Origin: a virus
IMG/VR virus record: IMGVR_UViG_3300046522_000560
Coordinates: 1 to 51,412 of that record
Reading direction: 5' to 3' (one strand)
Length of the DNA: 51,412 bases
The position numbers and the translations under genes are program-made. Under the pieces are notes generated by a model. The model saw nothing but the letters and a program-made list of their open reading frames with translations, ran no database searches and had not been told where the DNA came from. This document shows positions 1 through 51,412 of this stretch, piece by piece; the first letter of the stretch is position 1, and every line of letters begins with the position of its first letter.

Positions 1-2
1 TT

Positions 3-923
3 TTTAGCTCTGCACATGCTGCTTGTACGGTAACTGGAACGACTAATAGTACGTATACCTATACGGCTGCCACAATTAATAGTGATGCAAACATCAACTT
101 TTCCGGCACGATTAGCTGTCTTGGTGGGCGTACTACTCCTGAAATTTCAGCTTATATGTGTATGAAAACAGTATTTACGGGAAACACGAACGCCAATAAT
201 AGCGTTTCATTACCTTATACGGTCACTGCAACTGTAGGGGGCGCAGGTTCTTCTACTACAAATCAAACTTCAAATGTGTGGTATGGACCAGTAAGAACAG
301 TCGCTTCAAATAATATTATTAGTTACTCTGTAAATATAAAAGTACCAGCCCGCACTGGTTCGCTCATTGCATATCCTAAAGGCACATATACTGGTACGGT
401 TCAGCTTTTTTGGGACATGCAGGCAAGCTCTAGCACTGTCTGTGAAGGTAATAGCGGAGGCGGGTGGGATTCAGGTAATGCCACTATAACAGCTAATTAT
501 ATTGTACCGAGTTTATGCCAATTAGATTCAACATCAAATGTCGATTTTGGCAATATTAATGATATTGGTTCGACTAGTCGTGATTACACCGCGCAAGGTG
601 CTGTGAATACGACTTGTAACAATGGAACGCCATACAGTATTTATTTAGGTGATGGAAATAACCGTATTGCTGGTGGCTTTAGACGTATGACAAATGGTAG
701 TAGTCAATATATTCCCTATCAGTTATATCAGAACTCGACTTATAGTACGGTATGGGATACTACAGGTGGTGTAACCGCGGTTGGAGGTTCTGGAGGTGTT
801 TCCAAAACAGGCTCGGGGAGTGCTCAAAGCACAAATGTGTATGGAAAAATTCCACAAGGTACTACTATTTCAACGACTCCCGGTAATTACTCAGATACGA
901 TAGTTGTTACAGTAAATTATTGA
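3..923 (+). CDS. Csu/SCPU-type fimbrial protein, two-domain, 5'-truncated by the window
   Basis: The reading frame is open from base 3, so the gene starts upstream of the window. The visible part begins near the end of a probable signal peptide (SSAHAACTVTG). Two cysteine-containing beta-rich domains follow: an N-terminal one to about residue 165, and a C-terminal spore-coat-protein-U-like one starting at VPSLCQLDSTSNVDFGNI and ending in the typical strand DTIVVTVNY. SCPU proteins are subunits of chaperone-usher Csu-type pili, and two-domain members such as CsuE form the adhesive tip. The two-domain layout suggests a tip adhesin, but with the 5' end missing I do not name it. Host chromosome, outside the prophage. 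Confidence 0.8.
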   Translation, partial: FSSAHAACTVTGTTNSTYTYTAATINSDANINFSGTISCLGGRTTPEISAYMCMKTVFTGNTNANNSVSLPYTVTATVGGAGSSTTNQTSNVWYGPVRTVASNNIISYSVNIKVPARTGSLIAYPKGTYTGTVQLFWDMQASSSTVCEGNSGGGWDSGNATITANYIVPSLCQLDSTSNVDFGNINDIGSTSRDYTAQGAVNTTCNNGTPYSIYLGDGNNRIAGGFRRMTNGSSQYIPYQLYQNSTYSTVWDTTGGVTAVGGSGGVSKTGSGSAQSTNVYGKIPQGTTISTTPGNYSDTIVVTVNY

Positions 924-1451
924 TTAAATTTATGAATTTAATATTGGGTGTATTTCGGGAGTGGGTTGGTAATGTGAATAATTGTGATTTTTTGATGTGA
1001 TGCTTTAAGCCAAGTTTGATTCGCGTATTTAATTCTACCTAAAGGAGCTATCTATAAATTTGATTTTTTAATTGTTCTAATTTAAAGGAGGTAGAAAAGC
1101 TTTTAAGGAAAAGATAGGTGAAAAAGACTGTTAACGATAATGTTGTTTTAGGATAAGTAAAAACAAAAAAAGACAAATTAAAAAAATAAGAAAAAACATC
1201 TGATGAATAAATACCTTATGAATATTAAATGTATTTTTACACAAGTTAACACATTGTACAAATTAAATTACAGTTCGCTTATCTTTATTTAATCTTTCTT
1301 ATCAATAAAAAAGCTTTTAGAGGAAAAGCTGGTTATTCATAAATTAGTTATTTGTATTGGAAAACAAAGTGTTAGAATTGTATGGTTGGGATGTTTTGAT
1401 ATATACAATTATCTCGAATTTTAACCTATTGAAAATACAAAGGTTTACAAC
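924..1451. other. AT-rich intergenic region left of attL
   Basis: Chromosomal spacer between the fimbrial gene and the transporter gene. It is AT-rich with no convincing coding region. Two similar short stretches containing AAAAGCTTTT followed by GGAAAAG occur near 1097 and 1310; they may be regulatory repeats, but I cannot assign a role. A Shine-Dalgarno-like AAAGG lies at its right end, before the TTG codon at 1452. Confidence 0.5.
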
Positions 1452-1535
1452 TTGTTCCAATCACTTACAATCCAAACTAGACTCGGCGGATTCTACTTTT
1501 TCTATAGTGTGCCTGTGGGTTGTATTGTTTTATAA
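1452..1535 (+). pseudogene. Orphaned 5' end of MFS transporter gene at attL
   Basis: From a TTG codon at 1452 the frame reads (M)FQSLTIQTRLGGFYFFY, which matches the start of the transporter at the other end of the prophage (MQPLTIAARLSGFYFFY). After the 18-bp core the frame runs into phage DNA and stops at 1533-1535. An AAAGG about 9 bases before the TTG could be its ribosome binding site. This is the host-derived native start of the transporter, cut off from its body by prophage integration. Confidence 0.75.
1477..1505. other. attL attachment site
   Basis: The 18-bp core GGATTCTACTTTTTCTAT (1488-1505) recurs exactly at 51090-51107. The similarity extends leftwards as CTAGACT, four differing bases, then the core, in both copies. 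The core encodes GFYFFY of the transporter in both places. The integrase gene begins 160 bases to the right. Confidence 0.9.
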
Positions 1536-1598
1536 ATATTATTAAAATTAATGACTTATGTTTAAAAAGTGGCGTATTTTATTGAGACTAAAAAGCGC

Positions 1599-1618
1599 TT
1601 GTAGACTATTTGTAGACT
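1599..1618 (+). promoter_or_regulatory. Integrase arm-type sites, left (two TTGTAGACT repeats)
   Basis: TTGTAGACT occurs at 1599-1607 and 1610-1618, an 11-base period, between attL and the integrase gene. The same nonamer occurs twice directly (50948-50956, 50960-50968) and once inverted (50911-50919) just inside attR. This arrangement at both ends is expected for arm-type binding sites of a lambda-like tyrosine integrase. Confidence 0.75.
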
Positions 1619-1665
1619 GTTGAGAAACATGATTAAATCAAAGTTCGCTAAAACTGGTTTAAGAC

Positions 1666-2928
1666 ATGAAACTCAACAAATCTAATGTTGATGCTATTCC
1701 ATTGACAGATAAAGGTCAAAAAATATATCGAGACTCAGAACTAATCGGTTTCGCAGTTCGGGTAACCAATAAAAGCAAAACATATATCGTTGAGCGTCGC
1801 CATGAAGGTGAGCTTTTTAGAGTAACGATTGGCAAGACGACTGATCTACCTGCTACAAATGCCCGGGCAAAAGCGCAGATGATTCTTGCAAAAATATCAA
1901 ATAATGAATATGAGAAACCAACCAGACTAAAGAATGTTTCAAATCCTTTGGAAATTACGGTGAATGAAGCACTTCAAATTTATATTGATAGAAATGACTT
2001 TAGACCAAAGACCATAAAGCAATACAACACATACTTTAATCTTTATTTAGGGTGGGGCAATAGAAAGCTTTTCCAGATTACCAAGCAGGAAGTCTTAGAT
2101 CGTTTTATTGAGGTATCAAACATAAGTGAATCGTCAGCAAATGGCGCTGTATCTCTTTTAGGTACGTTATGGAAATACATTCACGTTCTTTATTCAACAG
2201 ACGAAGCCCCCATCCTTAAAACGAATCCGGTTGACATTATTTCTGTAACTAAAGGATGGAACAAGATTGCTAGTAGAGATAGACATCTACACAAAGATAT
2301 CATTCACAAATATTACAATGCAGTACTTAACTATGAAGATGAGCTGAATCTTGAAAATACAGCAAGATCAAATACACATCGGGATATAGTTTTGATGTGC
2401 ATGTATACAGGATGTCGAAAACAGGAAGCGTGTTCTTTAAAGTGGACTGATGTAAATATTAAAAATGGTACCTTAACTTTTAGAGATACCAAAAATGGTA
2501 CAGATCATACTTTTCCAATCGGTGACCATTTACATAGTATTTTGCGAGAACGCTGGTTATTAAGAGAAAACGATTGGGTTTTCCCAGCTACAAAGATGCC
2601 GACTTCTTGGAATATGCATGCTACAAAAGTGGATACATTGTTGAATAGAGTAGGTAAGCAAGTCGACTATTACGTTTCAATGCATGATTTTCGACGTACA
2701 TTTGCCACTATATGCAACCTTTTAAGATTCAACATCTATGTGACAAAAAGACTTCTTAATCACACAGCTAAACCTAGGGTAGATGTAACGGGAGGTTATG
2801 TACAAATACCTGATGAGGAATTAAAAGCATCAATGAATATGATTGAGGCGGTTTATCAAGGCAAAATCGATTGCTTTAACTATCAATCTGTTTGGGCTGA
2901 AAGATTAAAAGAAATAAAGGCGGTTTAA
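1666..2928 (+). CDS. int: Tyrosine recombinase (phage integrase)
   Basis: A 420-residue site-specific recombinase that would integrate and, with an excisionase, excise the prophage. The N-terminal 90 residues resemble an arm-binding domain, residues about 95-200 a SAM-like core-binding domain, and the rest the catalytic domain. Visible catalytic positions are R251 in TGCRKQEA, H340 and R343 in HDFRRTF, H366 in LLNH and the nucleophile Y378 in GGYVQ. The gene lies 160 bases from attL and reads away from it. Repeated TTGTAGACT sites immediately upstream are its probable arm sites. Length and motifs are complete, so it is likely active. Confidence 0.95.
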   Translation: MKLNKSNVDAIPLTDKGQKIYRDSELIGFAVRVTNKSKTYIVERRHEGELFRVTIGKTTDLPATNARAKAQMILAKISNNEYEKPTRLKNVSNPLEITVNEALQIYIDRNDFRPKTIKQYNTYFNLYLGWGNRKLFQITKQEVLDRFIEVSNISESSANGAVSLLGTLWKYIHVLYSTDEAPILKTNPVDIISVTKGWNKIASRDRHLHKDIIHKYYNAVLNYEDELNLENTARSNTHRDIVLMCMYTGCRKQEACSLKWTDVNIKNGTLTFRDTKNGTDHTFPIGDHLHSILRERWLLRENDWVFPATKMPTSWNMHATKVDTLLNRVGKQVDYYVSMHDFRRTFATICNLLRFNIYVTKRLLNHTAKPRVDVTGGYVQIPDEELKASMNMIEAVYQGKIDCFNYQSVWAERLKEIKAV

Positions 2929-2934
2929 CCCGCC

Positions 2935-3204
2935 TTATATCGTTGCAAGTTGTGCCGTGTTTAGCACAGTCTTGCTTTGTTCATACTTTAAAACGTCCTT
3001 CTTTTTATATGAAACACGTCTACCAATTTTTGAGAAAGGCATTGAAGATTGGTCACAGCGCATTCTAGCTAAAGTCCATGGAGAACAATCCAGATAAAGT
3101 GCCACAACTTCTTGTGGGAATTTCTGTTCTTCATTTGCATTGATGAAGCGATCTAAATATTCCTGCTGTTCTGCATCAGTTAGATTTCTCAAATCTTTTA
3201 GCAT
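2935..3204 (-). CDS. Helix-turn-helix protein, excisionase-like
   Basis: An 89-residue protein. Its centre and C-terminal half (LDCSPWTLARMRCDQSSMPFSKIGRRVSYKKKDVLKY) has the winged-helix pattern of AlpA/MerR-type excisionases: a recognition helix, then a short wing with GRRVSY. It is the last gene of the leftward early operon and ends only 6 bases from the convergent integrase gene, the usual place for xis. A strong AGGAGGAGG lies before its ATG. Role as recombination directionality factor is inferred from fold and position; it could also be a regulator. Confidence 0.7.
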   Translation of the reverse strand: MLKDLRNLTDAEQQEYLDRFINANEEQKFPQEVVALYLDCSPWTLARMRCDQSSMPFSKIGRRVSYKKKDVLKYEQSKTVLNTAQLATI

Positions 3205-3215
3205 TTACCTCCTCC

Positions 3216-3359
3216 TTACTTTCTCCAAGTCGCTTCTTTAAATTTAGCCTCATCAACCAAGTTGTCGATTTGAGACGGGTTCACATTGTCGTAGTAATGG
3301 TTCATCAGGTTACCGAAAACAATCAGAGTTCGGGCTGAGGATGAATAACGGAAGCTCAT
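3216..3359 (-). CDS. Small hypothetical protein (47 aa)
   Basis: A short frame starting MSFRYSSSARTLIVFGN and ending KEATWRK. Its ATG overlaps the TGA of the preceding gene in an ATGA junction, and its stop lies just before the ribosome binding site of the excisionase-like gene, so it fits tightly in the leftward operon. No recognised domain; mixed charged and hydrophobic, no membrane segment. Translational coupling and position are the main evidence that it is real. Confidence 0.6.
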   Translation of the reverse strand: MSFRYSSSARTLIVFGNLMNHYYDNVNPSQIDNLVDEAKFKEATWRK

Positions 3360-3568
3360 ATACATTCCTCCATAGCTTCAAAAGCCTGTTTACGGGCTGA
3401 AGCCTGATTCTTGAGTAAAGAGATATGAGCATCCTTAATCAGCTCATTGCTCTGCATGACACGTTGCTTGGCGTGGAGGGCAGAGGTCGCTTCAATACGA
3501 CCTCTTAGAGTGCCGTTGCCATGTAGTTTGGCAACATACCTAAATATATAGGTACTTAAGCGCTCCAT
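3356..3568 (-). CDS. Hypothetical early phage protein (70 aa)
   Basis: I prefer the internal start MERLSTYIFRYVAKLHGNG, which overlaps the end of the annealing-protein gene by 13 bases and has AAAGGA nine bases upstream. A start nine codons earlier (to 3595) is also possible. The protein is basic and helical, ending QAFEAMEECI. Family not recognised. It lies between the annealing-protein gene and the 47-aa gene in the leftward operon, so an early recombination or host-takeover role is plausible but not shown. Confidence 0.6.
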   Translation of the reverse strand: MERLSTYIFRYVAKLHGNGTLRGRIEATSALHAKQRVMQSNELIKDAHISLLKNQASARKQAFEAMEECI

Positions 3569-4203
3569 CCCTCCATGTCCTTTTTTGCCTTGCATGCCTT
3601 CACAATCTGGCTTTCAAAACTGGTGCCTTTGAAGCGTTTATAGATTGTGCCGAGGTCAGCCTCATTTTGTGTATGTTGAATCGCTTGTAGTGCTTGCTGG
3701 AAATCAGCTGTAAGTTGTTGTGCTGCATTAGGCTGTTGCTGCTGGTTCTGTGGTGTTTGTTGCTGTTGAGGTTGAGCTGCCGCTTGCTGAGTCTTTTCTT
3801 CCTCAGGTAAGTCTTCACCAGCATAGATATATAAACCTAAACCGTGTACGGCAATGCCTTTAACCAGACAACGCATCATGGCCTTGTTGATATCAAAGGC
3901 ATTCGGTTTAGCAATCGCTTTATTGCGATAGTCCATTACAGGTAGGAACATGTACATGGTTTTACCGAATACGGTGACATCACAATGAACCATCATAGAT
4001 CCATCCGGAAAAGTCATTGGATCTCGGAAAGCCCAGTTTGCTTGTGGATCTATGCGCATGAGCTTGTCCACGGCCCAAGCCCAAGACAGATAAGACATGT
4101 TGTTTTTCTTTTCGATGTGTCCAGATACGCTAATCGCTGCTAACTGTTCAAAGTGGTTAGTACTTTCATTGTTTAAAACTGCTGGATTAATTGCTGCATT
4201 CAT
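3556..4203 (-). CDS. Sak/DUF1071-type single-strand annealing protein
   Basis: A 215-residue protein. The N-terminal 135 residues carry family hallmarks: NNMSYLSWAWAVDKL, then LPVMDYRNKAI and DINKAMMRCLVKGIAVHGLGLYIYAGEDLP. This pattern is known from DUF1071 phage annealing proteins, Rad52-like factors that pair single strands during phage recombination and replication. A glutamine-rich linker (about residues 140-165) leads to a small C-terminal domain that may bind SSB or DNA. No partner exonuclease gene is evident in the operon, so it may rely on a host or unrecognised nuclease. Confidence 0.82.
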   Translation of the reverse strand: MNAAINPAVLNNESTNHFEQLAAISVSGHIEKKNNMSYLSWAWAVDKLMRIDPQANWAFRDPMTFPDGSMMVHCDVTVFGKTMYMFLPVMDYRNKAIAKPNAFDINKAMMRCLVKGIAVHGLGLYIYAGEDLPEEEKTQQAAAQPQQQQTPQNQQQQPNAAQQLTADFQQALQAIQHTQNEADLGTIYKRFKGTSFESQIVKACKAKKDMEGWSA

Positions 4204-4214
4204 TTTTCTTATCC

Positions 4215-4541
4215 TTATTTTGAACCAGTAAAGCCGCGCTTCTTATAAGCTTTGCGGTCATATGAAGGGATGTTGCTAAGTTCTAGGGCAGTTGCTAATG
4301 CTTTTTTGCGCTGGAAGCTAATCTCATTCAGTAAGGCTGTATAAACCTTAGGGCGCTTCGCCTTAAACTCTTCAATATTTAAAGGAGTCTTCACTTCACC
4401 TTTTACTGTGTACAGCACAGTGCCATTTGCATTAGCTGCATAAACAGTCCAGCCGATACGTACAGAGTAGAGACCCGTTAAGCGGTCATGGCCGATATAG
4501 GCTTTTATGCCGTCTGGATGTGGTTTGAATTGAGTATTCAT
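4215..4541 (-). CDS. Hypothetical early phage protein (108 aa)
   Basis: The best start is MNTQFKPHPDGIKAYIGHD, with GGAGG upstream overlapping the end of the preceding gene; a longer frame to 4589 would run through that gene and is unlikely. The N-terminal half has beta-strand character (GLYSVRIGWTVYAANANGTVLYTVKGE), the C-terminal half is basic and helical. Family not recognised. It lies 11 bases upstream of the annealing-protein gene in the leftward operon. Confidence 0.65.
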   Translation of the reverse strand: MNTQFKPHPDGIKAYIGHDRLTGLYSVRIGWTVYAANANGTVLYTVKGEVKTPLNIEEFKAKRPKVYTALLNEISFQRKKALATALELSNIPSYDRKAYKKRGFTGSK

Positions 4542-4543
4542 GA

Positions 4544-4732
4544 TTAGCCTCCAAGCATCCAAGATGCAGCGGCTACAGCAATCACCCAAAGAACGAATGA
4601 AAGGGCAATAAACTTAATGAAGTCGATTGCATTCGCTTTAATGGTGGCGAAACGAGAAGGGCGCTGTTCTTCAACAGTAGGGTGTTGATATAGGCGTGAT
4701 GTAGTTTGACTAGGAATAGGGTTTTGTTTCAT
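4544..4732 (-). CDS. Small single-pass membrane protein (62 aa)
   Basis: The N-terminal 35 residues are polar, then a single hydrophobic segment (FIKFIALSFVLWVIAVAAASWML) reaches the C-terminus. It is the first gene of the leftward early operon, about 70 bases downstream of the operator-bearing promoter. Early membrane peptides in this position can be kil- or exclusion-like, but nothing in the sequence identifies a function. Confidence 0.6.
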   Translation of the reverse strand: MKQNPIPSQTTSRLYQHPTVEEQRPSRFATIKANAIDFIKFIALSFVLWVIAVAAASWMLGG

Positions 4733-4750
4733 ACTTACCTCGCGTTATAC

Positions 4751-4785
4751 AAAGCCCCGTCGCCGTCCAAAGTTTCGGGGCTTTT
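4751..4785. terminator. Hairpin in the leader of the leftward operon
   Basis: AAAGCCCCG pairs with CGGGGCTTT across a 16-base loop. It lies between the leftward promoter and the first gene, so for leftward transcripts it would be a leader hairpin or attenuator with only three Us after it. The longer T run is on the plus strand, where it could stop rightward readthrough. Confidence 0.5.
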
Positions 4786-4802
4786 TGTTGTCCACGAGAT
4801 AT

Positions 4803-4830
4803 ATATTACCAAAAAGGTAATTTATTGCAA
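4803..4830 (-). promoter_or_regulatory. Leftward early promoter with repressor operator
   Basis: On the minus strand TTGCAA (-35) is followed after 16 bases by TAATAT (-10). The spacer contains the palindrome TTACCAAAAAGGTAA (4806-4820). The same palindrome overlaps the rightward early promoter at 8957-8971. It would drive the operon ending at 2935, and a repressor on the palindrome would block it: the equivalent of lambda PL/OL. Confidence 0.75.
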
Positions 4831-4890
4831 TAAAAATTACCTAAAATTATCTTTTTAATTTAAGAATCTTATAAAAATAAGCTTTTAAAA

Positions 4891-6699
4891 TTAGATAGAA
4901 GATTCAATTGGTTTGTAGAAACCATATCTTCCATAATCTGTAGTGCCAGTAAACTCAACAAAATTAACTTTTTCCTTAACTGCTTCTGGAGGTGAGTCAT
5001 TCTCAATAACTATTATTTGTCCCTTGTATTTATATTCAGCTAACCATAAATAGAAATTATCAGCTACAGAAAGATGAATAGAATCTGTTTTGTCTAATTC
5101 ATCTTTGTTTTTTGGATCTTTATGTGTAACTAAAGGAGAATCGATAATAAGGAAACCTAAATGAGGATGTCCATTCTCTAGAGCATATTGCATAATTGCT
5201 ATAGCATAAGCTGTTAAAAAAATAGCTCTTTTCCCTTTACCATATGAAATTCTTTCACGATGATTTATTTGTAAATCCATTGATTGTTCATCAATAAATA
5301 TCTTTAAATAGGACTCCATTCCCCACTTTTCTAGAAGTTTCATACATATAGATGAGATATCTGAGTATTGAGTTGCTAAATCCCTATTAATCTTAGGCTT
5401 AGAAGATTTACGAGATTGTGCTTGAGAAAGTAATTGATCAATTTCGATTTTTTTATTTATGAAATATTCAGAGTTTTTTAATACAGTGCGTTTTTCAATA
5501 AGTCTATTAATGAAATTAGTATCAATAATGTTATATGTATTTTCTTGATGACTAATATTTTTTTCAATTGATTCTTCATTTAGTAAATAATCAACTTCTA
5601 ACTCTAAAATTTCATCATTTATTGAATTAATAGCTTCTAATAATTGATTTTTTAGATTGGAAATATTCCTATACTCATGTCTTAGATTATTTAAAAAATT
5701 TTCAGTAGATGTTGGTTCTGGTATTTCAGACGAGCATAAAGGACAGGGTACATTATCATAAGAAGATAAAATATTATGAGAATTTAAGGAGGCAGAAATT
5801 CTTTCAAGATCACTATCGTATTTTTTTAATAGAATCTCAAAGCTAACCTTAGTATCTTTTAGGTTATTAATATTTTTTTGAATGAAATCTTCTTTATTTC
5901 TTAAAATATTTAGCTCATAATTTAATTGATTTATTTCCCTTTTTGTAGTGAGGTTAATTTCATTAAACTTTTCAATTTCATGATCAATTTTATCTAGTTG
6001 TTCATAAAGAATTTCTGGTGCCGAAAAATACTCATTATCTATACTATTTTCACTTAGCCAATTATTAATACTAACAATCTCACTTTCATAGACATTAATT
6101 TTACCAACTAGCTGATTTTTTTCATCAGTTGAAGGTGGAAGTATAATATCTGTATCATCATTGCCTGAAAGGCTATAAGCTAAAATAGATTTTTTCTTCG
6201 TATAATCATTTGATTTTTTTAGACCAATTATATGTTCTTGAGATAGAGTTCTATTTTCATTAAAAAAACTCAATGTTTTTAAAGCAGATAATGTTACATT
6301 CGATCTAGTTCCTGCTTTTGTAATTATTTGCTTTTTATCTAATTTAAGTAAATTAACAATAAATTCATTAATCTTCATATCGATAATATTTTTATTATCT
6401 TTGCTAAATTTTTCTTTAAATCCTGAGTAAATATTTTCAACTTTAAAGGCATAGTCACGTACAACGGAGTACTTTTCTCCTTCGAATGAGAAGTTTAAAA
6501 TAAATTTTGTATATCCATTAGAAAGGCCAATATTTCTAGGTATATCGGAACCCCCCAAACAAAAATATAAGCAATCAACTATATAAGATTTTCCGGTATC
6601 GGATGGTCCTTGAATGATTGTATTACTACTATTAAATTTAATTATTGCAGCATCTTTATCTTCACCTTCAACAATTAAACTATCTAAAATTATACTCAT
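4891..6699 (-). CDS. SMC/Rad50-like ABC ATPase of an ABC-3C-type defence system
   Basis: A 602-residue protein. The N-terminus has a Walker A motif GPSDTGKS (31-38). Two long coiled-coil stretches flank a CPLC zinc hook (C319, C322). The C-terminal lobe has a Walker B-like FLIIDSPLV (D520). This is the Rad50/SMC fold in short form, as in the ATPases of ABC-three-component (ABC-3C) systems from comparative genomics. The two genes upstream on the same strand are the matching middle component and nuclease component, with 2-base spacing to this gene. AT-rich compared with the phage core. The ATPase would sense or act on nucleic acid and license the nuclease partner; that mechanism is inference. 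Confidence 0.8.
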   Translation of the reverse strand: MSIILDSLIVEGEDKDAAIIKFNSSNTIIQGPSDTGKSYIVDCLYFCLGGSDIPRNIGLSNGYTKFILNFSFEGEKYSVVRDYAFKVENIYSGFKEKFSKDNKNIIDMKINEFIVNLLKLDKKQIITKAGTRSNVTLSALKTLSFFNENRTLSQEHIIGLKKSNDYTKKKSILAYSLSGNDDTDIILPPSTDEKNQLVGKINVYESEIVSINNWLSENSIDNEYFSAPEILYEQLDKIDHEIEKFNEINLTTKREINQLNYELNILRNKEDFIQKNINNLKDTKVSFEILLKKYDSDLERISASLNSHNILSSYDNVPCPLCSSEIPEPTSTENFLNNLRHEYRNISNLKNQLLEAINSINDEILELEVDYLLNEESIEKNISHQENTYNIIDTNFINRLIEKRTVLKNSEYFINKKIEIDQLLSQAQSRKSSKPKINRDLATQYSDISSICMKLLEKWGMESYLKIFIDEQSMDLQINHRERISYGKGKRAIFLTAYAIAIMQYALENGHPHLGFLIIDSPLVTHKDPKNKDELDKTDSIHLSVADNFYLWLAEYKYKGQIIVIENDSPPEAVKEKVNFVEFTGTTDYGRYGFYKPIESSI

Positions 6700-6701
6700 T
6701 T

Positions 6702-7163
6702 TTAATTTGCCAATTTATCGGTTGAGAGAATTATCTGATATAACTCATTTTCATTTAAATGCCCAAAAATTTCACTGACCTTTTCACATCGTAAAATTAA
6801 TTCATTGTAATATGAATTATCTAGTAAATTGATGAATGAAAAAGCATTTTCTCCTTTTTTGAATGCTATTTGAGCATTGGTTGTGTTCGCATTAATTATA
6901 TTCTTTTTAATCATGTAATTAATTCCATTTTTCAAATTATCAAACCTTAAAAGGAATTCCATTTGATGCATAGGAACTTCTGGATGCAGGCTTGGTATTC
7001 CAGTAAAATTCTTAGAATATATAGACATATAGTCTAAGTAGGCAATTTTGCTTATAGAGGCTTCACTAGGTGAAATTGAATACAAAATGAAACTAGCCCT
7101 TATGCCAAGCTCGATAGGAGTATTATATATTTTCACTTTCCACCCATTTAAGCTTTTCTTCAT
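6702..7163 (-). CDS. ABC-3C middle component
   Basis: A 153-residue protein beginning MKKSLNGWKVKIYNTPIELGIR, the YNTPxExG-R pattern of middle-component proteins of ABC-3C systems, followed by a helical body typical of the family. It overlaps the upstream nuclease gene by 41 bases and is followed 2 bases later by the ATPase gene, so the three are translated together. The middle component is thought to couple the ATPase to the effector; no catalytic motif is visible. Assignment depends on both neighbours as well as the N-terminal motif. Confidence 0.72.
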   Translation of the reverse strand: MKKSLNGWKVKIYNTPIELGIRASFILYSISPSEASISKIAYLDYMSIYSKNFTGIPSLHPEVPMHQMEFLLRFDNLKNGINYMIKKNIINANTTNAQIAFKKGENAFSFINLLDNSYYNELILRCEKVSEIFGHLNENELYQIILSTDKLAN

Positions 7164-8154
7164 TAACTAAATGATGACAGCAGCCTGAAAGATCCCCAGG
7201 TTTTAACCTGTGAGATAAAGGATTATTCGTTAATTGAGACTTATTAGCAAATTGAATAATTTCGGTATGCTTTTCCATATTATCTTTATAAAAATTATAT
7301 AAAATTACTTCAATTGAGACTAATAAATCGTTGAGTAATGTTTCGAAAGCATCAGGAATTCTATCTCTACTAAATCGTTTAAGTCCTTCGGCTGTAAAAA
7401 AAACTTTCCTTTGTGCATTAAGGTGGTTTTTAAACTGCGAAGTGAGTGTTTCCAGGGTATAATTTTGCTTTGTTAAATCATTATATAAATTTAAAAGTTC
7501 ATTAATATAAATTGTTTCTAATTCTGTTGGCTGAGTAGGCATTATAGGATCAGTGCCTCGTAGTGGAAGCTCACCGAAACGCTTCCAATGATTTGGTGAA
7601 GTAGAGTGAATTTCCAATAAATCTTTAGGTATATAATAATCAAATATGGAAAAGTCAAAATTTTCTACATAACTTAAATATTTATCAATATTCGTTTTAA
7701 TTTCATAACCATTTAAGACACCTTTTTTTTCAAATACTTGTTTTTTGAATTGTTTTTTGAACTCTGATTTATTTATAAAACAATCATGTAAAGTTGAACC
7801 GATTTTTAAAGCACATAAATAATATTTTCTCGGTATAGAATATTGTTTAGAAATTACCATATCGAAGAATTTTGCCAATTCTGGGAAAAAGTTACTTTTG
7901 CCCATGGAGGTTGACCTGTAGTATTTAGCCTGATAAAGATCCCAAGAACCATCCTTAATAGCTTCTTGTTCTAAATATGCACATATATCACGACCTTTAT
8001 CACCAGATCCCCCTAATCGGCTAACTTTTACGTATTTTTCTTTTTTTATTAGTTCTCTAATACAATCTTCAATAAAATCTTCCCATTTATCATCATCTAA
8101 TAACAACAATTTCTCTGTCGCTGTTATAGGTAATGGATTTAAATCATATGACAT
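7123..8154 (-). CDS. ABC-3C effector with Mrr-like nuclease domain
   Basis: A 343-residue protein. The N-terminal 150 residues form a restriction-endonuclease-like domain: SRLGGSGDKGRD (catalytic D56), then YQAKYY (Q75, K77), the Mrr/PDDEXK D...QxK pattern. The C-terminal part has the features expected for an ABC-3C C-terminal domain: FTAEGLKRFSRD and the closing GCCHHLVNEEKLKW. In such systems this protein is the toxic effector held by the ATPase and middle component. It starts 22 bases after the CI stop codon on the same strand, so it is probably expressed from the repressor transcript in the lysogen. Confidence 0.8.
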   Translation of the reverse strand: MSYDLNPLPITATEKLLLLDDDKWEDFIEDCIRELIKKEKYVKVSRLGGSGDKGRDICAYLEQEAIKDGSWDLYQAKYYRSTSMGKSNFFPELAKFFDMVISKQYSIPRKYYLCALKIGSTLHDCFINKSEFKKQFKKQVFEKKGVLNGYEIKTNIDKYLSYVENFDFSIFDYYIPKDLLEIHSTSPNHWKRFGELPLRGTDPIMPTQPTELETIYINELLNLYNDLTKQNYTLETLTSQFKNHLNAQRKVFFTAEGLKRFSRDRIPDAFETLLNDLLVSIEVILYNFYKDNMEKHTEIIQFANKSQLTNNPLSHRLKPGDLSGCCHHLVNEEKLKWVESENI

Positions 8155-8176
8155 TATCTTGCTCTACATTATGATC

Positions 8177-8845
8177 TTATACATCCCGATATAACCCAAC
8201 GACTTTTCCAACCAATTTACATCCTTCACGGAGAGGTATGATCTTTTCATGCCATTTAGGGTTTAAGGGTTCTAAATACATCCCATTGCTTTCTACAATC
8301 AATTTCTTGAAAGTTGCTTCTGTTTCGCCGTCACATGCAACGATAACCAAATCACCTGTTTTTAAATCATTAATTTGAAAGTCAGGATTTACATATATTT
8401 TGTCACTCGGTCTAAAGTCTGGAGCCATTGATTCTCCAACTACAATTAAACCGTAACCATTTTTGCCACATTTAGGGTTTGGTGGTAACCACTCCTTAAA
8501 TTGCGTATCGATTGGAACAGAATCTGCAGTAGTCCATGTTCCTGCTTGTACCCAAGAAATAACTGGTACTAAACGACCTGCTATTGGAAATGGAGCAGTT
8601 ATATTGTTATCTAAAGTTGATAGCTCTATATCTGCATGAACTTGGTCTAGCCAACCATGAGGTTTATTGAAAGCATCTTCAATTTCACGAGCTACTTTGT
8701 TTCCAATTCCTTTAATTGGATTGGTTCCAGCAAATTGACTTGTCTGTGACTGACCCTTATTAATCTTTTCAGCAAAATTAGATACTCCACCAATTTGATC
8801 TACTAAAAGGCGGGTGTTTTTATATCTTATCGTTTTGCTGTCCAT
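8177..8845 (-). CDS. LexA-like CI repressor with S24 autoprotease domain
   Basis: A 222-residue repressor. The N-terminal 65 residues form an HTH domain (LLVDQIGGVSNFAEKINKGQSQTSQ), the C-terminal part an S24 peptidase. The self-cleavage site is A101-G102 (VQAGTW), the catalytic serine S139 in GESMAPD and the lysine K180 in ATFKKL. RecA-stimulated cleavage would trigger induction, as in lambda-like phages. It faces the cro-like gene across about 155 bases holding two copies of the TTACC-A5-GGTAA operator type and a second palindrome. The defence cassette is immediately downstream. Confidence 0.93.
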   Translation of the reverse strand: MDSKTIRYKNTRLLVDQIGGVSNFAEKINKGQSQTSQFAGTNPIKGIGNKVAREIEDAFNKPHGWLDQVHADIELSTLDNNITAPFPIAGRLVPVISWVQAGTWTTADSVPIDTQFKEWLPPNPKCGKNGYGLIVVGESMAPDFRPSDKIYVNPDFQINDLKTGDLVIVACDGETEATFKKLIVESNGMYLEPLNPKWHEKIIPLREGCKLVGKVVGLYRDV

Positions 8846-8869
8846 AAAAAACTCAACTATTTATAAATG

Positions 8870-8890
8870 AAATCACTAATACAGTGATTT
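8870..8890. promoter_or_regulatory. Perfect palindrome upstream of the CI gene
   Basis: AAATCACT, five bases, AGTGATTT: a perfect 8+8 palindrome 25 bases before the CI start codon, in its leader or promoter. It differs from the TTACC/GGTAA operators nearby, so it is likely bound by another regulator (for example the Cro-like protein) or used for autoregulation. Confidence 0.55.
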
Positions 8891-8917
8891 TTTTCACTTT
8901 TATAAAGTTTACGATTA

Positions 8918-8974
8918 TCACCAAAAAGGTAAACAAGAAAAAAGGTTGTATTTGCATTACCAAAAAGGTAATAT
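8918..8974 (+). promoter_or_regulatory. Rightward early promoter and two repressor operators
   Basis: TTGTAT (8946-8951), 17 bases and TAATAT (8969-8974) form a sigma-70 promoter reading into the cro-like gene. TTACCAAAAAGGTAA at 8957-8971 lies in the spacer and overlaps the -10. A second copy with one change, TCACCAAAAAGGTAA, is at 8918-8932, 39 bases upstream. The first copy is identical to the operator in the leftward promoter at 4806-4820, so one repressor would control both. Confidence 0.78.
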
Positions 8975-9000
8975 CTGGATTGATTAATGAGGATCAATCT

Positions 9001-9255
9001 ATGAAGTTTCGTGATTTCATCCTGAATATGACTCCAGATGAACTAAATCAATATGCAAAAGCTGCTGGTACAACAACTGGTTATCTAAAGACACATCTTT
9101 TGTATGGCTATAAAGAACCACGTAGGAACTTACGTAAAGCTTTAGCTGAACATAGTGGTGGGAAAGTTTCGGAGCAAGAAGTATTACAACATTTCGGGTT
9201 GTATCCCACTTCAAATTTATTAAACCAAAATGGTAATGAAGTAGCTCGGACTTAA
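9001..9255 (+). CDS. Cro-like HTH regulator
   Basis: An 84-residue protein starting MKFRDFILNMTPDELNQYAKAAG, with GAGG ten bases before the ATG. A longer frame back to 8884 would run through the promoter and operators and is rejected. Residues about 10-60 form a helix-turn-helix (LNQYAKAAGTTTGYLKTHLLYG). As the first rightward gene opposite CI it occupies the cro position and probably competes with CI at the operators. A YdaS-type regulator is an alternative name for the same fold. Confidence 0.78.
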   Translation: MKFRDFILNMTPDELNQYAKAAGTTTGYLKTHLLYGYKEPRRNLRKALAEHSGGKVSEQEVLQHFGLYPTSNLLNQNGNEVART

Positions 9256-9284
9256 ATTTAATAGGCAAGGGAGCTGCTCTTTTC

Positions 9285-9569
9285 ATGAGAACCGATGAAA
9301 TGAATGAAGCAAGAGAGTTGGGCTTTTTAGGTGGAAAGCTCGATAACCCTGTAACGGTCAAATTTAACGACTTGACCGATGAATCCATCGAAGGCGTGGC
9401 AAATGCCAGCGACATGACGAAAGCAGACTGGATACGAGAAGCTTGCATAGAAAAACTCTTGGTGGAGAGACGCAAGTTCAATCGTATGCGAAAGGTATGG
9501 GGTCATCCTAAGGAAACAAGAGATGCCAGAGGATGCCATGAGAATACACAGTCAAATTTAGAGCATTAA
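9285..9569 (+). CDS. Ribbon-helix-helix family protein
   Basis: A 94-residue protein. Residues 22-60 read NPVTVKFNDLTDESIEGVAN..., then TKADWIREACIEKLL: a beta strand followed by two helices as in Arc/CopG DNA-binding proteins. The C-terminal 30 residues are basic. It follows the cro-like gene by 29 bases with GGGAG upstream and is probably an early regulator or an accessory DNA-binding protein. Confidence 0.65.
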   Translation: MRTDEMNEARELGFLGGKLDNPVTVKFNDLTDESIEGVANASDMTKADWIREACIEKLLVERRKFNRMRKVWGHPKETRDARGCHENTQSNLEH

Positions 9570-9596
9570 AAAAGCCTGATTTCGTGGATCAGGCTT
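9570..9596 (-). terminator. Hairpin with U tract on the minus strand
   Basis: AGCCTGAT pairs with ATCAGGCT (9573-9580, 9588-9595) around a 7-base loop. The run of six As at its left becomes a U tract in minus-strand RNA, so it looks like a terminator for leftward (antisense) transcription within the rightward early operon. Confidence 0.55.
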
Positions 9597-9622
9597 CTAG
9601 GCATTCAATTGAGGTGAATCAA

Positions 9623-9913
9623 ATGAACATAAATAATTTATCAGAACAACCAATCGAACTCAACTCACAAGAATTTGTAGTCGGTGACATGGTGGTTATT
9701 CAAAACCATATTATGGGGCAGCTTGGTAGCGATAGTATTTTCTGCATCATAGAAATAAAAAGTGACTTTCTTGGTGATCATGTCTCTATGACTGATACCG
9801 ATGGAAAGGTTTGGACATCAGGTGTGAAGTATATACGTCATGCTACTGTTGCAGAGAACCAATTAAAACGTCGATTAACTGCAGAAGAATTAGCACAGGC
9901 GGAGGTGTCATGA
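9623..9913 (+). CDS. Hypothetical early phage protein (96 aa)
   Basis: The start MNINNLSEQPIELNSQ is chosen because GAGGTG lies seven bases upstream; an earlier in-frame ATG would place the start inside the hairpin. The middle is beta-rich (FVVGDMVVIQNHIMG, SIFCIIEIKSDFLG), like small SH3-like folds, and the C-terminus helical. Family not recognised. Its TGA overlaps the next ATG (ATGA), so the two are translationally coupled. Confidence 0.65.
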   Translation: MNINNLSEQPIELNSQEFVVGDMVVIQNHIMGQLGSDSIFCIIEIKSDFLGDHVSMTDTDGKVWTSGVKYIRHATVAENQLKRRLTAEELAQAEVS

Positions 9914-10554
9914 AAAATAGATTTTACCTTGCATGTTTCCGCGACAACGTTGGTTCAAATGTTAGCTTCCAGCGTCATGAGTTTCGTGGCTACCACACTG
10001 ATATTGATCAAGCGCATGTTTGCACATTGGAAGAGGCCCAATACCATTTTGATCATGCCCGTGAATATGACTGTCCAATATCTGCAGACCATGTTGATGA
10101 GTTAGCTATATGGAAGGTTGACCATCAGTACATACCTAATCAAACACAGATCATAGATGGAACTATTGGATATGCAGTTTTTGTAAAAAAGCAATTCGAT
10201 GGTAATGATGTTTTCTGGCTGAATAAAAAATCATTTGAAACCTCTACTGATTTTGAAATGGCTTCTTATTTTTCTCTAGAAGAAATTAATGAGTTAGGCC
10301 AACGATATATTGCGATCCCTTACCATTTGGCTGACAAAGCCAAAAGAAGAACCTTTGATTTCAGCAAATATAACCCTCGCATAATGACACAGAGTGCAGG
10401 CCTAAAGATGCCTGAACATCTAAAGAAAGCAAAACGCAGAGTAAAAGAACCTAAATCGCGGTTTAACTGTCCAAGCTGCGGAAAAATAGTTTGGCAATAC
10501 AACCCATATGAATTTGATCATTGTGATCATTGCGGACAGGTGGGGGATTTATGA
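9910..10554 (+). CDS. Zinc-ribbon hypothetical phage protein
   Basis: A 214-residue protein starting MKNRFYLACFRDNVG, after GGAGG and overlapping the previous stop. The N-terminal two thirds is an unknown domain with many aromatic residues. The C-terminus carries paired cysteines CPSCG and CDHCG (about residues 188-210) that should bind one zinc ion. It overlaps the next gene in another ATGA junction. Probably an early nucleic-acid-binding protein; I cannot be more specific. Confidence 0.7.
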   Translation: MKNRFYLACFRDNVGSNVSFQRHEFRGYHTDIDQAHVCTLEEAQYHFDHAREYDCPISADHVDELAIWKVDHQYIPNQTQIIDGTIGYAVFVKKQFDGNDVFWLNKKSFETSTDFEMASYFSLEEINELGQRYIAIPYHLADKAKRRTFDFSKYNPRIMTQSAGLKMPEHLKKAKRRVKEPKSRFNCPSCGKIVWQYNPYEFDHCDHCGQVGDL

Positions 10555-11516
10555 GTCTAGATGCAACCAAATGGGCTTGGGAAGTCCAGTTCAGTGATCG
10601 TAAGGGCGGCAGCTTAAAGCCGCTTAAACGACTCGTCCTGTTATCACTAGCCGATCGAGCTGGTGAAGAACATACATGCTATCCAAGCGTTAAACGCCTA
10701 GAAGACGACACCAATCTTGACCGAAAAACGGTTATGAAGATTATTGCCGAACTAATTGAAGACGGTCTTATCGCTGATACGGGTGAACGCACGGGTAAAA
10801 CCAAACAAGTAAAAATCTATAAATTAATTGGCGTTTTAGGGCGTGAAAATAAAAGAGTCCCAACAACGGGATACTTACCGCAGGAAAGTATCGATTTAAA
10901 GGGTACCATTATTGGAACAGTACCAACAATGGAACAGTCCCATTGTTCCGAGGAAAGAGTACCAACAATCCCATTAAACAGTACCAACGTTGGGACACGG
11001 AATCTACCAAAGAATCTATCAGAAGAATCTATAAATAAAAAAACATGGTTGAGTTTGAAAAAACTTGGTGAAGAAATTCGTTTGGCAACTGATCAGGAAA
11101 CTTACGAGCAGATCAAAAATGCGTCTTGGTTCGATCGAGAGCTTCGAGCATTTGAACTCTACAACGCCGAGAAGAATCTATGTGATGAACTCATGCATTA
11201 CCACTTTGCAGATTGGTTAATCAACGCTTGTGGAAAGTACCAAGCACGTGAACAGGCAGGTTTCCGAAATTCAGGGATGCAGGTTCGAGTCCCGCAGGGG
11301 GAGTCAAATCAACTCAGCGACAAACAGGTTCACACCTTCGCTCAAAAACTCTCACAACATCCTGAGTTCGCAAGTCAATTTGCAGCCGCAGGGGAAAGCT
11401 ACGATCAACTCGCAGCACGTATCGCTGTAAAACTTAGTGATCCAGCTCAGGCCAAGCAATGGGAGTCGTATCTCAAGCAAGTCGGGTTTAAAGGCACATT
11501 GCAGGGGGCCGCATGA
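10551..11516 (+). CDS. Replication protein O-like, winged-helix N-terminus
   Basis: A 321-residue protein starting MSLDATKWAWEV after GGGGG, coupled to the upstream gene. Residues 1-95 form a winged helix (KRLVLLSLADRAGEEHTCYPSVKRLEDDTNLDRKTV, then IIAELIEDGLIADTG in pieces), as in phage replication initiators and helix-turn-helix domain proteins of this locus type. The middle is low complexity and the C-terminus helical. It sits between the early regulators and the Q-like gene, where lambda-like phages carry O/P. No DnaB-type helicase or loader gene follows. Within the gene, 11279-11295 looks like a tRNA T-arm (see findings). Confidence 0.7.
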   Translation: MSLDATKWAWEVQFSDRKGGSLKPLKRLVLLSLADRAGEEHTCYPSVKRLEDDTNLDRKTVMKIIAELIEDGLIADTGERTGKTKQVKIYKLIGVLGRENKRVPTTGYLPQESIDLKGTIIGTVPTMEQSHCSEERVPTIPLNSTNVGTRNLPKNLSEESINKKTWLSLKKLGEEIRLATDQETYEQIKNASWFDRELRAFELYNAEKNLCDELMHYHFADWLINACGKYQAREQAGFRNSGMQVRVPQGESNQLSDKQVHTFAQKLSQHPEFASQFAAAGESYDQLAARIAVKLSDPAQAKQWESYLKQVGFKGTLQGAA

Positions 11517-11590
11517 CAGACCTCTACGATGTCAACGTAGCGCTCTTGCATGATGAACTCTACGCTTTTGAAAGGGGTATGCATGTCTAG
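11513..11590 (+). CDS. Possible 25-aa coupled peptide
   Basis: MTDLYDVNVALLHDELYAFERGMHV starts on an ATGA overlap with the replication gene stop and ends inside the start of the next gene. It could be a true small peptide or only a re-initiation link that couples translation to the nuclease gene. Evidence is positional only. Confidence 0.3.
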   Translation: MTDLYDVNVALLHDELYAFERGMHV

Positions 11591-12005
11591 CATGAGTTTA
11601 GCCGAATACCGTGAATTATTTCCAGTGAAGACAAAGAAACGCCGTTCAGCAAAGCGAGGTACTAGACAGCCAAGCGAAGGCGAGACGGTACTGGCAACAC
11701 ACTTAAGAGCATGCAAGATCAGTTTTGAGCAGGAATATAAATTCCACCCGAAACGCAAATGGAGAGCAGATTTTCTGATTACGGGAACACTGATTTTAGT
11801 AGAGGTAGAAGGTGGGATCTGGATGGCAGGTGGTGGACGTCACACAAGGGGCAAAGGTTACATTGGTGATATGGAGAAATATAACTCGGCGGCAATGATG
11901 GGATTTACAGTTTTAAGGTTCAGTACAGAGCAAGTGAAGTCAGGTTTAGCAGTTCAGCAGATAGAGAAAATGATTGGGGGAATGAATGACACTAATGATC
12001 GATAA
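11583..12005 (+). CDS. PDDEXK/DUF559-like phage nuclease
   Basis: A 140-residue protein with start MSSMSLAEYRELFPV chosen for AAGGGG upstream. A basic N-terminus (KTKKRRSAKRGTRQPSEGE) leads to a small endonuclease fold: E near SEGETVLATHLR, D in KWRADFLI, and VEVEGG after it, the E...D...ExE-like spacing of restriction-endonuclease-fold enzymes related to DUF559. The C-terminal helix follows a strand GFTVLRFSTEQV. In this position phages often carry a junction resolvase or recombination nuclease; that role is inferred. Confidence 0.65.
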   Translation: MSSMSLAEYRELFPVKTKKRRSAKRGTRQPSEGETVLATHLRACKISFEQEYKFHPKRKWRADFLITGTLILVEVEGGIWMAGGGRHTRGKGYIGDMEKYNSAAMMGFTVLRFSTEQVKSGLAVQQIEKMIGGMNDTNDR

Positions 12006-12492
12006 GAAGCATGTAATGCACTCAGTGGACTGGTCTCGGTTCGATCTGGAAGGCTGGTTATATCAGTTTGGTGCATGGCTAGATCAAAAGAGTTTTACTG
12101 GTATTCCTTCAGGTGCTTACAGTAACCCGATTGCCTCAGCGATGGTACAAGTTGAAAAACAGCGCCGTTTAAAACGGTTAGGTAAGAAAAAACAACGAGA
12201 GATTATTGCCAATTATTTCGTGAGTGAATCAGATCCATTCCGTAAAACTAAATCTAAAACCCAATGCCAGATTGATGACAATGAAGCACGTGCAGTACAG
12301 CGTTTAATACTGGACTTAATGGGGCAGAGTGAAGTCATGGATGAGTGGATGGACGCAATTATTGACCGTTACTTCCGTGGGCAGTCATGGCCGGAGATGG
12401 TACGAGAAGATCGTTCGCAATCAGATGCACGTAGCGATGTAAAGTGTGGGTTGGCAGTGTTGCATTGTCGGTATGGGTTTATTGGGTATTAG
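11986..12492 (+). CDS. Q-like late antiterminator
   Basis: A 168-residue basic protein with C-terminal WMDAIIDRYFRGQSWPEMV...SDVKCGLAVLHCRYGFIGY, resembling the sigma-region-4-like end of Phage_antitermQ/RinA-type late regulators. It overlaps the nuclease gene by 20 bases and is the last gene of the rightward early operon. It should allow transcription through terminators ahead of the lysis and head genes. The last 54 bases of the gene are duplicated at 14755-14808. Confidence 0.65.
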   Translation: MTLMIDKKHVMHSVDWSRFDLEGWLYQFGAWLDQKSFTGIPSGAYSNPIASAMVQVEKQRRLKRLGKKKQREIIANYFVSESDPFRKTKSKTQCQIDDNEARAVQRLILDLMGQSEVMDEWMDAIIDRYFRGQSWPEMVREDRSQSDARSDVKCGLAVLHCRYGFIGY

Positions 12493-12505
12493 CTAAAACT
12501 AATAA

Positions 12506-12594
12506 AATATTTCTTAAAGGTTTTAGGGAAAATACTAAAACATTTAAGAAATATTAGTCTAAAACTTACTCTTAAAATACTTAAATGTTTTTAG
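12506..12594. repeat. Overlapping alternative hairpins with CTAAAAC motifs
   Basis: A 21-base arm (12506-12526) pairs with 12535-12555 at 20 of 21 positions around an 8-base loop. The second arm begins CTAAAACATTTAAG and can instead pair downstream with CTTAAATGTTTTTAG (12580-12594) with one bulge. CTAAAAC also occurs at 12493 and 12559. This lies just after the Q-like gene and upstream of the small HTH gene. It could be an attenuator or an operator array. Confidence 0.6.
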
Positions 12595-12680
12595 AATAAT
12601 ACGCAAAATATGGAATAATAGTTTTAAGTTTTATCAGTAAGTGCTGACTGATTTTTTAGTAAAAGGTTTTAATTTTTTAT

Positions 12681-12696
12681 AAGTAAGTACTTACTT
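12681..12696. promoter_or_regulatory. Palindrome upstream of the module A HTH gene
   Basis: AAGTAAGTACTTACTT is a perfect 16-base palindrome 21 bases before the start codon of the small HTH gene; a degenerate relative (CAGTAAGTGCTGACTG) lies about 45 bases upstream. It is suitably placed for autoregulation. Confidence 0.5.
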
Positions 12697-12716
12697 ACGT
12701 ACTTGAGTAAAGGTAT

Positions 12717-12971
12717 ATGTCTGAATCAAATGAAAGTCATCGCTTAACTCCTGCGCAACTTGAATTTATTGGCAAGTCCTTATATGGGACAAGTTTCAAA
12801 ATTCAACTTGCGGACTCTTTAGGCGTTGATAGAAGACGAATAAATCATTGGTTAGATGGAGATCGTCCAATACCTGTAGGTATTACTGTTGAGCTATTAG
12901 AAACTGCAAAGAGTCGAAAAATTGAGATCTCGGAAGCAGTTCTACAGTTAGAAAAAATTCTTGAAAGCTAA
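12717..12971 (+). CDS. Small HTH repressor, module A
   Basis: An 84-residue DNA-binding protein: LTPAQLEFIGKSLYGTSFKIQLADSLGVDRRRINHWLDGDRPIP covers the HTH. It is a clear paralogue of the 89-aa protein at 25142, sharing LTPxQL, LYGT, VDxRR, WLxGDRPIP. Both lie directly upstream of an antirepressor gene whose promoter contains a palindromic operator. The likely role is to repress that antirepressor, as Mnt and Arc do in the P22 immI region; this is an inference from context. AAAGG lies before the ATG. Confidence 0.72.
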   Translation: MSESNESHRLTPAQLEFIGKSLYGTSFKIQLADSLGVDRRRINHWLDGDRPIPVGITVELLETAKSRKIEISEAVLQLEKILES

Positions 12972-12974
12972 AAC

Positions 12975-13003
12975 TTGACTTGTGCCCAAATTGAGCACAA
13001 AAT
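12975..13003 (+). promoter_or_regulatory. Promoter with operator for antirepressor A
   Basis: TTGACT (12975-12980) is followed by the palindromic TGTGCCCAAATTGAGCACA (12981-12999) and a -10-like CAAAAT at 12998-13003. The operator fills the -35/-10 spacer. The equivalent promoter of module B (25424) has the same TTGACT followed by a different palindrome. Confidence 0.65.
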
Positions 13004-13055
13004 AATTTTAAGACAGAGCAGTAGGGCGCTGTCATGTACCACTAGGTGGCAAGTC

Positions 13056-13892
13056 ATGAATAATTTAATTTTTAACTTAATAGAATTTCATCCAGTACAA
13101 CAAAATGATGGCCAGATCTGGATCACATCATCTGAATTAGCACGTGCTTTAGGCTATGCACGCGAAGATTCAGTTTCACGTATCTATGACCGTAATTATG
13201 ATGAATTTACTAATCAAATGACCTTGACCGTCAATTTGACGGTCAAGGGTTTTGGTAATGGTAACTCGAAAAAAGAAACTCGTATTTTCTCGTTACGTGG
13301 ATGCCACTTGATAACTTTTTTTGCCCGCACTCCAGTGGCAAAAGATTTTCGCAAGTGGGTACTAGATATTTTAGACAAAGAAAGCCAGCCAGAACCTGTA
13401 ACGGATATTAGGGAACGCATTCCTTTAGCAGAAGCAGTAGGGGTATTAGTAAGCAAATCCAGCTTTAATACTGTTGAAGTTTACAAAATGCTTACTCAGC
13501 GTTTTTCGGTCAATAAGGTTGAGGAAATTCCATATGATGTTTTACCTTACACCGTGGAATATATTCATCATTTAACAGCTATAGCAGTGCGTAGTCATGA
13601 ATTACAACGTCAGGATCAGCATGCAGTGCAACAGCTTGTAGAAGCTGTAATTAAACAGAACTTTAAAATGATGAAAGTCTGGGATGCTCTTAGAATTTTA
13701 AACCCTACCGACTTTTTTAATTATTCAGGACTAGTTGTTAGATCTAACGAACTAGCAATGAAGCTAAGTAAGCGTTACAACATCCGTGGGTTAAATGGTG
13801 AGCCGTTGGTCAGCTCAAACTTCCGGTTAGTATCATTTTCAAATGGGGATACGCTGGAAACTAGTCCGAATTGGTTTAATGCACCAGCGTAA
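13056..13892 (+). CDS. Antirepressor, BRO-N plus P22AR-type C-terminus, module A
   Basis: A 278-residue protein starting MNNLIFNLIEFHPVQQNDGQ; a frame extended back to 12975 would begin on the promoter. Residues 1-105 form a BRO-N domain (WITSSELARALGYA, FSLRGCHLITFFARTPVAKDFRKWVLD). The rest resembles the P22 antirepressor C-terminal domain, with PLAEAVGVLVSK and EIPYDVLPYTVEYIHHL. It would bind and inactivate a phage repressor, probably CI or that of a superinfecting phage. Module B has the same C-terminal core behind an ORF6N N-terminus. Confidence 0.78.
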   Translation: MNNLIFNLIEFHPVQQNDGQIWITSSELARALGYAREDSVSRIYDRNYDEFTNQMTLTVNLTVKGFGNGNSKKETRIFSLRGCHLITFFARTPVAKDFRKWVLDILDKESQPEPVTDIRERIPLAEAVGVLVSKSSFNTVEVYKMLTQRFSVNKVEEIPYDVLPYTVEYIHHLTAIAVRSHELQRQDQHAVQQLVEAVIKQNFKMMKVWDALRILNPTDFFNYSGLVVRSNELAMKLSKRYNIRGLNGEPLVSSNFRLVSFSNGDTLETSPNWFNAPA

Positions 13893-13898
13893 AATTTA

Positions 13899-13916
13899 TG
13901 CCACCTTCGGGTGGCA
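13899..13916 (+). terminator. Hairpin after antirepressor A
   Basis: TGCCACC TTCG GGTGGCA: a strong UUCG-tetraloop hairpin just after the antirepressor gene. The T tract is poor, so termination may be partial. Confidence 0.55.
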
Positions 13917-14020
13917 GTTGATTTATGTAAATAAAAAACAAATTAATGTAAGTACTTTAAAAGTACGGACTGGCAGTATTGCAGTATAAATATATCTTGA
14001 TGTTTTAAGGAATAAACTAC

Positions 14021-14632
14021 ATGTCTATTTTTTCTGAAAGTAAAATCTTGATTGAGATCATTAAAATAATTGCACCTTTTTTTCTGAAAATCCGACAGGA
14101 TATAAATGTATATAAAGAGCTCCATAGCCTTGAAGAGGATCCGTTAAAAAAGAAGAAAATTGAAAACAAGACGAAAGACTTGATCGTACAGGAGGCAACA
14201 CGAGGTAATAAATTTGATTATGAATCAATTCTAAAGTTCAATGAGCAATACAAATCTGTAAAATTAGGTATGTATCATTATAGGTTTTTATCTAATCAGG
14301 ATAAAAAGAGTATCATTCTTACCTATAGCACGGACCATTGTGTAGATATGGTTTTAGGAAGAATAGCTCCAAGTGAAATTAAAAAAAATAAATATAAAAC
14401 CTCAGGTCTCTTGATAGTAGCCGGATTATTCTGGTTTTTCCCAGATTTTATAAGATTGAATTTTACTGAGGAAGCACTATCAAATATTAATATTTCATAT
14501 ATTTCTTTAAGTTTTTTCTGTTTTATTATTGGGAGTTTTTTTGCATATATATTTTTTATCAAAGCAAGAACTGTTATTAACTATGAATATTTATTATCAC
14601 AGGGGGTTATCAAAAGCTTACCATTTATATGA
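14021..14632 (+). CDS. Two-TM membrane protein, module A
   Basis: A 203-residue protein with a charged N-terminal cytoplasmic domain of about 125 residues and two hydrophobic segments (TSGLLIVAGLFWFFPDFI; ISYISLSFFCFIIGSFFAYIFFI) forming a hairpin near the C-terminus. The 198-aa protein at 26561 has the same layout, an N-terminal stretch around KIIA, and occupies the same place after an antirepressor gene. Family not recognised. A role in superinfection exclusion is a guess from membrane location and context. Confidence 0.65.
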   Translation: MSIFSESKILIEIIKIIAPFFLKIRQDINVYKELHSLEEDPLKKKKIENKTKDLIVQEATRGNKFDYESILKFNEQYKSVKLGMYHYRFLSNQDKKSIILTYSTDHCVDMVLGRIAPSEIKKNKYKTSGLLIVAGLFWFFPDFIRLNFTEEALSNINISYISLSFFCFIIGSFFAYIFFIKARTVINYEYLLSQGVIKSLPFI

Positions 14633-14972
14633 CGTTCTATGGATTAATTAATGGTTCTAATTTTTCTGAGTTTTAATGTTTTTCAAGTGCCTCAATTGGG
14701 TCAATGTAAATACATTTGCTAAGAGGGAAGACTTTTTCTAGTGATTCGCGTATTGATGTGAAGAGTAGGTTAGCAGTGTTGCATTGTCGGTATGGGTTTA
14801 TTGGGTATGAAAAAAGAAATTGAGATTAGGGGGGAGAATTATTTTAAAATATATTGATTTTCAATTAATTATAAGTCTATGATATATATTGTGAATTATA
14901 TAATTGCAGTACATGCTTTTTAATATTCTAAATAATATAATTTTGTCATTTACGATAGATTGGAAAAATTAA
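14633..14972. other. Intergenic region with Q-gene 3' remnant
   Basis: No gene. It contains the 54-base copy of the Q-gene end described separately, then an AT-rich stretch that may hold the promoter for the 14973 gene. Confidence 0.6.
14755..14808 (+). pseudogene. Duplicated 3' end of the Q-like gene
   Basis: Matches 12436-12489 with four differences in 54 bases and encodes DVKSRLAVLHCRYGFIGY, against DVKCGLAVLHCRYGFIGY in the intact gene. The frame extends a few more codons in both directions (SSDSRI before, EKRN and stop after), with weaker similarity. With the intact gene end it brackets antirepressor module A, so that module probably entered by recombination at the end of the Q gene. 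Confidence 0.8.
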
Positions 14973-15428
14973 ATGTTTAAAAATTGTGCGAAAGAATTAG
15001 CTCATCAAGTATTAAAATTAAGTGAAGATTTTACTAAATTATTTAATTTAGCTGAGAAAGATTATCCTAAACTACAATCAATTTCTTCAGATGCACAATC
15101 TAAGATTACTGAAATGTTTAAGCAGATTAGAACTGCTGAAGACCATGGAGAAGTTGAAAAAGGTTTAGGAAAGTCAGATCAGTTAGGTTATTTTTTTGAA
15201 AAGAAAATTAACGGTTTAAAAATCTGGCAAGACTTTATTGATAATAAAACCTTAGAAGACTATACACTTCCTACATTGCGTGATTGTGCTAACAGTAGTT
15301 TCCATGCGAAAGAAAAGGGCTTTAAAATTGATCAAAATATTCATTGGTTAATGTTTTATAGTGATCATGATAATTTAGTCATAATGGATATACAAAAAGT
15401 TTGCCGTAGTATAATTAGCAATTTTTAA
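14973..15428 (+). CDS. Hypothetical accessory protein (151 aa)
   Basis: A soluble, largely helical protein (ELAHQVLKLSEDFTKLFNLAEKDYPKLQ) with many charged residues and a cysteine/histidine cluster near DCANSSFHAK. No recognised family, signal peptide or membrane segment. It stands alone between the Q remnant and a terminator-bearing leader element, with AT-rich flanks, which suggests a moron-type insertion. Confidence 0.6.
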   Translation: MFKNCAKELAHQVLKLSEDFTKLFNLAEKDYPKLQSISSDAQSKITEMFKQIRTAEDHGEVEKGLGKSDQLGYFFEKKINGLKIWQDFIDNKTLEDYTLPTLRDCANSSFHAKEKGFKIDQNIHWLMFYSDHDNLVIMDIQKVCRSIISNF

Positions 15429-15450
15429 TAAAAGTTATATAGATATTTAT

Positions 15451-15540
15451 CCTGTAAAGGTTAATTTTTTTCGTTATGTTGGTCAAAATTTAAATTAAGA
15501 TCACTTAAGAGCTCATCTCAGGATGGGCTTTTTGCTTTTT
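15451..15540 (+). other. Paired leader/small-RNA-like element, copy 1
   Basis: The order CCTGTAAAGG, CGTTAT, TGGTCAAAA..TAAAT..AAGATCAC and a terminator hairpin GCTCATC TCAG GATGGGC plus T run (15511-15535) parallels copy 2 at 17228-17326. TGGTC and GATCA can pair. It precedes the 73-aa gene. Confidence 0.5.
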
Positions 15541-15577
15541 TGTGATATAAAAAATCTTCATTAGTTTGGAGATAGAA

Positions 15578-15799
15578 ATGTATTACATAATTAAAGAAGA
15601 TACGCTGGGGAAGGTAAATCCAGATTTTGTTACTGGTGGATTTGGGGTGGATTATAGAGATCCAAATGAGACTATAAGACATATTACAAATGACATTGAT
15701 AGAGCTTTAGTATTCGATACAATTGAAGATGCAAAACAGTTTTTAATTCGTGGTTTTGTAGTTGTTACACAAATTCATGGTAGCTTTAAGCAAGTTTAA
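15578..15799 (+). CDS. Small hypothetical protein (73 aa)
   Basis: Starts MYYIIKEDTLGKVNPDF after GGAG; a TTG four codons earlier is less likely. It has alternating strand and helix character (RALVFDTIEDAKQFLIRGFVVVTQI) with no membrane segment. Family not recognised. It lies alone between two terminators in the accessory region. Confidence 0.55.
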   Translation: MYYIIKEDTLGKVNPDFVTGGFGVDYRDPNETIRHITNDIDRALVFDTIEDAKQFLIRGFVVVTQIHGSFKQV

Positions 15800-15845
15800 T
15801 AACATCTTTTAATGAACTCTTAGCTAGAAGTATTATGGCATTTGA

Positions 15846-15882
15846 AACCCCGTTAAATATCGATTATTGGCGGGGCTTTTTT
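15846..15882 (+). terminator. Rho-independent terminator
   Basis: CCCCG (15848-15852) pairs with CGGGG (15871-15875), followed by six Ts. The long loop can fold further. It separates the 73-aa gene from the nuclease gene. Confidence 0.6.
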
Positions 15883-15940
15883 CTATAAGTTGAATGCCAT
15901 ATGCTGTATAAAAGCAAAATCTTTTCAGAGATTTAATTCC

Positions 15941-17173
15941 ATGCCTATATTTACTTTAAATAATAATGAACTAAATGCAGTTGAAACCACGTCTTTCAAA
16001 GAAGAAGCTATTCTGGAAAGACTACATCTCCAGCAAGCACTCAAGAAAAATATCGGGGTAATTGCTGAGGACTGTCTCATTATTGCTGAAGAGTATGCTG
16101 AATGGGATGGTTCAAAGAGAAGAATTGATTTACTGGCAATTGATAAAAATGCAAATCTTGTAATTATAGAGCTGAAGCGTACAGACACTGGTGACCATAT
16201 GGAGCTTCAAGCTCTCCGGTATGCATCAATGGTTTCTACAATGACTCTGGATATAGCGATAGATATCTATCGTCGATATAAAATAAATAATGGCTATCCA
16301 TCTTTTGATCACGACAACGCACGTAAAGAAATTTCAAATTTTGTAGATGTTGATAATCTGGATGAAAGTAATTTTGCGGATGACGTGAGAATCATTCTGG
16401 TCTCATCAAACTTTTCAAAAGAACTAACCACCTCAGTGATCTGGCTTAATGAGCGTGATCTGGATATTACTTGTATAAGAATGCAGCCATATACTCACAA
16501 TTCTCAGATTCTGGTTGATATTCAACAAATCATCCCTTTACCGGAAGCAAAAGATTATCAGATTAAGGCACAGAAAAAATCAGAAGAAAGACGAGAAGCC
16601 AAGCTTACGAATGCAAGGGATTACTCAAGCTTCATGTTCAATGGTAAAACTCTGAATAAGCGTTACCTGGCTCTGGAAATTATTAAATGCCGGTTTGATG
16701 AAATCGATAATAAGAATATCGAAGATCTTAGAGCAGAGTTTAATGAATATCCGAATCTGGATAGATTACTGGTTAAACTTAACCAACTGGATGAGCAAAG
16801 ATATGACCGTTATTTTATTGAGAAAGAACATCAGTTACAGATGAGTAATGGAGACATATATGTTATTTCCAATCAATGGGGCAAAGGTAATATTTATCAG
16901 TTGATAGAAATTGCAGCCAACTTTAACTATGAAATTATTAACACTTCAAAGGATCAGTTAAAACGTTCAGTTGAATATGGTGATTATTTGATAGAACAGT
17001 TAGAAGACACCACTATACTGGTTTATAAAAATGGCGAGAAAGTATCGGCTTACGGGGTTTTGCTAGAGCTGGCAACTACCAAGGGTATCAGTCATTTAAA
17101 TAGTAAAGGTGGTAAAAAGAACACAAGGCAACTTGGTAAAGACTTGATTGATCAATTAGGTATTAACTCGTAG
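15941..17173 (+). CDS. PDDEXK-family nuclease-like protein
   Basis: A 410-residue protein, start MPIFTLNNNELNAVE. Residues about 25-90 carry an endonuclease-fold signature: an E-rich helix, KRRIDLLAID (catalytic D) and NLVIIELKR (ExK), as in NucS/DUF91-type and related restriction-like nucleases. A linker rich in K/E (about 205-220) leads to a C-terminal half of unknown fold with VISNQWGKGNIYQLIEIA. It stands alone with its own flanking terminators, as expected for a moron. Possible role: defence nuclease or DNA repair; not shown. Confidence 0.62.
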   Translation: MPIFTLNNNELNAVETTSFKEEAILERLHLQQALKKNIGVIAEDCLIIAEEYAEWDGSKRRIDLLAIDKNANLVIIELKRTDTGDHMELQALRYASMVSTMTLDIAIDIYRRYKINNGYPSFDHDNARKEISNFVDVDNLDESNFADDVRIILVSSNFSKELTTSVIWLNERDLDITCIRMQPYTHNSQILVDIQQIIPLPEAKDYQIKAQKKSEERREAKLTNARDYSSFMFNGKTLNKRYLALEIIKCRFDEIDNKNIEDLRAEFNEYPNLDRLLVKLNQLDEQRYDRYFIEKEHQLQMSNGDIYVISNQWGKGNIYQLIEIAANFNYEIINTSKDQLKRSVEYGDYLIEQLEDTTILVYKNGEKVSAYGVLLELATTKGISHLNSKGGKKNTRQLGKDLIDQLGINS

Positions 17174-17222
17174 ATCTATTAAATTTTAACTAATTAAAAA
17201 CTAGATGCATTAAATACAAAAC

Positions 17223-17326
17223 TTGACCCTGTACAGGGTAAATGCTATTTTTGCGTTATAGTGGTCGAAGTGTAAATAAAGATCACAGAAATTATTTTAA
17301 AGCTCATCGGAAGATGGGCTTTTTTT
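17223..17326 (+). ncRNA. Promoter, operator and short terminated transcript, copy 2
   Basis: TTGACC (17223-17228), 17 bases and TATTTT form a promoter whose start overlaps the perfect palindrome ACCCTGTACAGGGT (17226-17239). A terminator hairpin GCTCATC GGAA GATGGGC with seven Ts follows at about 17302-17326. The predicted transcript is only about 70 bases and contains no gene. The transcribed part resembles copy 1 at 15451. A small RNA or attenuated leader are both possible. Confidence 0.45.
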
Positions 17327-17463
17327 ATGGATTCTATAAGCTAAACGAGTTTATTTAGAAGTAAAGGATAAACCAAAAGAATAAGATGCGGAGCAATAGA
17401 TTTTTTATTAAAGTTATATAAAATTTACATATTCAAATATTTTGTAATGAGTATAAGATTTGT

Positions 17464-17892
17464 ATGGGTAGAATATTATTATTTTTTATAAGTTTATTGA
17501 TTATTAGCCCAGTGTGTAGCGCTGATGATTTTTTCGAAAAAAAACCTTCTATCTTAATTGGTAAGGATGAAGTGATTCAAAATAATAACAGTCGTGAGAA
17601 AGTAGATTTTTTTGAATTATCAAATCAACAAAAAATTGATCGTACAAATCAAGTTTTTAAAAGGGCAGAGCAAGCTAATGATATTCTATTCCAAACGGCG
17701 AATATGACCGATTATGATAAATCACAATATTACAGAGAAAATAAGTTTGCTAATAACAGGGGTTATTCATCATATATTGAATCTACACCTAATAGAAAAG
17801 TAATTTCAGAAGAAGAATATCAACAGGAACTTGAGCAAAAAAGAAAAGAGAGAAAAGTTGATCGAACCCTTCTATACCTATTAGACAAGTAA
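17464..17892 (+). CDS. Secreted hypothetical protein, possibly frameshifted at the end
   Basis: A 142-residue protein with a clear signal peptide (MGRILLFFISLLIISPVCSA) and a charged mature part rich in N, E and K. Family not recognised. After the stop another frame stays open to 18020, reading IPIRQVISISVLISVNPDPVEVTD and onwards to DNIDINF, which looks like coding sequence. A length change in the A-rich tract near 17838-17858 could have separated the two. Confidence 0.55.
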   Translation: MGRILLFFISLLIISPVCSADDFFEKKPSILIGKDEVIQNNNSREKVDFFELSNQQKIDRTNQVFKRAEQANDILFQTANMTDYDKSQYYRENKFANNRGYSSYIESTPNRKVISEEEYQQELEQKRKERKVDRTLLYLLDK

Positions 17893-18221
17893 TCTCAATC
17901 TCTGTGCTTATTTCTGTGAATCCTGATCCAGTTGAAGTAACAGACTTGATTGTAGAAATTGGAAAAGATATAGCCGATTTTGCCTCATCTATTCTAGACA
18001 ATATTGATATAAACTTTTGATTTAAAAGTTTTTCAAATACTGCGCTGAAATTTTTTTATGGCCCGTTTCTTTTTTAGACGCGGGTTTTTTATAGAAATTT
18101 TTATTAACTGGAAAAATTAAAGTTAAAATATTTATAAGAAAAAGCTAAAGAAATTTTTACTTCTTTAAGAAATAAAATAAATGTATATTAAATGTTCAAA
18201 AAATTAAAAATGGAAATCACT
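17893..18221. other. Open out-of-frame tail, terminator and leader
   Basis: Contains the possible lost C-terminus of the 17464 gene (to 18020), a terminator hairpin (CCCG ... CGGG plus six Ts at 18061-18090) and the AT-rich leader of the next gene. No other coding signal seen. Confidence 0.5.
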
Positions 18222-19130
18222 ATGAAAAAAATAGCTTTAGGTTTAACTTTAGGCCTGACTAGTATGGGTGCTTGGAGTATTTGTCCATATAATTTTGATG
18301 TTACCCAAGATCAGATTCTAAAAATTTCACCAGTCTCTTCTAATCAGGCTGATGTTTTTCCTGTTATTAGTGGGCAAAAAGTTAGTTTTAAATTAGTGGA
18401 AACCACTAATCCTGGTAAAGGAAAAGGTTACCTTGCTACTAGTAAAGAGTTTGCTAATATTTGGATAGCTGCAATGGCACCAACTACTACAGCGAGCTTA
18501 ACTAATACATATTCAAAATTATTAACCAAAAATAATTTAAAACTATCAGTTAAGAATAATTTGACTTCATCTAATGCTCAAACTGCAACCCAATCTAGTG
18601 TAAATATCTATGGGGATAAAGCTATACCACAAACAGGTATTCTCGCATTTGAGTTCAGATTTAAACTTATTAATCAGCTTACTACAGGTCAGGTGGCAAC
18701 CTTCCCAGTTCCAGTATCAGCTTTTGGTCAAACTCAAAGTGGAGAAACCATTACTTTAGGGGCATTCTATGCTAACAATAGCTCTAATAATGTTTTAAGT
18801 TCTACAGTTGCAACAAATCTGGATATTCTGAATCCAGCCAATCCTATTTATAAAGAATTTATTACTCAGGAAGGCTTTCAGCATATAGGTTTTTATATTA
18901 ATCAGAATAGTCATCAGATTGGATTAATCATTAATGGTACGAATAAAGGTTACATTGCTACGCTTCCTTCGAAATTAAAAAATATTGGTTTTATTATTCC
19001 TTTTGAATATGGCTACATAGAGCCAGAATTCCTGAATAAAGAAATTTCAGCCGAATTAATTACGGAGCGGAGTAAGTTACAGTTTTCATATCCATCAGGC
19101 ACTACAGATATTTGTGGTGTAGCCGTCTAA
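18222..19130 (+). CDS. Secreted DUF4882-like protein
   Basis: A 302-residue protein with signal peptide MKKIALGLTLGLTSMGAWS. Starts 10 codons upstream are possible, but this one gives a normal signal peptide. The mature part begins ICPYNFDVTQ and ends with DICGVAV; two cysteines at the ends may form a disulfide. It is beta-rich and rich in T, S and N. Its overall character matches the DUF4882 family I associate with Acinetobacter; that match is from memory and unchecked. It stands alone between terminators and is probably a lysogenic conversion gene exported to the periplasm or surface. Confidence 0.6.
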   Translation: MKKIALGLTLGLTSMGAWSICPYNFDVTQDQILKISPVSSNQADVFPVISGQKVSFKLVETTNPGKGKGYLATSKEFANIWIAAMAPTTTASLTNTYSKLLTKNNLKLSVKNNLTSSNAQTATQSSVNIYGDKAIPQTGILAFEFRFKLINQLTTGQVATFPVPVSAFGQTQSGETITLGAFYANNSSNNVLSSTVATNLDILNPANPIYKEFITQEGFQHIGFYINQNSHQIGLIINGTNKGYIATLPSKLKNIGFIIPFEYGYIEPEFLNKEISAELITERSKLQFSYPSGTTDICGVAV

Positions 19131-19152
19131 GAAAAAAGTAAGATCTATTAGC

Positions 19153-19180
19153 AAAGCCCATTTATATATGGGCTTTTTTT
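19153..19180 (+). terminator. Rho-independent terminator
   Basis: AAAGCCCAT pairs with ATGGGCTTT around a 7-base AT loop and is followed by Ts; it closes the accessory region before the packaging genes. Confidence 0.75.
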
Positions 19181-19193
19181 ATGGGTAAAATTT

Positions 19194-19841
19194 ATGAAAA
19201 ATGAAGTCGGCTTTCATGTTCCTGTACGGCCTATGCCTCCCGAATGGCTTTTTGAAATGGATACACCTAACTTTGTACCAGCTCCAGAAATGTGGGAATG
19301 GATTGGAAAAGTATTTCTAGATCCAAAATCCAAATTATTTAACCCAGATCATATGCACTTACGGTCTTTTCGATATCCCGATATAGCGGTGATGTGGGCT
19401 AGATCAGGTTTTAAAAAGCAAGGACGTCAAGTTATTGGTACTACCGAAAAAGTGATGATCAATGCTGGCGGCTGGAAGAAAGAAAGACAAGAAGAACAAT
19501 TCACCCAGTGGTTTGAATATATTCCTGAATATCTCATTACTTTTGATGCTTCATATTCACGTATTGCTAGTGATGTGAACTTTTGTGCGTTGGTTGAGCA
19601 TGAGCTTTATCACATAGCACATAAGAAAGACGAGTGGGGAACACCTTCATATAACCGGGAAACAGGTATGCCTAAATTAGCTATACAAGGGCATGATGTT
19701 GAAGAGTTTACTGGCGTTGTACGTAGATATGGTGCAAGTGAGGATGTCAAAAGAATGGTTGAAGCAGTTAATACAAGACCTGAGATGTCACGTGCTGATG
19801 TTCACTACGCATGTGGCACTTGTTACTTGAAGGTGGTTTAA
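19194..19841 (+). CDS. Putative phage metallopeptidase
   Basis: A 215-residue protein with zinc-protease motif HELYH (136-140) in FCALVEHELYHIAHKK, and a conserved aromatic N-terminus (RPMPPEWLFEMDTPNF). It belongs to the phage metallopeptidase-type genes commonly found just upstream of DUF2280 terminase genes. It is the first gene of the late structural run. Substrate unknown; a morphogenesis or host-directed function is possible. Confidence 0.8.
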   Translation: MKNEVGFHVPVRPMPPEWLFEMDTPNFVPAPEMWEWIGKVFLDPKSKLFNPDHMHLRSFRYPDIAVMWARSGFKKQGRQVIGTTEKVMINAGGWKKERQEEQFTQWFEYIPEYLITFDASYSRIASDVNFCALVEHELYHIAHKKDEWGTPSYNRETGMPKLAIQGHDVEEFTGVVRRYGASEDVKRMVEAVNTRPEMSRADVHYACGTCYLKVV

Positions 19842-19887
19842 ATTTTTTTGCCACTCTACTTGGACGTACTTGGACGGATAGAGATAA

Positions 19888-20370
19888 ATGGCAAGGCTAA
19901 ATAAACGGGTAAAACTCTATATAGTACGGTCACTTGCTACCTATGAGACACCCTCAGAAACAGCGAGGGGCGTCCAAGAAGAATTTGGTATCGAAGTTAC
20001 TAAACAGCAATGTGAAGCTTATGACCCAACAAAGAAAACTGGGCAAGATCTAAGCGAAGAATTTAAGGCAGAGTTTTACAGAGTCCGCAAGGAAATGAAC
20101 GACAACCTTAGTTCTATTCCCATCGCGAACATTGCATACCGTCTTATGCGTTTACAGAAATTTATTGATCTAGCGCAATTCAAAGCAAACCCTGTCATTG
20201 TGCCGAGCTTAATGGAACAGGCGGCCAAAGAGGTTGGTGGCCTTTATACCAATCGAAAGGAAATAACCGGCGCTGGTGGTGGTCCACTCCAAAGCGAGAA
20301 TGTAACCCAAGTTGTTGCAACGCCTGAACAGATACGGCAGGTGTTAGATGAACTCAAAGGTAAATACTAA
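19888..20370 (+). CDS. DUF2280 terminase small subunit
   Basis: A 160-residue protein. The N-terminal helix-turn-helix (KLYIVRSLATYETPSETARGVQEEFGIEV) would recognise phage DNA, the central helices mediate oligomerisation, and the C-terminus (TPEQIRQVLDELKGKY) probably contacts the large subunit. The DUF2280 pattern and 23-base overlap with the large-subunit gene support the assignment. Confidence 0.83.
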   Translation: MARLNKRVKLYIVRSLATYETPSETARGVQEEFGIEVTKQQCEAYDPTKKTGQDLSEEFKAEFYRVRKEMNDNLSSIPIANIAYRLMRLQKFIDLAQFKANPVIVPSLMEQAAKEVGGLYTNRKEITGAGGGPLQSENVTQVVATPEQIRQVLDELKGKY

Positions 20371-21877
20371 GCTGCTAGAAATGCAGTTAGAGCGGGAGCT
20401 CTGTGAGAAAGAACACTTGTTCTTTACCCGTCGTTTCTTCTTACCCCGTATGGGCTTTAAGTTTTCGGTCAATTGGCACCATGAATATATTGCCGACAAG
20501 ATTGACGAGGTTATTGCTGGGAAGGTTAAGAACTTAGTAATTAATGTTCCACCGGGTAGTGGAAAAACTGAATTACTTACAAACCTTATTGCACGTGGCA
20601 TAGCGCGTAATGCTCGTTCACGCTTTCTGTATTTGTCATTCTCCCAATCGCTTGTGGAGGATGTATCTGCAACAGCCAGAAACATTGTTAAGTCAGAAGA
20701 TTTTCAAAACCTGTGGCCAGTAAAAATTTCAACAGCTACGGATGCTAAATCAAACTGGAAAACTACAGTCGATGGCTATGACGCTGGTCATGTTTATTCT
20801 GCATCGATGGGTGGGCAGGTCACTGGTCGCCGTGCGGGTACATTAGCGGATGAGGGTTTTACCGGTGCAATTATTCTAGATGACCCCTTAAAGCCAGAAG
20901 ATGCATTTAGTCAGACCGCAAGACGTAAGGCTAATCGTAAGATCTTAAATACGGTCAACTCGCGTAAAGCTAAATCTGATACCCCAATTATTCTGATCAT
21001 GCAGCGTTTGCATGTTGAAGATCCGACTAACTTTGTGATGACGGGTAACGTACCTGGTGAATGGGAACAGATCAGTATTCCCGCACTTATCGATGATGAA
21101 TACATCAATAAGCTACCAGAGCACATACAGCGTAAAATACCGCGCGATGTTGAGCGTGATGAGAAAGGCAGACAAAGCTATTGGCCGTTAAAAGAATCTT
21201 TACTTTCTTTGCTTCAGCTGGAGAAAGGTGGGGAAGATAAAGACGGCGCTACAGTGTCACGCTACACCTTTGCTAGCCAATACATGCAAAACCCTAAAAA
21301 GCTGGGTGGTGATCTTGTTAAGGCTGAATGGTTCGGTCGTTATGAGGAATTACCACTTCTTAAATGGCGGGCAATTTGGGCAGATACAGCGCAAAAGACT
21401 AAAGAGCATAACGACTATTCAGTGTTCTTATGTGCTGGTTTGGGCTATGACAATAACCTCTACATCATTGATGTGAAGCGCGGCAAATGGGAAGCACCTG
21501 AACTATTAAAAGAAGCTAAGGCCTTTATCAATAAGCATAAGGACAGCAACACCAAGATCGGCAAACTACGCTATATGGCAGTAGAGGATAAATCGAGTGG
21601 TACTGGATTGATCCAATCCATATCTAGACAAACTACATTACCTATTCGGGCAATTCAGCGCGATACAGACAAGCTCACACGAACCATGGATGTGGTGTTT
21701 TACGTTGAAGAGCGCCGTGTCTGGTTGCCAGCAGAAGCACCATGGCTTTTGAACTACATTGAAGAAATCGAAGGACTCACGGCTGACATGTCACATGATC
21801 ATGACGACCAGTGGGATCCGACCATTGATGCGATTAATGATTCATTAGCCAAGAAGCCAACTGTATTTGATGATTAG
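20348..21877 (+). CDS. terL: Terminase large subunit
   Basis: A 509-residue packaging motor. Walker A is PPGSGKT (68-74) and Walker B is IILDDP (175-180). The C-terminal nuclease domain begins around WRAIWADTAQ and has the acidic MAVEDKSSGT and a late D-rich stretch. It cuts concatemers and pumps DNA through the portal. The first ATG overlaps the small-subunit gene; an alternative start at 20378 would avoid the overlap. Full length for the family. Confidence 0.93.
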   Translation: MNSKVNTKLLEMQLERELCEKEHLFFTRRFFLPRMGFKFSVNWHHEYIADKIDEVIAGKVKNLVINVPPGSGKTELLTNLIARGIARNARSRFLYLSFSQSLVEDVSATARNIVKSEDFQNLWPVKISTATDAKSNWKTTVDGYDAGHVYSASMGGQVTGRRAGTLADEGFTGAIILDDPLKPEDAFSQTARRKANRKILNTVNSRKAKSDTPIILIMQRLHVEDPTNFVMTGNVPGEWEQISIPALIDDEYINKLPEHIQRKIPRDVERDEKGRQSYWPLKESLLSLLQLEKGGEDKDGATVSRYTFASQYMQNPKKLGGDLVKAEWFGRYEELPLLKWRAIWADTAQKTKEHNDYSVFLCAGLGYDNNLYIIDVKRGKWEAPELLKEAKAFINKHKDSNTKIGKLRYMAVEDKSSGTGLIQSISRQTTLPIRAIQRDTDKLTRTMDVVFYVEERRVWLPAEAPWLLNYIEEIEGLTADMSHDHDDQWDPTIDAINDSLAKKPTVFDD

Positions 21878-21885
21878 AGGAAATT

Positions 21886-23220
21886 ATGGCTGAAACTAAA
21901 AAGCCCGATGCAATTGGCGATGCAGGGGCATACACAAACTTTGTCTCAAATATTGGTACCAGCCGTGATAAGGCTTCACATGGTCACTTTGTTCAAAAGG
22001 AAATTCCTGATGCTCAACTGGAAGCCGTATATCAACACTGGTTGGCCAAACGTATTGTGAACCGGCCAGCAAGTGACATGTTACGAGCTGGTTGGTTTTA
22101 TGAGGGAATTCAAGATAGAGATCTAATCAAACTAGAAGAGGCGTGTAAGGCTTTTCAACTGAACCACGTGCTTTTATCTAGCCTGATCTTATCGCGTCTA
22201 TATGGTGTGGTTTATGTACTGTTAGGAACGGTAGATGGCGGTAATCTGGAGCAACCATTTGATTTGAAGAAATTAGGTGTAGGTCGTTTAGAGTTCTTTA
22301 CGGTACTCAAGAAAAAGTACATTAAGCCAGATACCACGACATATTTATCACCTAAGGTCTGTGGCGGGTTATTAAAGCAACCTGAGTTCTACAAACTACA
22401 AATGGATGGTAAGGTACCCCAACGTATTCACCATAGCCGTTTAATTAAATTCTGCCATGCCGATGTCGTGAATGAAGAGCCGCAAAGTATTCTTCAGGAA
22501 GTATATGAGGATCTGCTAGACCATGCTGCTGTTAAAAAGGGTTCAGCCAGTCTTGTCCATGAATCAAAAATTGATGTGATTAAAACACCTGGTCTGGTGG
22601 ACAAAATCAAAGAGGATATGAAAGCCGTAGCAGAACGTTTTCTTAGTGTCGGATTGCTTAAAGGTTTAAACGGCATGATCGTGCTAGATGCCGAAGAGGA
22701 TTACGACTCCAAGACTTATAACTTTGCTGGCTTACCAGACATGATGCGGGAATTCTCAATTCAAACTGCGGGTGCTGCTGATATTCCTTACACCATTCTT
22801 TTCGGTCAATCGCCTGCAGGTATGAATGCTACAGGTGAGCATGATACACGGAACTATTACGACAGCATAGCAACCAAGCAAACATGGATGCTTAAGCCTT
22901 TCATGATGCAGATTTTAGATGTTATTTGCCAGACTACATTCGGTCATGTGTTCCCAAATCTGGATATTGTCTTTAATCCGTTGTGGCAGTTGGATGCAAA
23001 GGTCCGTTCAGAAGTTGAGAAAGCAAATTCAGAACGGGATGCTAAGTATTTAGAGATGGGCATTATTACAGAACCACAGATAGCCCGACAGTTACTCATT
23101 GACGGCGTTTATTCGGTAATTGATGAAGCTCATATCAAAGAGCTAGAAATAATGGTGAAGCTAAATGTCGACGATAATTCAGATGCTGAAACCACACCTC
23201 CAGCAAGCGAAGGAGAGTAA
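21886..23220 (+). CDS. Portal protein, DUF1073 type
   Basis: A 444-residue protein with the conserved DUF1073 segment LFGQSPAGMNATGEHDTRNY at about 306-325 and the N-terminal VNRPASDMLRAGW. It forms the dodecameric channel at the capsid vertex. It starts 8 bases after the terminase stop and overlaps the MuF gene by 56 bases, the standard terminase-portal-MuF order. Confidence 0.92.
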   Translation: MAETKKPDAIGDAGAYTNFVSNIGTSRDKASHGHFVQKEIPDAQLEAVYQHWLAKRIVNRPASDMLRAGWFYEGIQDRDLIKLEEACKAFQLNHVLLSSLILSRLYGVVYVLLGTVDGGNLEQPFDLKKLGVGRLEFFTVLKKKYIKPDTTTYLSPKVCGGLLKQPEFYKLQMDGKVPQRIHHSRLIKFCHADVVNEEPQSILQEVYEDLLDHAAVKKGSASLVHESKIDVIKTPGLVDKIKEDMKAVAERFLSVGLLKGLNGMIVLDAEEDYDSKTYNFAGLPDMMREFSIQTAGAADIPYTILFGQSPAGMNATGEHDTRNYYDSIATKQTWMLKPFMMQILDVICQTTFGHVFPNLDIVFNPLWQLDAKVRSEVEKANSERDAKYLEMGIITEPQIARQLLIDGVYSVIDEAHIKELEIMVKLNVDDNSDAETTPPASEGE

Positions 23221-23977
23221 GAAAGGCCGTAAGGCTTCCAAGCCTAGACCCGTAAAAGTAAATCGCCGTGTAGAGCTTTATTACACACGGCAATTACTAG
23301 CTATATCTAAATACTGTCAGGAACAAACAAAGGAATTAGTTATTCCTACAGTTGGCCAGAATATCGGTGATGCCTGGTTCTCGGACATGATGACTTCGTT
23401 TCGAGAGAAGCTGACAAAGTATGTTGTTGAGATTTCTAGGCCTCTAGCCACAAAGGTTGTGACTGATACCCAAAAGGAAGTAGACAAGCAAATTGCAGAG
23501 CACACCAAAACAATTATTGGTGTGGATCTCACGCCGTTCTATCGTGCTGCTGATATACAGGATGAAGTAGATCTAAACATAACTTCAAACGTTAGTTTGA
23601 TTAAGTCTATTCCCCAGCAGTACGCGGATAAGTTAGAGAACTTGGTAACTAATGCTTTGCAGACTGGTCAAACTAATGAAGACCTAGCTAAAGAGATTAA
23701 GGCATTAGGGCAGTCTACAGATTTTCGTGCACGGCTTATTGCTAGTGATCAAATGGGTAAGATTAATGGGCAGATCAACAAAGCCAGACAGCTTTCAATG
23801 GGAGTTGAGACATATACATGGCAAACGGCTAAAGATGAGCGTGTACGTCCAGATCATCAACATAAGCAAGGCCAAACCTTTAGATGGGATTCCCCTCCAG
23901 CGGGTGGACATCCTGGTCAGCCTATACGGTGTCGTTGTACTGCATTGCCTAACTATGAGGATATTTTGATTGAATGA
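23165..23977 (+). CDS. MuF-like minor head protein
   Basis: A 270-residue protein with the MuF C-terminal signature: ARLIASDQMGKINGQINKARQ, then TWQTAKDERVRPDHQHKQGQ, ending PIRCRCTALP. MuF proteins sit inside the capsid near the portal and can be injected. A later in-frame start (23186, MLKPHLQQ) is also plausible. After this gene the head operon is interrupted by about 3.2 kb of accessory genes. Confidence 0.88.
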   Translation: MSTIIQMLKPHLQQAKESKKGRKASKPRPVKVNRRVELYYTRQLLAISKYCQEQTKELVIPTVGQNIGDAWFSDMMTSFREKLTKYVVEISRPLATKVVTDTQKEVDKQIAEHTKTIIGVDLTPFYRAADIQDEVDLNITSNVSLIKSIPQQYADKLENLVTNALQTGQTNEDLAKEIKALGQSTDFRARLIASDQMGKINGQINKARQLSMGVETYTWQTAKDERVRPDHQHKQGQTFRWDSPPAGGHPGQPIRCRCTALPNYEDILIE

Positions 23978-24027
23978 GTACAAAGCTTTTGTTTGAATAT
24001 TTATAGATTAATTTTTTATTAAGTATA

Positions 24028-24055
24028 TTGATTACTAGGTCTTTTTGGTTATAAT
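24028..24055 (+). promoter_or_regulatory. Promoter for the tRNA-like RNA and HEPN gene
   Basis: TTGATT (24028-24033), 16 bases, TATAAT (24050-24055), a perfect -10. The expected start, six to seven bases further, is about 24062, the first base of the tRNA-like fold. Confidence 0.65.
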
Positions 24056-24061
24056 TAAATT

Positions 24062-24154
24062 GATACTATAGTTTAGTGTAAGAATAAAACGTCTATAAAA
24101 AAGAGGGTGACCTTTATTTTATAGAAGAGCCTGGTTCAAATCCAGGTAGTAATA
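24062..24154 (+). ncRNA. tRNA-like RNA lacking an anticodon loop
   Basis: The order follows a tRNA. Acceptor strand GATACTA (24062-24068) faces TAGTAAT (24147-24153) with five Watson-Crick pairs, one G-U and one mismatch; TA fills positions 8-9. The D arm is GTTT/AAAC (24071-24074, 24087-24090), followed by a single G. An arm begins TCTAT and closes with ATAGA (24092-24096, 24121-24125); then a 4-base variable loop AGAG, and a perfect T arm CCTGG-TTCAAAT-CCAGG (24130-24146). TAGTTTAGTG and GGTTCAAATCC match the tRNA A- and B-box consensus. Instead of a 7-base anticodon loop, the third arm continues (AAAA/TTTT, an A-A mismatch, AGAGG/CCTTT with one G-U) to a GTGA tetraloop. The D loop lacks the usual GG. 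It lies 20 bases upstream of the HEPN gene. Confidence 0.55.
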
Positions 24155-24173
24155 AATTTAAAAGAGTTACTTT

Positions 24174-24929
24174 ATGCCGCGCGTTTCTACAGATAATGAC
24201 CCTCTTTATCAAGGATGGGTTGATAATGTTAAAAGACTAAAAAAAGCAAAATCTAATATAAATAGATTGATTAATATAGAAATTAAGCTTAGTAAAACTT
24301 TACCTTCAGGTGATATTAGGCAAACTGATTTAGAGAAAATTTCTGATTTGACAAAATCTGCTTTTCTTATTTATTCATCTTATACTGAAGCCAACTTATT
24401 AAGATTAATTCATCTACCGAATTCATTTGAGAGTGCTGAAGTTAAAGCTATTATAAAAGCAAAGCAAAACAATATTATTAATGGTTGGTTTAAAGCAATT
24501 CAGCTTGCTTCTAATAAAAATAATGTATCGATAGTTGGTGGTAGTACGATCGCAATGTGCGAACAATCTTTACAGGGAATTATTAACTCATATTTGAGAG
24601 ATCCTTCCTTAATAAGGAACAAACTAGCTCATGGTCAATGGTCAACTGCTTACAATCGAAACTGTTCGTCATTAAATAGTAATCCGATGGTAGAGCCGAA
24701 CAATCTTGACATTGCTAAAATTGACGGTTGGTATTTAATTTTTGATAAATTAGCCGAATTGTTAAAACAATTAATCCAATCACCTAATCAAGGATTTGCT
24801 GTCCAATACAGCCAGCTTATTCAAGAAATAAATACTATTGCAATTGAGGTTCAGTCTTGGAATTTAATTACTAAAAGGGCTAGATTGCTGAAAAGAGGGG
24901 GAATACCCCAACCTGTAAGTCAAAGCTAA
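24174..24929 (+). CDS. HEPN-domain protein, candidate RNase
   Basis: A 251-residue, mostly helical protein. The HEPN ribonuclease motif Rx4H is present as R148-NKLA-H153 within LIRNKLAHGQW, resembling RiboL-PSP/MAE-type HEPN proteins. An earlier helix (FLIYSSYTEANLLRLIHL) matches the first HEPN helices. HEPN RNases act in toxin-antitoxin, abortive infection and anticodon-nuclease systems. It stands alone between head genes, with its own promoter and terminator, and is preceded by the tRNA-like RNA. No protein antitoxin gene adjoins it. The link between RNA and protein is inferred from position. Confidence 0.72.
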   Translation: MPRVSTDNDPLYQGWVDNVKRLKKAKSNINRLINIEIKLSKTLPSGDIRQTDLEKISDLTKSAFLIYSSYTEANLLRLIHLPNSFESAEVKAIIKAKQNNIINGWFKAIQLASNKNNVSIVGGSTIAMCEQSLQGIINSYLRDPSLIRNKLAHGQWSTAYNRNCSSLNSNPMVEPNNLDIAKIDGWYLIFDKLAELLKQLIQSPNQGFAVQYSQLIQEINTIAIEVQSWNLITKRARLLKRGGIPQPVSQS

Positions 24930-24950
24930 AAGCACCTTCGGGTGCTTTTT
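24928..24950 (+). terminator. Rho-independent terminator after the HEPN gene
   Basis: AAAAGCACC TTCG GGTGCTTTTT: a strong UUCG hairpin with T tract overlapping the HEPN stop codon; it ends the RNA/HEPN transcription unit. Confidence 0.85.
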
Positions 24951-25015
24951 CATTTCCAAAATATAAATGGATATAAAGAATTTCTCTAAAAATATAAAGA
25001 AAAAACTGTCTTTAC

Positions 25016-25071
25016 CTAATTTTTTTATACGTTTATGTATATTTTCTCTAATTTTTTATACGTTTATGCAT
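25016..25071. repeat. Tandem operator-like repeats before the module B HTH gene
   Basis: ATTTTTTATACGTTTATG followed by TAT or CAT occurs twice with a 31-base period (TACGTTTATG at 25028 and 25059), about three helical turns. Located 70 bases upstream of the HTH gene, they are candidates for its autoregulatory operators. Confidence 0.55.
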
Positions 25072-25141
25072 AAAATAGGCTATAAATTTATAGTTTTGCC
25101 TATATCTATATAGTCTGTTTATATTTTGGAATCTTGTTTAT

Positions 25142-25411
25142 ATGTCTGAAGAAATCGATAGCACTCATATGACTCCAGAACAGTTACGACAAGCTGGTGA
25201 GTTGCTCTATGGCACTCAATGGCAAACTGATTTTGCAAGAGCTATCGATGTAGACCCTAGACGCGTTCGTCAATGGCTCTCTGGAGATAGACCCATTCCA
25301 AAAGGTTTGTGGAATGAAGTTATAGAGCTGTTAAATTCTAATAGTAAAAATACCGCAGCATATGCTGAAAACTTGCAACAGGTATTTAATTCAATAAAAA
25401 ATCAAGGCTAA
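25142..25411 (+). CDS. Small HTH repressor, module B
   Basis: An 89-residue paralogue of the 12717 protein (MTPEQLRQAGELLYGT, DVDPRRVRQWLSGDRPIP). The HTH covers residues about 10-55. Its gene lies 93 bases before the ORF6N antirepressor gene, whose promoter contains the palindrome TGTACCTTAAATTAGGTACA. It probably represses that promoter, with different specificity from module A because the operator sequences differ. Confidence 0.72.
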   Translation: MSEEIDSTHMTPEQLRQAGELLYGTQWQTDFARAIDVDPRRVRQWLSGDRPIPKGLWNEVIELLNSNSKNTAAYAENLQQVFNSIKNQG

Positions 25412-25423
25412 GTAGTAATAATA

Positions 25424-25453
25424 TTGACTTGTACCTTAAATTAGGTACATTAT
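25424..25453 (+). promoter_or_regulatory. Promoter with operator for antirepressor B
   Basis: TTGACT (25424-25429), then palindrome TGTACCTTAAATTAGGTACA (25430-25449) in the spacer and a -10-like CATTAT at 25448-25453. Same geometry as 12975-13003, different palindrome arms (TGTACCT against TGTGC). Confidence 0.65.
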
Positions 25454-25504
25454 TGCAGTAGGAAGCATGCTCAATAGGGGCGGCTTATATCCGTAGGGTG
25501 ATAT

Positions 25505-26344
25505 ATGAATACTATTGCAAATATAAATGATAAAGAAATTTCCATTATTAACTATAAAGCTATTCCAGTTGTCACTACTGAAATGCTTGCCGATTTTTAT
25601 GGCACAGATATAGATAACATACGTCAGAACTTTTCTCGAAATTCTGAAAGATTTGTAGAAGGTAAACACGTTTATAAGCTAGAAGGTTCTGAACTGAAGG
25701 CTTTTAAGAACAGCGTGACTAACTGTCACGCTGTTAAAAAGAATGCCAGAATCGTAAATTTATGGACAGAGCGTGGCGCAGCACGACATGCCAAGATGTT
25801 AGATACAGACCAAGCTTGGGAAGTGTTTGAGCAACTAGAAGATTGCTATTTTCACCGAAAAGATATTCTGTCCAAAACACATAAATCAGAACGTGAACCC
25901 TTAACCAATGCAGTAAATATGCTCGTGTCCAAAACCAAGCATTTAAACTATAGCGAAGCATATAAATTGGTTCATCAACGGTTCAACGTTAAAAGCATTG
26001 ATGAAATCCCGTATGATGTGATTCCAGTCGCCGTCGAATACGTGCATCACTTGATTGCCTTATATAGTCAAGCAGACAAGAAACAGCAATATGAATCTAA
26101 ACATGTTGATTCTATAGCTCGCCACATGCTCTGGCTTAATCACTGGTGGTCTGAGTTTGGCGATTCTATCCGAAAACTTGGTCCATCCATGGGACATGGA
26201 ATTCATGATCACTTTAAGTTCGGTGCTGAAGATGCTAGGCAGTTAGTAGGTCGAGAGGTCTATATGCCTATATTTGAATTAGCTAAAGGTCATGACTGGC
26301 ATAAAGGTGGAATTGGGTTTAAATGTTTAAATAAATTTGATTAA
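25505..26344 (+). CDS. Antirepressor, ORF6N plus P22AR-type C-terminus, module B
   Basis: A 279-residue protein. Residues 12-105 form an ORF6N domain (IPVVTTEMLADFYGTDIDNIRQNFSRN in parts, then GKHVYKLEG and LWTERGAARHAKML). The C-terminal half shares PLxxAVxxLVSK, QRFxV and EIPYDVxPxxVEYxHHL with antirepressor A. It would inactivate a repressor by direct binding. Its location among head genes means late transcription could also express it. Confidence 0.8.
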   Translation: MNTIANINDKEISIINYKAIPVVTTEMLADFYGTDIDNIRQNFSRNSERFVEGKHVYKLEGSELKAFKNSVTNCHAVKKNARIVNLWTERGAARHAKMLDTDQAWEVFEQLEDCYFHRKDILSKTHKSEREPLTNAVNMLVSKTKHLNYSEAYKLVHQRFNVKSIDEIPYDVIPVAVEYVHHLIALYSQADKKQQYESKHVDSIARHMLWLNHWWSEFGDSIRKLGPSMGHGIHDHFKFGAEDARQLVGREVYMPIFELAKGHDWHKGGIGFKCLNKFD

Positions 26345-26393
26345 AAAGTAAACTATTGAGCATTTATTTAGAAGCAGAATTGTAAACAAAAAA

Positions 26394-26422
26394 AAGTGCC
26401 AACTGGTTAAAAGTCGGCACTT
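26394..26422. terminator. Hairpin after antirepressor B
   Basis: AAGTGCC pairs with GGCACTT (26416-26422). A run of As at its left gives a U tract on the minus strand, so it may act mainly against leftward transcription. Confidence 0.45.
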
Positions 26423-26560
26423 ATTAATTTGTATTTAAGCACAGTCATTGTTAATTATCAGTTGTAATATAGTATTTTTATTGTAAGTGAGAATTTCCTT
26501 TAGCTATTGATTTAAAATAATATTTTTCTAAAATTCTCCAAAACAACAGGAGCTAAAGCT

Positions 26561-27157
26561 ATGAAATTTTGGGAATATTTTGAAAAAATTATTGCAATTA
26601 TTACTCCGCAATATACGCGAAAAATATATTTGGAAAGATCTGAAAGACTAAGAGAGTTTTTTAAAATTAGAGAAGAAATTGAGACTTCTAATCAACCTGA
26701 ACACGTCAAAACTATTCAGTTAAATGCAGCTGTGTCTGGTTTGACTGGAGCAAAATTTTCTAATATTGAGGAATTTGATTTCTTTCTCGAAAATTTTGAT
26801 CCTAATCGTTTCGAAGAAGATTATTTTGTATTCGCCAGAAACCGTGTTACCTATGAGACTGTCAGAGACGAGCATGGAGCTATAATTAGTATTAAATCTA
26901 TTACTAGGCAACGTTGGTCTATGACTTCATTAAACTGCTTTTTAGTTATAGTTTTTATTTTTGCTGCAGCAGGATTTATAGTAAATTTTCATAACTTTTC
27001 AAAAGCGTTAAATAAGGATTTGGGGATACCTGAACTAGTAAATGCGTCATTCTTTTTAGGTGTACTATTTATTTGTTTTCTTACAATTTTTAAAGTCATA
27101 TATGAATGGGATTTATGGTCAGGTTTTAATCGTTATATTAAGAATAAGTTTCGATGA
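26561..27157 (+). CDS. Two-TM membrane protein, module B
   Basis: A 198-residue protein with a charged N-terminal region of about 120 residues and two hydrophobic segments (LNCFLVIVFIFAAAGFIVNF; ASFFLGVLFICFLTIFKVIY) before a short basic tail. Good ribosome binding site (AGGAG). Same size, layout and neighbourhood as the 14021 protein. Family not recognised; the repeated link with antirepressors suggests a shared role, possibly exclusion. Confidence 0.65.
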   Translation: MKFWEYFEKIIAIITPQYTRKIYLERSERLREFFKIREEIETSNQPEHVKTIQLNAAVSGLTGAKFSNIEEFDFFLENFDPNRFEEDYFVFARNRVTYETVRDEHGAIISIKSITRQRWSMTSLNCFLVIVFIFAAAGFIVNFHNFSKALNKDLGIPELVNASFFLGVLFICFLTIFKVIYEWDLWSGFNRYIKNKFR

Positions 27158-27186
27158 AAAGCTGAACTAAATTTTAACTCTATCTA

Positions 27187-27212
27187 ACCTCGCTATTATG
27201 CGGGGTTTTTTT
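27187..27212 (+). terminator. Rho-independent terminator
   Basis: ACCTCGC TATTAT GCGGGGT followed by seven Ts; closes the accessory insertion before head genes resume. Confidence 0.75.
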
Positions 27213-27225
27213 ATGGGCGCAATTT

Positions 27226-28422
27226 ATGAAAAACATTTACCGCTTTAAGGTAGGTGACTTTGCTCCAAGTGAATCCACACGTTCATTTACACCGGAAGGT
27301 TATTTGAAATGCGTAAACGTTCGCTTGGGTAAAGCACCTCAGGTACGCCAGTACTATGCATATGAGTTTCCAAACTTAGAAGGCTTTTCAGCAGATCAGA
27401 CGATTAACGTCTACACACCTGCTGAAGAGCTTTTTAAGCCAGAAGCTATCAAAAGTTGGGATGGGGCAGACGCTACAGATTATCACCCACCCAAGAATGA
27501 AATTAATGCAGCTAACTGGAAGGACTATCACATTGGCTATTGTGAGAACGTTCGCCAAGAAGGCGAATATCTATTGGGTGATCTGCTCATTAAAGATAAG
27601 GACAGCATTGATTTAATCCAGAACAACGAGCGATTAGAAATGTCGCTGGGTTATGCAGCCACATTAGTTTTAGAACAGGGCACGGCGCCAGATGGCACGG
27701 TGTACCAAGCAAAATTTATCAATTTTATTGGCAATCACGTAGCACTCGTTAAATACGGTCGCTGTGGTGGTGATTGCCGCATCGGTGACCAAAAGCAAAC
27801 TCCACCAGAGGGGAAAACAATGGAAGTAATTGTAAACGGTATGCGTTTTGACATTGGCGATAACAAGCCTTTGGCTGATGCATTAAAGATCCAGCAAGAG
27901 CAAATCGATAACTTAAAAGCTGCAAAGCTTAAAGTCGGTGATAAGCAATTTTCTATCGGTGATGAATTGAACGCAGTTCAAGCGGTAGTAGATCAATTGC
28001 ATACCGACAAAACCACGCTTGAGCAGAAAGTCGGTGACCTGGAAAAGAACCAGATGACACCGGAAAAACTCGAACAAGCCGCTGCCGAACGTGCTGCTGT
28101 GATTGCCGATGCCAAAGCATTGGTACCAACAGTTAAAACTGAAGGCTGCACATGTGAGCAAATCAAGCGTGATGTGATTGCGGCTAAAGCGGGTGATGCA
28201 TTGGTGGGTGCGGTATTGGGTAGTGTTGCTGTAGGTGATGCAAAACCCGATCAGATCGACACAGTATTCCGCGCATTGTCTGCTGTGAAAGGTACACAAC
28301 CCTCAAATCCTGTAGGCGATGCACTTAACCAACAACAGCAAGTAAATGCTGGTGATGGTAAGCCTCAAGGAGATGAGAACAAAACAAACAACAAAAGAGA
28401 AGCTTGGAAACAAAGCTTCTAA
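27226..28422 (+). CDS. DUF2213 prohead protease/scaffold protein
   Basis: A 398-residue protein. The N-terminal 190 residues match the DUF2213 pattern (YLKCVNVRLGKAPQVRQYYAYE, TDYHPP, MSLGYAA, GNHVALVKYGRCG), a likely capsid maturation protease. The C-terminal half is coiled coil and repetitive (KVGDKQFSIGDELNAV), as in a fused scaffold. It precedes the decoration and capsid genes as expected. Confidence 0.85.
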   Translation: MKNIYRFKVGDFAPSESTRSFTPEGYLKCVNVRLGKAPQVRQYYAYEFPNLEGFSADQTINVYTPAEELFKPEAIKSWDGADATDYHPPKNEINAANWKDYHIGYCENVRQEGEYLLGDLLIKDKDSIDLIQNNERLEMSLGYAATLVLEQGTAPDGTVYQAKFINFIGNHVALVKYGRCGGDCRIGDQKQTPPEGKTMEVIVNGMRFDIGDNKPLADALKIQQEQIDNLKAAKLKVGDKQFSIGDELNAVQAVVDQLHTDKTTLEQKVGDLEKNQMTPEKLEQAAAERAAVIADAKALVPTVKTEGCTCEQIKRDVIAAKAGDALVGAVLGSVAVGDAKPDQIDTVFRALSAVKGTQPSNPVGDALNQQQQVNAGDGKPQGDENKTNNKREAWKQSF

Positions 28423-28440
28423 GTATCTGGAGAAAAGATA

Positions 28441-28911
28441 ATGTCTTTAACACCTCAAGCAATTCCTGGTATGCGTGCACGTTTGCACATGCCCGAAGAA
28501 ATTTTATCTTTACCAGTCGCTGGCACTACAGTGTTAAGCGATGGGGAGGTAGCGGTACAGTCTGCGGATGGTAAAACCGTCTCTGCGGTAACTGGTGCAA
28601 CGAACACAAAGTTTGGTGTAGTAGTTTTTCAGCATGTTGGTAAATCAGGAAAAAACGCCTTAGGCAAAGAAGCTTATCAGGCTAAAGACTGCGCACCTAT
28701 CATGCAGATTGGTTCTATTTGGGTAAAACCTACAGCTCCTGTAATTGATATCAAGGCAAAGGTATATGTCCGTACCTCAAACCCAACAGCACAAGCGCCG
28801 TTAGGCTCTCTTTCATCTGCAGCTTTAGATTCTACTGAACTACCTAATGCCTCTTGGGAAACCATCACAGGTCCTGATGGTTTAGCTATCCTTCGATTAC
28901 GTGGAGCGTAA
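28441..28911 (+). CDS. Capsid cement/decoration protein
   Basis: A 156-residue beta-rich protein (LPVAGTTVLSDGEVAVQSADG, IMQIGSIWVKPTAPV) resembling gp24-like structural cement proteins found between DUF2213 and the DUF2184 capsid gene. It would bind the capsid surface and stabilise it. Assignment rests on size, composition and position. Confidence 0.72.
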   Translation: MSLTPQAIPGMRARLHMPEEILSLPVAGTTVLSDGEVAVQSADGKTVSAVTGATNTKFGVVVFQHVGKSGKNALGKEAYQAKDCAPIMQIGSIWVKPTAPVIDIKAKVYVRTSNPTAQAPLGSLSSAALDSTELPNASWETITGPDGLAILRLRGA

Positions 28912-28913
28912 AA

Positions 28914-29894
28914 ATGTCAAAACAATTAGAACAAATGAAAATTCGCTTATCGGCGGTTGCACATGGCGTGCAAATTGCCGTAGGTGATGCCTTTAATTTA
29001 GATAACTTTGCCAAGTTACTATTAAAGCTTGAATCAATTGATGAAATGACGCCACAACTTGCTGAAGCTCAAGCCTACGCGAAGTACTTACCGATCGAAG
29101 GTTTGGAAGGTGCTGTTATTGGTTCTGCAAGTGTCTTGCAGCGTAAGAAAGGTGTAGGACGTGGTAAGCGCTTCTCAGGTCAAGGTAATGATGTGCCATT
29201 AGCTGAAGTGATGTATGACGAGGTGAAACTCACCGTACAACCTGGTGTTATTGGTTATGAAATCAGTATCTTTGATGCGGCAGCAGCCTTAAAAGCTGGT
29301 ATCCAGCTAACTACTGACAAAGTTGCAGCTGCTCGCCTGGCTTATGAAAACCATATGAGTGATGTGGCATGGTTTGGTGAACCTGAAACGGGTTTACTTG
29401 GTTTCTATAATCAAACCGGTGTAGAGGTCATTACTTCCACTATTGATTATGCAACAGCTACAGTTGAAGCCGTTCTTGCGGACATTAACAAGGCAATCAA
29501 AGGCGCTACCAATGCATCTAAGTTTGATAGCAGTGTTCAGCCAGATACTTTCGTGATGCCTGAGAATAAGTTCACGACTCTCGCAAGCCGTATTGTTCCA
29601 GACTCAGCAGGTAAAACCTTCTTAGAATACATTAAGGAAAAGAATACTTTTGCAATGCAAGGTAAGACACTAACGTTTACTTCTGAAAGCACATTAGAAG
29701 GCAAAGGTGAAGGTGGTACAGACCGTAGCATTATTTATCGCCGTGATCCAAGCTGCATTACTTTCCGTTGTAATGAGCTGGAATTCTTGGCAGCTCAACC
29801 TATCAATTATGTGATGCGTACACCAGGACACTATATGTATGAAGGTGTCTATTTAAAACGTGTCGACTCTCTCCGCTACTACGATGTTGAATAA
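28914..29894 (+). CDS. Major capsid protein (DUF2184 type)
   Basis: A 326-residue HK97-fold capsid protein. Features include KFDSSVQPDTFVMPENKF, FLEYIKEKN and the C-terminal PINYVMRTPGHYMYEGVY. It starts 2 bases after the cement gene, so expression is tightly linked. No N-terminal delta domain is obvious; the scaffold is provided by the DUF2213 protein. Confidence 0.88.
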   Translation: MSKQLEQMKIRLSAVAHGVQIAVGDAFNLDNFAKLLLKLESIDEMTPQLAEAQAYAKYLPIEGLEGAVIGSASVLQRKKGVGRGKRFSGQGNDVPLAEVMYDEVKLTVQPGVIGYEISIFDAAAALKAGIQLTTDKVAAARLAYENHMSDVAWFGEPETGLLGFYNQTGVEVITSTIDYATATVEAVLADINKAIKGATNASKFDSSVQPDTFVMPENKFTTLASRIVPDSAGKTFLEYIKEKNTFAMQGKTLTFTSESTLEGKGEGGTDRSIIYRRDPSCITFRCNELEFLAAQPINYVMRTPGHYMYEGVYLKRVDSLRYYDVE

Positions 29895-29906
29895 GGAAAA
29901 CTAAAC

Positions 29907-30278
29907 ATGCCAAAAATTACTTACAGCGGCTCTCAGGCCGCTTTTTCTTTTGATGGGATTCAGGTCGGTAAAGGCCAAACAGTAGAAGTCAGTACCGAGG
30001 ATTTCACACGCATTTCTAAAGGGAAAGCCTTTAAGTCACTCGTTAAAAAGGGTGAACTTGATATTCAGGAAATTCCTGATGATGAGCCTAAAGGTAAGAC
30101 CGGTGGACGTGGCGGCAAAGGTGGCAAGCAAAACGATGCAGCAGGTGATCAGCAAAAGGCAACTGATGAAGCAGCTTTCGCCGCCGTGAAAGCTGAACTG
30201 GCAGCGCTTGAAGTAACGTTCAGTGATGATGAAACACTTGAGCAATTACAAGCTAAGTTAGATCAGGCTAAGGAATAA
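29907..30278 (+). CDS. Hypothetical head protein with GK-rich linker
   Basis: A 123-residue protein with an N-terminal beta domain (AAFSFDGIQVGKGQTVEVS), a glycine-lysine linker (KGKTGGRGGKGGKQ) and a C-terminal helical pair (FAAVKAELAALEV, ETLEQLQAKLDQA) resembling HeH/LEM-like motifs. It lies between capsid and head-completion genes and is probably a minor head component. Confidence 0.6.
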   Translation: MPKITYSGSQAAFSFDGIQVGKGQTVEVSTEDFTRISKGKAFKSLVKKGELDIQEIPDDEPKGKTGGRGGKGGKQNDAAGDQQKATDEAAFAAVKAELAALEVTFSDDETLEQLQAKLDQAKE

Positions 30279-30287
30279 GGTGGACTT

Positions 30288-30671
30288 ATGGACGTACAAA
30301 CGTTTCGCCAGAAATTCTCTACTGATACGGCTTTAGTCAACTTGCCTGATGCAAAGATTCAGGATGCCTTAGAAGAGGCTGAGCTGGTTATATCTCAAAT
30401 TGAGTTTGGCGCATTAAAGGAGCGTGCTGTAGGTCTATATGCAGCACATATTCTTAAAGTAGGTACTACTAGCGGCAATGGTGCCGCTTTTGGTACCGCA
30501 TCGAGCATGACTATTGCGGGCCAAAGCGTGAGTTATTCCCGCTCATCGAAAGAAGCTTTCTATGATCTAAGTATGTATGGCCAGCGTTACCTTGCCTTAA
30601 AAAATTCAATTCCAATCGATGATGAAGGCACTAACCCTAACCGTTTAGGTGTTGGTGTTTTTGTCGTATAG
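30288..30671 (+). CDS. Head-completion/adaptor protein (DUF4054 type)
   Basis: A 127-residue protein: MDVQTFRQKFSTDTALVNLPDAKIQDALEEAE is a DUF4054-type start, and the end YDLSMYGQRYLALKN fits as well. These adaptors attach to the portal and connect head to tail. Position directly after the capsid genes agrees. Confidence 0.78.
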   Translation: MDVQTFRQKFSTDTALVNLPDAKIQDALEEAELVISQIEFGALKERAVGLYAAHILKVGTTSGNGAAFGTASSMTIAGQSVSYSRSSKEAFYDLSMYGQRYLALKNSIPIDDEGTNPNRLGVGVFVV

Positions 30672-30680
30672 GAGAATCCC

Positions 30681-30872
30681 ATGTCTTTTAAATATCAGGC
30701 ACCCAAAGGTTATAAGCCAACAAAAATCGTTATTGCTGGTCAGAACCTTGATATCAAAAACGGTGTTTTAGAATCTGAGGATGACATTATTAATATGTTA
30801 AAGCCCTTAGGTTTTGAGCGTTTTGTCGAAGTGGTTGAGCCAAAGAAATCGACGGCTTCTGCTAAAGAGTAA
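30681..30872 (+). CDS. Small hypothetical structural-region protein (63 aa)
   Basis: A 63-residue basic protein (YQAPKGYKPTKIVIAGQNLDI) with a short beta region and charged tail, GGAG before the ATG, and tight spacing to both neighbours. Comparable small proteins occur between adaptor and neck genes; function unknown. Confidence 0.6.
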   Translation: MSFKYQAPKGYKPTKIVIAGQNLDIKNGVLESEDDIINMLKPLGFERFVEVVEPKKSTASAKE

Positions 30873-30879
30873 TTAATCT

Positions 30880-31362
30880 ATGAGCGATTATCGTGTTGAT
30901 AGGCAAGTAAACTTTGATGAGATGAATGATCGAGTTAGGTTTGAAATAAGACGCACGATAAACGCTCTTACTTTGCGCTTACAGCGAATGATTCAGGAAG
31001 ATATGCTGAGTGGCCAACGTTTAAAAGTACAGTCTGGCCGCTTACGTGGTTCTGTGTCATCAAAGGTTGATGAGGATAAGGATTCGATAGAAGGAACGGT
31101 AGGAGCTGGTGGTGCTTTGGTTCCTTATGCTTTTGCCCATGAGTTTGGATTAAATGGATCTATAGGGATAAAAGCCCACCTAAGAACAATTAAACAGGCT
31201 TTTGGCCGACCTATCTCACCAGTTCAGGCCAATGTGAAAGCTCATTCAAGGAATGTACGTTTTAGAGAGCTGCGATTCATGCGTGATTCACTGGATATGG
31301 TAGCCAAGATTGTGCCAAAAAATATTGATGCAGCAATTCAGCGGGGTTTAACAAGTGGATAG
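30880..31362 (+). CDS. Neck/tail-completion protein, HK97 gp10-like
   Basis: A 160-residue protein with the gp10-like pattern: an N-terminal helix, SGRLRGSVSSKV, and VPYAFAHEFG in the centre, ending in a helix. This family helps join tail and head. It overlaps the next gene by 8 bases. Confidence 0.75.
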   Translation: MSDYRVDRQVNFDEMNDRVRFEIRRTINALTLRLQRMIQEDMLSGQRLKVQSGRLRGSVSSKVDEDKDSIEGTVGAGGALVPYAFAHEFGLNGSIGIKAHLRTIKQAFGRPISPVQANVKAHSRNVRFRELRFMRDSLDMVAKIVPKNIDAAIQRGLTSG

Positions 31363-31798
31363 CGAAGCAATCTATCAAGCATTGTTTAATCGGTTAAGTG
31401 CAAATGTGGAAGGGTTAATTACGGTTAGCCGTCGTTTACGTCACTTTAATACTGTGCTGCCTGATGAACGGCCTGCCATGTTTATTACACAAGGTAATCA
31501 GCAAGAAGTGCCGGTACACGGTTTAAACTCAAAAGTTGAACTTGCTGCCGAGGTTTATCTCTATATTCACGAGGCTGATAGAGCTAAACCTCCATCAGCA
31601 CAGATGAATATTTTTATTGATCGTGTACGTGAAGCAATAAAACCAGACCATCCAGAATTTAGCGAATATCAAACCTTAGGTGGTTTGGTAGAGCATTGCT
31701 GGATCGAGGGCACAGTAGAAGTATATGAAGCCGTAGAAAACATGCTGGATGATCAGGCGATTGTCATTATCCCTATCCGGATCCTCACAACCAATTAA
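31355..31798 (+). CDS. Tail terminator-like protein
   Basis: A 147-residue protein starting on GTG inside the previous gene (MDSEAIYQALFNRL). Strand-rich with PAMFITQGNQ, VYLYIHE and a C-terminal VIIPIRILTTN, the pattern of minor tail U/terminator proteins that cap the tail tube. Position between neck and tube genes supports this. Confidence 0.7.
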   Translation: MDSEAIYQALFNRLSANVEGLITVSRRLRHFNTVLPDERPAMFITQGNQQEVPVHGLNSKVELAAEVYLYIHEADRAKPPSAQMNIFIDRVREAIKPDHPEFSEYQTLGGLVEHCWIEGTVEVYEAVENMLDDQAIVIIPIRILTTN

Positions 31799-31816
31799 CA
31801 AAACATTCATTTTATG

Positions 31817-31836
31817 ACCGCCTCGATGGCGGTTTT
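31817..31836 (+). terminator. Hairpin before the tail tube gene
   Basis: ACCGCC TCGAT GGCGGT followed by TTTT. Confidence 0.6.
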
Positions 31837-31860
31837 GTCATTTTAGAGAGGTCAAAATAA

Positions 31861-32628
31861 ATGGCTCAATATTTATTTGGTGCCGGCAAGATCTTTGCTA
31901 CACCGATTCAAGATGTTTATGGGCAACCAATTAGCAATCCCACACCAGTTGAAGTGGGAGTCTTGCAGTCGGTAGGTGTCGATATCAGTTTCGATTTAAA
32001 AGAACTCTTTGGCCGTGGACAGTTCGCCGTTGATGCTGCACGTGGTAAAGGTTCAATTAAAGGTAAAGCATCTTTCGGACGTATCAATGGCACATTGTTA
32101 AATTCTATTTTCTTTGGCGGTGTAGTTGCTGAAGGTGGGATTGAGACAGTATCTCAAACCATTAATGGTGAAACTATTCAAACTGGCGGCTTGGTTACAC
32201 CTGTAGTTCCAAATGCTGGCACTTTTGTTAAGGATTTAGGTGTTACTGATGGGAAGGCTATTCCACTTAAGCGCGTAGCCTCAGCACCAACGGCAGGGCA
32301 ATACAGCGTGGATAATGTGACAGGTGCCTACACATTTGCTACTGCCGATGTTGGGAAGATAGTTTTTATTAGCTTCCGATATTCGGCAACAGTTGCAGGT
32401 GGTAAGTCAATCACCGTGTCCAACTTAGACATGGGTTATACACCTGAGTTTGCATTAGATCTGCAACGTGATTACAAGGGCAAATTCATGCATATGAATT
32501 TCTACCGTTGCACAAGTAACAAGCTTGGGTTCAGTTCAAAACAGGACGATTACGACATCCCTGAATTTGAATTTCAGCCAATGGCTGATGATCTGAACCG
32601 TGTTTTCAAAATCGATTTATCGGAGTAA
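31861..32628 (+). CDS. Major tail tube protein
   Basis: A 255-residue beta-rich protein (LFGAGKIFATPIQDVYGQPI, VGVDISFDLKELFGRGQFAVDAARGKG in two parts). It forms the tail tube through which DNA passes. It carries its own strong translation signals after a hairpin, consistent with high expression. It precedes the chaperone genes as in other siphophages. Confidence 0.82.
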   Translation: MAQYLFGAGKIFATPIQDVYGQPISNPTPVEVGVLQSVGVDISFDLKELFGRGQFAVDAARGKGSIKGKASFGRINGTLLNSIFFGGVVAEGGIETVSQTINGETIQTGGLVTPVVPNAGTFVKDLGVTDGKAIPLKRVASAPTAGQYSVDNVTGAYTFATADVGKIVFISFRYSATVAGGKSITVSNLDMGYTPEFALDLQRDYKGKFMHMNFYRCTSNKLGFSSKQDDYDIPEFEFQPMADDLNRVFKIDLSE

Positions 32629-32634
32629 CACTAA

Positions 32635-32955
32635 ATGCAATTTAAGCAAGTGGATAACCCGCGTGGTAATAGTAAAGAAATTGCTGGCCAGACTTGGATT
32701 TTTGCTCCAGCACCATTGGGTACACTTGAGCGTTTCCAAGAACAGTTAAACTCAAATGATGTCCCTGTGTCCGTAATTGTAGACATGGCCCATATTTGTT
32801 TAAAGCGGAATTATCCGGATATTACCCGTGAATATGTTTCTGATGAGCTCTTAGACATGGCTAACATGGAAGAGGTGTTATCACTGGTAACTAAGACTTC
32901 AGGCTTAGAATACACAGGAACAGCTAAACCTGCAGGTGAATCATCGGGGGAATAA
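32635..32955 (+). CDS. Tail assembly chaperone, upstream frame
   Basis: A 106-residue protein, the equivalent of lambda G. It starts 6 bases after the tube gene. At its end the sequence TCG-GGG-GAA-TAA contains five Gs. Slipping back one base there continues into ATA-AAT-TGG-GAG, which opens the downstream frame. This gives a short and a long product, as known for lambda G/GT. Confidence 0.78.
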   Translation: MQFKQVDNPRGNSKEIAGQTWIFAPAPLGTLERFQEQLNSNDVPVSVIVDMAHICLKRNYPDITREYVSDELLDMANMEEVLSLVTKTSGLEYTGTAKPAGESSGE

Positions 32956-33212
32956 ATTGGGAGGAGCTGTACACGCATTTAGTGCTCACCATGGGTAAAG
33001 ATTACGACTATGTACGTAATGAAATGGATCTACCTAGATTAAGAGCATTAAGTGCGTATCAGCAAAATAATCCTCCCACAAGTATTGGGGTACAAAGGCT
33101 TTGCCGTATTTTGGAAGCATTTATGGGAATTGATGATCAGCCAGTTAATACTGAAACAGAAGACGACGACGATTTAATCGAGGTTTTAAGCAATTTTCCA
33201 CAGGGCGGTTAA
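32946..33212 (+). CDS. Tail assembly chaperone, downstream frame (frameshift extension)
   Basis: In the -1 frame the peptide INWEELYTHLVLTMGKDYDYVRNEM continues to a stop at 33212. An independent start (GTG 32982 or ATG 32991) would cut the conserved WEELY helix, so expression by -1 frameshift at GGGGGAA (32946-32952) is preferred. The GT-type fusion would bind the tape measure during tail assembly. Confidence 0.7.
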   Translation, partial: GGINWEELYTHLVLTMGKDYDYVRNEMDLPRLRALSAYQQNNPPTSIGVQRLCRILEAFMGIDDQPVNTETEDDDDLIEVLSNFPQGG

Positions 33213-33230
33213 TACCGCCTAAGATTTTTT
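33204..33230 (+). terminator. Rho-independent terminator
   Basis: GGCGGT TAAT ACCGCC, then T-rich, overlapping the chaperone stop codon. Confidence 0.7.
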
Positions 33231-33288
33231 AAGAGACATTAAATAATCAATTTGGTATCTTTGTTAATACGTTTATAGGGTATCAAAT

Positions 33289-33864
33289 ATGATTAATAAA
33301 ATATTAATAGGAATTCTTGTATTAGCTCTTTCTGCAATTCTTTATATAGTGGGGAATTATCTTTATATGCAATATGAAAGAAATGAACACTCAAAGGAAT
33401 ATGAAAGTAACTCTTATAAAATAGATAAATTAATAAAAAATAAGGCAACAAAAGATCTAAAAACCAATGATTTAGTCTTTGTTTGTGAACTACGAAAATC
33501 ATTATGGCATACTACCGTACCTCTTGAAACTATTCAGTTAGCCGCTGAAGATAATAGTCCGAAATATAAAAATTTTGTTAGGGAAATAACGCAAGATATA
33601 TTTAGAGATGCGCAATTGAAAGCTTTTGTGAAGGGAGAGCAATCGGAAGTAGACTTAGCGATTATTGGTCATTTATGCACGCTTTTAAACTCTGAAACCG
33701 GTTCAAGTAGATCGCTTTATAATAAGCTTTTATCTCAAAAATATAATATTGATCTGGAAAGCGGTTCGCTTAGTTATGTAGATATTTCTAAAGTAACCCA
33801 AGAAGATTTAGATGAATATCTTAAGGCTAAAAAAGCTGAAGAAAATATACGTCTGAAATTTTAA
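33289..33864 (+). CDS. Membrane-anchored moron protein (191 aa)
   Basis: An N-terminal membrane segment (ILIGILVLALSAILYIVGNYLY) and a charged domain of about 165 residues, probably periplasmic, containing three cysteines. Family not recognised. It interrupts the normally adjacent chaperone and tape-measure genes and is bracketed by two terminators, so it forms its own unit. Such insertions often carry superinfection-exclusion genes; function here is unproven. Confidence 0.65.
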   Translation: MINKILIGILVLALSAILYIVGNYLYMQYERNEHSKEYESNSYKIDKLIKNKATKDLKTNDLVFVCELRKSLWHTTVPLETIQLAAEDNSPKYKNFVREITQDIFRDAQLKAFVKGEQSEVDLAIIGHLCTLLNSETGSSRSLYNKLLSQKYNIDLESGSLSYVDISKVTQEDLDEYLKAKKAEENIRLKF

Positions 33865-33886
33865 AGTCATTTTAAATTTTGATATG

Positions 33887-33913
33887 AACCCACTCTAAGA
33901 AGTGGGTTTTTTT
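33887..33913 (+). terminator. Rho-independent terminator
   Basis: AACCCACT, six-base loop, AGTGGGTT and a T run. Ends the 191-aa moron unit. Confidence 0.8.
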
Positions 33914-33932
33914 ATGCCTGAGGAAAACTGAA

Positions 33933-36713
33933 ATGGCGAATAACCGCGTAGAAGTTCATATTGGTGCTAAGACCTCTGAGCTTAAAAAAGGTATGGATGA
34001 GGCAGAAAAGATTGTCACTGAATCTGCCAAGCAAATTGAAAATTCTACTAAAGGGGTGAAATTTAAATTTGATCTTTCAAGCGTTAAGCAACAGTTCGAT
34101 GATGTTTCCAAGTCTATTTCAGAAGGATTTAGTAACCAAATTAGTGAAGCACTTGGCGGTTCAAGAATAGGTTCAGCTTTTGATGGTATTACTTCCAAAT
34201 TAGGAGTTCTGCGTGGTGGTGCACTTGTTGCAGCTGGAGCGGTTGCAGGTCTGGCAGTAGGTGGTACCGTAGCAGCTACTGCGGGGTTGGCAACACTAGC
34301 AATTGAAGTGGCTAATAATAATGTTGAACTTGCAAGATTTTCAGCCTTAGCAAATACCTCAATTCAGTCATTTCAGGGATTATCTGGGGCGGCACAAACT
34401 TTAGGTTTTTCTCAAGAAAAACTCTCAGACATGATGAAAGATTTCAATGAAAAGATTGGTGAGTTTGCATCAGTGGGTTCTGGTGGAGCTAAAGACTTTT
34501 TTGAGCAAATCGCCGTTAAAACAGAATCCGGTGCCGAAGGTGCTAAAAAGCTCGCTGAAGAAATGTCCAAGATGGATGGGGTAGAAGCCTTACAAACTTA
34601 TGTCGATAAGCTGGAAGAGGCTGGAGTCAACCAGCAGCAAATGTCATTCTATTTAGAAAGCATGGGATCTGATCTTACAGCAATGATCCCTATTTTGCAG
34701 GATGGCGGTAAGCTTTGGAAAGAATACCAGTCTGCCATGGAAGAGGCAGGGATTATTACAGGTGAAGAGGCAATTCAAAAGTCCATTGAATTGAAGGCAC
34801 AAACCGAAGTACTTCAAATGCAGTACGCTGGTTTAAAAAATCAATTGGCACAAGCAGTGATGCCAGCTTTAAGTGGTGTTATTAGTCATTTTATGAATGG
34901 CACCACAAAGGGTGGAGCATTTACTGGCGTTATTCAAACCTTAGGTTCAGTTGCTAAGGGCGTGGCAGTTGTTATTGTTGGGCTTGGAGCTGGGTTGCAA
35001 AATCTTGTGCGTTTAATGTCTGGTGTGATGAGTAATCTTCGGACCATCGGAAGCACAGCTGTAAATTTTGTTAATGCGGATGGGATTCTAGCTAAAGGTA
35101 AGGCTTTAGCGGGTGGCGTTAAAGCAATCTGGACTGAAACCAAAGATACCGTGGTTGATATTGCTGGTACCACCAAAGCCGCAATTAATTCAGCATCTAA
35201 TATCTTTAGTGGAAACCCCTCATTTGATCGCTTATCCCAAGCTAAAATTGATATCCAAAATGCTCAACTTGGTAGTAGAGGTGGAAGTAAAGGGGTTACT
35301 TCTGGTATTGGGCAAAATAAAGCACTCAATCCAGATGGAGGTAAGTCGGATAAGGCAAAGCAGGGAAAATCAGATGCTGTGCGTCAGGCTGAGCAGGCTG
35401 CTAAAGCACTTGCAGATATTCGGTATAAATATGCATCCGAAGAAAAGAAAGTCGCTTTAGATCTTCAGAAGTCATTAGATGAGATTGAAAAATCTAAGAT
35501 GACTGCCGATGAAAAAGCCGCTGCTAAAGTCAAAGCCGAAAAGGATGCTTCAGACAAGATCATTGCTATCCGTTTAAAAGAGTTTGAGGAATACAAGAAA
35601 GCTCGTGAAGAACAGATCGATAATTATCAACAGCAAGCACAACGCCTGTATGAAATCGAAGCGGCACGGATCCAAGCTGAATATGATGCCAAGAAAATTT
35701 CTAATGTTCGCAAAGTTCAATTAGAGAAGCAGCTAGAAGATCAATTACGTGAAATTAAACGGCAAGGTCTTTTAGAGCGTTTAGCTTTAGAAAATGAGCA
35801 AACTGGCATTACTGGCAAACAGGGTAATCAAAACCAAATCACAAACAACATTTCAGACTTAGAGACTGATCAGAAAGTTGCAAATACCCAGTCTATGGGC
35901 TTAATCAGTGACGCGGAAATGAAAGACTTTGAAGATAAGTTCGGAGGCTTCACTTCTCGACTTTCTAACCTTTGGGATCAGGGCATTCAGTCTCTCATGA
36001 ATGGCACACTGACATGGAGTAACGCAACTAAAGCTGTCCTTGCAGACATGGGTGCATTTGCATTGCAATCGGCTACTAAAGAGCTCCAAGGCTGGCTCAG
36101 AATCCAAGCAATTAAACTAGCTCGAAAACTCGGTTTTGTTGGTGCTGAAACAGCGGCTGAAGCTTCTGGCCAAGCTGCACAAACAGGGGCAACAATTGCA
36201 GGTGAAGCAACTCGTACCAGTGTTACTGCTGCGGGTGGTTTGGCTCGATTGGGGTTAAAGGCTGCTGAAGCTATCAAGGGCATCATGATGTCAGCATGGG
36301 AAGCAATGGCCGGAGCATTTAAAGCAATGGTTGCCATTCCATACATTGGCCCAATTCTCGCCGTTGGTGTCGGTGCGGCTGCATTTGGTTTAGTGGCAGG
36401 CTTAGCGGGTAAGATCAAATCTGCTCGAGGCGGTTATGACATTCCATCTGGTGTGAATCCAGTTACCCAGCTTCATGAGGACGAAATGGTTCTACCTTCA
36501 CAACATGCAAATACTATTCGTGAAATGGGTAAAGCCATGCGTAGTGGTGCAAGTTTCGGAGCAGCTGCAGCAACTGAAGGTGGTGGTGGACCGACTATTC
36601 ATATTAGCGCTGTAGATGCTAGGAGTATTGAGCGGTTATTAAAAAATAATGGTCGTGCAGTGGCTAGCGGCTTACACAGCTATGTTCGTGGCTTTGGTAA
36701 GAATGGTAAATAA
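33933..36713 (+). CDS. Tail tape measure protein
   Basis: A 926-residue protein that sets tail length. Hydrophobic alanine/glycine-rich segments lie near 85-125, about 340 and 780-830. A long coiled coil rich in K, E, A and Q spans about 480-640. The C-terminus has the typical SARGGYDIPSGVNPVTQLHEDEMVLP motif in parts. Largest phage gene, following the chaperones. Confidence 0.93.
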   Translation: MANNRVEVHIGAKTSELKKGMDEAEKIVTESAKQIENSTKGVKFKFDLSSVKQQFDDVSKSISEGFSNQISEALGGSRIGSAFDGITSKLGVLRGGALVAAGAVAGLAVGGTVAATAGLATLAIEVANNNVELARFSALANTSIQSFQGLSGAAQTLGFSQEKLSDMMKDFNEKIGEFASVGSGGAKDFFEQIAVKTESGAEGAKKLAEEMSKMDGVEALQTYVDKLEEAGVNQQQMSFYLESMGSDLTAMIPILQDGGKLWKEYQSAMEEAGIITGEEAIQKSIELKAQTEVLQMQYAGLKNQLAQAVMPALSGVISHFMNGTTKGGAFTGVIQTLGSVAKGVAVVIVGLGAGLQNLVRLMSGVMSNLRTIGSTAVNFVNADGILAKGKALAGGVKAIWTETKDTVVDIAGTTKAAINSASNIFSGNPSFDRLSQAKIDIQNAQLGSRGGSKGVTSGIGQNKALNPDGGKSDKAKQGKSDAVRQAEQAAKALADIRYKYASEEKKVALDLQKSLDEIEKSKMTADEKAAAKVKAEKDASDKIIAIRLKEFEEYKKAREEQIDNYQQQAQRLYEIEAARIQAEYDAKKISNVRKVQLEKQLEDQLREIKRQGLLERLALENEQTGITGKQGNQNQITNNISDLETDQKVANTQSMGLISDAEMKDFEDKFGGFTSRLSNLWDQGIQSLMNGTLTWSNATKAVLADMGAFALQSATKELQGWLRIQAIKLARKLGFVGAETAAEASGQAAQTGATIAGEATRTSVTAAGGLARLGLKAAEAIKGIMMSAWEAMAGAFKAMVAIPYIGPILAVGVGAAAFGLVAGLAGKIKSARGGYDIPSGVNPVTQLHEDEMVLPSQHANTIREMGKAMRSGASFGAAAATEGGGGPTIHISAVDARSIERLLKNNGRAVASGLHSYVRGFGKNGK

Positions 36714-36723
36714 GGAGGTGTAA

Positions 36724-37377
36724 GTGTCAAACGTATTATTTCCAGAATTACCCGGTCTTGAATGGGATGCCTCATTAACACCCATGTTCAATACCAAGAT
36801 CATGACTTCAATTAATGGCCGAGAACTCCGTGCGAGTTTTCAGGCCGCTCCGAAATATGAAATCTCGTTGTCTTACGCATTCTTGCGGGAAAATAAAGGG
36901 AGAAAGGAATTGCAGCAACTACAAGGGTTTTATCTAGAACGTCGTGGGGCTTTTGATTCATTTCTTTATAAAATGCTTGAGGATAATGAATTTAATTGCA
37001 CTTTTGTGGGTGACGGGGCAACTACCTCATTCCAACTTTATAAGGATATGTATACAAGTCAATTGCCACTCAGAAATAGCAAAGAACAAATTGTTGGTGA
37101 AGTGGATCCTAATATGTGGAATCAAACACCAGTTAAAACCATGTGGAATTCAAACCAAGAAAAGTTGATGTGGAATACCGCAACGGCTCAGGTGACGAGT
37201 GACGGTAAATACATTGTTTCAGAACCAATTGAAGAGGGTATAGAAGTAACTGTAATGGGTACTTTCTATTACCGATGCCGCTTTAAAGATGACACTCAGC
37301 AGTATGTCAACTTTATGCATAAGTTGTGGAAAGCGAACAAGGTTGAATTAATCGGATCCTTAGGAGCTAAGATATGA
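36724..37377 (+). CDS. DUF2460-type distal tail protein
   Basis: A 217-residue protein starting on GTG with a perfect AAGGAGG. NVLFPELPGLEWDASLTPMF and RRGAFDSFLYKMLEDNEF fit DUF2460. It probably forms the ring joining tube and baseplate. Its last codons overlap the next start (ATGA). Confidence 0.82.
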   Translation: MSNVLFPELPGLEWDASLTPMFNTKIMTSINGRELRASFQAAPKYEISLSYAFLRENKGRKELQQLQGFYLERRGAFDSFLYKMLEDNEFNCTFVGDGATTSFQLYKDMYTSQLPLRNSKEQIVGEVDPNMWNQTPVKTMWNSNQEKLMWNTATAQVTSDGKYIVSEPIEEGIEVTVMGTFYYRCRFKDDTQQYVNFMHKLWKANKVELIGSLGAKI

Positions 37378-38231
37378 GACAAGCATCACCCAAACTTATT
37401 GCCTTGTTAGATGCTGATCAATTCATCATGGCGGATCTGTACACCATCTCTACTATACAAGGCATTGAATATTGCTATACCAGCTATGACGTCAATTTGA
37501 CCGTGCAAGGCAAGGAGTTTCGTGCTGATGGTCCAATCATTAGCCGCGAAGGTACCAGCCTTTCTTTAGGAATAGAAGTTGATAATTTGTCTATCAAAAT
37601 TGAAACCAATGAAAGCGCTAAATTTGGTGACGTACCTGTAGCACAGGCATTTCATAACGGTGTTTTAGATGGTGCTCGATTTAAGCTTGAACGTATTTTT
37701 ATGGATATAAATACTCCAACTGATACGAGTGCCGGTACGTTGGTTTTATTTGAAGGCCGCATTGTTGAGCCTGAACTCGATCGTTATGAAATTAACGCTA
37801 GTGTGGTTTCAGAAGTGGATGACTTAAAACTTCAAATGCCAAGAAATTTATACACGCCAGGTTGTTTAAATACTTTATTTGATAGTGCCTGTGGATTGTT
37901 AAGTGCAGATTTTGCCGTGAATACGACTATTGGGCCGAATAGTACACCTAGTCGCATCCTTTGTGATCTAAGCCAGCCTCAAGGTTGGTTTACTCAAGGA
38001 GTTGTGGAGTTTTTAGAAGGCGTGAATGTTGGTATTAAGCGTACAGTCCGTTTGCATGAATCGGGCGCATTGCTTCTAACCCTACCACTTCTTGATATGC
38101 CAGCAATTGGAGAAACAATCCGCGTTTATCCGGGTTGTGACAAAAGACTTGATACTTGTACAAATCGATTTAACAACCGTGCTCGTTTCCGTGGTGCACC
38201 ATTTGTACCGGTACCTGAAACCTCAATTTAA
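37374..38231 (+). CDS. DUF2163-type tail hub protein
   Basis: A 285-residue protein with the DUF2163/BR0599 signature: LYTPGCLNTLFDSACGL and CDKRLDTCTNRFNNRARFRG. Four cysteines in these segments are conserved in the family and may bind metal in the hub. It follows DUF2460 as in gene-transfer-agent-like and related tails. Confidence 0.85.
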   Translation: MRQASPKLIALLDADQFIMADLYTISTIQGIEYCYTSYDVNLTVQGKEFRADGPIISREGTSLSLGIEVDNLSIKIETNESAKFGDVPVAQAFHNGVLDGARFKLERIFMDINTPTDTSAGTLVLFEGRIVEPELDRYEINASVVSEVDDLKLQMPRNLYTPGCLNTLFDSACGLLSADFAVNTTIGPNSTPSRILCDLSQPQGWFTQGVVEFLEGVNVGIKRTVRLHESGALLLTLPLLDMPAIGETIRVYPGCDKRLDTCTNRFNNRARFRGAPFVPVPETSI

Positions 38232-38248
38232 CTTATCTAATTTAACCC

Positions 38249-38273
38249 AAGCCCTGCATTTGCAGGGCTTTTT
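38249..38273 (+). terminator. Rho-independent terminator
   Basis: AAGCCCTGC then GCAGGGCTT with a 4-base loop and T run, just before the spike gene. Confidence 0.8.
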
Positions 38274-38287
38274 ATTTGGGGATAAAA

Positions 38288-40132
38288 ATGCCTTTACCTA
38301 ATGCCGACCAGTTTACAGGTTCAGGGGTTACTGAGCAGGGGTTTAAAACCGCTCAAACCCAACTCATCGAATTTTTAAAAAATGAAGTTCCTTCATCAGA
38401 GTTTGTCGAAGTATCAATTGACAATAGGATGTCAGAACTTAAGGATTTCAATAAAGCTATTGGGCAAGAGATAGTAATTGGATCGACTGATAATACTGAG
38501 GCCACATTAAATAATGTACCTTCAGGAACGTATGTACTAAATAAACCCGCAGCAGCTGGAACAGTAATTCGTAAAATCTCCTTGGTATCTAAGGTTACAA
38601 CTGGAACAGCAACAATTAAGGTTTTCACATTATCAGGTAGTACCTTTAACTTAAACCGAACTGTTGCTACTTTAAGCCTCACTAAAATTGGTTTAAATGA
38701 GCTTGATAACCTGAATATTGCATTAAATGCAGGGGAATATCTTGCATTTTCTGTAACAGCGGGTGGTGTAGTTTCATATGTTCAAAAGTCTACATCCACA
38801 CCATCCTATTATGTGGATTCAAACCCGAACGCTACCTCATTTGCCATTACTTCTAGCAACTCTGGTGCTACTGCAATTTTACAAATTGCCTTCCATATGT
38901 TTCCAAATCTAGAAGGGATCGCTTCCACTTTTACAGATCTTGATAGTAGGATTGATGGAAATACATTTACATTAGATAGTGTTGTGGGCCTTCAAAGATT
39001 TGGGGTTCAGTACAAGCCTGTTTTTGCATCCGGGAATGCAAATATTGCTCAGTGGATTCCAGCAAAAGCTGCGATTAAAGACGGTATCGTGACCAAGTTT
39101 TCAACGTATGCTACTGCTTCAGGTTCTTTACAAGTTGGCGTATATAAAAAGTCAGGAACCCATTTTATACGTCAGCGTTATGTATCGGTAAATGTTGCAG
39201 TAGGCTTAAATGAAATCCCAATTCAATTAGAGTTTAATGTAGGGGAATATATAGGTATAAGAACCTCGGTAGCGGGGCAATCTGTGTATGTTTCCGCAAC
39301 ATCTGGACATGATGGGGTTTATAGCACTACGAGTTTGGCTGATGATGCTGAATACACAACTAATCCAAATATGAGCTATGCCTTCCAGTTCAGTTTTGAG
39401 CAGTTTTATAGCAAGTTGCCTGCTTCCAGTATGTCATCAGATGCTTTTAATCATTGGTTAAATCAGGTCCTAGCAACGTTTGGTGATTCAATTACATGGT
39501 ATTTCCTTCAACAATTTGTTGATTCTCATATTGAACGAGGCCAAACCTGTGAAGGGTACCAATCTGCTGTAAAAGAAATCTTGGGCTGTGTGATCGATAA
39601 TCATGGTCGTTCAGGTTGGACGATGCCACAAATTTACGTAGGTGAAATTAGTTTATTTAATTTTGCAAATACATATGCAACAACAATTACCAGTGGAGCT
39701 AATGACTGCAGAACCGGTGTAGATGTTGGACAAATTGCCCCAATTGGAAGCCAGTTCGATAAAACTACTTATGCGGGTGCATTACAAGCCTCTATTGAAC
39801 ATGTAATCTCATCTAATCCAGCTTGTAAGATCTTCTTAATAACACCTATTCGTGGGTGGTATAACGAGTACAACACATCGAATGTACCCAATACAGATCC
39901 GAATGTCGTCGGGTTAATGAATGAAGCGTACGCCAATATCATGAAAGCTATCGGCAAGCTTTACGGCATTCCTGTTTTAGATTGGTATAACTTAACCGGT
40001 CTAAATGAAAAGAATAAGTTTTACTATCTTGGCGATGATCCAGGCGCATTTACAGCCTATTTGCTCCATCCAAAAAATAAGTTTTTTAGAATAATGGGCA
40101 TCATCCTTGCCAATTTCTTAAAGCAGTACTGA
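38288..40132 (+). CDS. Tail spike with SGNH-esterase domain
   Basis: A 614-residue protein starting MPLPNADQFTGSGVTEQGFKT, a probable virion-anchoring end. Residues about 55-360 contain two similar beta-sandwich-like units (both with KPAAA/IPAKA, GTATIKV or GSLQVGV and LNEL/LNEIPI patterns). Residues 390-614 form an SGNH hydrolase: TFGDSIT (S401), GAND (N472, D473) and LLHP (H594). The usual Asp three residues before the catalytic His is Tyr here. Such domains deacetylate or cleave host polysaccharide, so this is the likely receptor-binding, capsule-modifying spike. It is inserted between the hub and NlpC/P60 genes, flanked by a terminator. Confidence 0.8.
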   Translation: MPLPNADQFTGSGVTEQGFKTAQTQLIEFLKNEVPSSEFVEVSIDNRMSELKDFNKAIGQEIVIGSTDNTEATLNNVPSGTYVLNKPAAAGTVIRKISLVSKVTTGTATIKVFTLSGSTFNLNRTVATLSLTKIGLNELDNLNIALNAGEYLAFSVTAGGVVSYVQKSTSTPSYYVDSNPNATSFAITSSNSGATAILQIAFHMFPNLEGIASTFTDLDSRIDGNTFTLDSVVGLQRFGVQYKPVFASGNANIAQWIPAKAAIKDGIVTKFSTYATASGSLQVGVYKKSGTHFIRQRYVSVNVAVGLNEIPIQLEFNVGEYIGIRTSVAGQSVYVSATSGHDGVYSTTSLADDAEYTTNPNMSYAFQFSFEQFYSKLPASSMSSDAFNHWLNQVLATFGDSITWYFLQQFVDSHIERGQTCEGYQSAVKEILGCVIDNHGRSGWTMPQIYVGEISLFNFANTYATTITSGANDCRTGVDVGQIAPIGSQFDKTTYAGALQASIEHVISSNPACKIFLITPIRGWYNEYNTSNVPNTDPNVVGLMNEAYANIMKAIGKLYGIPVLDWYNLTGLNEKNKFYYLGDDPGAFTAYLLHPKNKFFRIMGIILANFLKQY

Positions 40133-40133
40133 T

Positions 40134-40559
40134 ATGAAAAATATAGAAGCAGTACAAGAGGCGCTTACATGGCTCGGCACTCCTTATCACCACCAAGGCC
40201 GTGTAAAAGGCGTGGGGGTGGACTGTGGCACTTTGATCTGTGAAGTCTACGAAAAAGTAGGCTTAATGGACCATTTAGACCCGCGGCCATATCCACCAGA
40301 CTGGCACATGCACCAGATGGGGCAACGCTATTTGGAACTCATTTTAGGTGTATGCGATCCAGTCGAAGGTCCGCCACAACCGGGTGACATTGTTTTATAT
40401 CATTTCGGCAAGTGTATCAGTCATGGTGCAATTGTCATTGAGTGGCCACAGGTCATTCACAGTTATATCCATCAGGGAGTCATCATTCAGGATGGAACCA
40501 AAGGAAGTTTAGCCCGGCGAATTGCCGGGTTTTTTCGTATGAAGAGGCTGAAAAAATAA
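40134..40559 (+). CDS. NlpC/P60 tail peptidase
   Basis: A 141-residue C40-family enzyme with C31 in GVDCGTL and H97 in ISHGAIV. These tail-tip peptidases (lambda K-like) cut peptidoglycan during DNA entry. It starts 1 base after the spike stop and its stop overlaps the next ATG (TAATG). Confidence 0.9.
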   Translation: MKNIEAVQEALTWLGTPYHHQGRVKGVGVDCGTLICEVYEKVGLMDHLDPRPYPPDWHMHQMGQRYLELILGVCDPVEGPPQPGDIVLYHFGKCISHGAIVIEWPQVIHSYIHQGVIIQDGTKGSLARRIAGFFRMKRLKK

Positions 40560-43048
40560 TGGGTGGATTATTTGGTGGTACTACGATTAGTACAACGGAT
40601 ACCCGTATTAATTCTATGCGTATCCAGCAATCGGCTTATGGGCTTTGTCAGCCTTTGGTTTACGGGAAAACACGTGTAGCGGCCAACATGTTTTGGTACG
40701 GGGATTTCTTGGCAACGCCTCATACGACTGTCACTAAATCTGGTGGTAAGGGTGGTAGCACTAAAACCAGTAACACAACATTTAGTTATAGTGCGTCTCT
40801 TATGCTGGGTTTGTGTGAAAACCAGATTAAGAAGATTGGTCTGATTTGGGTTGATAAGGAGCAATTTGTTTCTAAGCAAGAAGGATCCATTGTTTTAGAT
40901 CCAATTGATCAGCTTAAGTTTGAATTATTCGACGGTAATAGTAACCCGCCTTGGGGTTGGCTAGTTTCAAAACATCCTAATCAGGCAATTAATTATCCCT
41001 ATTTGGGGTATGTGGCAGCAGCTAATTATGAGATGGGAAATAGTGCGAGTCTCTCAAATCATAACTTTGAAGTGATTAGTACAATTACATTGTCGGATAC
41101 TATTGATGATGCTAATCCGGCTGATGTAATTGAAGACTTTATTACGCATCCACGTCATGGAGCCGCACCTAATTTAAATATGGCCGATCTGGAAGAGTTC
41201 CGCACGTATTGCCGTGCAGCTAATCTTCTTATTAGTCCAGCATTCACTGAACAACGCGCAGCTTATGAAACGATTAATGAGATTGTAGAAGCTGTAAATT
41301 GTGCTGTGGTACCAAGTCCAGACGGTTTAAAAATTAGATCTTTTGGAGATTCAGCTATCACTGGTAATGGGATTACTTTTACTCCAGATCTCACACCTGT
41401 TTATCACTTAACTGATGATGATTTTATTAGTGATGATGAGCCTGTGCGAGTACGCCGTAGCCGTGACACTGATGCTTATAATCATGTTCAGATCGAATAC
41501 ATCAATCGATACAATCAGTACAACACAGAAACTACTGAAGCGAAGGACCAAGCAAATATCGAGATGTATGGCTTGCGTACCGAAGATCCAGTAGAAAATC
41601 ATTATTTCTGTGAACCTAAAATAGCCCGTCATGCTGCTCAGCTTCGCTTACAACGATTGCTTTATGTGCGTAATGAATATGAGTTTACTTTGGGGTGGAA
41701 GTACTGCCGTTTAGAGCCAATGGATATTGTCACTATTACTGATGAAGCTTTGGGTTTAAATCAATTCCCTGTACGTATTACACGTATTGAAGAAGATGAG
41801 TTCGGTGAATTAACAATAACAGCAGAAGAGTTGGCCATAGGCTCAAGATCTGCAATTGAATATGATTCACAAGCCTCTAACGGCTATCAAGGCGGAAATG
41901 AAGAACCGGGTAATGTGAATGCACCTGTTATTTTTGAACCTCCACTGGATCTGACAGACGGTAAAAATCAGGTATGGGTTGCGGTGTCTGGTGGCATCAA
42001 TTGGGGTGGCTGTAATGTTTGGGCCAGCCTTGATAATACGACTTATGAAATGATTGGTACCATTTACGGATCAGCACGATATGGCCAATTAGTTACGGCA
42101 GTTGATGCCGATGATACAGCTTTGCAAGTTGAACTCAATACAGTGAGTCAGATCTTTAGCGGCACTTTAGAAGATGCACAAGCCGACCAGACGCTTTGTA
42201 AAGTCGGTGACGAGTATTTCAATTATCAGGTGGCCACTTTAAACGGATCCGGGCTTTATACCTTAAGTGATGTGTTGCGTGGGCGGTTTGATGATGCTGC
42301 GATTCATAACGCGGGTGAGCCATTTGTACGTCTTGATCGGGCTATCTTTGCATATCAGTTCAATGAAAATCTGGTAGATAAACAGATCTTCTTGAAGTTC
42401 ACAAGTTTTAATGGCTTAGAGCGTAAAGAGCAAACATTAGATGAGGTAACGGCATACAGCTATACACTATCTGGTGGACGTCCTGCGGGTGTGAAAGGAC
42501 TGTCACTTCAATCGCCGTTTGTGGGCACCACGTTCAAAGTTCAGTGGCAAAGCTCAACCGGTGCAGATGGCTACCGTGTTCAGGTCTGGTCGAATGGTGC
42601 AATGATTCGTGAGGTTGATACAACCAATACGGATTATAGCTATTCAATTGAAGAGGCCAAAACTGATGGGATAGGCCGTGCTTATACCATTCGTGTAGCC
42701 AGTAAAAACGGCGACCAGATCAGCACGTACGCTGAATTAAGTGTTAGCAATCTGGTACCGCCAGTGCTTCTAAATGTTTATACCTCAGCAACTATTGATT
42801 CAGTCACAGTGACATGGGTACCTAGTGAAGTTCCAGACCTGAAAGACTATGCTGTTTGGCTCAGCAGTACTTCTAATTTTGATCCAACACAAACACCGCC
42901 TTCGTGGACTGGTACAGAATTAACAACCACAATTGGAGGATTACAACCAACAACCCCATATTACATTCGTGTAGCAGCACGGGATGTATGGGAAAACACA
43001 GTCTGGAACTACTCAAATCAGATTAATCAAAGTACTTCTGAAGGTTAA
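40559..43048 (+). CDS. Tail tip/host specificity protein, J-like
   Basis: An 829-residue protein starting MGGLFGGTTISTTDTRINSMR; a longer frame back to 40442 would run inside the NlpC gene. The N-terminal two thirds resembles phage tail tip (phage-tail_3/J core) proteins. The C-terminus holds two fibronectin type III-like repeats, about 665-745 (SPFVGTTFKVQWQSSTGADGYRVQVW) in part and 750-829 (VTVTWVPSEVPDLKDYAVW). It would complete the tail tip and carry the central fibre. Confidence 0.88.
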   Translation: MGGLFGGTTISTTDTRINSMRIQQSAYGLCQPLVYGKTRVAANMFWYGDFLATPHTTVTKSGGKGGSTKTSNTTFSYSASLMLGLCENQIKKIGLIWVDKEQFVSKQEGSIVLDPIDQLKFELFDGNSNPPWGWLVSKHPNQAINYPYLGYVAAANYEMGNSASLSNHNFEVISTITLSDTIDDANPADVIEDFITHPRHGAAPNLNMADLEEFRTYCRAANLLISPAFTEQRAAYETINEIVEAVNCAVVPSPDGLKIRSFGDSAITGNGITFTPDLTPVYHLTDDDFISDDEPVRVRRSRDTDAYNHVQIEYINRYNQYNTETTEAKDQANIEMYGLRTEDPVENHYFCEPKIARHAAQLRLQRLLYVRNEYEFTLGWKYCRLEPMDIVTITDEALGLNQFPVRITRIEEDEFGELTITAEELAIGSRSAIEYDSQASNGYQGGNEEPGNVNAPVIFEPPLDLTDGKNQVWVAVSGGINWGGCNVWASLDNTTYEMIGTIYGSARYGQLVTAVDADDTALQVELNTVSQIFSGTLEDAQADQTLCKVGDEYFNYQVATLNGSGLYTLSDVLRGRFDDAAIHNAGEPFVRLDRAIFAYQFNENLVDKQIFLKFTSFNGLERKEQTLDEVTAYSYTLSGGRPAGVKGLSLQSPFVGTTFKVQWQSSTGADGYRVQVWSNGAMIREVDTTNTDYSYSIEEAKTDGIGRAYTIRVASKNGDQISTYAELSVSNLVPPVLLNVYTSATIDSVTVTWVPSEVPDLKDYAVWLSSTSNFDPTQTPPSWTGTELTTTIGGLQPTTPYYIRVAARDVWENTVWNYSNQINQSTSEG

Positions 43049-43399
43049 TTTATAGCACCCAAACTGGGTGCTTTTATTGAACCCAGAAACAATTTTGTGA
43101 GTTTTTTAACTATATAATAGGCTTTATAAGTTTTTGCTTTTAATATATTGTTTATTATTATAATATTATTTTTATGGTGTTTTATTATAATTAATTTATA
43201 TATTATTATTTAACTTTTTATATTTATTAAAATAATATTATATTAATATTTTGTTTTTTTAAAAAATTGATTTTTATTGGTATTATTTTTAATTTAACAA
43301 TTAGCTACATTTTGTTTCTTTTTTATAGTATTAATTTTATTGCTTGTGTTTAAGTCTTGTTTGGATTTTAAGGATAGCCGATAAAATATAGTTAATAAT
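43049..43399. other. Very AT-rich spacer with terminator
   Basis: A terminator (AGCACCC, 5 bases, GGGTGCT plus Ts, 43054-43075) ends the tail operon. The following 280 bases are extremely AT-rich with runs of TATTATT and ATAAT and no gene. This marks the border of the horizontally acquired polysaccharide genes and probably contains their promoter. Confidence 0.65.
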
Positions 43400-44461
43400 A
43401 TGAAAAGATTTGAATCATTGGATTGGTTGAGAGGTATGATGGCATTTGCGATCATGATTTATCATTTAATCAGTTGGGAGGTTTTTCATCCACAAGCTGG
43501 AAATATTCTAGGAAATTTTGGTATTTATGGTGTTTCAATATTCTTTGTACTTTCTGGTTTGAGTATGGGAATTGTATATAACAACTATATTAAAAATTTT
43601 CATACATCTATTGTATTCTTTATACGTCGCTTGTTTAGACTTTTGCCACTCTTATGGATAGCTATTGCTATTGTTGCAGGGATAGGTTTTATAGTTAATG
43701 ACCAGCTTGATATTTATAAAATCTTTTTGAATGTGACATTATTGTTTGGCTTTGTTGCACCAGCCGAATATATAAATATTGGAGCTTGGAGCATTGGTAA
43801 TGAAACATTCTACTATGCTTTCACACCCTTTCTTATCATGCTGTATGCCCAAAATAAGCAATTAGGTAATTTGGCTGTTTTAGGGCTAATTGCTGTAGGA
43901 ATGTATTTTACTTTCTCTGCTTTAGATCCAAGTAGAACTTTATCAGCTCAGTGGGAAACCTACATTAATCCCTTTAATAATTTCTTCTTATATGCTTGTG
44001 GACTTGCTTTGTATTACAACTTCCATAGTGTAAGCATGAAGAATATAGCGAATGTTCTGGTTGTAATCTCGCTTGCTGTTTTATGCTTGTATCCAGTAGA
44101 TGGTGATCAAATTAATATTACAACTGGTTTCAACCGAATTGTTTTTGCGTTGGCTTCAATTGCTTTAACGCTTGGTTTTTATAAGTTAGAAATTGACCTT
44201 CCTAGCTGGTTTGCTAAACCTTTTGCAAATCTAGGTGAAGCTACATATGGAGTCTATTTATTACACCCAGTCGTCTATATGTTTGTTAACAAATTAGTTT
44301 ATCAACCTATGTTGTGTATAGTTGTTACTTCAATTGCTACAATCGTCATAGCCAATATTTCTTATAGAATTTATGAGAAACCTTTTATCAAGATTGGCAA
44401 AAAAGTGACTACTCAAAAAATGACTTCTCAAGAAGTTAAAAGCATCCAGAACCTCACTTAG
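43400..44461 (+). CDS. Acyltransferase family 3 (OafA-like O-acetyltransferase)
   Basis: A 353-residue integral membrane protein with about ten hydrophobic segments. The start FESLDWLRGMMAFAIMIYHLI carries the family R and catalytic-site H motif (LRG...YH). These enzymes transfer acetyl groups to sugars of capsule or LPS at the inner membrane. Located after the tail genes, it is a lysogenic conversion gene that may alter the phage receptor. Substrate unknown. Confidence 0.85.
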   Translation: MKRFESLDWLRGMMAFAIMIYHLISWEVFHPQAGNILGNFGIYGVSIFFVLSGLSMGIVYNNYIKNFHTSIVFFIRRLFRLLPLLWIAIAIVAGIGFIVNDQLDIYKIFLNVTLLFGFVAPAEYINIGAWSIGNETFYYAFTPFLIMLYAQNKQLGNLAVLGLIAVGMYFTFSALDPSRTLSAQWETYINPFNNFFLYACGLALYYNFHSVSMKNIANVLVVISLAVLCLYPVDGDQINITTGFNRIVFALASIALTLGFYKLEIDLPSWFAKPFANLGEATYGVYLLHPVVYMFVNKLVYQPMLCIVVTSIATIVIANISYRIYEKPFIKIGKKVTTQKMTSQEVKSIQNLT

Positions 44462-44518
44462 TGATATATCTGATGTGAATAGCTTATCTTGGCAAGTTAT
44501 AGAAAAATAGTAGTTAAT

Positions 44519-44546
44519 AGCCTCATTGAGAAAATGGGGCTTTTTT
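44519..44546 (+). terminator. Terminator after the acyltransferase gene
   Basis: GCCTCATT pairs with AATGGGGC (one wobble), then six Ts. Confidence 0.65.
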
Positions 44547-44552
44547 GATCCT

Positions 44553-44596
44553 AATAATAAATAAAAGGATGTGTAGATATCCTTTTATTTATTATT
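44553..44596. terminator. Perfect 18-bp inverted repeat between convergent genes
   Basis: AATAATAAATAAAAGGAT (44553-44570) and ATCCTTTTATTTATTATT (44579-44596) are exact inverse copies around 8 bases. Placed between the convergent acyltransferase and sialidase genes, it suits a bidirectional terminator. Confidence 0.7.
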
Positions 44597-44643
44597 TTAT
44601 ATTTTTAACTAATTTGATATATTAGAGATATATTAAAAAGTTT

Positions 44644-45831
44644 TTATTGGGAAATATTGTCAAGTAACTCTTTTTTATTAAAAATAAATATCCCTACATT
44701 TTCAGAATTATTGAGAATATATTTATTCATTAATCCTTCTACAGCAACGGCATAACTATTTTTGTCTAATTTTATTATTTGTGAATAGCCAATATAAAAA
44801 GATGGAGGAAAAGGTGAATAACTTTTTTCCCAGTTTTTTGTGTCATTAAAACTCAGCTGAATTTTATAGTGATCACGCGCATTTCCGGTTGGGGAGCTAT
44901 GTAAAAAAAACTTATTATCAGCATCATATAAAATTGAAGCCGCAACAGGAGGTGTTATAAGTTCTTTGTTTAAATTTAAATCTTGAATAGTTTCACCACC
45001 ATCAGTGGAAATTGATAATTCTCTATAAGCTTGGTTAGAAGTTCTAGATGAAATAATAATGTGGTTATGTTCATCTAAGGTAATAGAAGGTTCAAAAGGA
45101 ACAGTATAGGTTGGCTTAAATATTTGTCCATATTTCCAAGTTACACCAGAGTTATCAGAATATATCATTCCTATTGCACTTAAATAATCAATGTAATAGA
45201 CAGGACAAACTAAACGACCTGATGGAAGAGTTAAAATAGTGCCAGTAGTACCAAGAGACTGTGTTTTTGCAATAGGGTTATTAGGAATCTCTATTGGTTT
45301 CGTAAAAGTTCTTCCTTCATCACTGGAAAATGCAAGCATAATCTTATAGATCCGATATCCATTTTTCTCTAAAGATGGCTGTCTTACATTAAACATCAAT
45401 ATAATTCTCCCATCTTTAGTTCTACCCAACATGGGTTGTTTAGCAACTCCCTTTAAATCAGGGGATGAGAAAAATAATTCTTTTTTTCCACTATCAATAA
45501 TTTGTCCTTTAGAATTATATTGAAGAATCCTTTTGTATAATTTTGCACCATCAAGATCTCCATCATAGCCTTCAATACCACCACTCCAAAAATATAAAAT
45601 TTGATTACCTTTTAGTTTTAAGATTGACGGGATTCTTTGAATTTCACCTTTTTTACCTGTAAACGCCTCGATTTTAGTAAGTTCTTTGACAGGAATATCA
45701 TCACGAATGCGAGTGTTTGTGGGTATAGCTGTTGCTGATGCTGTTGGGGGTAATGTTTGGTTGACACAAGCGGTTAATGATAAGTTTAAAAATAAACCTA
45801 TTGATATATATGGGTTTAATTTTATTTTCAT
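44644..45831 (-). CDS. Sialidase (BNR-repeat) lipoprotein
   Basis: A 395-residue protein. The signal peptide ends in a lipobox LTAC (C22). The fold is a six-bladed beta-propeller of the exo-sialidase type: QRIPSI (66-70) corresponds to the FRIP motif, and Asp boxes SSDEGRTF, SDNSGVTW and STDGGETI follow. Sialidases remove terminal nonulosonic acids from glycans. Its placement between an acyltransferase and a Wzy-like polymerase points to host surface glycan as target, possibly a sialic-acid-like sugar of capsule. Rare for a prophage; divergent from the polymerase gene. Confidence 0.78.
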   Translation of the reverse strand: MKIKLNPYISIGLFLNLSLTACVNQTLPPTASATAIPTNTRIRDDIPVKELTKIEAFTGKKGEIQRIPSILKLKGNQILYFWSGGIEGYDGDLDGAKLYKRILQYNSKGQIIDSGKKELFFSSPDLKGVAKQPMLGRTKDGRIILMFNVRQPSLEKNGYRIYKIMLAFSSDEGRTFTKPIEIPNNPIAKTQSLGTTGTILTLPSGRLVCPVYYIDYLSAIGMIYSDNSGVTWKYGQIFKPTYTVPFEPSITLDEHNHIIISSRTSNQAYRELSISTDGGETIQDLNLNKELITPPVAASILYDADNKFFLHSSPTGNARDHYKIQLSFNDTKNWEKSYSPFPPSFYIGYSQIIKLDKNSYAVAVEGLMNKYILNNSENVGIFIFNKKELLDNISQ

Positions 45832-46296
45832 TATTTATATCTCCAATACAAGGATGTTTGAAATTTATTTCTAATAAAGTGTAAGTACATTGCTTTAAAT
45901 AAATCTTAAAATGTTTACTTAAACAAGCTGAAGATTGATAGCGCTCAACAAAATTTACCAAGCTCTGACTTTTTAGTACCAAAAATTTAGCATCTAATGG
46001 GTGTTTTTTATTATTCAAGTATCAGATTTTAAGGAAAATAATTTTGAAATATTTAAATAATTAGTTTATTTTATATATGAACAACATAATCTATGTATTT
46101 TTTAATTACCAATAATTTAGCTGTTACACCAATCTTTCAAATTTTGTTTAAGAAATACTCATAATCATCAAATATCTACATATTAGTCACATTTACACAA
46201 TTGGTGAGTGGTTGGACCTTTGTTAAATTAAGTGAAAAAAATAAACGTTCTTGTTAATATACTTAACAATTCAAATAGTCAATTACTCTTGCTTAA
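45832..46296. other. Divergent promoter region between sialidase and Wzy genes
   Basis: 465 AT-rich bases between divergently transcribed genes. No gene with a convincing start is present. It must hold both promoters, but I could not pick unambiguous -35/-10 pairs or a JUMPstart-like element. Confidence 0.5.
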
Positions 46297-47475
46297 ATGA
46301 ACAATAAAGTTTTTCTGTACTTGGCGGTATTCTGTATTTCTATAGATAGTTACTTCCGCTTACGTGGCATAGCCGGCATTGGCTTACTTTTGATTTATCT
46401 TTTGACTATTAAATTTGAGGCTAAATTTAATAAAACTTTACTTGTCCCAACAGTAATCATGTTGGTTGGGTTTATTGTTTATACATGTTTGGCTTTTTTC
46501 TTTCCCAATACATACTTGCAAATTCCTGATGATAGAGATACGTTCTTTTTCAAAATATTAGACCGACTCTCACTAATCATTCTTGCATTGATGATATTTT
46601 GGTCTTTCAACAAGGTTAATTACGCATTAATTCTCAGGAAAGTAGCATTATTTCATATTTTCTATCTATTAATACAGTTCGCACTTTACTATGGAATCGG
46701 ACTGAAATTTGATTTGTTAGGAATGTTTGGCATTGAACAGCGTACATCAATGGATTATAGCGGTTCGACAGTATTCCGGCCTGCTGGACTTTTCTGGGAG
46801 CCATCTAACTTTGCTGCTTATACCTTGGCATTGTATCTACCGTATCTTGTTAAAAATAGTAACTTTAGAAAGAAAGACTTTCTTCTACCAGTTTCAATTA
46901 TTCTGACTTTATCCTCAGCTGCCTTCCTGGTTGGCTCTCTGCTCTTGGTCACAATGTTGCTAAAATCAGGCTTAATTAAGCGACCAAAGATTCTTTTTAC
47001 AGCACTCATTATAGGGTTGCCATTAGTTTATTTTGGCTATAGCTCTCAGAAAGACCGATTCTCAGATGGTGTGTCTGATAACGCTAATACTATTTTACGA
47101 ACTAATTTGGTTGAATACGCTTGGGAATCTCGACTTAATAATCCAGTTCTTTTAATTGGCGGTACAGGCCTATACTCTTACGACCTATACATTTATAAAG
47201 AAGAGCAATATGCATATGGGCGAAATATTGCTTCCATTCAAGATGCTACACTCTTTGTATTTACTTATCTTTTAACAGGGGTAATTGGGCTATTTTTATT
47301 GGTTTTACTTATTTTAAATGTTAAAGGTTTCAGTAATAAACTTTTTGTTTTAACTTTTATGCTTACTAAGATTTCCTTCTTATTTCCAATTTTCTTGTTC
47401 TTTATTTACATGGTTTTTGAAGAAAAGATCAGTAGGCGAAATGCTGAAAAGGTTAAAGTAGAAACAACTACATAA
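46297..47475 (+). CDS. Wzy-like O-antigen/capsule polymerase
   Basis: A 392-residue protein with 10-12 membrane segments and a large hydrophilic loop in the middle (FGIEQRTSMDYSGSTVFRPAGLFWEPSNF), the typical Wzy/O-antigen ligase pattern including RPAGLFWEP. Such enzymes link capsule or O-antigen units in the periplasm. Prophage-borne Wzy genes are known to change or supply the capsule linkage in Acinetobacter (recalled from the literature, not checked here). With the acyltransferase and sialidase it makes a surface-conversion set. Confidence 0.8.
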   Translation: MNNKVFLYLAVFCISIDSYFRLRGIAGIGLLLIYLLTIKFEAKFNKTLLVPTVIMLVGFIVYTCLAFFFPNTYLQIPDDRDTFFFKILDRLSLIILALMIFWSFNKVNYALILRKVALFHIFYLLIQFALYYGIGLKFDLLGMFGIEQRTSMDYSGSTVFRPAGLFWEPSNFAAYTLALYLPYLVKNSNFRKKDFLLPVSIILTLSSAAFLVGSLLLVTMLLKSGLIKRPKILFTALIIGLPLVYFGYSSQKDRFSDGVSDNANTILRTNLVEYAWESRLNNPVLLIGGTGLYSYDLYIYKEEQYAYGRNIASIQDATLFVFTYLLTGVIGLFLLVLLILNVKGFSNKLFVLTFMLTKISFLFPIFLFFIYMVFEEKISRRNAEKVKVETTT

Positions 47476-47495
47476 CCACCTAACCAAGTACACAA

Positions 47496-47519
47496 ACCCT
47501 GCATTCGCGGGGTTTTTTT
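47496..47519 (+). terminator. Rho-independent terminator
   Basis: ACCCTGC ATTC GCGGGGT plus T run after the Wzy gene. Confidence 0.8.
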
Positions 47520-47545
47520 ATTGTCTAAATTTTCTGGAGAAATAA

Positions 47546-47935
47546 ATGGAACCAGTTTCCACAAGCGGTCTAACAGCAATTTTAAAATTTTATGGTGCAG
47601 CAATTATGGTGACATTAGCAGTTGCTTTGGTTGCTGCCGTTGTATTAATGACACGAATGCCACGATCACCTCAAGAATGGGCAGTAGGTCTAATTTGTAC
47701 AGTTGTATCAAGTCTGGCTGGTGGCTCTTTCATTATTGTGAAGTGGGGACTGCATGAATGGGTTACCGATATTTGGGGGATGATTACCTTAGGTGGCTTC
47801 TTCTTTGTATGTGGTTTACCAGGATGGGCTTTGGTCCGCTGGATCTTTAATTTCATAGATAAACAGGAAGGTAAAACGATTGTTGAAGTGATTAAAGAGT
47901 TTAAAAAAGCCAGAAAAGACATCGAAAACAGTTAA
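47546..47935 (+). CDS. Phage holin
   Basis: A 129-residue protein with three hydrophobic segments (FYGAAIMVTLAVALVAAVVL; WAVGLICTVVSSLAGGSFII; MITLGGFFFVCGLPGWALV) and a charged C-terminal tail, matching class-I/LydA-like holins. It lies about 580 bases upstream of the endolysin gene and would time lysis by permeabilising the inner membrane. Confidence 0.75.
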   Translation: MEPVSTSGLTAILKFYGAAIMVTLAVALVAAVVLMTRMPRSPQEWAVGLICTVVSSLAGGSFIIVKWGLHEWVTDIWGMITLGGFFFVCGLPGWALVRWIFNFIDKQEGKTIVEVIKEFKKARKDIENS

Positions 47936-48050
47936 TGCCGACTTCGGACGGTTTTGTTTAGAAGGTACACGTATAAGAGAGAAATTATCTGTTGACAGTG
48001 CAAGCCTCTGACTACTACTAAATCCTATTAACAACCAATAGTATGAAACG

Positions 48051-48070
48051 ACCACCACAGAGTGGTTTTT
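48051..48070 (+). terminator. Hairpin terminator
   Basis: ACCAC pairs with GTGGT and is followed by five Ts; between the holin and small lysis-region genes. Confidence 0.55.
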
Positions 48071-48093
48071 CTATTTTTACGGGCAGGAAAATT

Positions 48094-48162
48094 ATGTATG
48101 AGCAGGCCGTCAATCAGCAGAAACAATTTTTTAACAAAGTCGGCGGAAGTCCTTCCGCCTGA
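48094..48162 (+). CDS. Possible 22-aa peptide overlapping a hairpin
   Basis: MYEQAVNQQKQFFNKVGGSPSA with AGGA seven bases before the ATG. Its last codons coincide with a strong hairpin (GGCGGAA GTCC TTCCGCC, 48142-48159). It could be a true small peptide or chance; a translated hairpin would change transcription downstream. Confidence 0.3.
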   Translation: MYEQAVNQQKQFFNKVGGSPSA

Positions 48163-48309
48163 TATTAAAAAACGAAAGGGGGTAAAGTTCGTCTATTAAT
48201 TCTGGGAAGTAAGAAATGTACTTTATTCCAAAAAAGCAAAAACCCCAGTGTTGGCGCACTGAGGTCTTCAATTCAACTCAACCAGCGAAAGTTAAGGAGA
48301 AATATCTCT

Positions 48310-48459
48310 ATGCATAAGCATACATCAAAATCTGAATTAAAGGTAGATGGAAAAATGAGCGAGAAAGGTGCTGATCGAGCAGGACTATTACAGGCAATTA
48401 CCAATTTTGGATTAGTTGTAGGAATCATCGTTATCGCGATTATTTTGGCTCTGAAATAA
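48310..48459 (+). CDS. Small single-pass membrane protein (49 aa)
   Basis: MHKHTSKSELKVDGKMSEKG... then one hydrophobic segment (FGLVVGIIVIAIILALK) reaching the end. AAGGAG lies upstream and a hairpin CCCAGTG..CACTGAGG in the leader. Located between holin and endolysin, so an accessory holin or antiholin is possible. A start at M16 would shorten the N-terminus, and dual starts occur in holin control. Confidence 0.55.
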   Translation: MHKHTSKSELKVDGKMSEKGADRAGLLQAITNFGLVVGIIVIAIILALK

Positions 48460-48477
48460 TCGCGCCATTAATTACGT

Positions 48478-48499
48478 ACCGCCTTCGGGCGGTTTTTTT
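48478..48499 (+). terminator. Rho-independent terminator
   Basis: ACCGCC TTCG GGCGGT and seven Ts before the endolysin gene. Confidence 0.8.
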
Positions 48500-48518
48500 A
48501 CATCTAAAGGAAACTGAA

Positions 48519-49061
48519 ATGAACATCGAACAATATCTTGAGGAACTTATTAAACGCGAAGGTGGTTATGTTAATAACCCGGCGGATCGAGGAGGGGCTA
48601 CTAAATTCGGTATTACTGAAGCAGTTGCCCGAACAAATGGATTTAAAGGCAATATGAAAGACTTGTCGCTTGATGTGGCCAAAGCCATTTATAAAAAACA
48701 GTATTGGACAGCTCCACGATTTGACCAGATAAATTTGATTAACTCTGCTGTGGCAGAAGAACTTCTAGATACAGGTGTGAATTGCGGTACCAGTTTTGCT
48801 AAACCACTTTTACAACGTGCTTTAAACTTGCTGAATAATCAGGGTAAAGGTGGTTGGCCAGATCTTGCGGTTGATGGAATTTACGGGCCAGCCACATTAA
48901 ATGCACTTAAAACATACTTGGCCAAGCGTGGTAAAGATGGGGAAAAGGTTTTGCTGCGTGTACTCAATATCATGCAAGGCCAGCGCTATATTGAAATCTG
49001 TGAACGCAACCCAAGCCAGGAACAATTTTTCTATGGTTGGATCGCCAACCGGATCTCATAG
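48519..49061 (+). CDS. GH108 endolysin (N-acetylmuramidase)
   Basis: A 180-residue enzyme. The N-terminal GH108 catalytic domain has E14 in KREGGYVNN and PADRGGATKFGIT. The C-terminal part (DLAVDGIYGPATLNALKTYL) is the peptidoglycan-binding 3 domain. It hydrolyses murein at lysis. No signal peptide, so it depends on the holin. AAAGGAA precedes the ATG. Confidence 0.93.
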   Translation: MNIEQYLEELIKREGGYVNNPADRGGATKFGITEAVARTNGFKGNMKDLSLDVAKAIYKKQYWTAPRFDQINLINSAVAEELLDTGVNCGTSFAKPLLQRALNLLNNQGKGGWPDLAVDGIYGPATLNALKTYLAKRGKDGEKVLLRVLNIMQGQRYIEICERNPSQEQFFYGWIANRIS

Positions 49062-49062
49062 T

Positions 49063-49194
49063 ATGAAAGTCTTTCATTGTAAGCGTTCTAAGTTTGCATT
49101 GGTTCTAACAGCGCTGTGCATTCTCTTATCAGTATGCACAGCTCATACGATCAATAGTAATTTGAATATTGGGATCGGTGTTAAAGCTCTATGA
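49063..49194 (+). CDS. Small exported peptide (43 aa)
   Basis: MKVFHCKRSKFALVLTALCI... starts 1 base after the endolysin stop and contains one hydrophobic segment (FALVLTALCILLSVC) followed by a short polar tail. It might be a signal peptide or anchor; the LSVC is not a good lipobox, so an Rz1-like lipoprotein is doubtful. Coupled position in the lysis cassette is the main support. Confidence 0.5.
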   Translation: MKVFHCKRSKFALVLTALCILLSVCTAHTINSNLNIGIGVKAL

Positions 49195-49198
49195 TCTT

Positions 49199-50386
49199 TT
49201 ATGGCTTTAGTTCTTTGATCATTTTACCTAACTCTGTTACTAAACCACTTATAGTCTGTATATTGTTACTTTCAGTAGAGGTGGTAGGGTTTTTAACATC
49301 TCTGTCACCAAGGAAATACATTGGGGCTAACTGAACAATCAAAGTTCTTCTTTGCTCTGGTGTTAGTTCATTCATATATCCAGGTAATGCATTCAGTTCT
49401 AGACCCTTCATTAGGTAAAAATCATATAACTTTCTAAGATAATTTTTTTCCTTTATAAAATAAGTTAAAAGTGCTGAACAAGATAAAATTAAAGTTAAAA
49501 ATAGTAAAAAATTATAAATATCTTTAAATTTATCCTCCATAAATAAAATCAGAAATACCTTGGTCGATAATATAAGCATAATGGAACAGAATAAAAATAT
49601 TATCCAATTATTAAGTTTTTTAATTTCTTCTTCTAGCTTTTCAGTGGTCGTCGAAAATGTGGCTAATATTTCTTTGTTTGTTTCTTTGGTTACATTTGAT
49701 TTAAACGTTTCAGATATTTCCTTTACTTCGGAAACTAGTTCTTTTGCTTCATTAATTGTATTTCGATCAAAAATATAATCCAAGCTCTTTTTAAGTTCAA
49801 TTCCATCATCTAATGTATGTTTTTCCTTCCTTGCAATATTTCTAATATTAATTAAGTTTGAACAAACTTCATTTTTTTCTTCTTCATTACAAGAATCATA
49901 AATTCCTAAAACTTCATTCTCAGGATCAAATAGATGACGAATTGACTTTACTTCATTATAAATTAATATAAAGTCATCCCTAGTTAGTGACGGTGAAAAT
50001 TGAAATGGTGTGGTCTTTAGTTTTTCAAAAAAACGAAACGCATTAAAAACTTCACTAAAAGCATTATTTAAATCTTCTGTAGCATTTTGATCTACTATAA
50101 TATTAAATAAATTTGATAAAGAACTATGGATTTTTTTAAAGGCATCTAAAAATTTATAATAATAATAATCTTCATTATTTGAAACTTTTAAAAAATAATT
50201 ATAGTAATCAATTATCTTTGTTAAATAATCTACAACCTCGTCCTTCCATTGACTTCTGTAACCAGCCGAAGGAAATATCTCATTATTAGATAGAAGAATC
50301 GTATATTCAGCAAAATCCTTATCTTTTATTTCATTAATTTGATTAATTAAAAAATTAATATCGTCTTTATAAGTTGGATGAGGCAT
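49199..50386 (-). CDS. Coiled-coil two-TM membrane protein (395 aa)
   Basis: A long N-terminal helical region (residues 1-265) with coiled-coil stretches (EAKELVSEVKEISETFKSN, TEKLEEEIKKLNN), two hydrophobic segments (IIFLFCSIMLILSTKVFLILF; FLLFLTLILSCSALLTYFI), then a C-terminal domain. Strongly AT-rich and opposite to the lysis genes, next to attR: a typical moron location. Family not recognised. The sensor-plus-TM layout is like membrane defence effectors, but this is only a resemblance. Confidence 0.62.
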   Translation of the reverse strand: MPHPTYKDDINFLINQINEIKDKDFAEYTILLSNNEIFPSAGYRSQWKDEVVDYLTKIIDYYNYFLKVSNNEDYYYYKFLDAFKKIHSSLSNLFNIIVDQNATEDLNNAFSEVFNAFRFFEKLKTTPFQFSPSLTRDDFILIYNEVKSIRHLFDPENEVLGIYDSCNEEEKNEVCSNLINIRNIARKEKHTLDDGIELKKSLDYIFDRNTINEAKELVSEVKEISETFKSNVTKETNKEILATFSTTTEKLEEEIKKLNNWIIFLFCSIMLILSTKVFLILFMEDKFKDIYNFLLFLTLILSCSALLTYFIKEKNYLRKLYDFYLMKGLELNALPGYMNELTPEQRRTLIVQLAPMYFLGDRDVKNPTTSTESNNIQTISGLVTELGKMIKELKP

Positions 50387-50414
50387 AGTTGTTTTTCTAA
50401 AGAATTGAAATATA

Positions 50415-50795
50415 TTATTTATATATAATCAAAATTCCTTCACGTGTAAATGGATTTCTACTAAGTTTATCTCGCGACATCGACCAGTTCCGATTAGGTA
50501 CAAAACAAGGTCCGACACTAATTTTTTTCTTTCCAAATTTACTATGGATACCATCCATAGCTTTCATCAAACATTCCTTTTTCTCTATGTGCTCAAAGTC
50601 AGTTAAGAGGTCATAAGTGTGGCCAGATTTTGGCTCTAAACCTGTCAGCACAACACCACACTTCTTATATTTAATCCCTTCTTTATAGATATCGTTCAAC
50701 ATTCTTGTTGCTGCTTTTACGAAGTCTAAAGCGCAATCAGTAGGCTCAAACAGATGAATTCTATCTTTTGCGATTGGTTCATAGTTTGAGCACAT
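50415..50795 (-). pseudogene. Chimeric SRAP-start/UmuC C-terminal remnant
   Basis: A 126-residue frame. The first residues MCSNYEPIA resemble the start of SRAP/YedK proteins, including the catalytic Cys2. From about residue 18 it is the C-terminus of UmuC/DinP-type polymerase V (PTDCALDFVKAATRMLNDIY, YKKCGVVLTGLEP), ending in DUF4113 (SMSRDKLSRNPFTREGI). Both parent families belong to DNA damage response. The polymerase catalytic part is missing, so it cannot synthesise DNA. It is probably a deletion fusion of an SRAP-UmuC locus, though the intact frame leaves open a small binding protein. Confidence 0.68.
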
Positions 50796-50910
50796 AAAAC
50801 TAATCCAGTTTTATTATTTCAATTAACAATAAATGAATTATGTTTTACCCAAAATGATAGAATTGCGCAGATCAGTAATTTGATGAGTAGTTTCTGCTTA
50901 AAAAACATGC

Positions 50911-50968
50911 AGTCTACAAATTTTTTTAAATTGATTGGAAATTAAATTTGTAGACTGATTTGTAGACT
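50911..50968. promoter_or_regulatory. Integrase arm-type sites, right
   Basis: TTGTAGACT occurs directly at 50948-50956 and 50960-50968 and inverted (AGTCTACAA) at 50911-50919, matching the two left copies near 1599-1618. These should bind the integrase N-terminal domain during recombination. Confidence 0.75.
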
Positions 50969-51056
50969 AGTGAAGTGCAACATACAGCATATCAGTACAA
51001 GCGGATGCAACCTTAATTGTGATTAACTATTTGAAAGTGCAAGATAAAGCAACCGA

Positions 51057-51412
51057 ATGCAACCTTTAACAATTGCAGCTAGACTGTCAGGATTCTACTT
51101 TTTCTATTATTCCATTGTTGGCACATTTATGCCTTACTGGAATTTATATCTTCAAGATCAAGGGTTTAATTATCAAGAAATTGGTGTTTTATCGTCAATT
51201 GCTATTGTGACGCGTTTTTTCGCACCTTTGGTATGGGGATGGATTGCTGATAAATCTGGTAAGCGAATGTTATTAGTACGGTTGGCGACTTGGATGGAAT
51301 CATGTATATGGTTGGCTATTTTTATAGTTCCAAATACTTTTCAATCCATTGCTTTACTCATGCTTATTTTTAGCTTCTTTCAAAATGCTATTTTAGCTCA
51401 ATTTGAAGGGGT
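51057..51412 (+). CDS. MFS transporter (MFS_1-like), 3'-truncated by the window
   Basis: The visible 118 residues hold the first membrane helices: SGFYFFYYSIVGTFMPYW, then EIGVLSSIAIVTRFFAPLVWGWIADKSGKR, whose end is the MFS loop-2-3 signature. Resembles the HcaT/PPP-type MFS_1_like group. The body from codon 12 on is host DNA. The ATG and codons 2-11 (MQPLTIAARLS) are on the phage side of attR and replace the native start left at 1452. The gene therefore remains intact in the lysogen but with a phage-derived promoter region and N-terminus. Confidence 0.85.
   Translation, partial: MQPLTIAARLSGFYFFYYSIVGTFMPYWNLYLQDQGFNYQEIGVLSSIAIVTRFFAPLVWGWIADKSGKRMLLVRLATWMESCIWLAIFIVPNTFQSIALLMLIFSFFQNAILAQFEG
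51079..51107. other. attR attachment site
   Basis: Right copy of the 18-bp core (51090-51107) with the same upstream CTAGACT at 51079. It lies at codons 8-17 of the transporter gene. Confidence 0.9.

Follow-up and report, generated by a model that had tools for sequence, protein, structure and literature searches.

Several HEPN nucleases cut tRNA, often in the anticodon loop. A tRNA-like leader is known from the E. coli thrS gene, where a translational operator of the threonyl-tRNA synthetase gene mimics anticodon arms. A HEPN gene with an upstream RNA is known in AbiF, a HEPN RNase whose leader RNA acts as an antitoxin; this RNA, RCd22 in C. difficile, represses toxicity (PMC12373285). Here we describe a HEPN-motif gene that directly follows an anticodon-less tRNA-like RNA in the window, by which we mean the whole 51,412-nt stretch of viral DNA that was analyzed. 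The pairing of a HEPN nuclease with a leader RNA is already known from AbiF; as far as we found, no earlier work describes the tRNA mimic, the protein family or the two-state leader. An earlier note on this DNA knew of no system with such an architecture, and we likewise found no description of a tRNA-like RNA paired with a HEPN gene in the searchable literature, in which coverage is thin for subscription papers and preprints; a description among the 224 RNA motifs of 2017 is possible.

Table 1. Coordinates of the predicted RNA, gene and signals in the window
Feature	Position	Strand	Remarks
Probable promoter	24028..24055	+	-35 TTGATT, 16-nt spacer, -10 TATAAT; predicted start at or near 24062
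Anticodon-less tRNA-like RNA, whole fold	24062..24154	+	Rfam RF00005, 32.9 bits; model R2
Acceptor stem, 5' strand	24062..24068	+	GATACTA; partner 24147-24153
D arm	24071..24090	+	GTTT / 12-nt loop AGTGTAAGAATA, without GG / AAAC; 4-bp stem
Hairpin in place of the anticodon arm	24092..24125	+	15-base arms 24092-24106/24111-24125; GTGA (GNRA) tetraloop
T arm	24130..24146	+	CCTGG-TTCAAAT-CCAGG; exact B box GGTTCAAATCC; perfect stem
Acceptor stem, 3' strand	24147..24153	+	TAGTAAT; doubles as 5' arm of the competing trailer hairpin
Trailer arm	24166..24171	+	GTTACT; partner AGTAAT 24148-24153; weak, short counterpart of the homologues' 15-22-pair hairpin
HEPN-motif protein, 251 aa, phrog_12663	24174..24929	+	Coding 24174-24926 plus stop
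Putative catalytic HEPN motif R-N-K-L-A-H	24615..24632	+	Residues 148-153; R, N and H invariant in 48 aligned proteins
Hairpin and T run, likely terminator of the unit	24929..24950	+	AAAGCACC-TTCG-GGTGCTTT; overlaps the HEPN stop codon

The tRNA model of Rfam (RF00005) matched the fold with an E-value of 8.9e-5 in a search of 1.1 kb (gathering score 29), a match that a fast Rfam scan of the whole window had overlooked. A model built from homologues only (R2; 33 leaders, with the window left out) returned 24062-24184 at E 6.7e-7 as its sole match in 51 kb, which is independent proof of the window RNA. None of 200 dinucleotide-shuffled sequences was as stable as the fold (z -4.5). When the 5' part was folded alone, a different hairpin was slightly favored (-27.0 versus -24.4 kcal/mol with the tRNA fold imposed). 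The acceptor stem consists of five Watson-Crick pairs, one G-U pair and one mismatch, the variable region has 4 nt, and the arms of the hairpin at the anticodon position were registered as inverted repeat I4. The window RNA contains a GTGA tetraloop instead of a 7-nt anticodon loop able to decode, and CCA is not present at its 3' end. ARAGORN called zero tRNAs in the window, as expected because the anticodon loop is absent. The earlier note had drawn a tRNA plan at this place, with a perfect T arm, a 4-base variable loop and a long GTGA-capped stem for the anticodon arm, and each of these parts was confirmed; the search with a tRNA covariance model that it proposed gave a match above the gathering score, and R2 found the same place. 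Its reading of both the A box and the B box as exact held for the B box, while the A box turned out to be an inexact match.

The earlier note had also suggested looking among homologues for loci that keep the HEPN gene but not the fold, and for compensating changes in the arms. Relatives were gathered from plasmids, from viral contigs and from a genome set with one member per species. We observed the tRNA-like RNA directly upstream of the gene in 46 of the 49 distinct loci that had an intact gene and enough upstream DNA, a count for which leaders were read and parsed, some loci are near-copies (32 are non-redundant among the 43 parsed) and truncated genes (L050, E. coli phage remnant) were excluded. 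These loci cover about ten phyla, including Pseudomonadota, Bacteroidota, Actinomycetota, Chloroflexota, Cyanobacteriota, Melainabacteria, Planctomycetota, Thermodesulfobacteriota and Aminicenantes, together with the archaeon Methanolobus. Relatives reached similar Rfam tRNA scores (40.1 bits for L004, 34.7 for L008 and 30.6 for L002). The RNA was missing from a well-supported actinobacterial pair that makes up a single clade (Micromonospora L033 and Acidimicrobiaceae L036) and from the very divergent KSB1 locus L044; since the gene is kept in these three, the RNA is not a strict requirement at every locus.

The protein tree separates a type-A clade (support 100/99) from the type-B rest, and the RNA types, assigned from the D arm independently of the protein, followed this tree with 2 label changes versus ∼16 when shuffled. 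In a scan of 274 genomes with an RNA model (R1), of which only one carried the protein, ordinary tRNAs scored 27-39 bits, compared with 74-102 bits for type B and 41-54 bits for many type-A RNAs; since ordinary tRNAs score this high, weak members are indistinguishable from them genome-wide. When viral contigs were scanned with DNA patterns of the type-B and type-A D arms, the known locus L060 was the only true match, the others being without a T arm. In phage records, none of three queries matched an intact gene. E. coli lambdoid phages and a plasmid carried only a 5'-truncated remnant of the HEPN gene, without the RNA; the remnant sites in Escherichia virus Lambda_4C10 (L117 2480-2960) and an E. 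coli plasmid (L119 2001-2396) lie beside the sit operon.

The stems covary across homologues. Stem partners were anchored on the A and B boxes for the pairing test. Acceptor positions 3-6/67-70 were paired in 92% of cases versus 49% with partners shuffled among loci, a figure that leans slightly to pairing because the acceptor 5' strand was set by hand in ten loci whose A box missed the pattern. The T stem was paired in 99% versus 69%, and positions 1-2/71-72 in 20% versus 23%, that is, not beyond chance. The acceptor has 4-5 bp with conserved A71-A72 and differs from the normal 7-bp CCA-type tRNA end. In a sequence-only alignment of 20 type-B RNAs, 10 of the 17 pairs of the tRNA fold had changed on both sides, with a covariation of 0.413 versus 0.119 or less when slid. 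The arm at the anticodon position was the most variable part of the RNA. Its loops had 3-6 nt in 42 of the 43 parsed RNAs (12 GNRA and one UUCG), the lone exception being L017 with 9 nt; because generic tetraloop caps recur on arms of differing length, we regard this arm as a structural stub. Sequence comparison shows that an acceptor of 4-5 bp and the elbow of a tRNA, with its D and T arms, are retained, that an anticodon loop is absent and that the RNA is tied to the protein family. With the fold kept in 46 of 49 loci, covarying stems and the R2 match, the structural reading of the earlier note, a tRNA mimic that has no anticodon and is tied to a HEPN-motif gene, held up against the refuting conditions the note had set.

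A second, competing hairpin had not been part of the earlier reading. In 28 of the 32 non-redundant loci we observed a trailer stem of 11-22 pairs (15-22 in 27 of them) that joins the T-stem 3' strand, the acceptor 3' strand and a short tail to the sequence just before the start codon. Because the same strands are used, the tRNA fold and the trailer are mutually exclusive. In type B, 14 of 18 trailer pairs had changed on both sides, with a covariation of 0.521 versus 0.158 or less when slid; this slide test is better than the foreign-partner control, which is inflated by near-copies and a shared AAAG/CTTT core. By sequence comparison, the leader of most loci is bistable: it can adopt the trailer, which takes the tRNA fold apart and extends as far as the ribosome-binding region or close to it. 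In full leaders the predicted trailer was more stable by a median of 14 kcal/mol. Sixteen loci have a hairpin of at least 5 bp and then a T run of 3-6; with the leader cut after the T run, the tRNA fold was the minimum-energy structure in 10 of these 16, and with read-through in 0 of 16. Whether transcription terminates at these T runs is uncertain, as the runs are short and occur in only half of the loci. The trailer was weak or absent in the window and its sister L013. The window RNA is the most divergent copy, with this weak trailer and the only D loop without GG among the 43 parsed RNAs.

Next to the fold, the earlier note had placed a TATAAT promoter with a start at the first base. Its hexamers are present, the -10 ending 6 nt ahead of the fold, and its position is conserved; its score is unremarkable in this AT-rich region, with 12 found versus 15.9 expected. 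Among the 32 non-redundant loci, TATAAT-like hexamers peaked 5-7 nt ahead of where the fold begins, with 15 matches at these three offsets versus ∼0.7 per offset farther upstream. This peak makes it probable that the RNA begins with the fold or close to its first base, and the window promoter is supported by its conserved position in homologues rather than by its score. The single terminator claimed to close the unit corresponds to a TTCG-capped hairpin, a likely terminator, at the stop codon. The tRNA-like RNA and the HEPN gene are probably co-transcribed, from a promoter predicted to start at the first base of the RNA.

The gene after the fold encodes the RNKLAH motif, as the earlier note had read it. 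All 48 aligned relatives matched phrog_12663, a family of unknown function, and N18, E72, W105, R148, N149, H153, G154 and Q155 were invariant among them. The window protein matched no Pfam, NCBIfam or PADLOC family. Its AlphaFold2 model was confident (pLDDT 90) and all-helical, as were the models of the family, which contain the conserved HEPN R-x4-6-H motif. The HEPN_RiboL-PSP profile gave weak matches in 3 members, below the cut-off (best 1e-4), the Cas13a profile matched a few family members weakly (2e-4), and the AbiV crystal structure was a weak structural match (E 0.6); structural searches with the protein models gave no significant PDB or viral match. The motif, the weak profile matches and the weak AbiV fold match are suggestive of HEPN membership, not conclusive. 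We infer that the protein is an RNase that recognizes the tRNA elbow and cuts tRNA-type substrates. A Bacteroidetes locus (L047 3350-4528) encodes a 392-aa HEPN variant with an internal insertion and a C-terminal extension; its leader is still compact and tRNA-like, with a 3-nt loop at the anticodon position.

The window, a virus record, contains the head module of an Acinetobacter-type siphophage, in the order terminase, DUF1073 portal, MuF-like protein, the RNA and HEPN gene, DUF2213 and capsid genes. The slot between MuF and DUF2213 holds different cargo in related phages, namely another HEPN-domain protein in vB_AbaSI_5 and two small ORFs in MD-2021a; in this Acinetobacter-type phage, the slot is a variable one and the module is its cargo. 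The HEPN-domain protein of vB_AbaSI_5 (L011 4793-6166, compared with window 23978-27225) is different and larger. Homologues had as defense neighbors IetS, an OLD/AriA-like ATPase, PDC-S28 and AbiV, and also a TniQ gene; the Rhodococcus locus has an AbiGi gene and a restriction enzyme. We claim no enrichment from this neighbor sample, which is small and partly selected by gene size. In Pseudomonas cyclaminis (L025 4789-5673), an AbiV HEPN gene immediately adjoins the HEPN gene. Elsewhere in the window, a perfect 14-bp inverted repeat (TTCCAAAATATAAA; 24954-24967/25118-25131) flanks the intergenic stretch that follows the HEPN gene. A pair of 21-bp direct repeats, 95% alike and 31 bp apart (25021-25072), lies ahead of a YdaS/HTH-like ORF at 25142 and is a possible operator region. 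An ORF with a NucS C-terminal nuclease domain (15890-17173; Pfam E 1e-5) lies upstream of the terminase region.

What is conserved in the RNA is the tRNA elbow, and what is lost are the parts needed for decoding and charging. The explanation we favor is that a HEPN RNase would be held in check by an anticodon-less tRNA decoy, in a type-III-like toxin-antitoxin or abortive-infection module, and in our judgment it has an even chance of being right. An RNA antitoxin acting as a substrate mimic is favored because the elbow is kept, the RNA precedes the nuclease, no protein partner is evident and AbiF provides a precedent. The decoy or antidote role proposed by the earlier note stands as the best candidate explanation. 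In such a module, one promoter would give two products, split by the bistable leader, with the short RNA as the mimic and the long RNA as the messenger. An RNA ending inside the trailer, by termination or cleavage, would fold as the tRNA mimic; read-through mRNA would refold to the trailer hairpin, which would remove the mimic from the message and modulate translation. An elbow-reading protein would bind the mimic, and an anticodon-loop nuclease would find nothing to cut. Infection might upset the ratio of mimic to protein, through shut-off of host transcription or RNA decay, so that the RNase would be freed and phage growth stopped. The architecture of the module has good support; its RNase activity, inhibition and anti-phage function we infer. 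More tentatively, and with odds we would put below even, this would be a new class of RNA-controlled ribonuclease, in which a HEPN nuclease that targets tRNA has its own dedicated inhibitor in a tRNA mimic encoded in cis and lacking an anticodon, a conserved two-state leader yields this inhibitor from shortened transcripts only and unfolds it in the read-through messenger, and the balance of RNA and protein serves as an infection sensor.

The main rival to an RNA antitoxin is purely cis-acting control like that of thrS, in which the leader would be a translational operator, the HEPN protein or a host tRNA-binding factor would shift the balance between tRNA fold and trailer, and no free antitoxin RNA would exist. 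Two mutually exclusive folds that each covary, a trailer arm that abuts or overlaps the ribosome-binding region in many loci, and a single RNA copy per gene without ToxI-style tandem repeats all fit such an operator. However, a pure operator has no need for transcription to begin right at the fold, several type-A loci have their Shine-Dalgarno-like sequence outside the hairpin, and the absence of any other antitoxin for a toxin-like gene is left unexplained. We consider this reading rather unlikely.

The RNA could instead be an obligatory cofactor or activator, used by a HEPN ribonucleoprotein for assembly or target binding. Near-strict co-inheritance with the protein and presence in 46 of 49 loci speak for this, but the three loci that keep the gene without the RNA, the actinobacterial pair among them, argue against it, as does the behavior of HEPN RNases, which generally act as dimers without RNA cofactors. 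We regard a cofactor role as unlikely. Still less probable is a sensor of tRNA handling, in which cutting or protection of the fold by RNase P, RNase Z or phage or host nucleases would switch HEPN translation in infection. The faithful elbow mimicry and a leader that refolds once its 3' part is removed suit a sensor, which gains weight because the leader is bistable; yet the transcript apparently begins at the first base of the fold, leaving no 5' leader for RNase P, and the acceptor end is not of the normal 7-bp CCA type, with positions 1-2/71-72 unpaired.

A Cas13-style guide or recognition arm at the anticodon position, pairing with a target RNA, would account for the variability of this arm, and the proposed ancestors of Cas13 are HEPN genes that have leader RNAs (PMC12165695). 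The guide role raised by the earlier note is nonetheless very improbable, since in 42 of 43 RNAs the arm is a closed hairpin whose loop has 3-6 nt and is often GNRA or UUCG, with nothing long unpaired. Phages frequently carry tRNAs and the window copy is divergent, but a real or decayed tRNA gene, an integration site or chance is scarcely credible and was rejected, given the absent anticodon loop, the silence of ARAGORN, the covariation, the same place before the same gene in about ten phyla and the agreement of the two RNA types with the protein tree.

Bacterial immunity is increasingly found to target tRNAs, and nucleases that cut them need tight control. If the RNA antitoxin reading is true, cells and mobile elements of about ten phyla and an archaeon would restrain tRNA nucleases with a copy of the substrate that cannot be cut. 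phrog_12663 would gain a function, a structured RNA class without its own Rfam family would be added, and a tRNA-shaped RNA that is natural, compact and switchable would become available. The module also enlarges the group of HEPN genes with leader RNAs, the proposed source of Cas13.

Among known systems, the module shares the HEPN R-x4-6-H motif with HepT/MntA (type VII), AbiV, RiboL-PSP, RloC and PrrC. Unlike HepT/MntA, its loci show no MNT or other protein partner gene, and AbiV, RiboL-PSP and other HEPN families have only weak profile or fold resemblance to phrog_12663; to our knowledge, none of these systems has a tRNA-like leader. tRNA mimicry without decoding is also seen in mascRNA/menRNA and viral tRNA-like structures, which serve RNA 3'-end processing or replication and have no HEPN link. 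As in the type III toxin-antitoxin systems ToxIN, CptIN and TenpIN, an RNA element lies upstream of a putative endoribonuclease gene, and its position and the predicted promoter would fit co-transcription with that gene; unlike in these systems, the protein is HEPN-like rather than of the ToxN fold, and the RNA is a single tRNA-like fold rather than tandem pseudoknot repeats, with a single copy and no tandem antitoxin-RNA repeats in every leader examined. Like the E. coli thrS operator, its leader has the look of a tRNA, here the putative ligand of the encoded protein, and sits next to the ribosome-binding site, whereas here the anticodon arm is lost, the elbow is kept and the encoded protein is not a synthetase. 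Membership in the AbiF family was rejected, as the window protein has no Pfam match, Abi_2 (PF07751) included, the profile-profile alignment with Abi_2 covers 22 columns around RNxxAH and is not significant (E 0.056), and the abiF RNA motif (RF03085) was absent from the Rfam matches up to E 10, the window RNA being a tRNA mimic and not the abiF stem-loop motif. Like AbiF/Abi_2, the module combines a HEPN-motif protein with a structured ncRNA directly upstream in one transcript, as predicted here, and a prophage and defense location. We therefore place it beside the known kind of HEPN gene with a leader RNA, of which AbiF is the existing example.

Follow-up and report, generated by a model that had tools for sequence, protein, structure and literature searches.

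Prophages of Acinetobacter baumannii that change the host capsule through acetylases and polymerases of their own have already been published (PMC6586298, PMC13228068), such prophage enzymes having also been called known in an earlier note on the DNA studied here. This work ties relatives of two of its genes to capsule changes. Atr29 and Atr30 are reported to 4-O-acetylate capsule nonulosonic acids, Pse or Leg, and ca. 75% of the Pse in the NIPH 329 capsule is 4-O-acetylated (PMC6586298). The A. baumannii prophage polymerase Wzy2Ph, of 392 aa and of the Wzy_C type, is encoded near the prophage end together with a depolymerase gene, in a study that declares the displacement of the host's own capsule form an open matter (PMC13228068).

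We analyzed the whole IMG/VR record IMGVR_UViG_3300046522_000560 (51,412 nt, here the window), from a temperate Acinetobacter-type phage in which genes for an O-acyltransferase (Oac), a lipobox-bearing exo-sialidase (Sia), and a Wzy_C-type polymerase (Wzy) sit between the tail genes and the lysis genes. Our preferred reading, to which we give about an even chance, is that the three are independent morons and that a tail-derived Sia strips the receptor nonulosonic acid (NulO, sialic-acid-like) from the lysogen surface, excluding competing phages. Oac would O-acetylate the NulO of the host capsule during its synthesis, and Wzy would join the capsule units through another bond. Sia, a tail-spike sialidase domain with its virion anchor presumably exchanged for a lipoprotein signal, would be expressed in the lysogen, exported, and tethered to the outer membrane, cleaving the terminal NulO left unmodified by Oac. 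With the receptor sugar removed or disguised, phages that recognize or cleave it would be kept out.

A modular slot between tail and lysis genes

The last tail gene, J-like (positions 40559 to 43048, plus strand) and with relatives annotated "host specificity protein," forms the left border of the slot. Its right border is a small gene (47546 to 47935, plus strand) called holin-like from its position and assigned to PHROG 1024, of unknown function; the endolysin (48519 to 49061, plus strand) is a GH108 by domain match. Between the borders are Oac (43400 to 44461, plus strand, 353 aa), Sia (44644 to 45831, minus strand, 395 aa), and Wzy (46297 to 47475, plus strand, 392 aa). The earlier note had described three AT-rich genes between tail and lysis modules, and the gene map bears this out: all three reading frames were confirmed, their GC content is 33.1% (Oac), 31.4% (Sia), and 33.8% (Wzy) versus 42.4% in both the preceding tail gene and the endolysin, and dN/dS indicates purifying selection, with values of 0.25 for Oac (one pair), 0.09 to 0.12 for Sia (three pairs), and 0.05 to 0.06 for Wzy (10 pairs). 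Terminator-like hairpins on the plus strand lie 3' of the tail gene (43054 to 43072, z −3.9), Oac (44519 to 44541, z −3.0), and Wzy (47494 to 47515, z −4.4), and a minus-strand hairpin of 18 pairs with A/T arms lies 3' of Sia (44553 to 44596, z −7.4; equaled by none of 200 shuffles). The opposite strand of Sia, the separate insertions, the kinship with tail sialidases, and the tail sialidases beside the Oac family were points absent from the earlier note.

Among the best 80 of 241 J-relatives (IMG/VR contigs, near-copies included), the slot was empty, with a gap of 59 to 81 bp, in 56 of the 60 with a detectable right border and filled in the other 4, the window itself not being counted. The gene combinations seen were Oac alone, Oac with Wzy, Sia with Wzy, and all three, and the earlier note's idea of a joint conversion set that achieves "complete receptor replacement" is left unsupported. 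Blastn break points make the separation visible in L003, L052, and L053 (the last with frameshifts in J and Oac): the Oac module (43053 to 44541, plus strand) is missing en bloc from L003, and the Sia module (44411 to 45997, edges approximate, minus strand) is missing en bloc from L052, which retains Oac and Wzy. Oac, Sia, and Wzy are three separate insertions, not one set. A single operon was ruled out by the opposite strands and the separable modules.

A phage moron is an extra gene that is missing at the same site in relatives and has an odd GC content, its own terminator, and its own promoter. The genes studied here combine a slot that is empty in relatives with odd GC and hairpins, and the GC content, the hairpins, and the opposite strand are consistent with morons. 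Promoter-like sites (29 versus 26.2 expected from shuffles) gave no signal above chance, which we count against the preferred reading.

The phage's own tail enzyme is a protein with a GDSL esterase domain (Lipase_GDSL_2; 38276 to 40132, plus strand) that, on the gene map, occupies the position where some relatives encode a tail sialidase and shares 17 of 31 N-terminal residues with a sialidase tail protein. All three phages with the Sia lipoprotein carry a GDSL tail and none a sialidase tail, so that Sia is unmatched to its own virion; this also counts against the preferred reading. A role for Sia in releasing new virions from the capsule remnants of lysed cells, in the manner of influenza neuraminidase, agrees with a slot that adjoins the lysis genes, but Sia runs opposite to the late genes, on the minus strand, and is followed by a hairpin at its 3' side, a lipid anchor would hold it on the cell, and the tail enzyme is a GDSL protein, not a sialidase; we consider such a role very improbable.

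The predicted lipoprotein sialidase and its tail relatives

Sia is a predicted GH33-type exo-sialidase (Pfam BNR_2, 65.2 bits, cut-off 31.4) in which a signal with LTAC (residues 1 to 22) is followed by a linker (ca. 23 to 50) and a six-bladed propeller (ca. 52 to 395). In the AlphaFold model (pLDDT 71.6, pTM 0.78), the propeller fold of such enzymes spans the entire domain, and VIA-align gave a Z of 37.8 against both NanA (rmsd 2.6 over 330 residues, model residues 52 to 393) and Neu2. The earlier note had named missing active-site residues as a ground for rejecting its reading; on alignment, this ground fails, R66, D92, E247, R263, R319, and Y349 being present, which we take to be the active-site Arg triad, Asp, Glu, and Tyr. 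E247, R263, R319, and Y349 align with identical residues of 4bbw and are invariant in the five rows of alignment A2 and the seven of A4 (identities of 23 to 47%). Alignment A6 shows R66 and D92 unchanged in all four of its rows, the reading frame of L052 beginning just past the R66 position; D92 is also invariant in A4 and is not Asp in L051 of A2, a point against the preferred reading. The Asp-box profile (BNR, PF02012) scored under its cut-off (E = 0.038), and SSDEGRTF and STDGGETI are a reading by eye. We know of no GH33-type enzyme that cleaves Pse or Leg, and this too counts against the preferred reading.

The lipobox, LTAC at residues 19 to 22, falls inside the first 45 residues in all three Sia copies and was found in none of 25 other proteins scanned (23 tail and 2 cellular), in both cases by pattern match, not a trained predictor. 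A dead sialidase was ruled out by the active-site residues together with dN/dS. That Sia is a captured tail domain retained by chance, with no specific role, would fit its presence in just three contigs, the other two sharing 98% and 96% identity with the window in an IMG/VR scan that detects close relatives only, but we judge it highly improbable given the low dN/dS and the lipobox and active site intact in all three copies.

That a lipid-anchored sialidase at this place is unusual, as the earlier note had held, agrees with its distribution. Among 175 Acinetobacter species genomes, neither the Sia protein nor the sialidase profile A4 found a match in searches run without a positive control; BNR_2 matched in 2 (1 over the cut-off, the proteins judged by eye) and in 5 of 14 control genomes. 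A 369-genome spread of the class gave two weak matches (22% and 30%), a plasmid search a single one (Phocaeicola, 27%), and a search of genome contigs no sialidase relatives among 19 candidate stretches. A scan for extra kin of the lipoprotein and of L168 brought up nothing beyond the contig of L168 and the two already known to carry Sia.

The closest relative found is the C-terminal domain of a phage tailspike (L168, 47%). In the tree, from which L151 was excluded owing to a broken frame, the three Sia lipoproteins grouped with the L168 domain (96/95) and next with the L141/L145 tails (96/98), and an AU test rejected the 22 tail sialidases as a separate clade (p = 0.0015). Judged by sequence, Sia is akin to phage tail-spike sialidases, with a lipoprotein signal in place of the virion anchor. 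The direction from tail to lipoprotein depends on two very distant, long-branched cellular outgroups; with these removed, the lipoproteins are merely one side of a branch, and we count this against the preferred reading. Gene position and N-termini are the basis for assigning the tail sialidases to the virion: the N-terminus of L168 is shared with a tailspike-like protein of L046 (43% over 171 aa), with a T7-tail domain that scores under its cut-off in both. The tail sialidase of L052 is broken into two frames. Sia could instead raise the fitness of the lysogen by desialylating mucins or cellular glycans, whether to adhere or to feed, and sialidases of mucosal bacteria are among the best structural matches of the model; we regard this as quite unlikely, since the closest relative found is a phage tailspike, genes for capsule acetylation are linked to the tail relatives, and no catabolic gene was seen adjoining Sia.

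Acyltransferase, polymerase, and capsule sugars

The three enzyme types proposed in the earlier note, acyltransferase, sialidase, and Wzy, were supported, the last with a score under its cut-off. Oac matches Acyl_transf_3 (90.8 bits, cut-off 31) and the PHROG "O-acetyltransferase" (1.6e−66). By sequence similarity it is placed in the Atr29/Atr30 family, with 80 to 83% identity to L051 and L050 and, in the best tblastn segment, 77% to a gene starting at 39593 of a 42,249-b contig that matches the NIPH 329 atr29. In that contig a tail sialidase lies immediately upstream of the atr29 locus, and, this contig included, a sialidase is present in 11 of 12 viral contigs with the Oac family, or 9 of 10 once near-copies (L080, which is the contig of L169, and L081; the L170 and L171 sialidases are identical) are collapsed. 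In the J-relative set (best 80 of 241), the Oac/sialidase counts were 3/3 versus 4/77 (Fisher p = 0.0004), with L080 and L081 counted separately; the sialidase HMM behind the co-occurrence counts was built partly from the same loci. A lysogen gene of this type would alter the sugar read by the tail enzyme, which offers a reason why Atr29-type genes follow tail sialidases.

Tblastn of Oac against phages gave no match, and its profile matched in 47 of the 175 Acinetobacter genomes, five of them with a whole close relative (E of at most 1e−137) and a sixth with one in fragments. The five are flanked by pgm-like and galE-like genes (names by eye). NeuB was found in four of these five genomes versus none of three others tried, G070 (L197) having it within the capsule locus itself, G138 in a second neighboring cluster, G123 on a different contig, and G166 ca. 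35 kb off. It was absent from G126, with a capsule-locus Oac relative at 59%, so that the family may also act on other sugars. This context weakly favors NulO as the Oac substrate; capsule-locus neighbors as proof of it were rejected. Neu4,5Ac2 is described as largely resistant to bacterial sialidases (PMC8319020), a point in favor of the preferred reading. Oac should shield NulO from Sia if both target the same residue, which counts against that reading.

Wzy matches Wzy_C under the cut-off (E = 5.7e−5, 23.4 bits, cut-off 31.7), a further point against the preferred reading, and it resembles Wzy2Ph in length and family. Copies at 88 to 99.5% occur in other prophages; tblastn against phages gave no match, and the 175 Acinetobacter genomes one, a 125-aa piece.

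In L106/L200-L207 the same slot is occupied, on the opposite strand, by a gene for an exported beta-helix protein unrelated to Sia. In L207, the only copy for which a Wzy neighbor was observed, it is opposite in strand to the adjoining Wzy_C gene (46.6 bits, over the cut-off).

Both arrangements bear on another possibility, that a secreted enzyme erases the capsule form made by the host polymerase, so that no polymer is left but the one joined by the phage Wzy. This would explain the vanishing of the host Wzy product in lysogens, the suppression of host Wzy being stated as an open question in PMC13228068, and it agrees with Sia adjoining Wzy in all three contigs that carry Sia and with the L207 pair. 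An exo-sialidase, however, trims terminal residues and would not depolymerize unless NulO were in the backbone, and Wzy also travels without Sia (L052 and L046-L048), so we find this rather unlikely. The beta-helix gene hints at a wider strategy. It is conceivable, if somewhat doubtful, that in temperate Acinetobacter phages tail-spike enzymes repeatedly become enzymes of the lysogen, either secreted or lipid-anchored, encoded opposite the late genes and paired with a phage capsule polymerase, the lysogen digesting its previous surface as it builds another; Sia would be one case and the beta-helix gene, with a tail origin suggested by sequence and fold matches, an independent second.

Comparison with known systems

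Like Oac, Atr29 and Atr30 of A. baumannii are prophage-borne and of the same family (77 to 83% to the matched loci), but the window Oac sits between J and the lysis genes, and the sialidase that accompanies it in this slot is a lipoprotein, not a tail sialidase (PMC6586298). Wzy2Ph (XLO29423.1) and the window Wzy, likened by length and family, both have 392 aa; Wzy2Ph is of the Wzy_C type, which the window Wzy matches under the cut-off. Wzy2Ph lies near the prophage end with a depolymerase gene, and relatives of the window Wzy come after a tailspike; the prophage type of Wzy2Ph differs from the window phage (PMC13228068). The words sialidase and neuraminidase have no occurrence in PMC13228068, and a lysogen-anchored sialidase of this kind was not found in the literature searched, most subscription journals lying outside its coverage.

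If the preferred reading is true, a tail-derived enzyme displayed by the lysogen is a new route to displace the host capsule form, and the phage's receptor-cutting tool becomes a lasting receptor-removing one. The model makes a directly testable prediction on resistance to phages and on the typing of capsules from genome data, of relevance to capsule-specific phage therapy.

The tail sialidases of Acinetobacter prophages (for example, MD-2021a; L050, L167, and L168) have the same catalytic domain as Sia (23 to 47%) and the same active-site residues, but they bear other, virion-type N-termini where Sia bears a signal peptide and lipobox. Ltp of TP-J34 is not known to be an enzyme. Acting in superinfection exclusion, Ltp is, like the predicted Sia, a prophage-encoded lipoprotein of the host surface (PMC3952083); Sia differs as a predicted glycosidase of likely tail origin, for which we infer exclusion. 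Next to the known Oac and Wzy types, the new element is Sia, a predicted lipoprotein sialidase of tail kinship.

Phage and cargo slot

The window is a virus-only IMG/VR record of 51,412 bases in which host DNA is absent. Since it carries genes for an integrase (1666-2928) and a CI-type repressor (8177-8845), the phage is temperate, and a C-terminal fragment of a UmuC-type polymerase, encoded at its right end (50415-50795), possibly lies near an integration border. Its right part has partial DNA similarity to Acinetobacter phages in all 41 matching records (73 to 90% identity in those listed), and its J-like tail protein (40559-43048, plus strand) is 77 to 97% identical to counterparts in the best 80 of 241 viral contigs. 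A further tail protein of this phage (38276-40132, plus strand) carries a GDSL esterase domain; a GDSL-like tailspike deacetylase is described for A. baumannii in a passage of PMC11126041. Adjoining the repressor is a full Lamassu-type defence system (4891-8154, minus strand; PADLOC, with ABC-3C parts by Pfam), made up of LmuB (4891-6699), LmuC (6702-7163), and LmuA (7123-8154, a weak Mrr-like match). Host protection by this prophage seems to act both within the cell and on its surface.

Between the J-like gene (end 43048) and a small holin-like gene (start 47546) lie an O-acyltransferase (Oac, 43400-44461, plus), a sialidase (Sia, 44644-45831, minus), and a putative Wzy_C-type polymerase (Wzy, 46297-47475, plus), which agrees with the three-gene stretch between tail and lysis genes described in the earlier note. 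Its proposal that they form one conversion set was not borne out, as blastn break points resolve three separable modules. L003 lacks window positions 43053-44541 (Oac) and retains Sia and Wzy, L052 (also L044) lacks about 44411-45997 (Sia) and retains Oac and Wzy, and L053 has Oac as its sole cargo; in the empty form, L055, similarity jumps from 43052 to 47532. Hairpins stand at module ends (43054-43072, 44519-44541, and 47494-47515), with another of 18 pairs after Sia (44553-44596). The GC content of the cargo is 31 to 34%, versus 42% for J and the endolysin gene, and the count of promoter-like sites was not above chance expectation.

Among 80 mapped J contigs, the right border gene was detected in 60 and not found in 20. 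The slot was empty in 56 of these 60 (gap of 59 to 81 bp) and filled in four, with Sia/Wzy cargo in L056 (the L003 contig) and L058 (also L004 and L049), a 437-aa gene with no Pfam match in L068, and an exported beta-helix gene in L106. A DUF4882 protein in the window's early region (18192-19127) is 31% like a gene located past the border gene on the lysis side in L004 and L052, among others. The polysaccharide-lyase-like beta-helix gene (L106 11551-12537; also L200 to L206) is flanked by J and the small border gene, and oriented against J, in 7/7 contigs including L106 (98 to 100%). Its 328-aa product has a signal-like N terminus, a Pfam Beta_helix match below the cut-off, and a match to PHROG 14824 (unknown function; 541 bits). 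The protein model (pLDDT 74.7) has structural matches in AlgE4 and in RbmB, a polysaccharide lyase, with the Fri1 tailspike 6c72 ranking lower (E 1e-6 to 9e-5, TM 0.4 to 0.6), while tblastn gave 25 to 35% matches in phages, some annotated as tail spike. A 51% relative (L207 4291-5415) adjoins a Wzy_C gene on the opposite strand. Sia and this gene are unrelated, and so exported glycan enzymes appear to have been acquired at such sites on two or more occasions.

A sialidase lipoprotein among tail proteins

Sia matches Pfam BNR_2, and its residues 1-22 end in the lipobox LTAC, a feature found in 0 of 25 other sialidase-type proteins scanned. An AlphaFold model from six sequences (pLDDT 71.6, pTM 0.78) resembled exo-sialidases (Foldseek E 4e-17), with a VIA-align Z of 37.8 to S. 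pneumoniae NanA (rmsd 2.6, 330 residues) and human Neu2. E247, R263, R319, and Y349 are invariant across the rows of two alignments with relatives (A2 and A4) and align with the Bacteroides enzyme 4bbw; D92 is invariant in A4 and in a further alignment, A6, but is not matched in the A2 row of L051, and R66 is kept in every A6 row and in those A2 rows reaching that position. We take these six residues to have sialidase active-site roles.

Of the relatives found, the nearest was a tailspike-like protein of 759 aa in L168, through its C-terminal half (47% over 381 aa); downstream of the tailspike-like gene come a small gene and then Oac (69%). The L168 protein and its tailspike-like counterpart in L046 have a common N terminus (43% over 171 aa), with a T7-tail domain below the cut-off in both. 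In a tree of 27 sialidase domains, the three lipoproteins were nested among tail proteins, grouping first with L168 (96/95) and then with L141/L145 (96/98), and a constraint keeping the 22 tails as one group was rejected (p 0.0015). The tree is rooted on two long-branched, distant cellular proteins and gives no direction when they are removed, so that a change from tail protein to lipoprotein is likely rather than proven. Tail sialidases have many different kinds of N terminus, and one has its first 31 residues in common with the window's GDSL tail protein (17 identical), so that, judged by sequence, the sialidase domain is a movable part, here placed after a lipoprotein signal. In a passage of PMC7760358, a putative exo-sialidase of the ATCC 19606 prophage is assigned to lysis; with a GDSL protein on one side and a C40 peptidase on the other, its position makes a tail protein probable.

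Acyltransferases and co-occurring sialidases

The Oac family is carried by 12 IMG/VR contigs, of which 11 also encode a sialidase (9/10 with near-copies counted once), of tail type in ten and a lipoprotein in one (L049); the remaining contig, L053, has a GDSL tail. By comparison, within the 80 J contigs, a set that includes near-copies, a sialidase occurs in just seven: 3/3 with Oac versus 4/77 without. In the ten tail-sialidase contigs Oac starts 0.95 to 1.06 kb past the sialidase match, and a single gene of about 300 aa intervenes in those read (L050, L051, L052, and L168). Only a 5' remnant of Oac follows the tail sialidase in L052 (4380-4451; its slot has a second, whole copy), L169 (L080 8066-8476), L081 (5202-5612), and L170 and L171 (8001-8081), which points to gain and loss on more than one occasion.

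One family member, L167 (the L139 contig, 2529293005_000001), has 42,249 bases and an Oac start at position 39593. As a passage of PMC6586298 gives the same length for the NIPH 329 prophage contig and the same start for atr29 (39593-40639), we take L167 to be that prophage; a tail sialidase lies upstream of atr29 in this match. The Oac frame of L051 (1020 bp) is matched to atr30 of SDF solely by the size given for that gene. In the same source, K46 Pse5Ac7Ac (about 75%) and K5 Leg5Ac7Ac are 4-O-acetylated, and the exact role of Atr29/30 is stated as still to be confirmed. Two capsule-type clusters stand in tandem (by eye) in the Acinetobacter genome G138 (L198, L199), with a NeuB gene in the second. 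Because Neu4,5Ac2 is termed largely resistant to bacterial sialidases in a passage of PMC8319020, 4-O-acetylation in a lysogen would plausibly weaken the action of a sialidase-bearing tail.

A combined reading and known capsule conversion

As the most likely reading, to which we give about an even chance, the three products would act together. Oac would modify the receptor sugar during capsule synthesis, incompletely, Sia would strip unmodified terminal residues outside the cell, and Wzy would alter the chain linkage. If Oac and Sia meet the same residue, acetylation would shield it, a conflict within the model, so that Sia would have to act on residues left unacetylated. Any one of the genes by itself would be partly protective, in keeping with their occurrence in varied combinations. 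Against this combined action we weighed a swap of the polymer, an aid to release, trimming of host glycans, and chance capture.

Wzy copies are 88 to 99.5% identical in this phage type and L046, where, by eye, the gene stands after a tailspike-like gene and ahead of lysis-like ones; matches in L047 and L048 extend to residues 369 and 343. In one Acinetobacter genome, a 72% relative (L054 1489-1875) ends at about 125 aa beside an IS3-type element (type by eye).

What would be new is a sialidase derived from a phage tail and made by the lysogen as a lipoprotein, of which we found no report in the literature searched. Prophage acetylases and polymerases are already known to convert capsules. Passages of PMC13228068 describe two polymerases, Wzy1Ph, of 347 aa and the EpsG family, and Wzy2Ph, of 392 aa and the Wzy_C family, which is found in A. 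baumannii prophages. The size and family of Wzy1Ph rule it out as the window's Wzy, which has the 392 aa of Wzy2Ph and is probably also of Wzy_C type, its Pfam match being below the cut-off (23.4 bits against 31.7).
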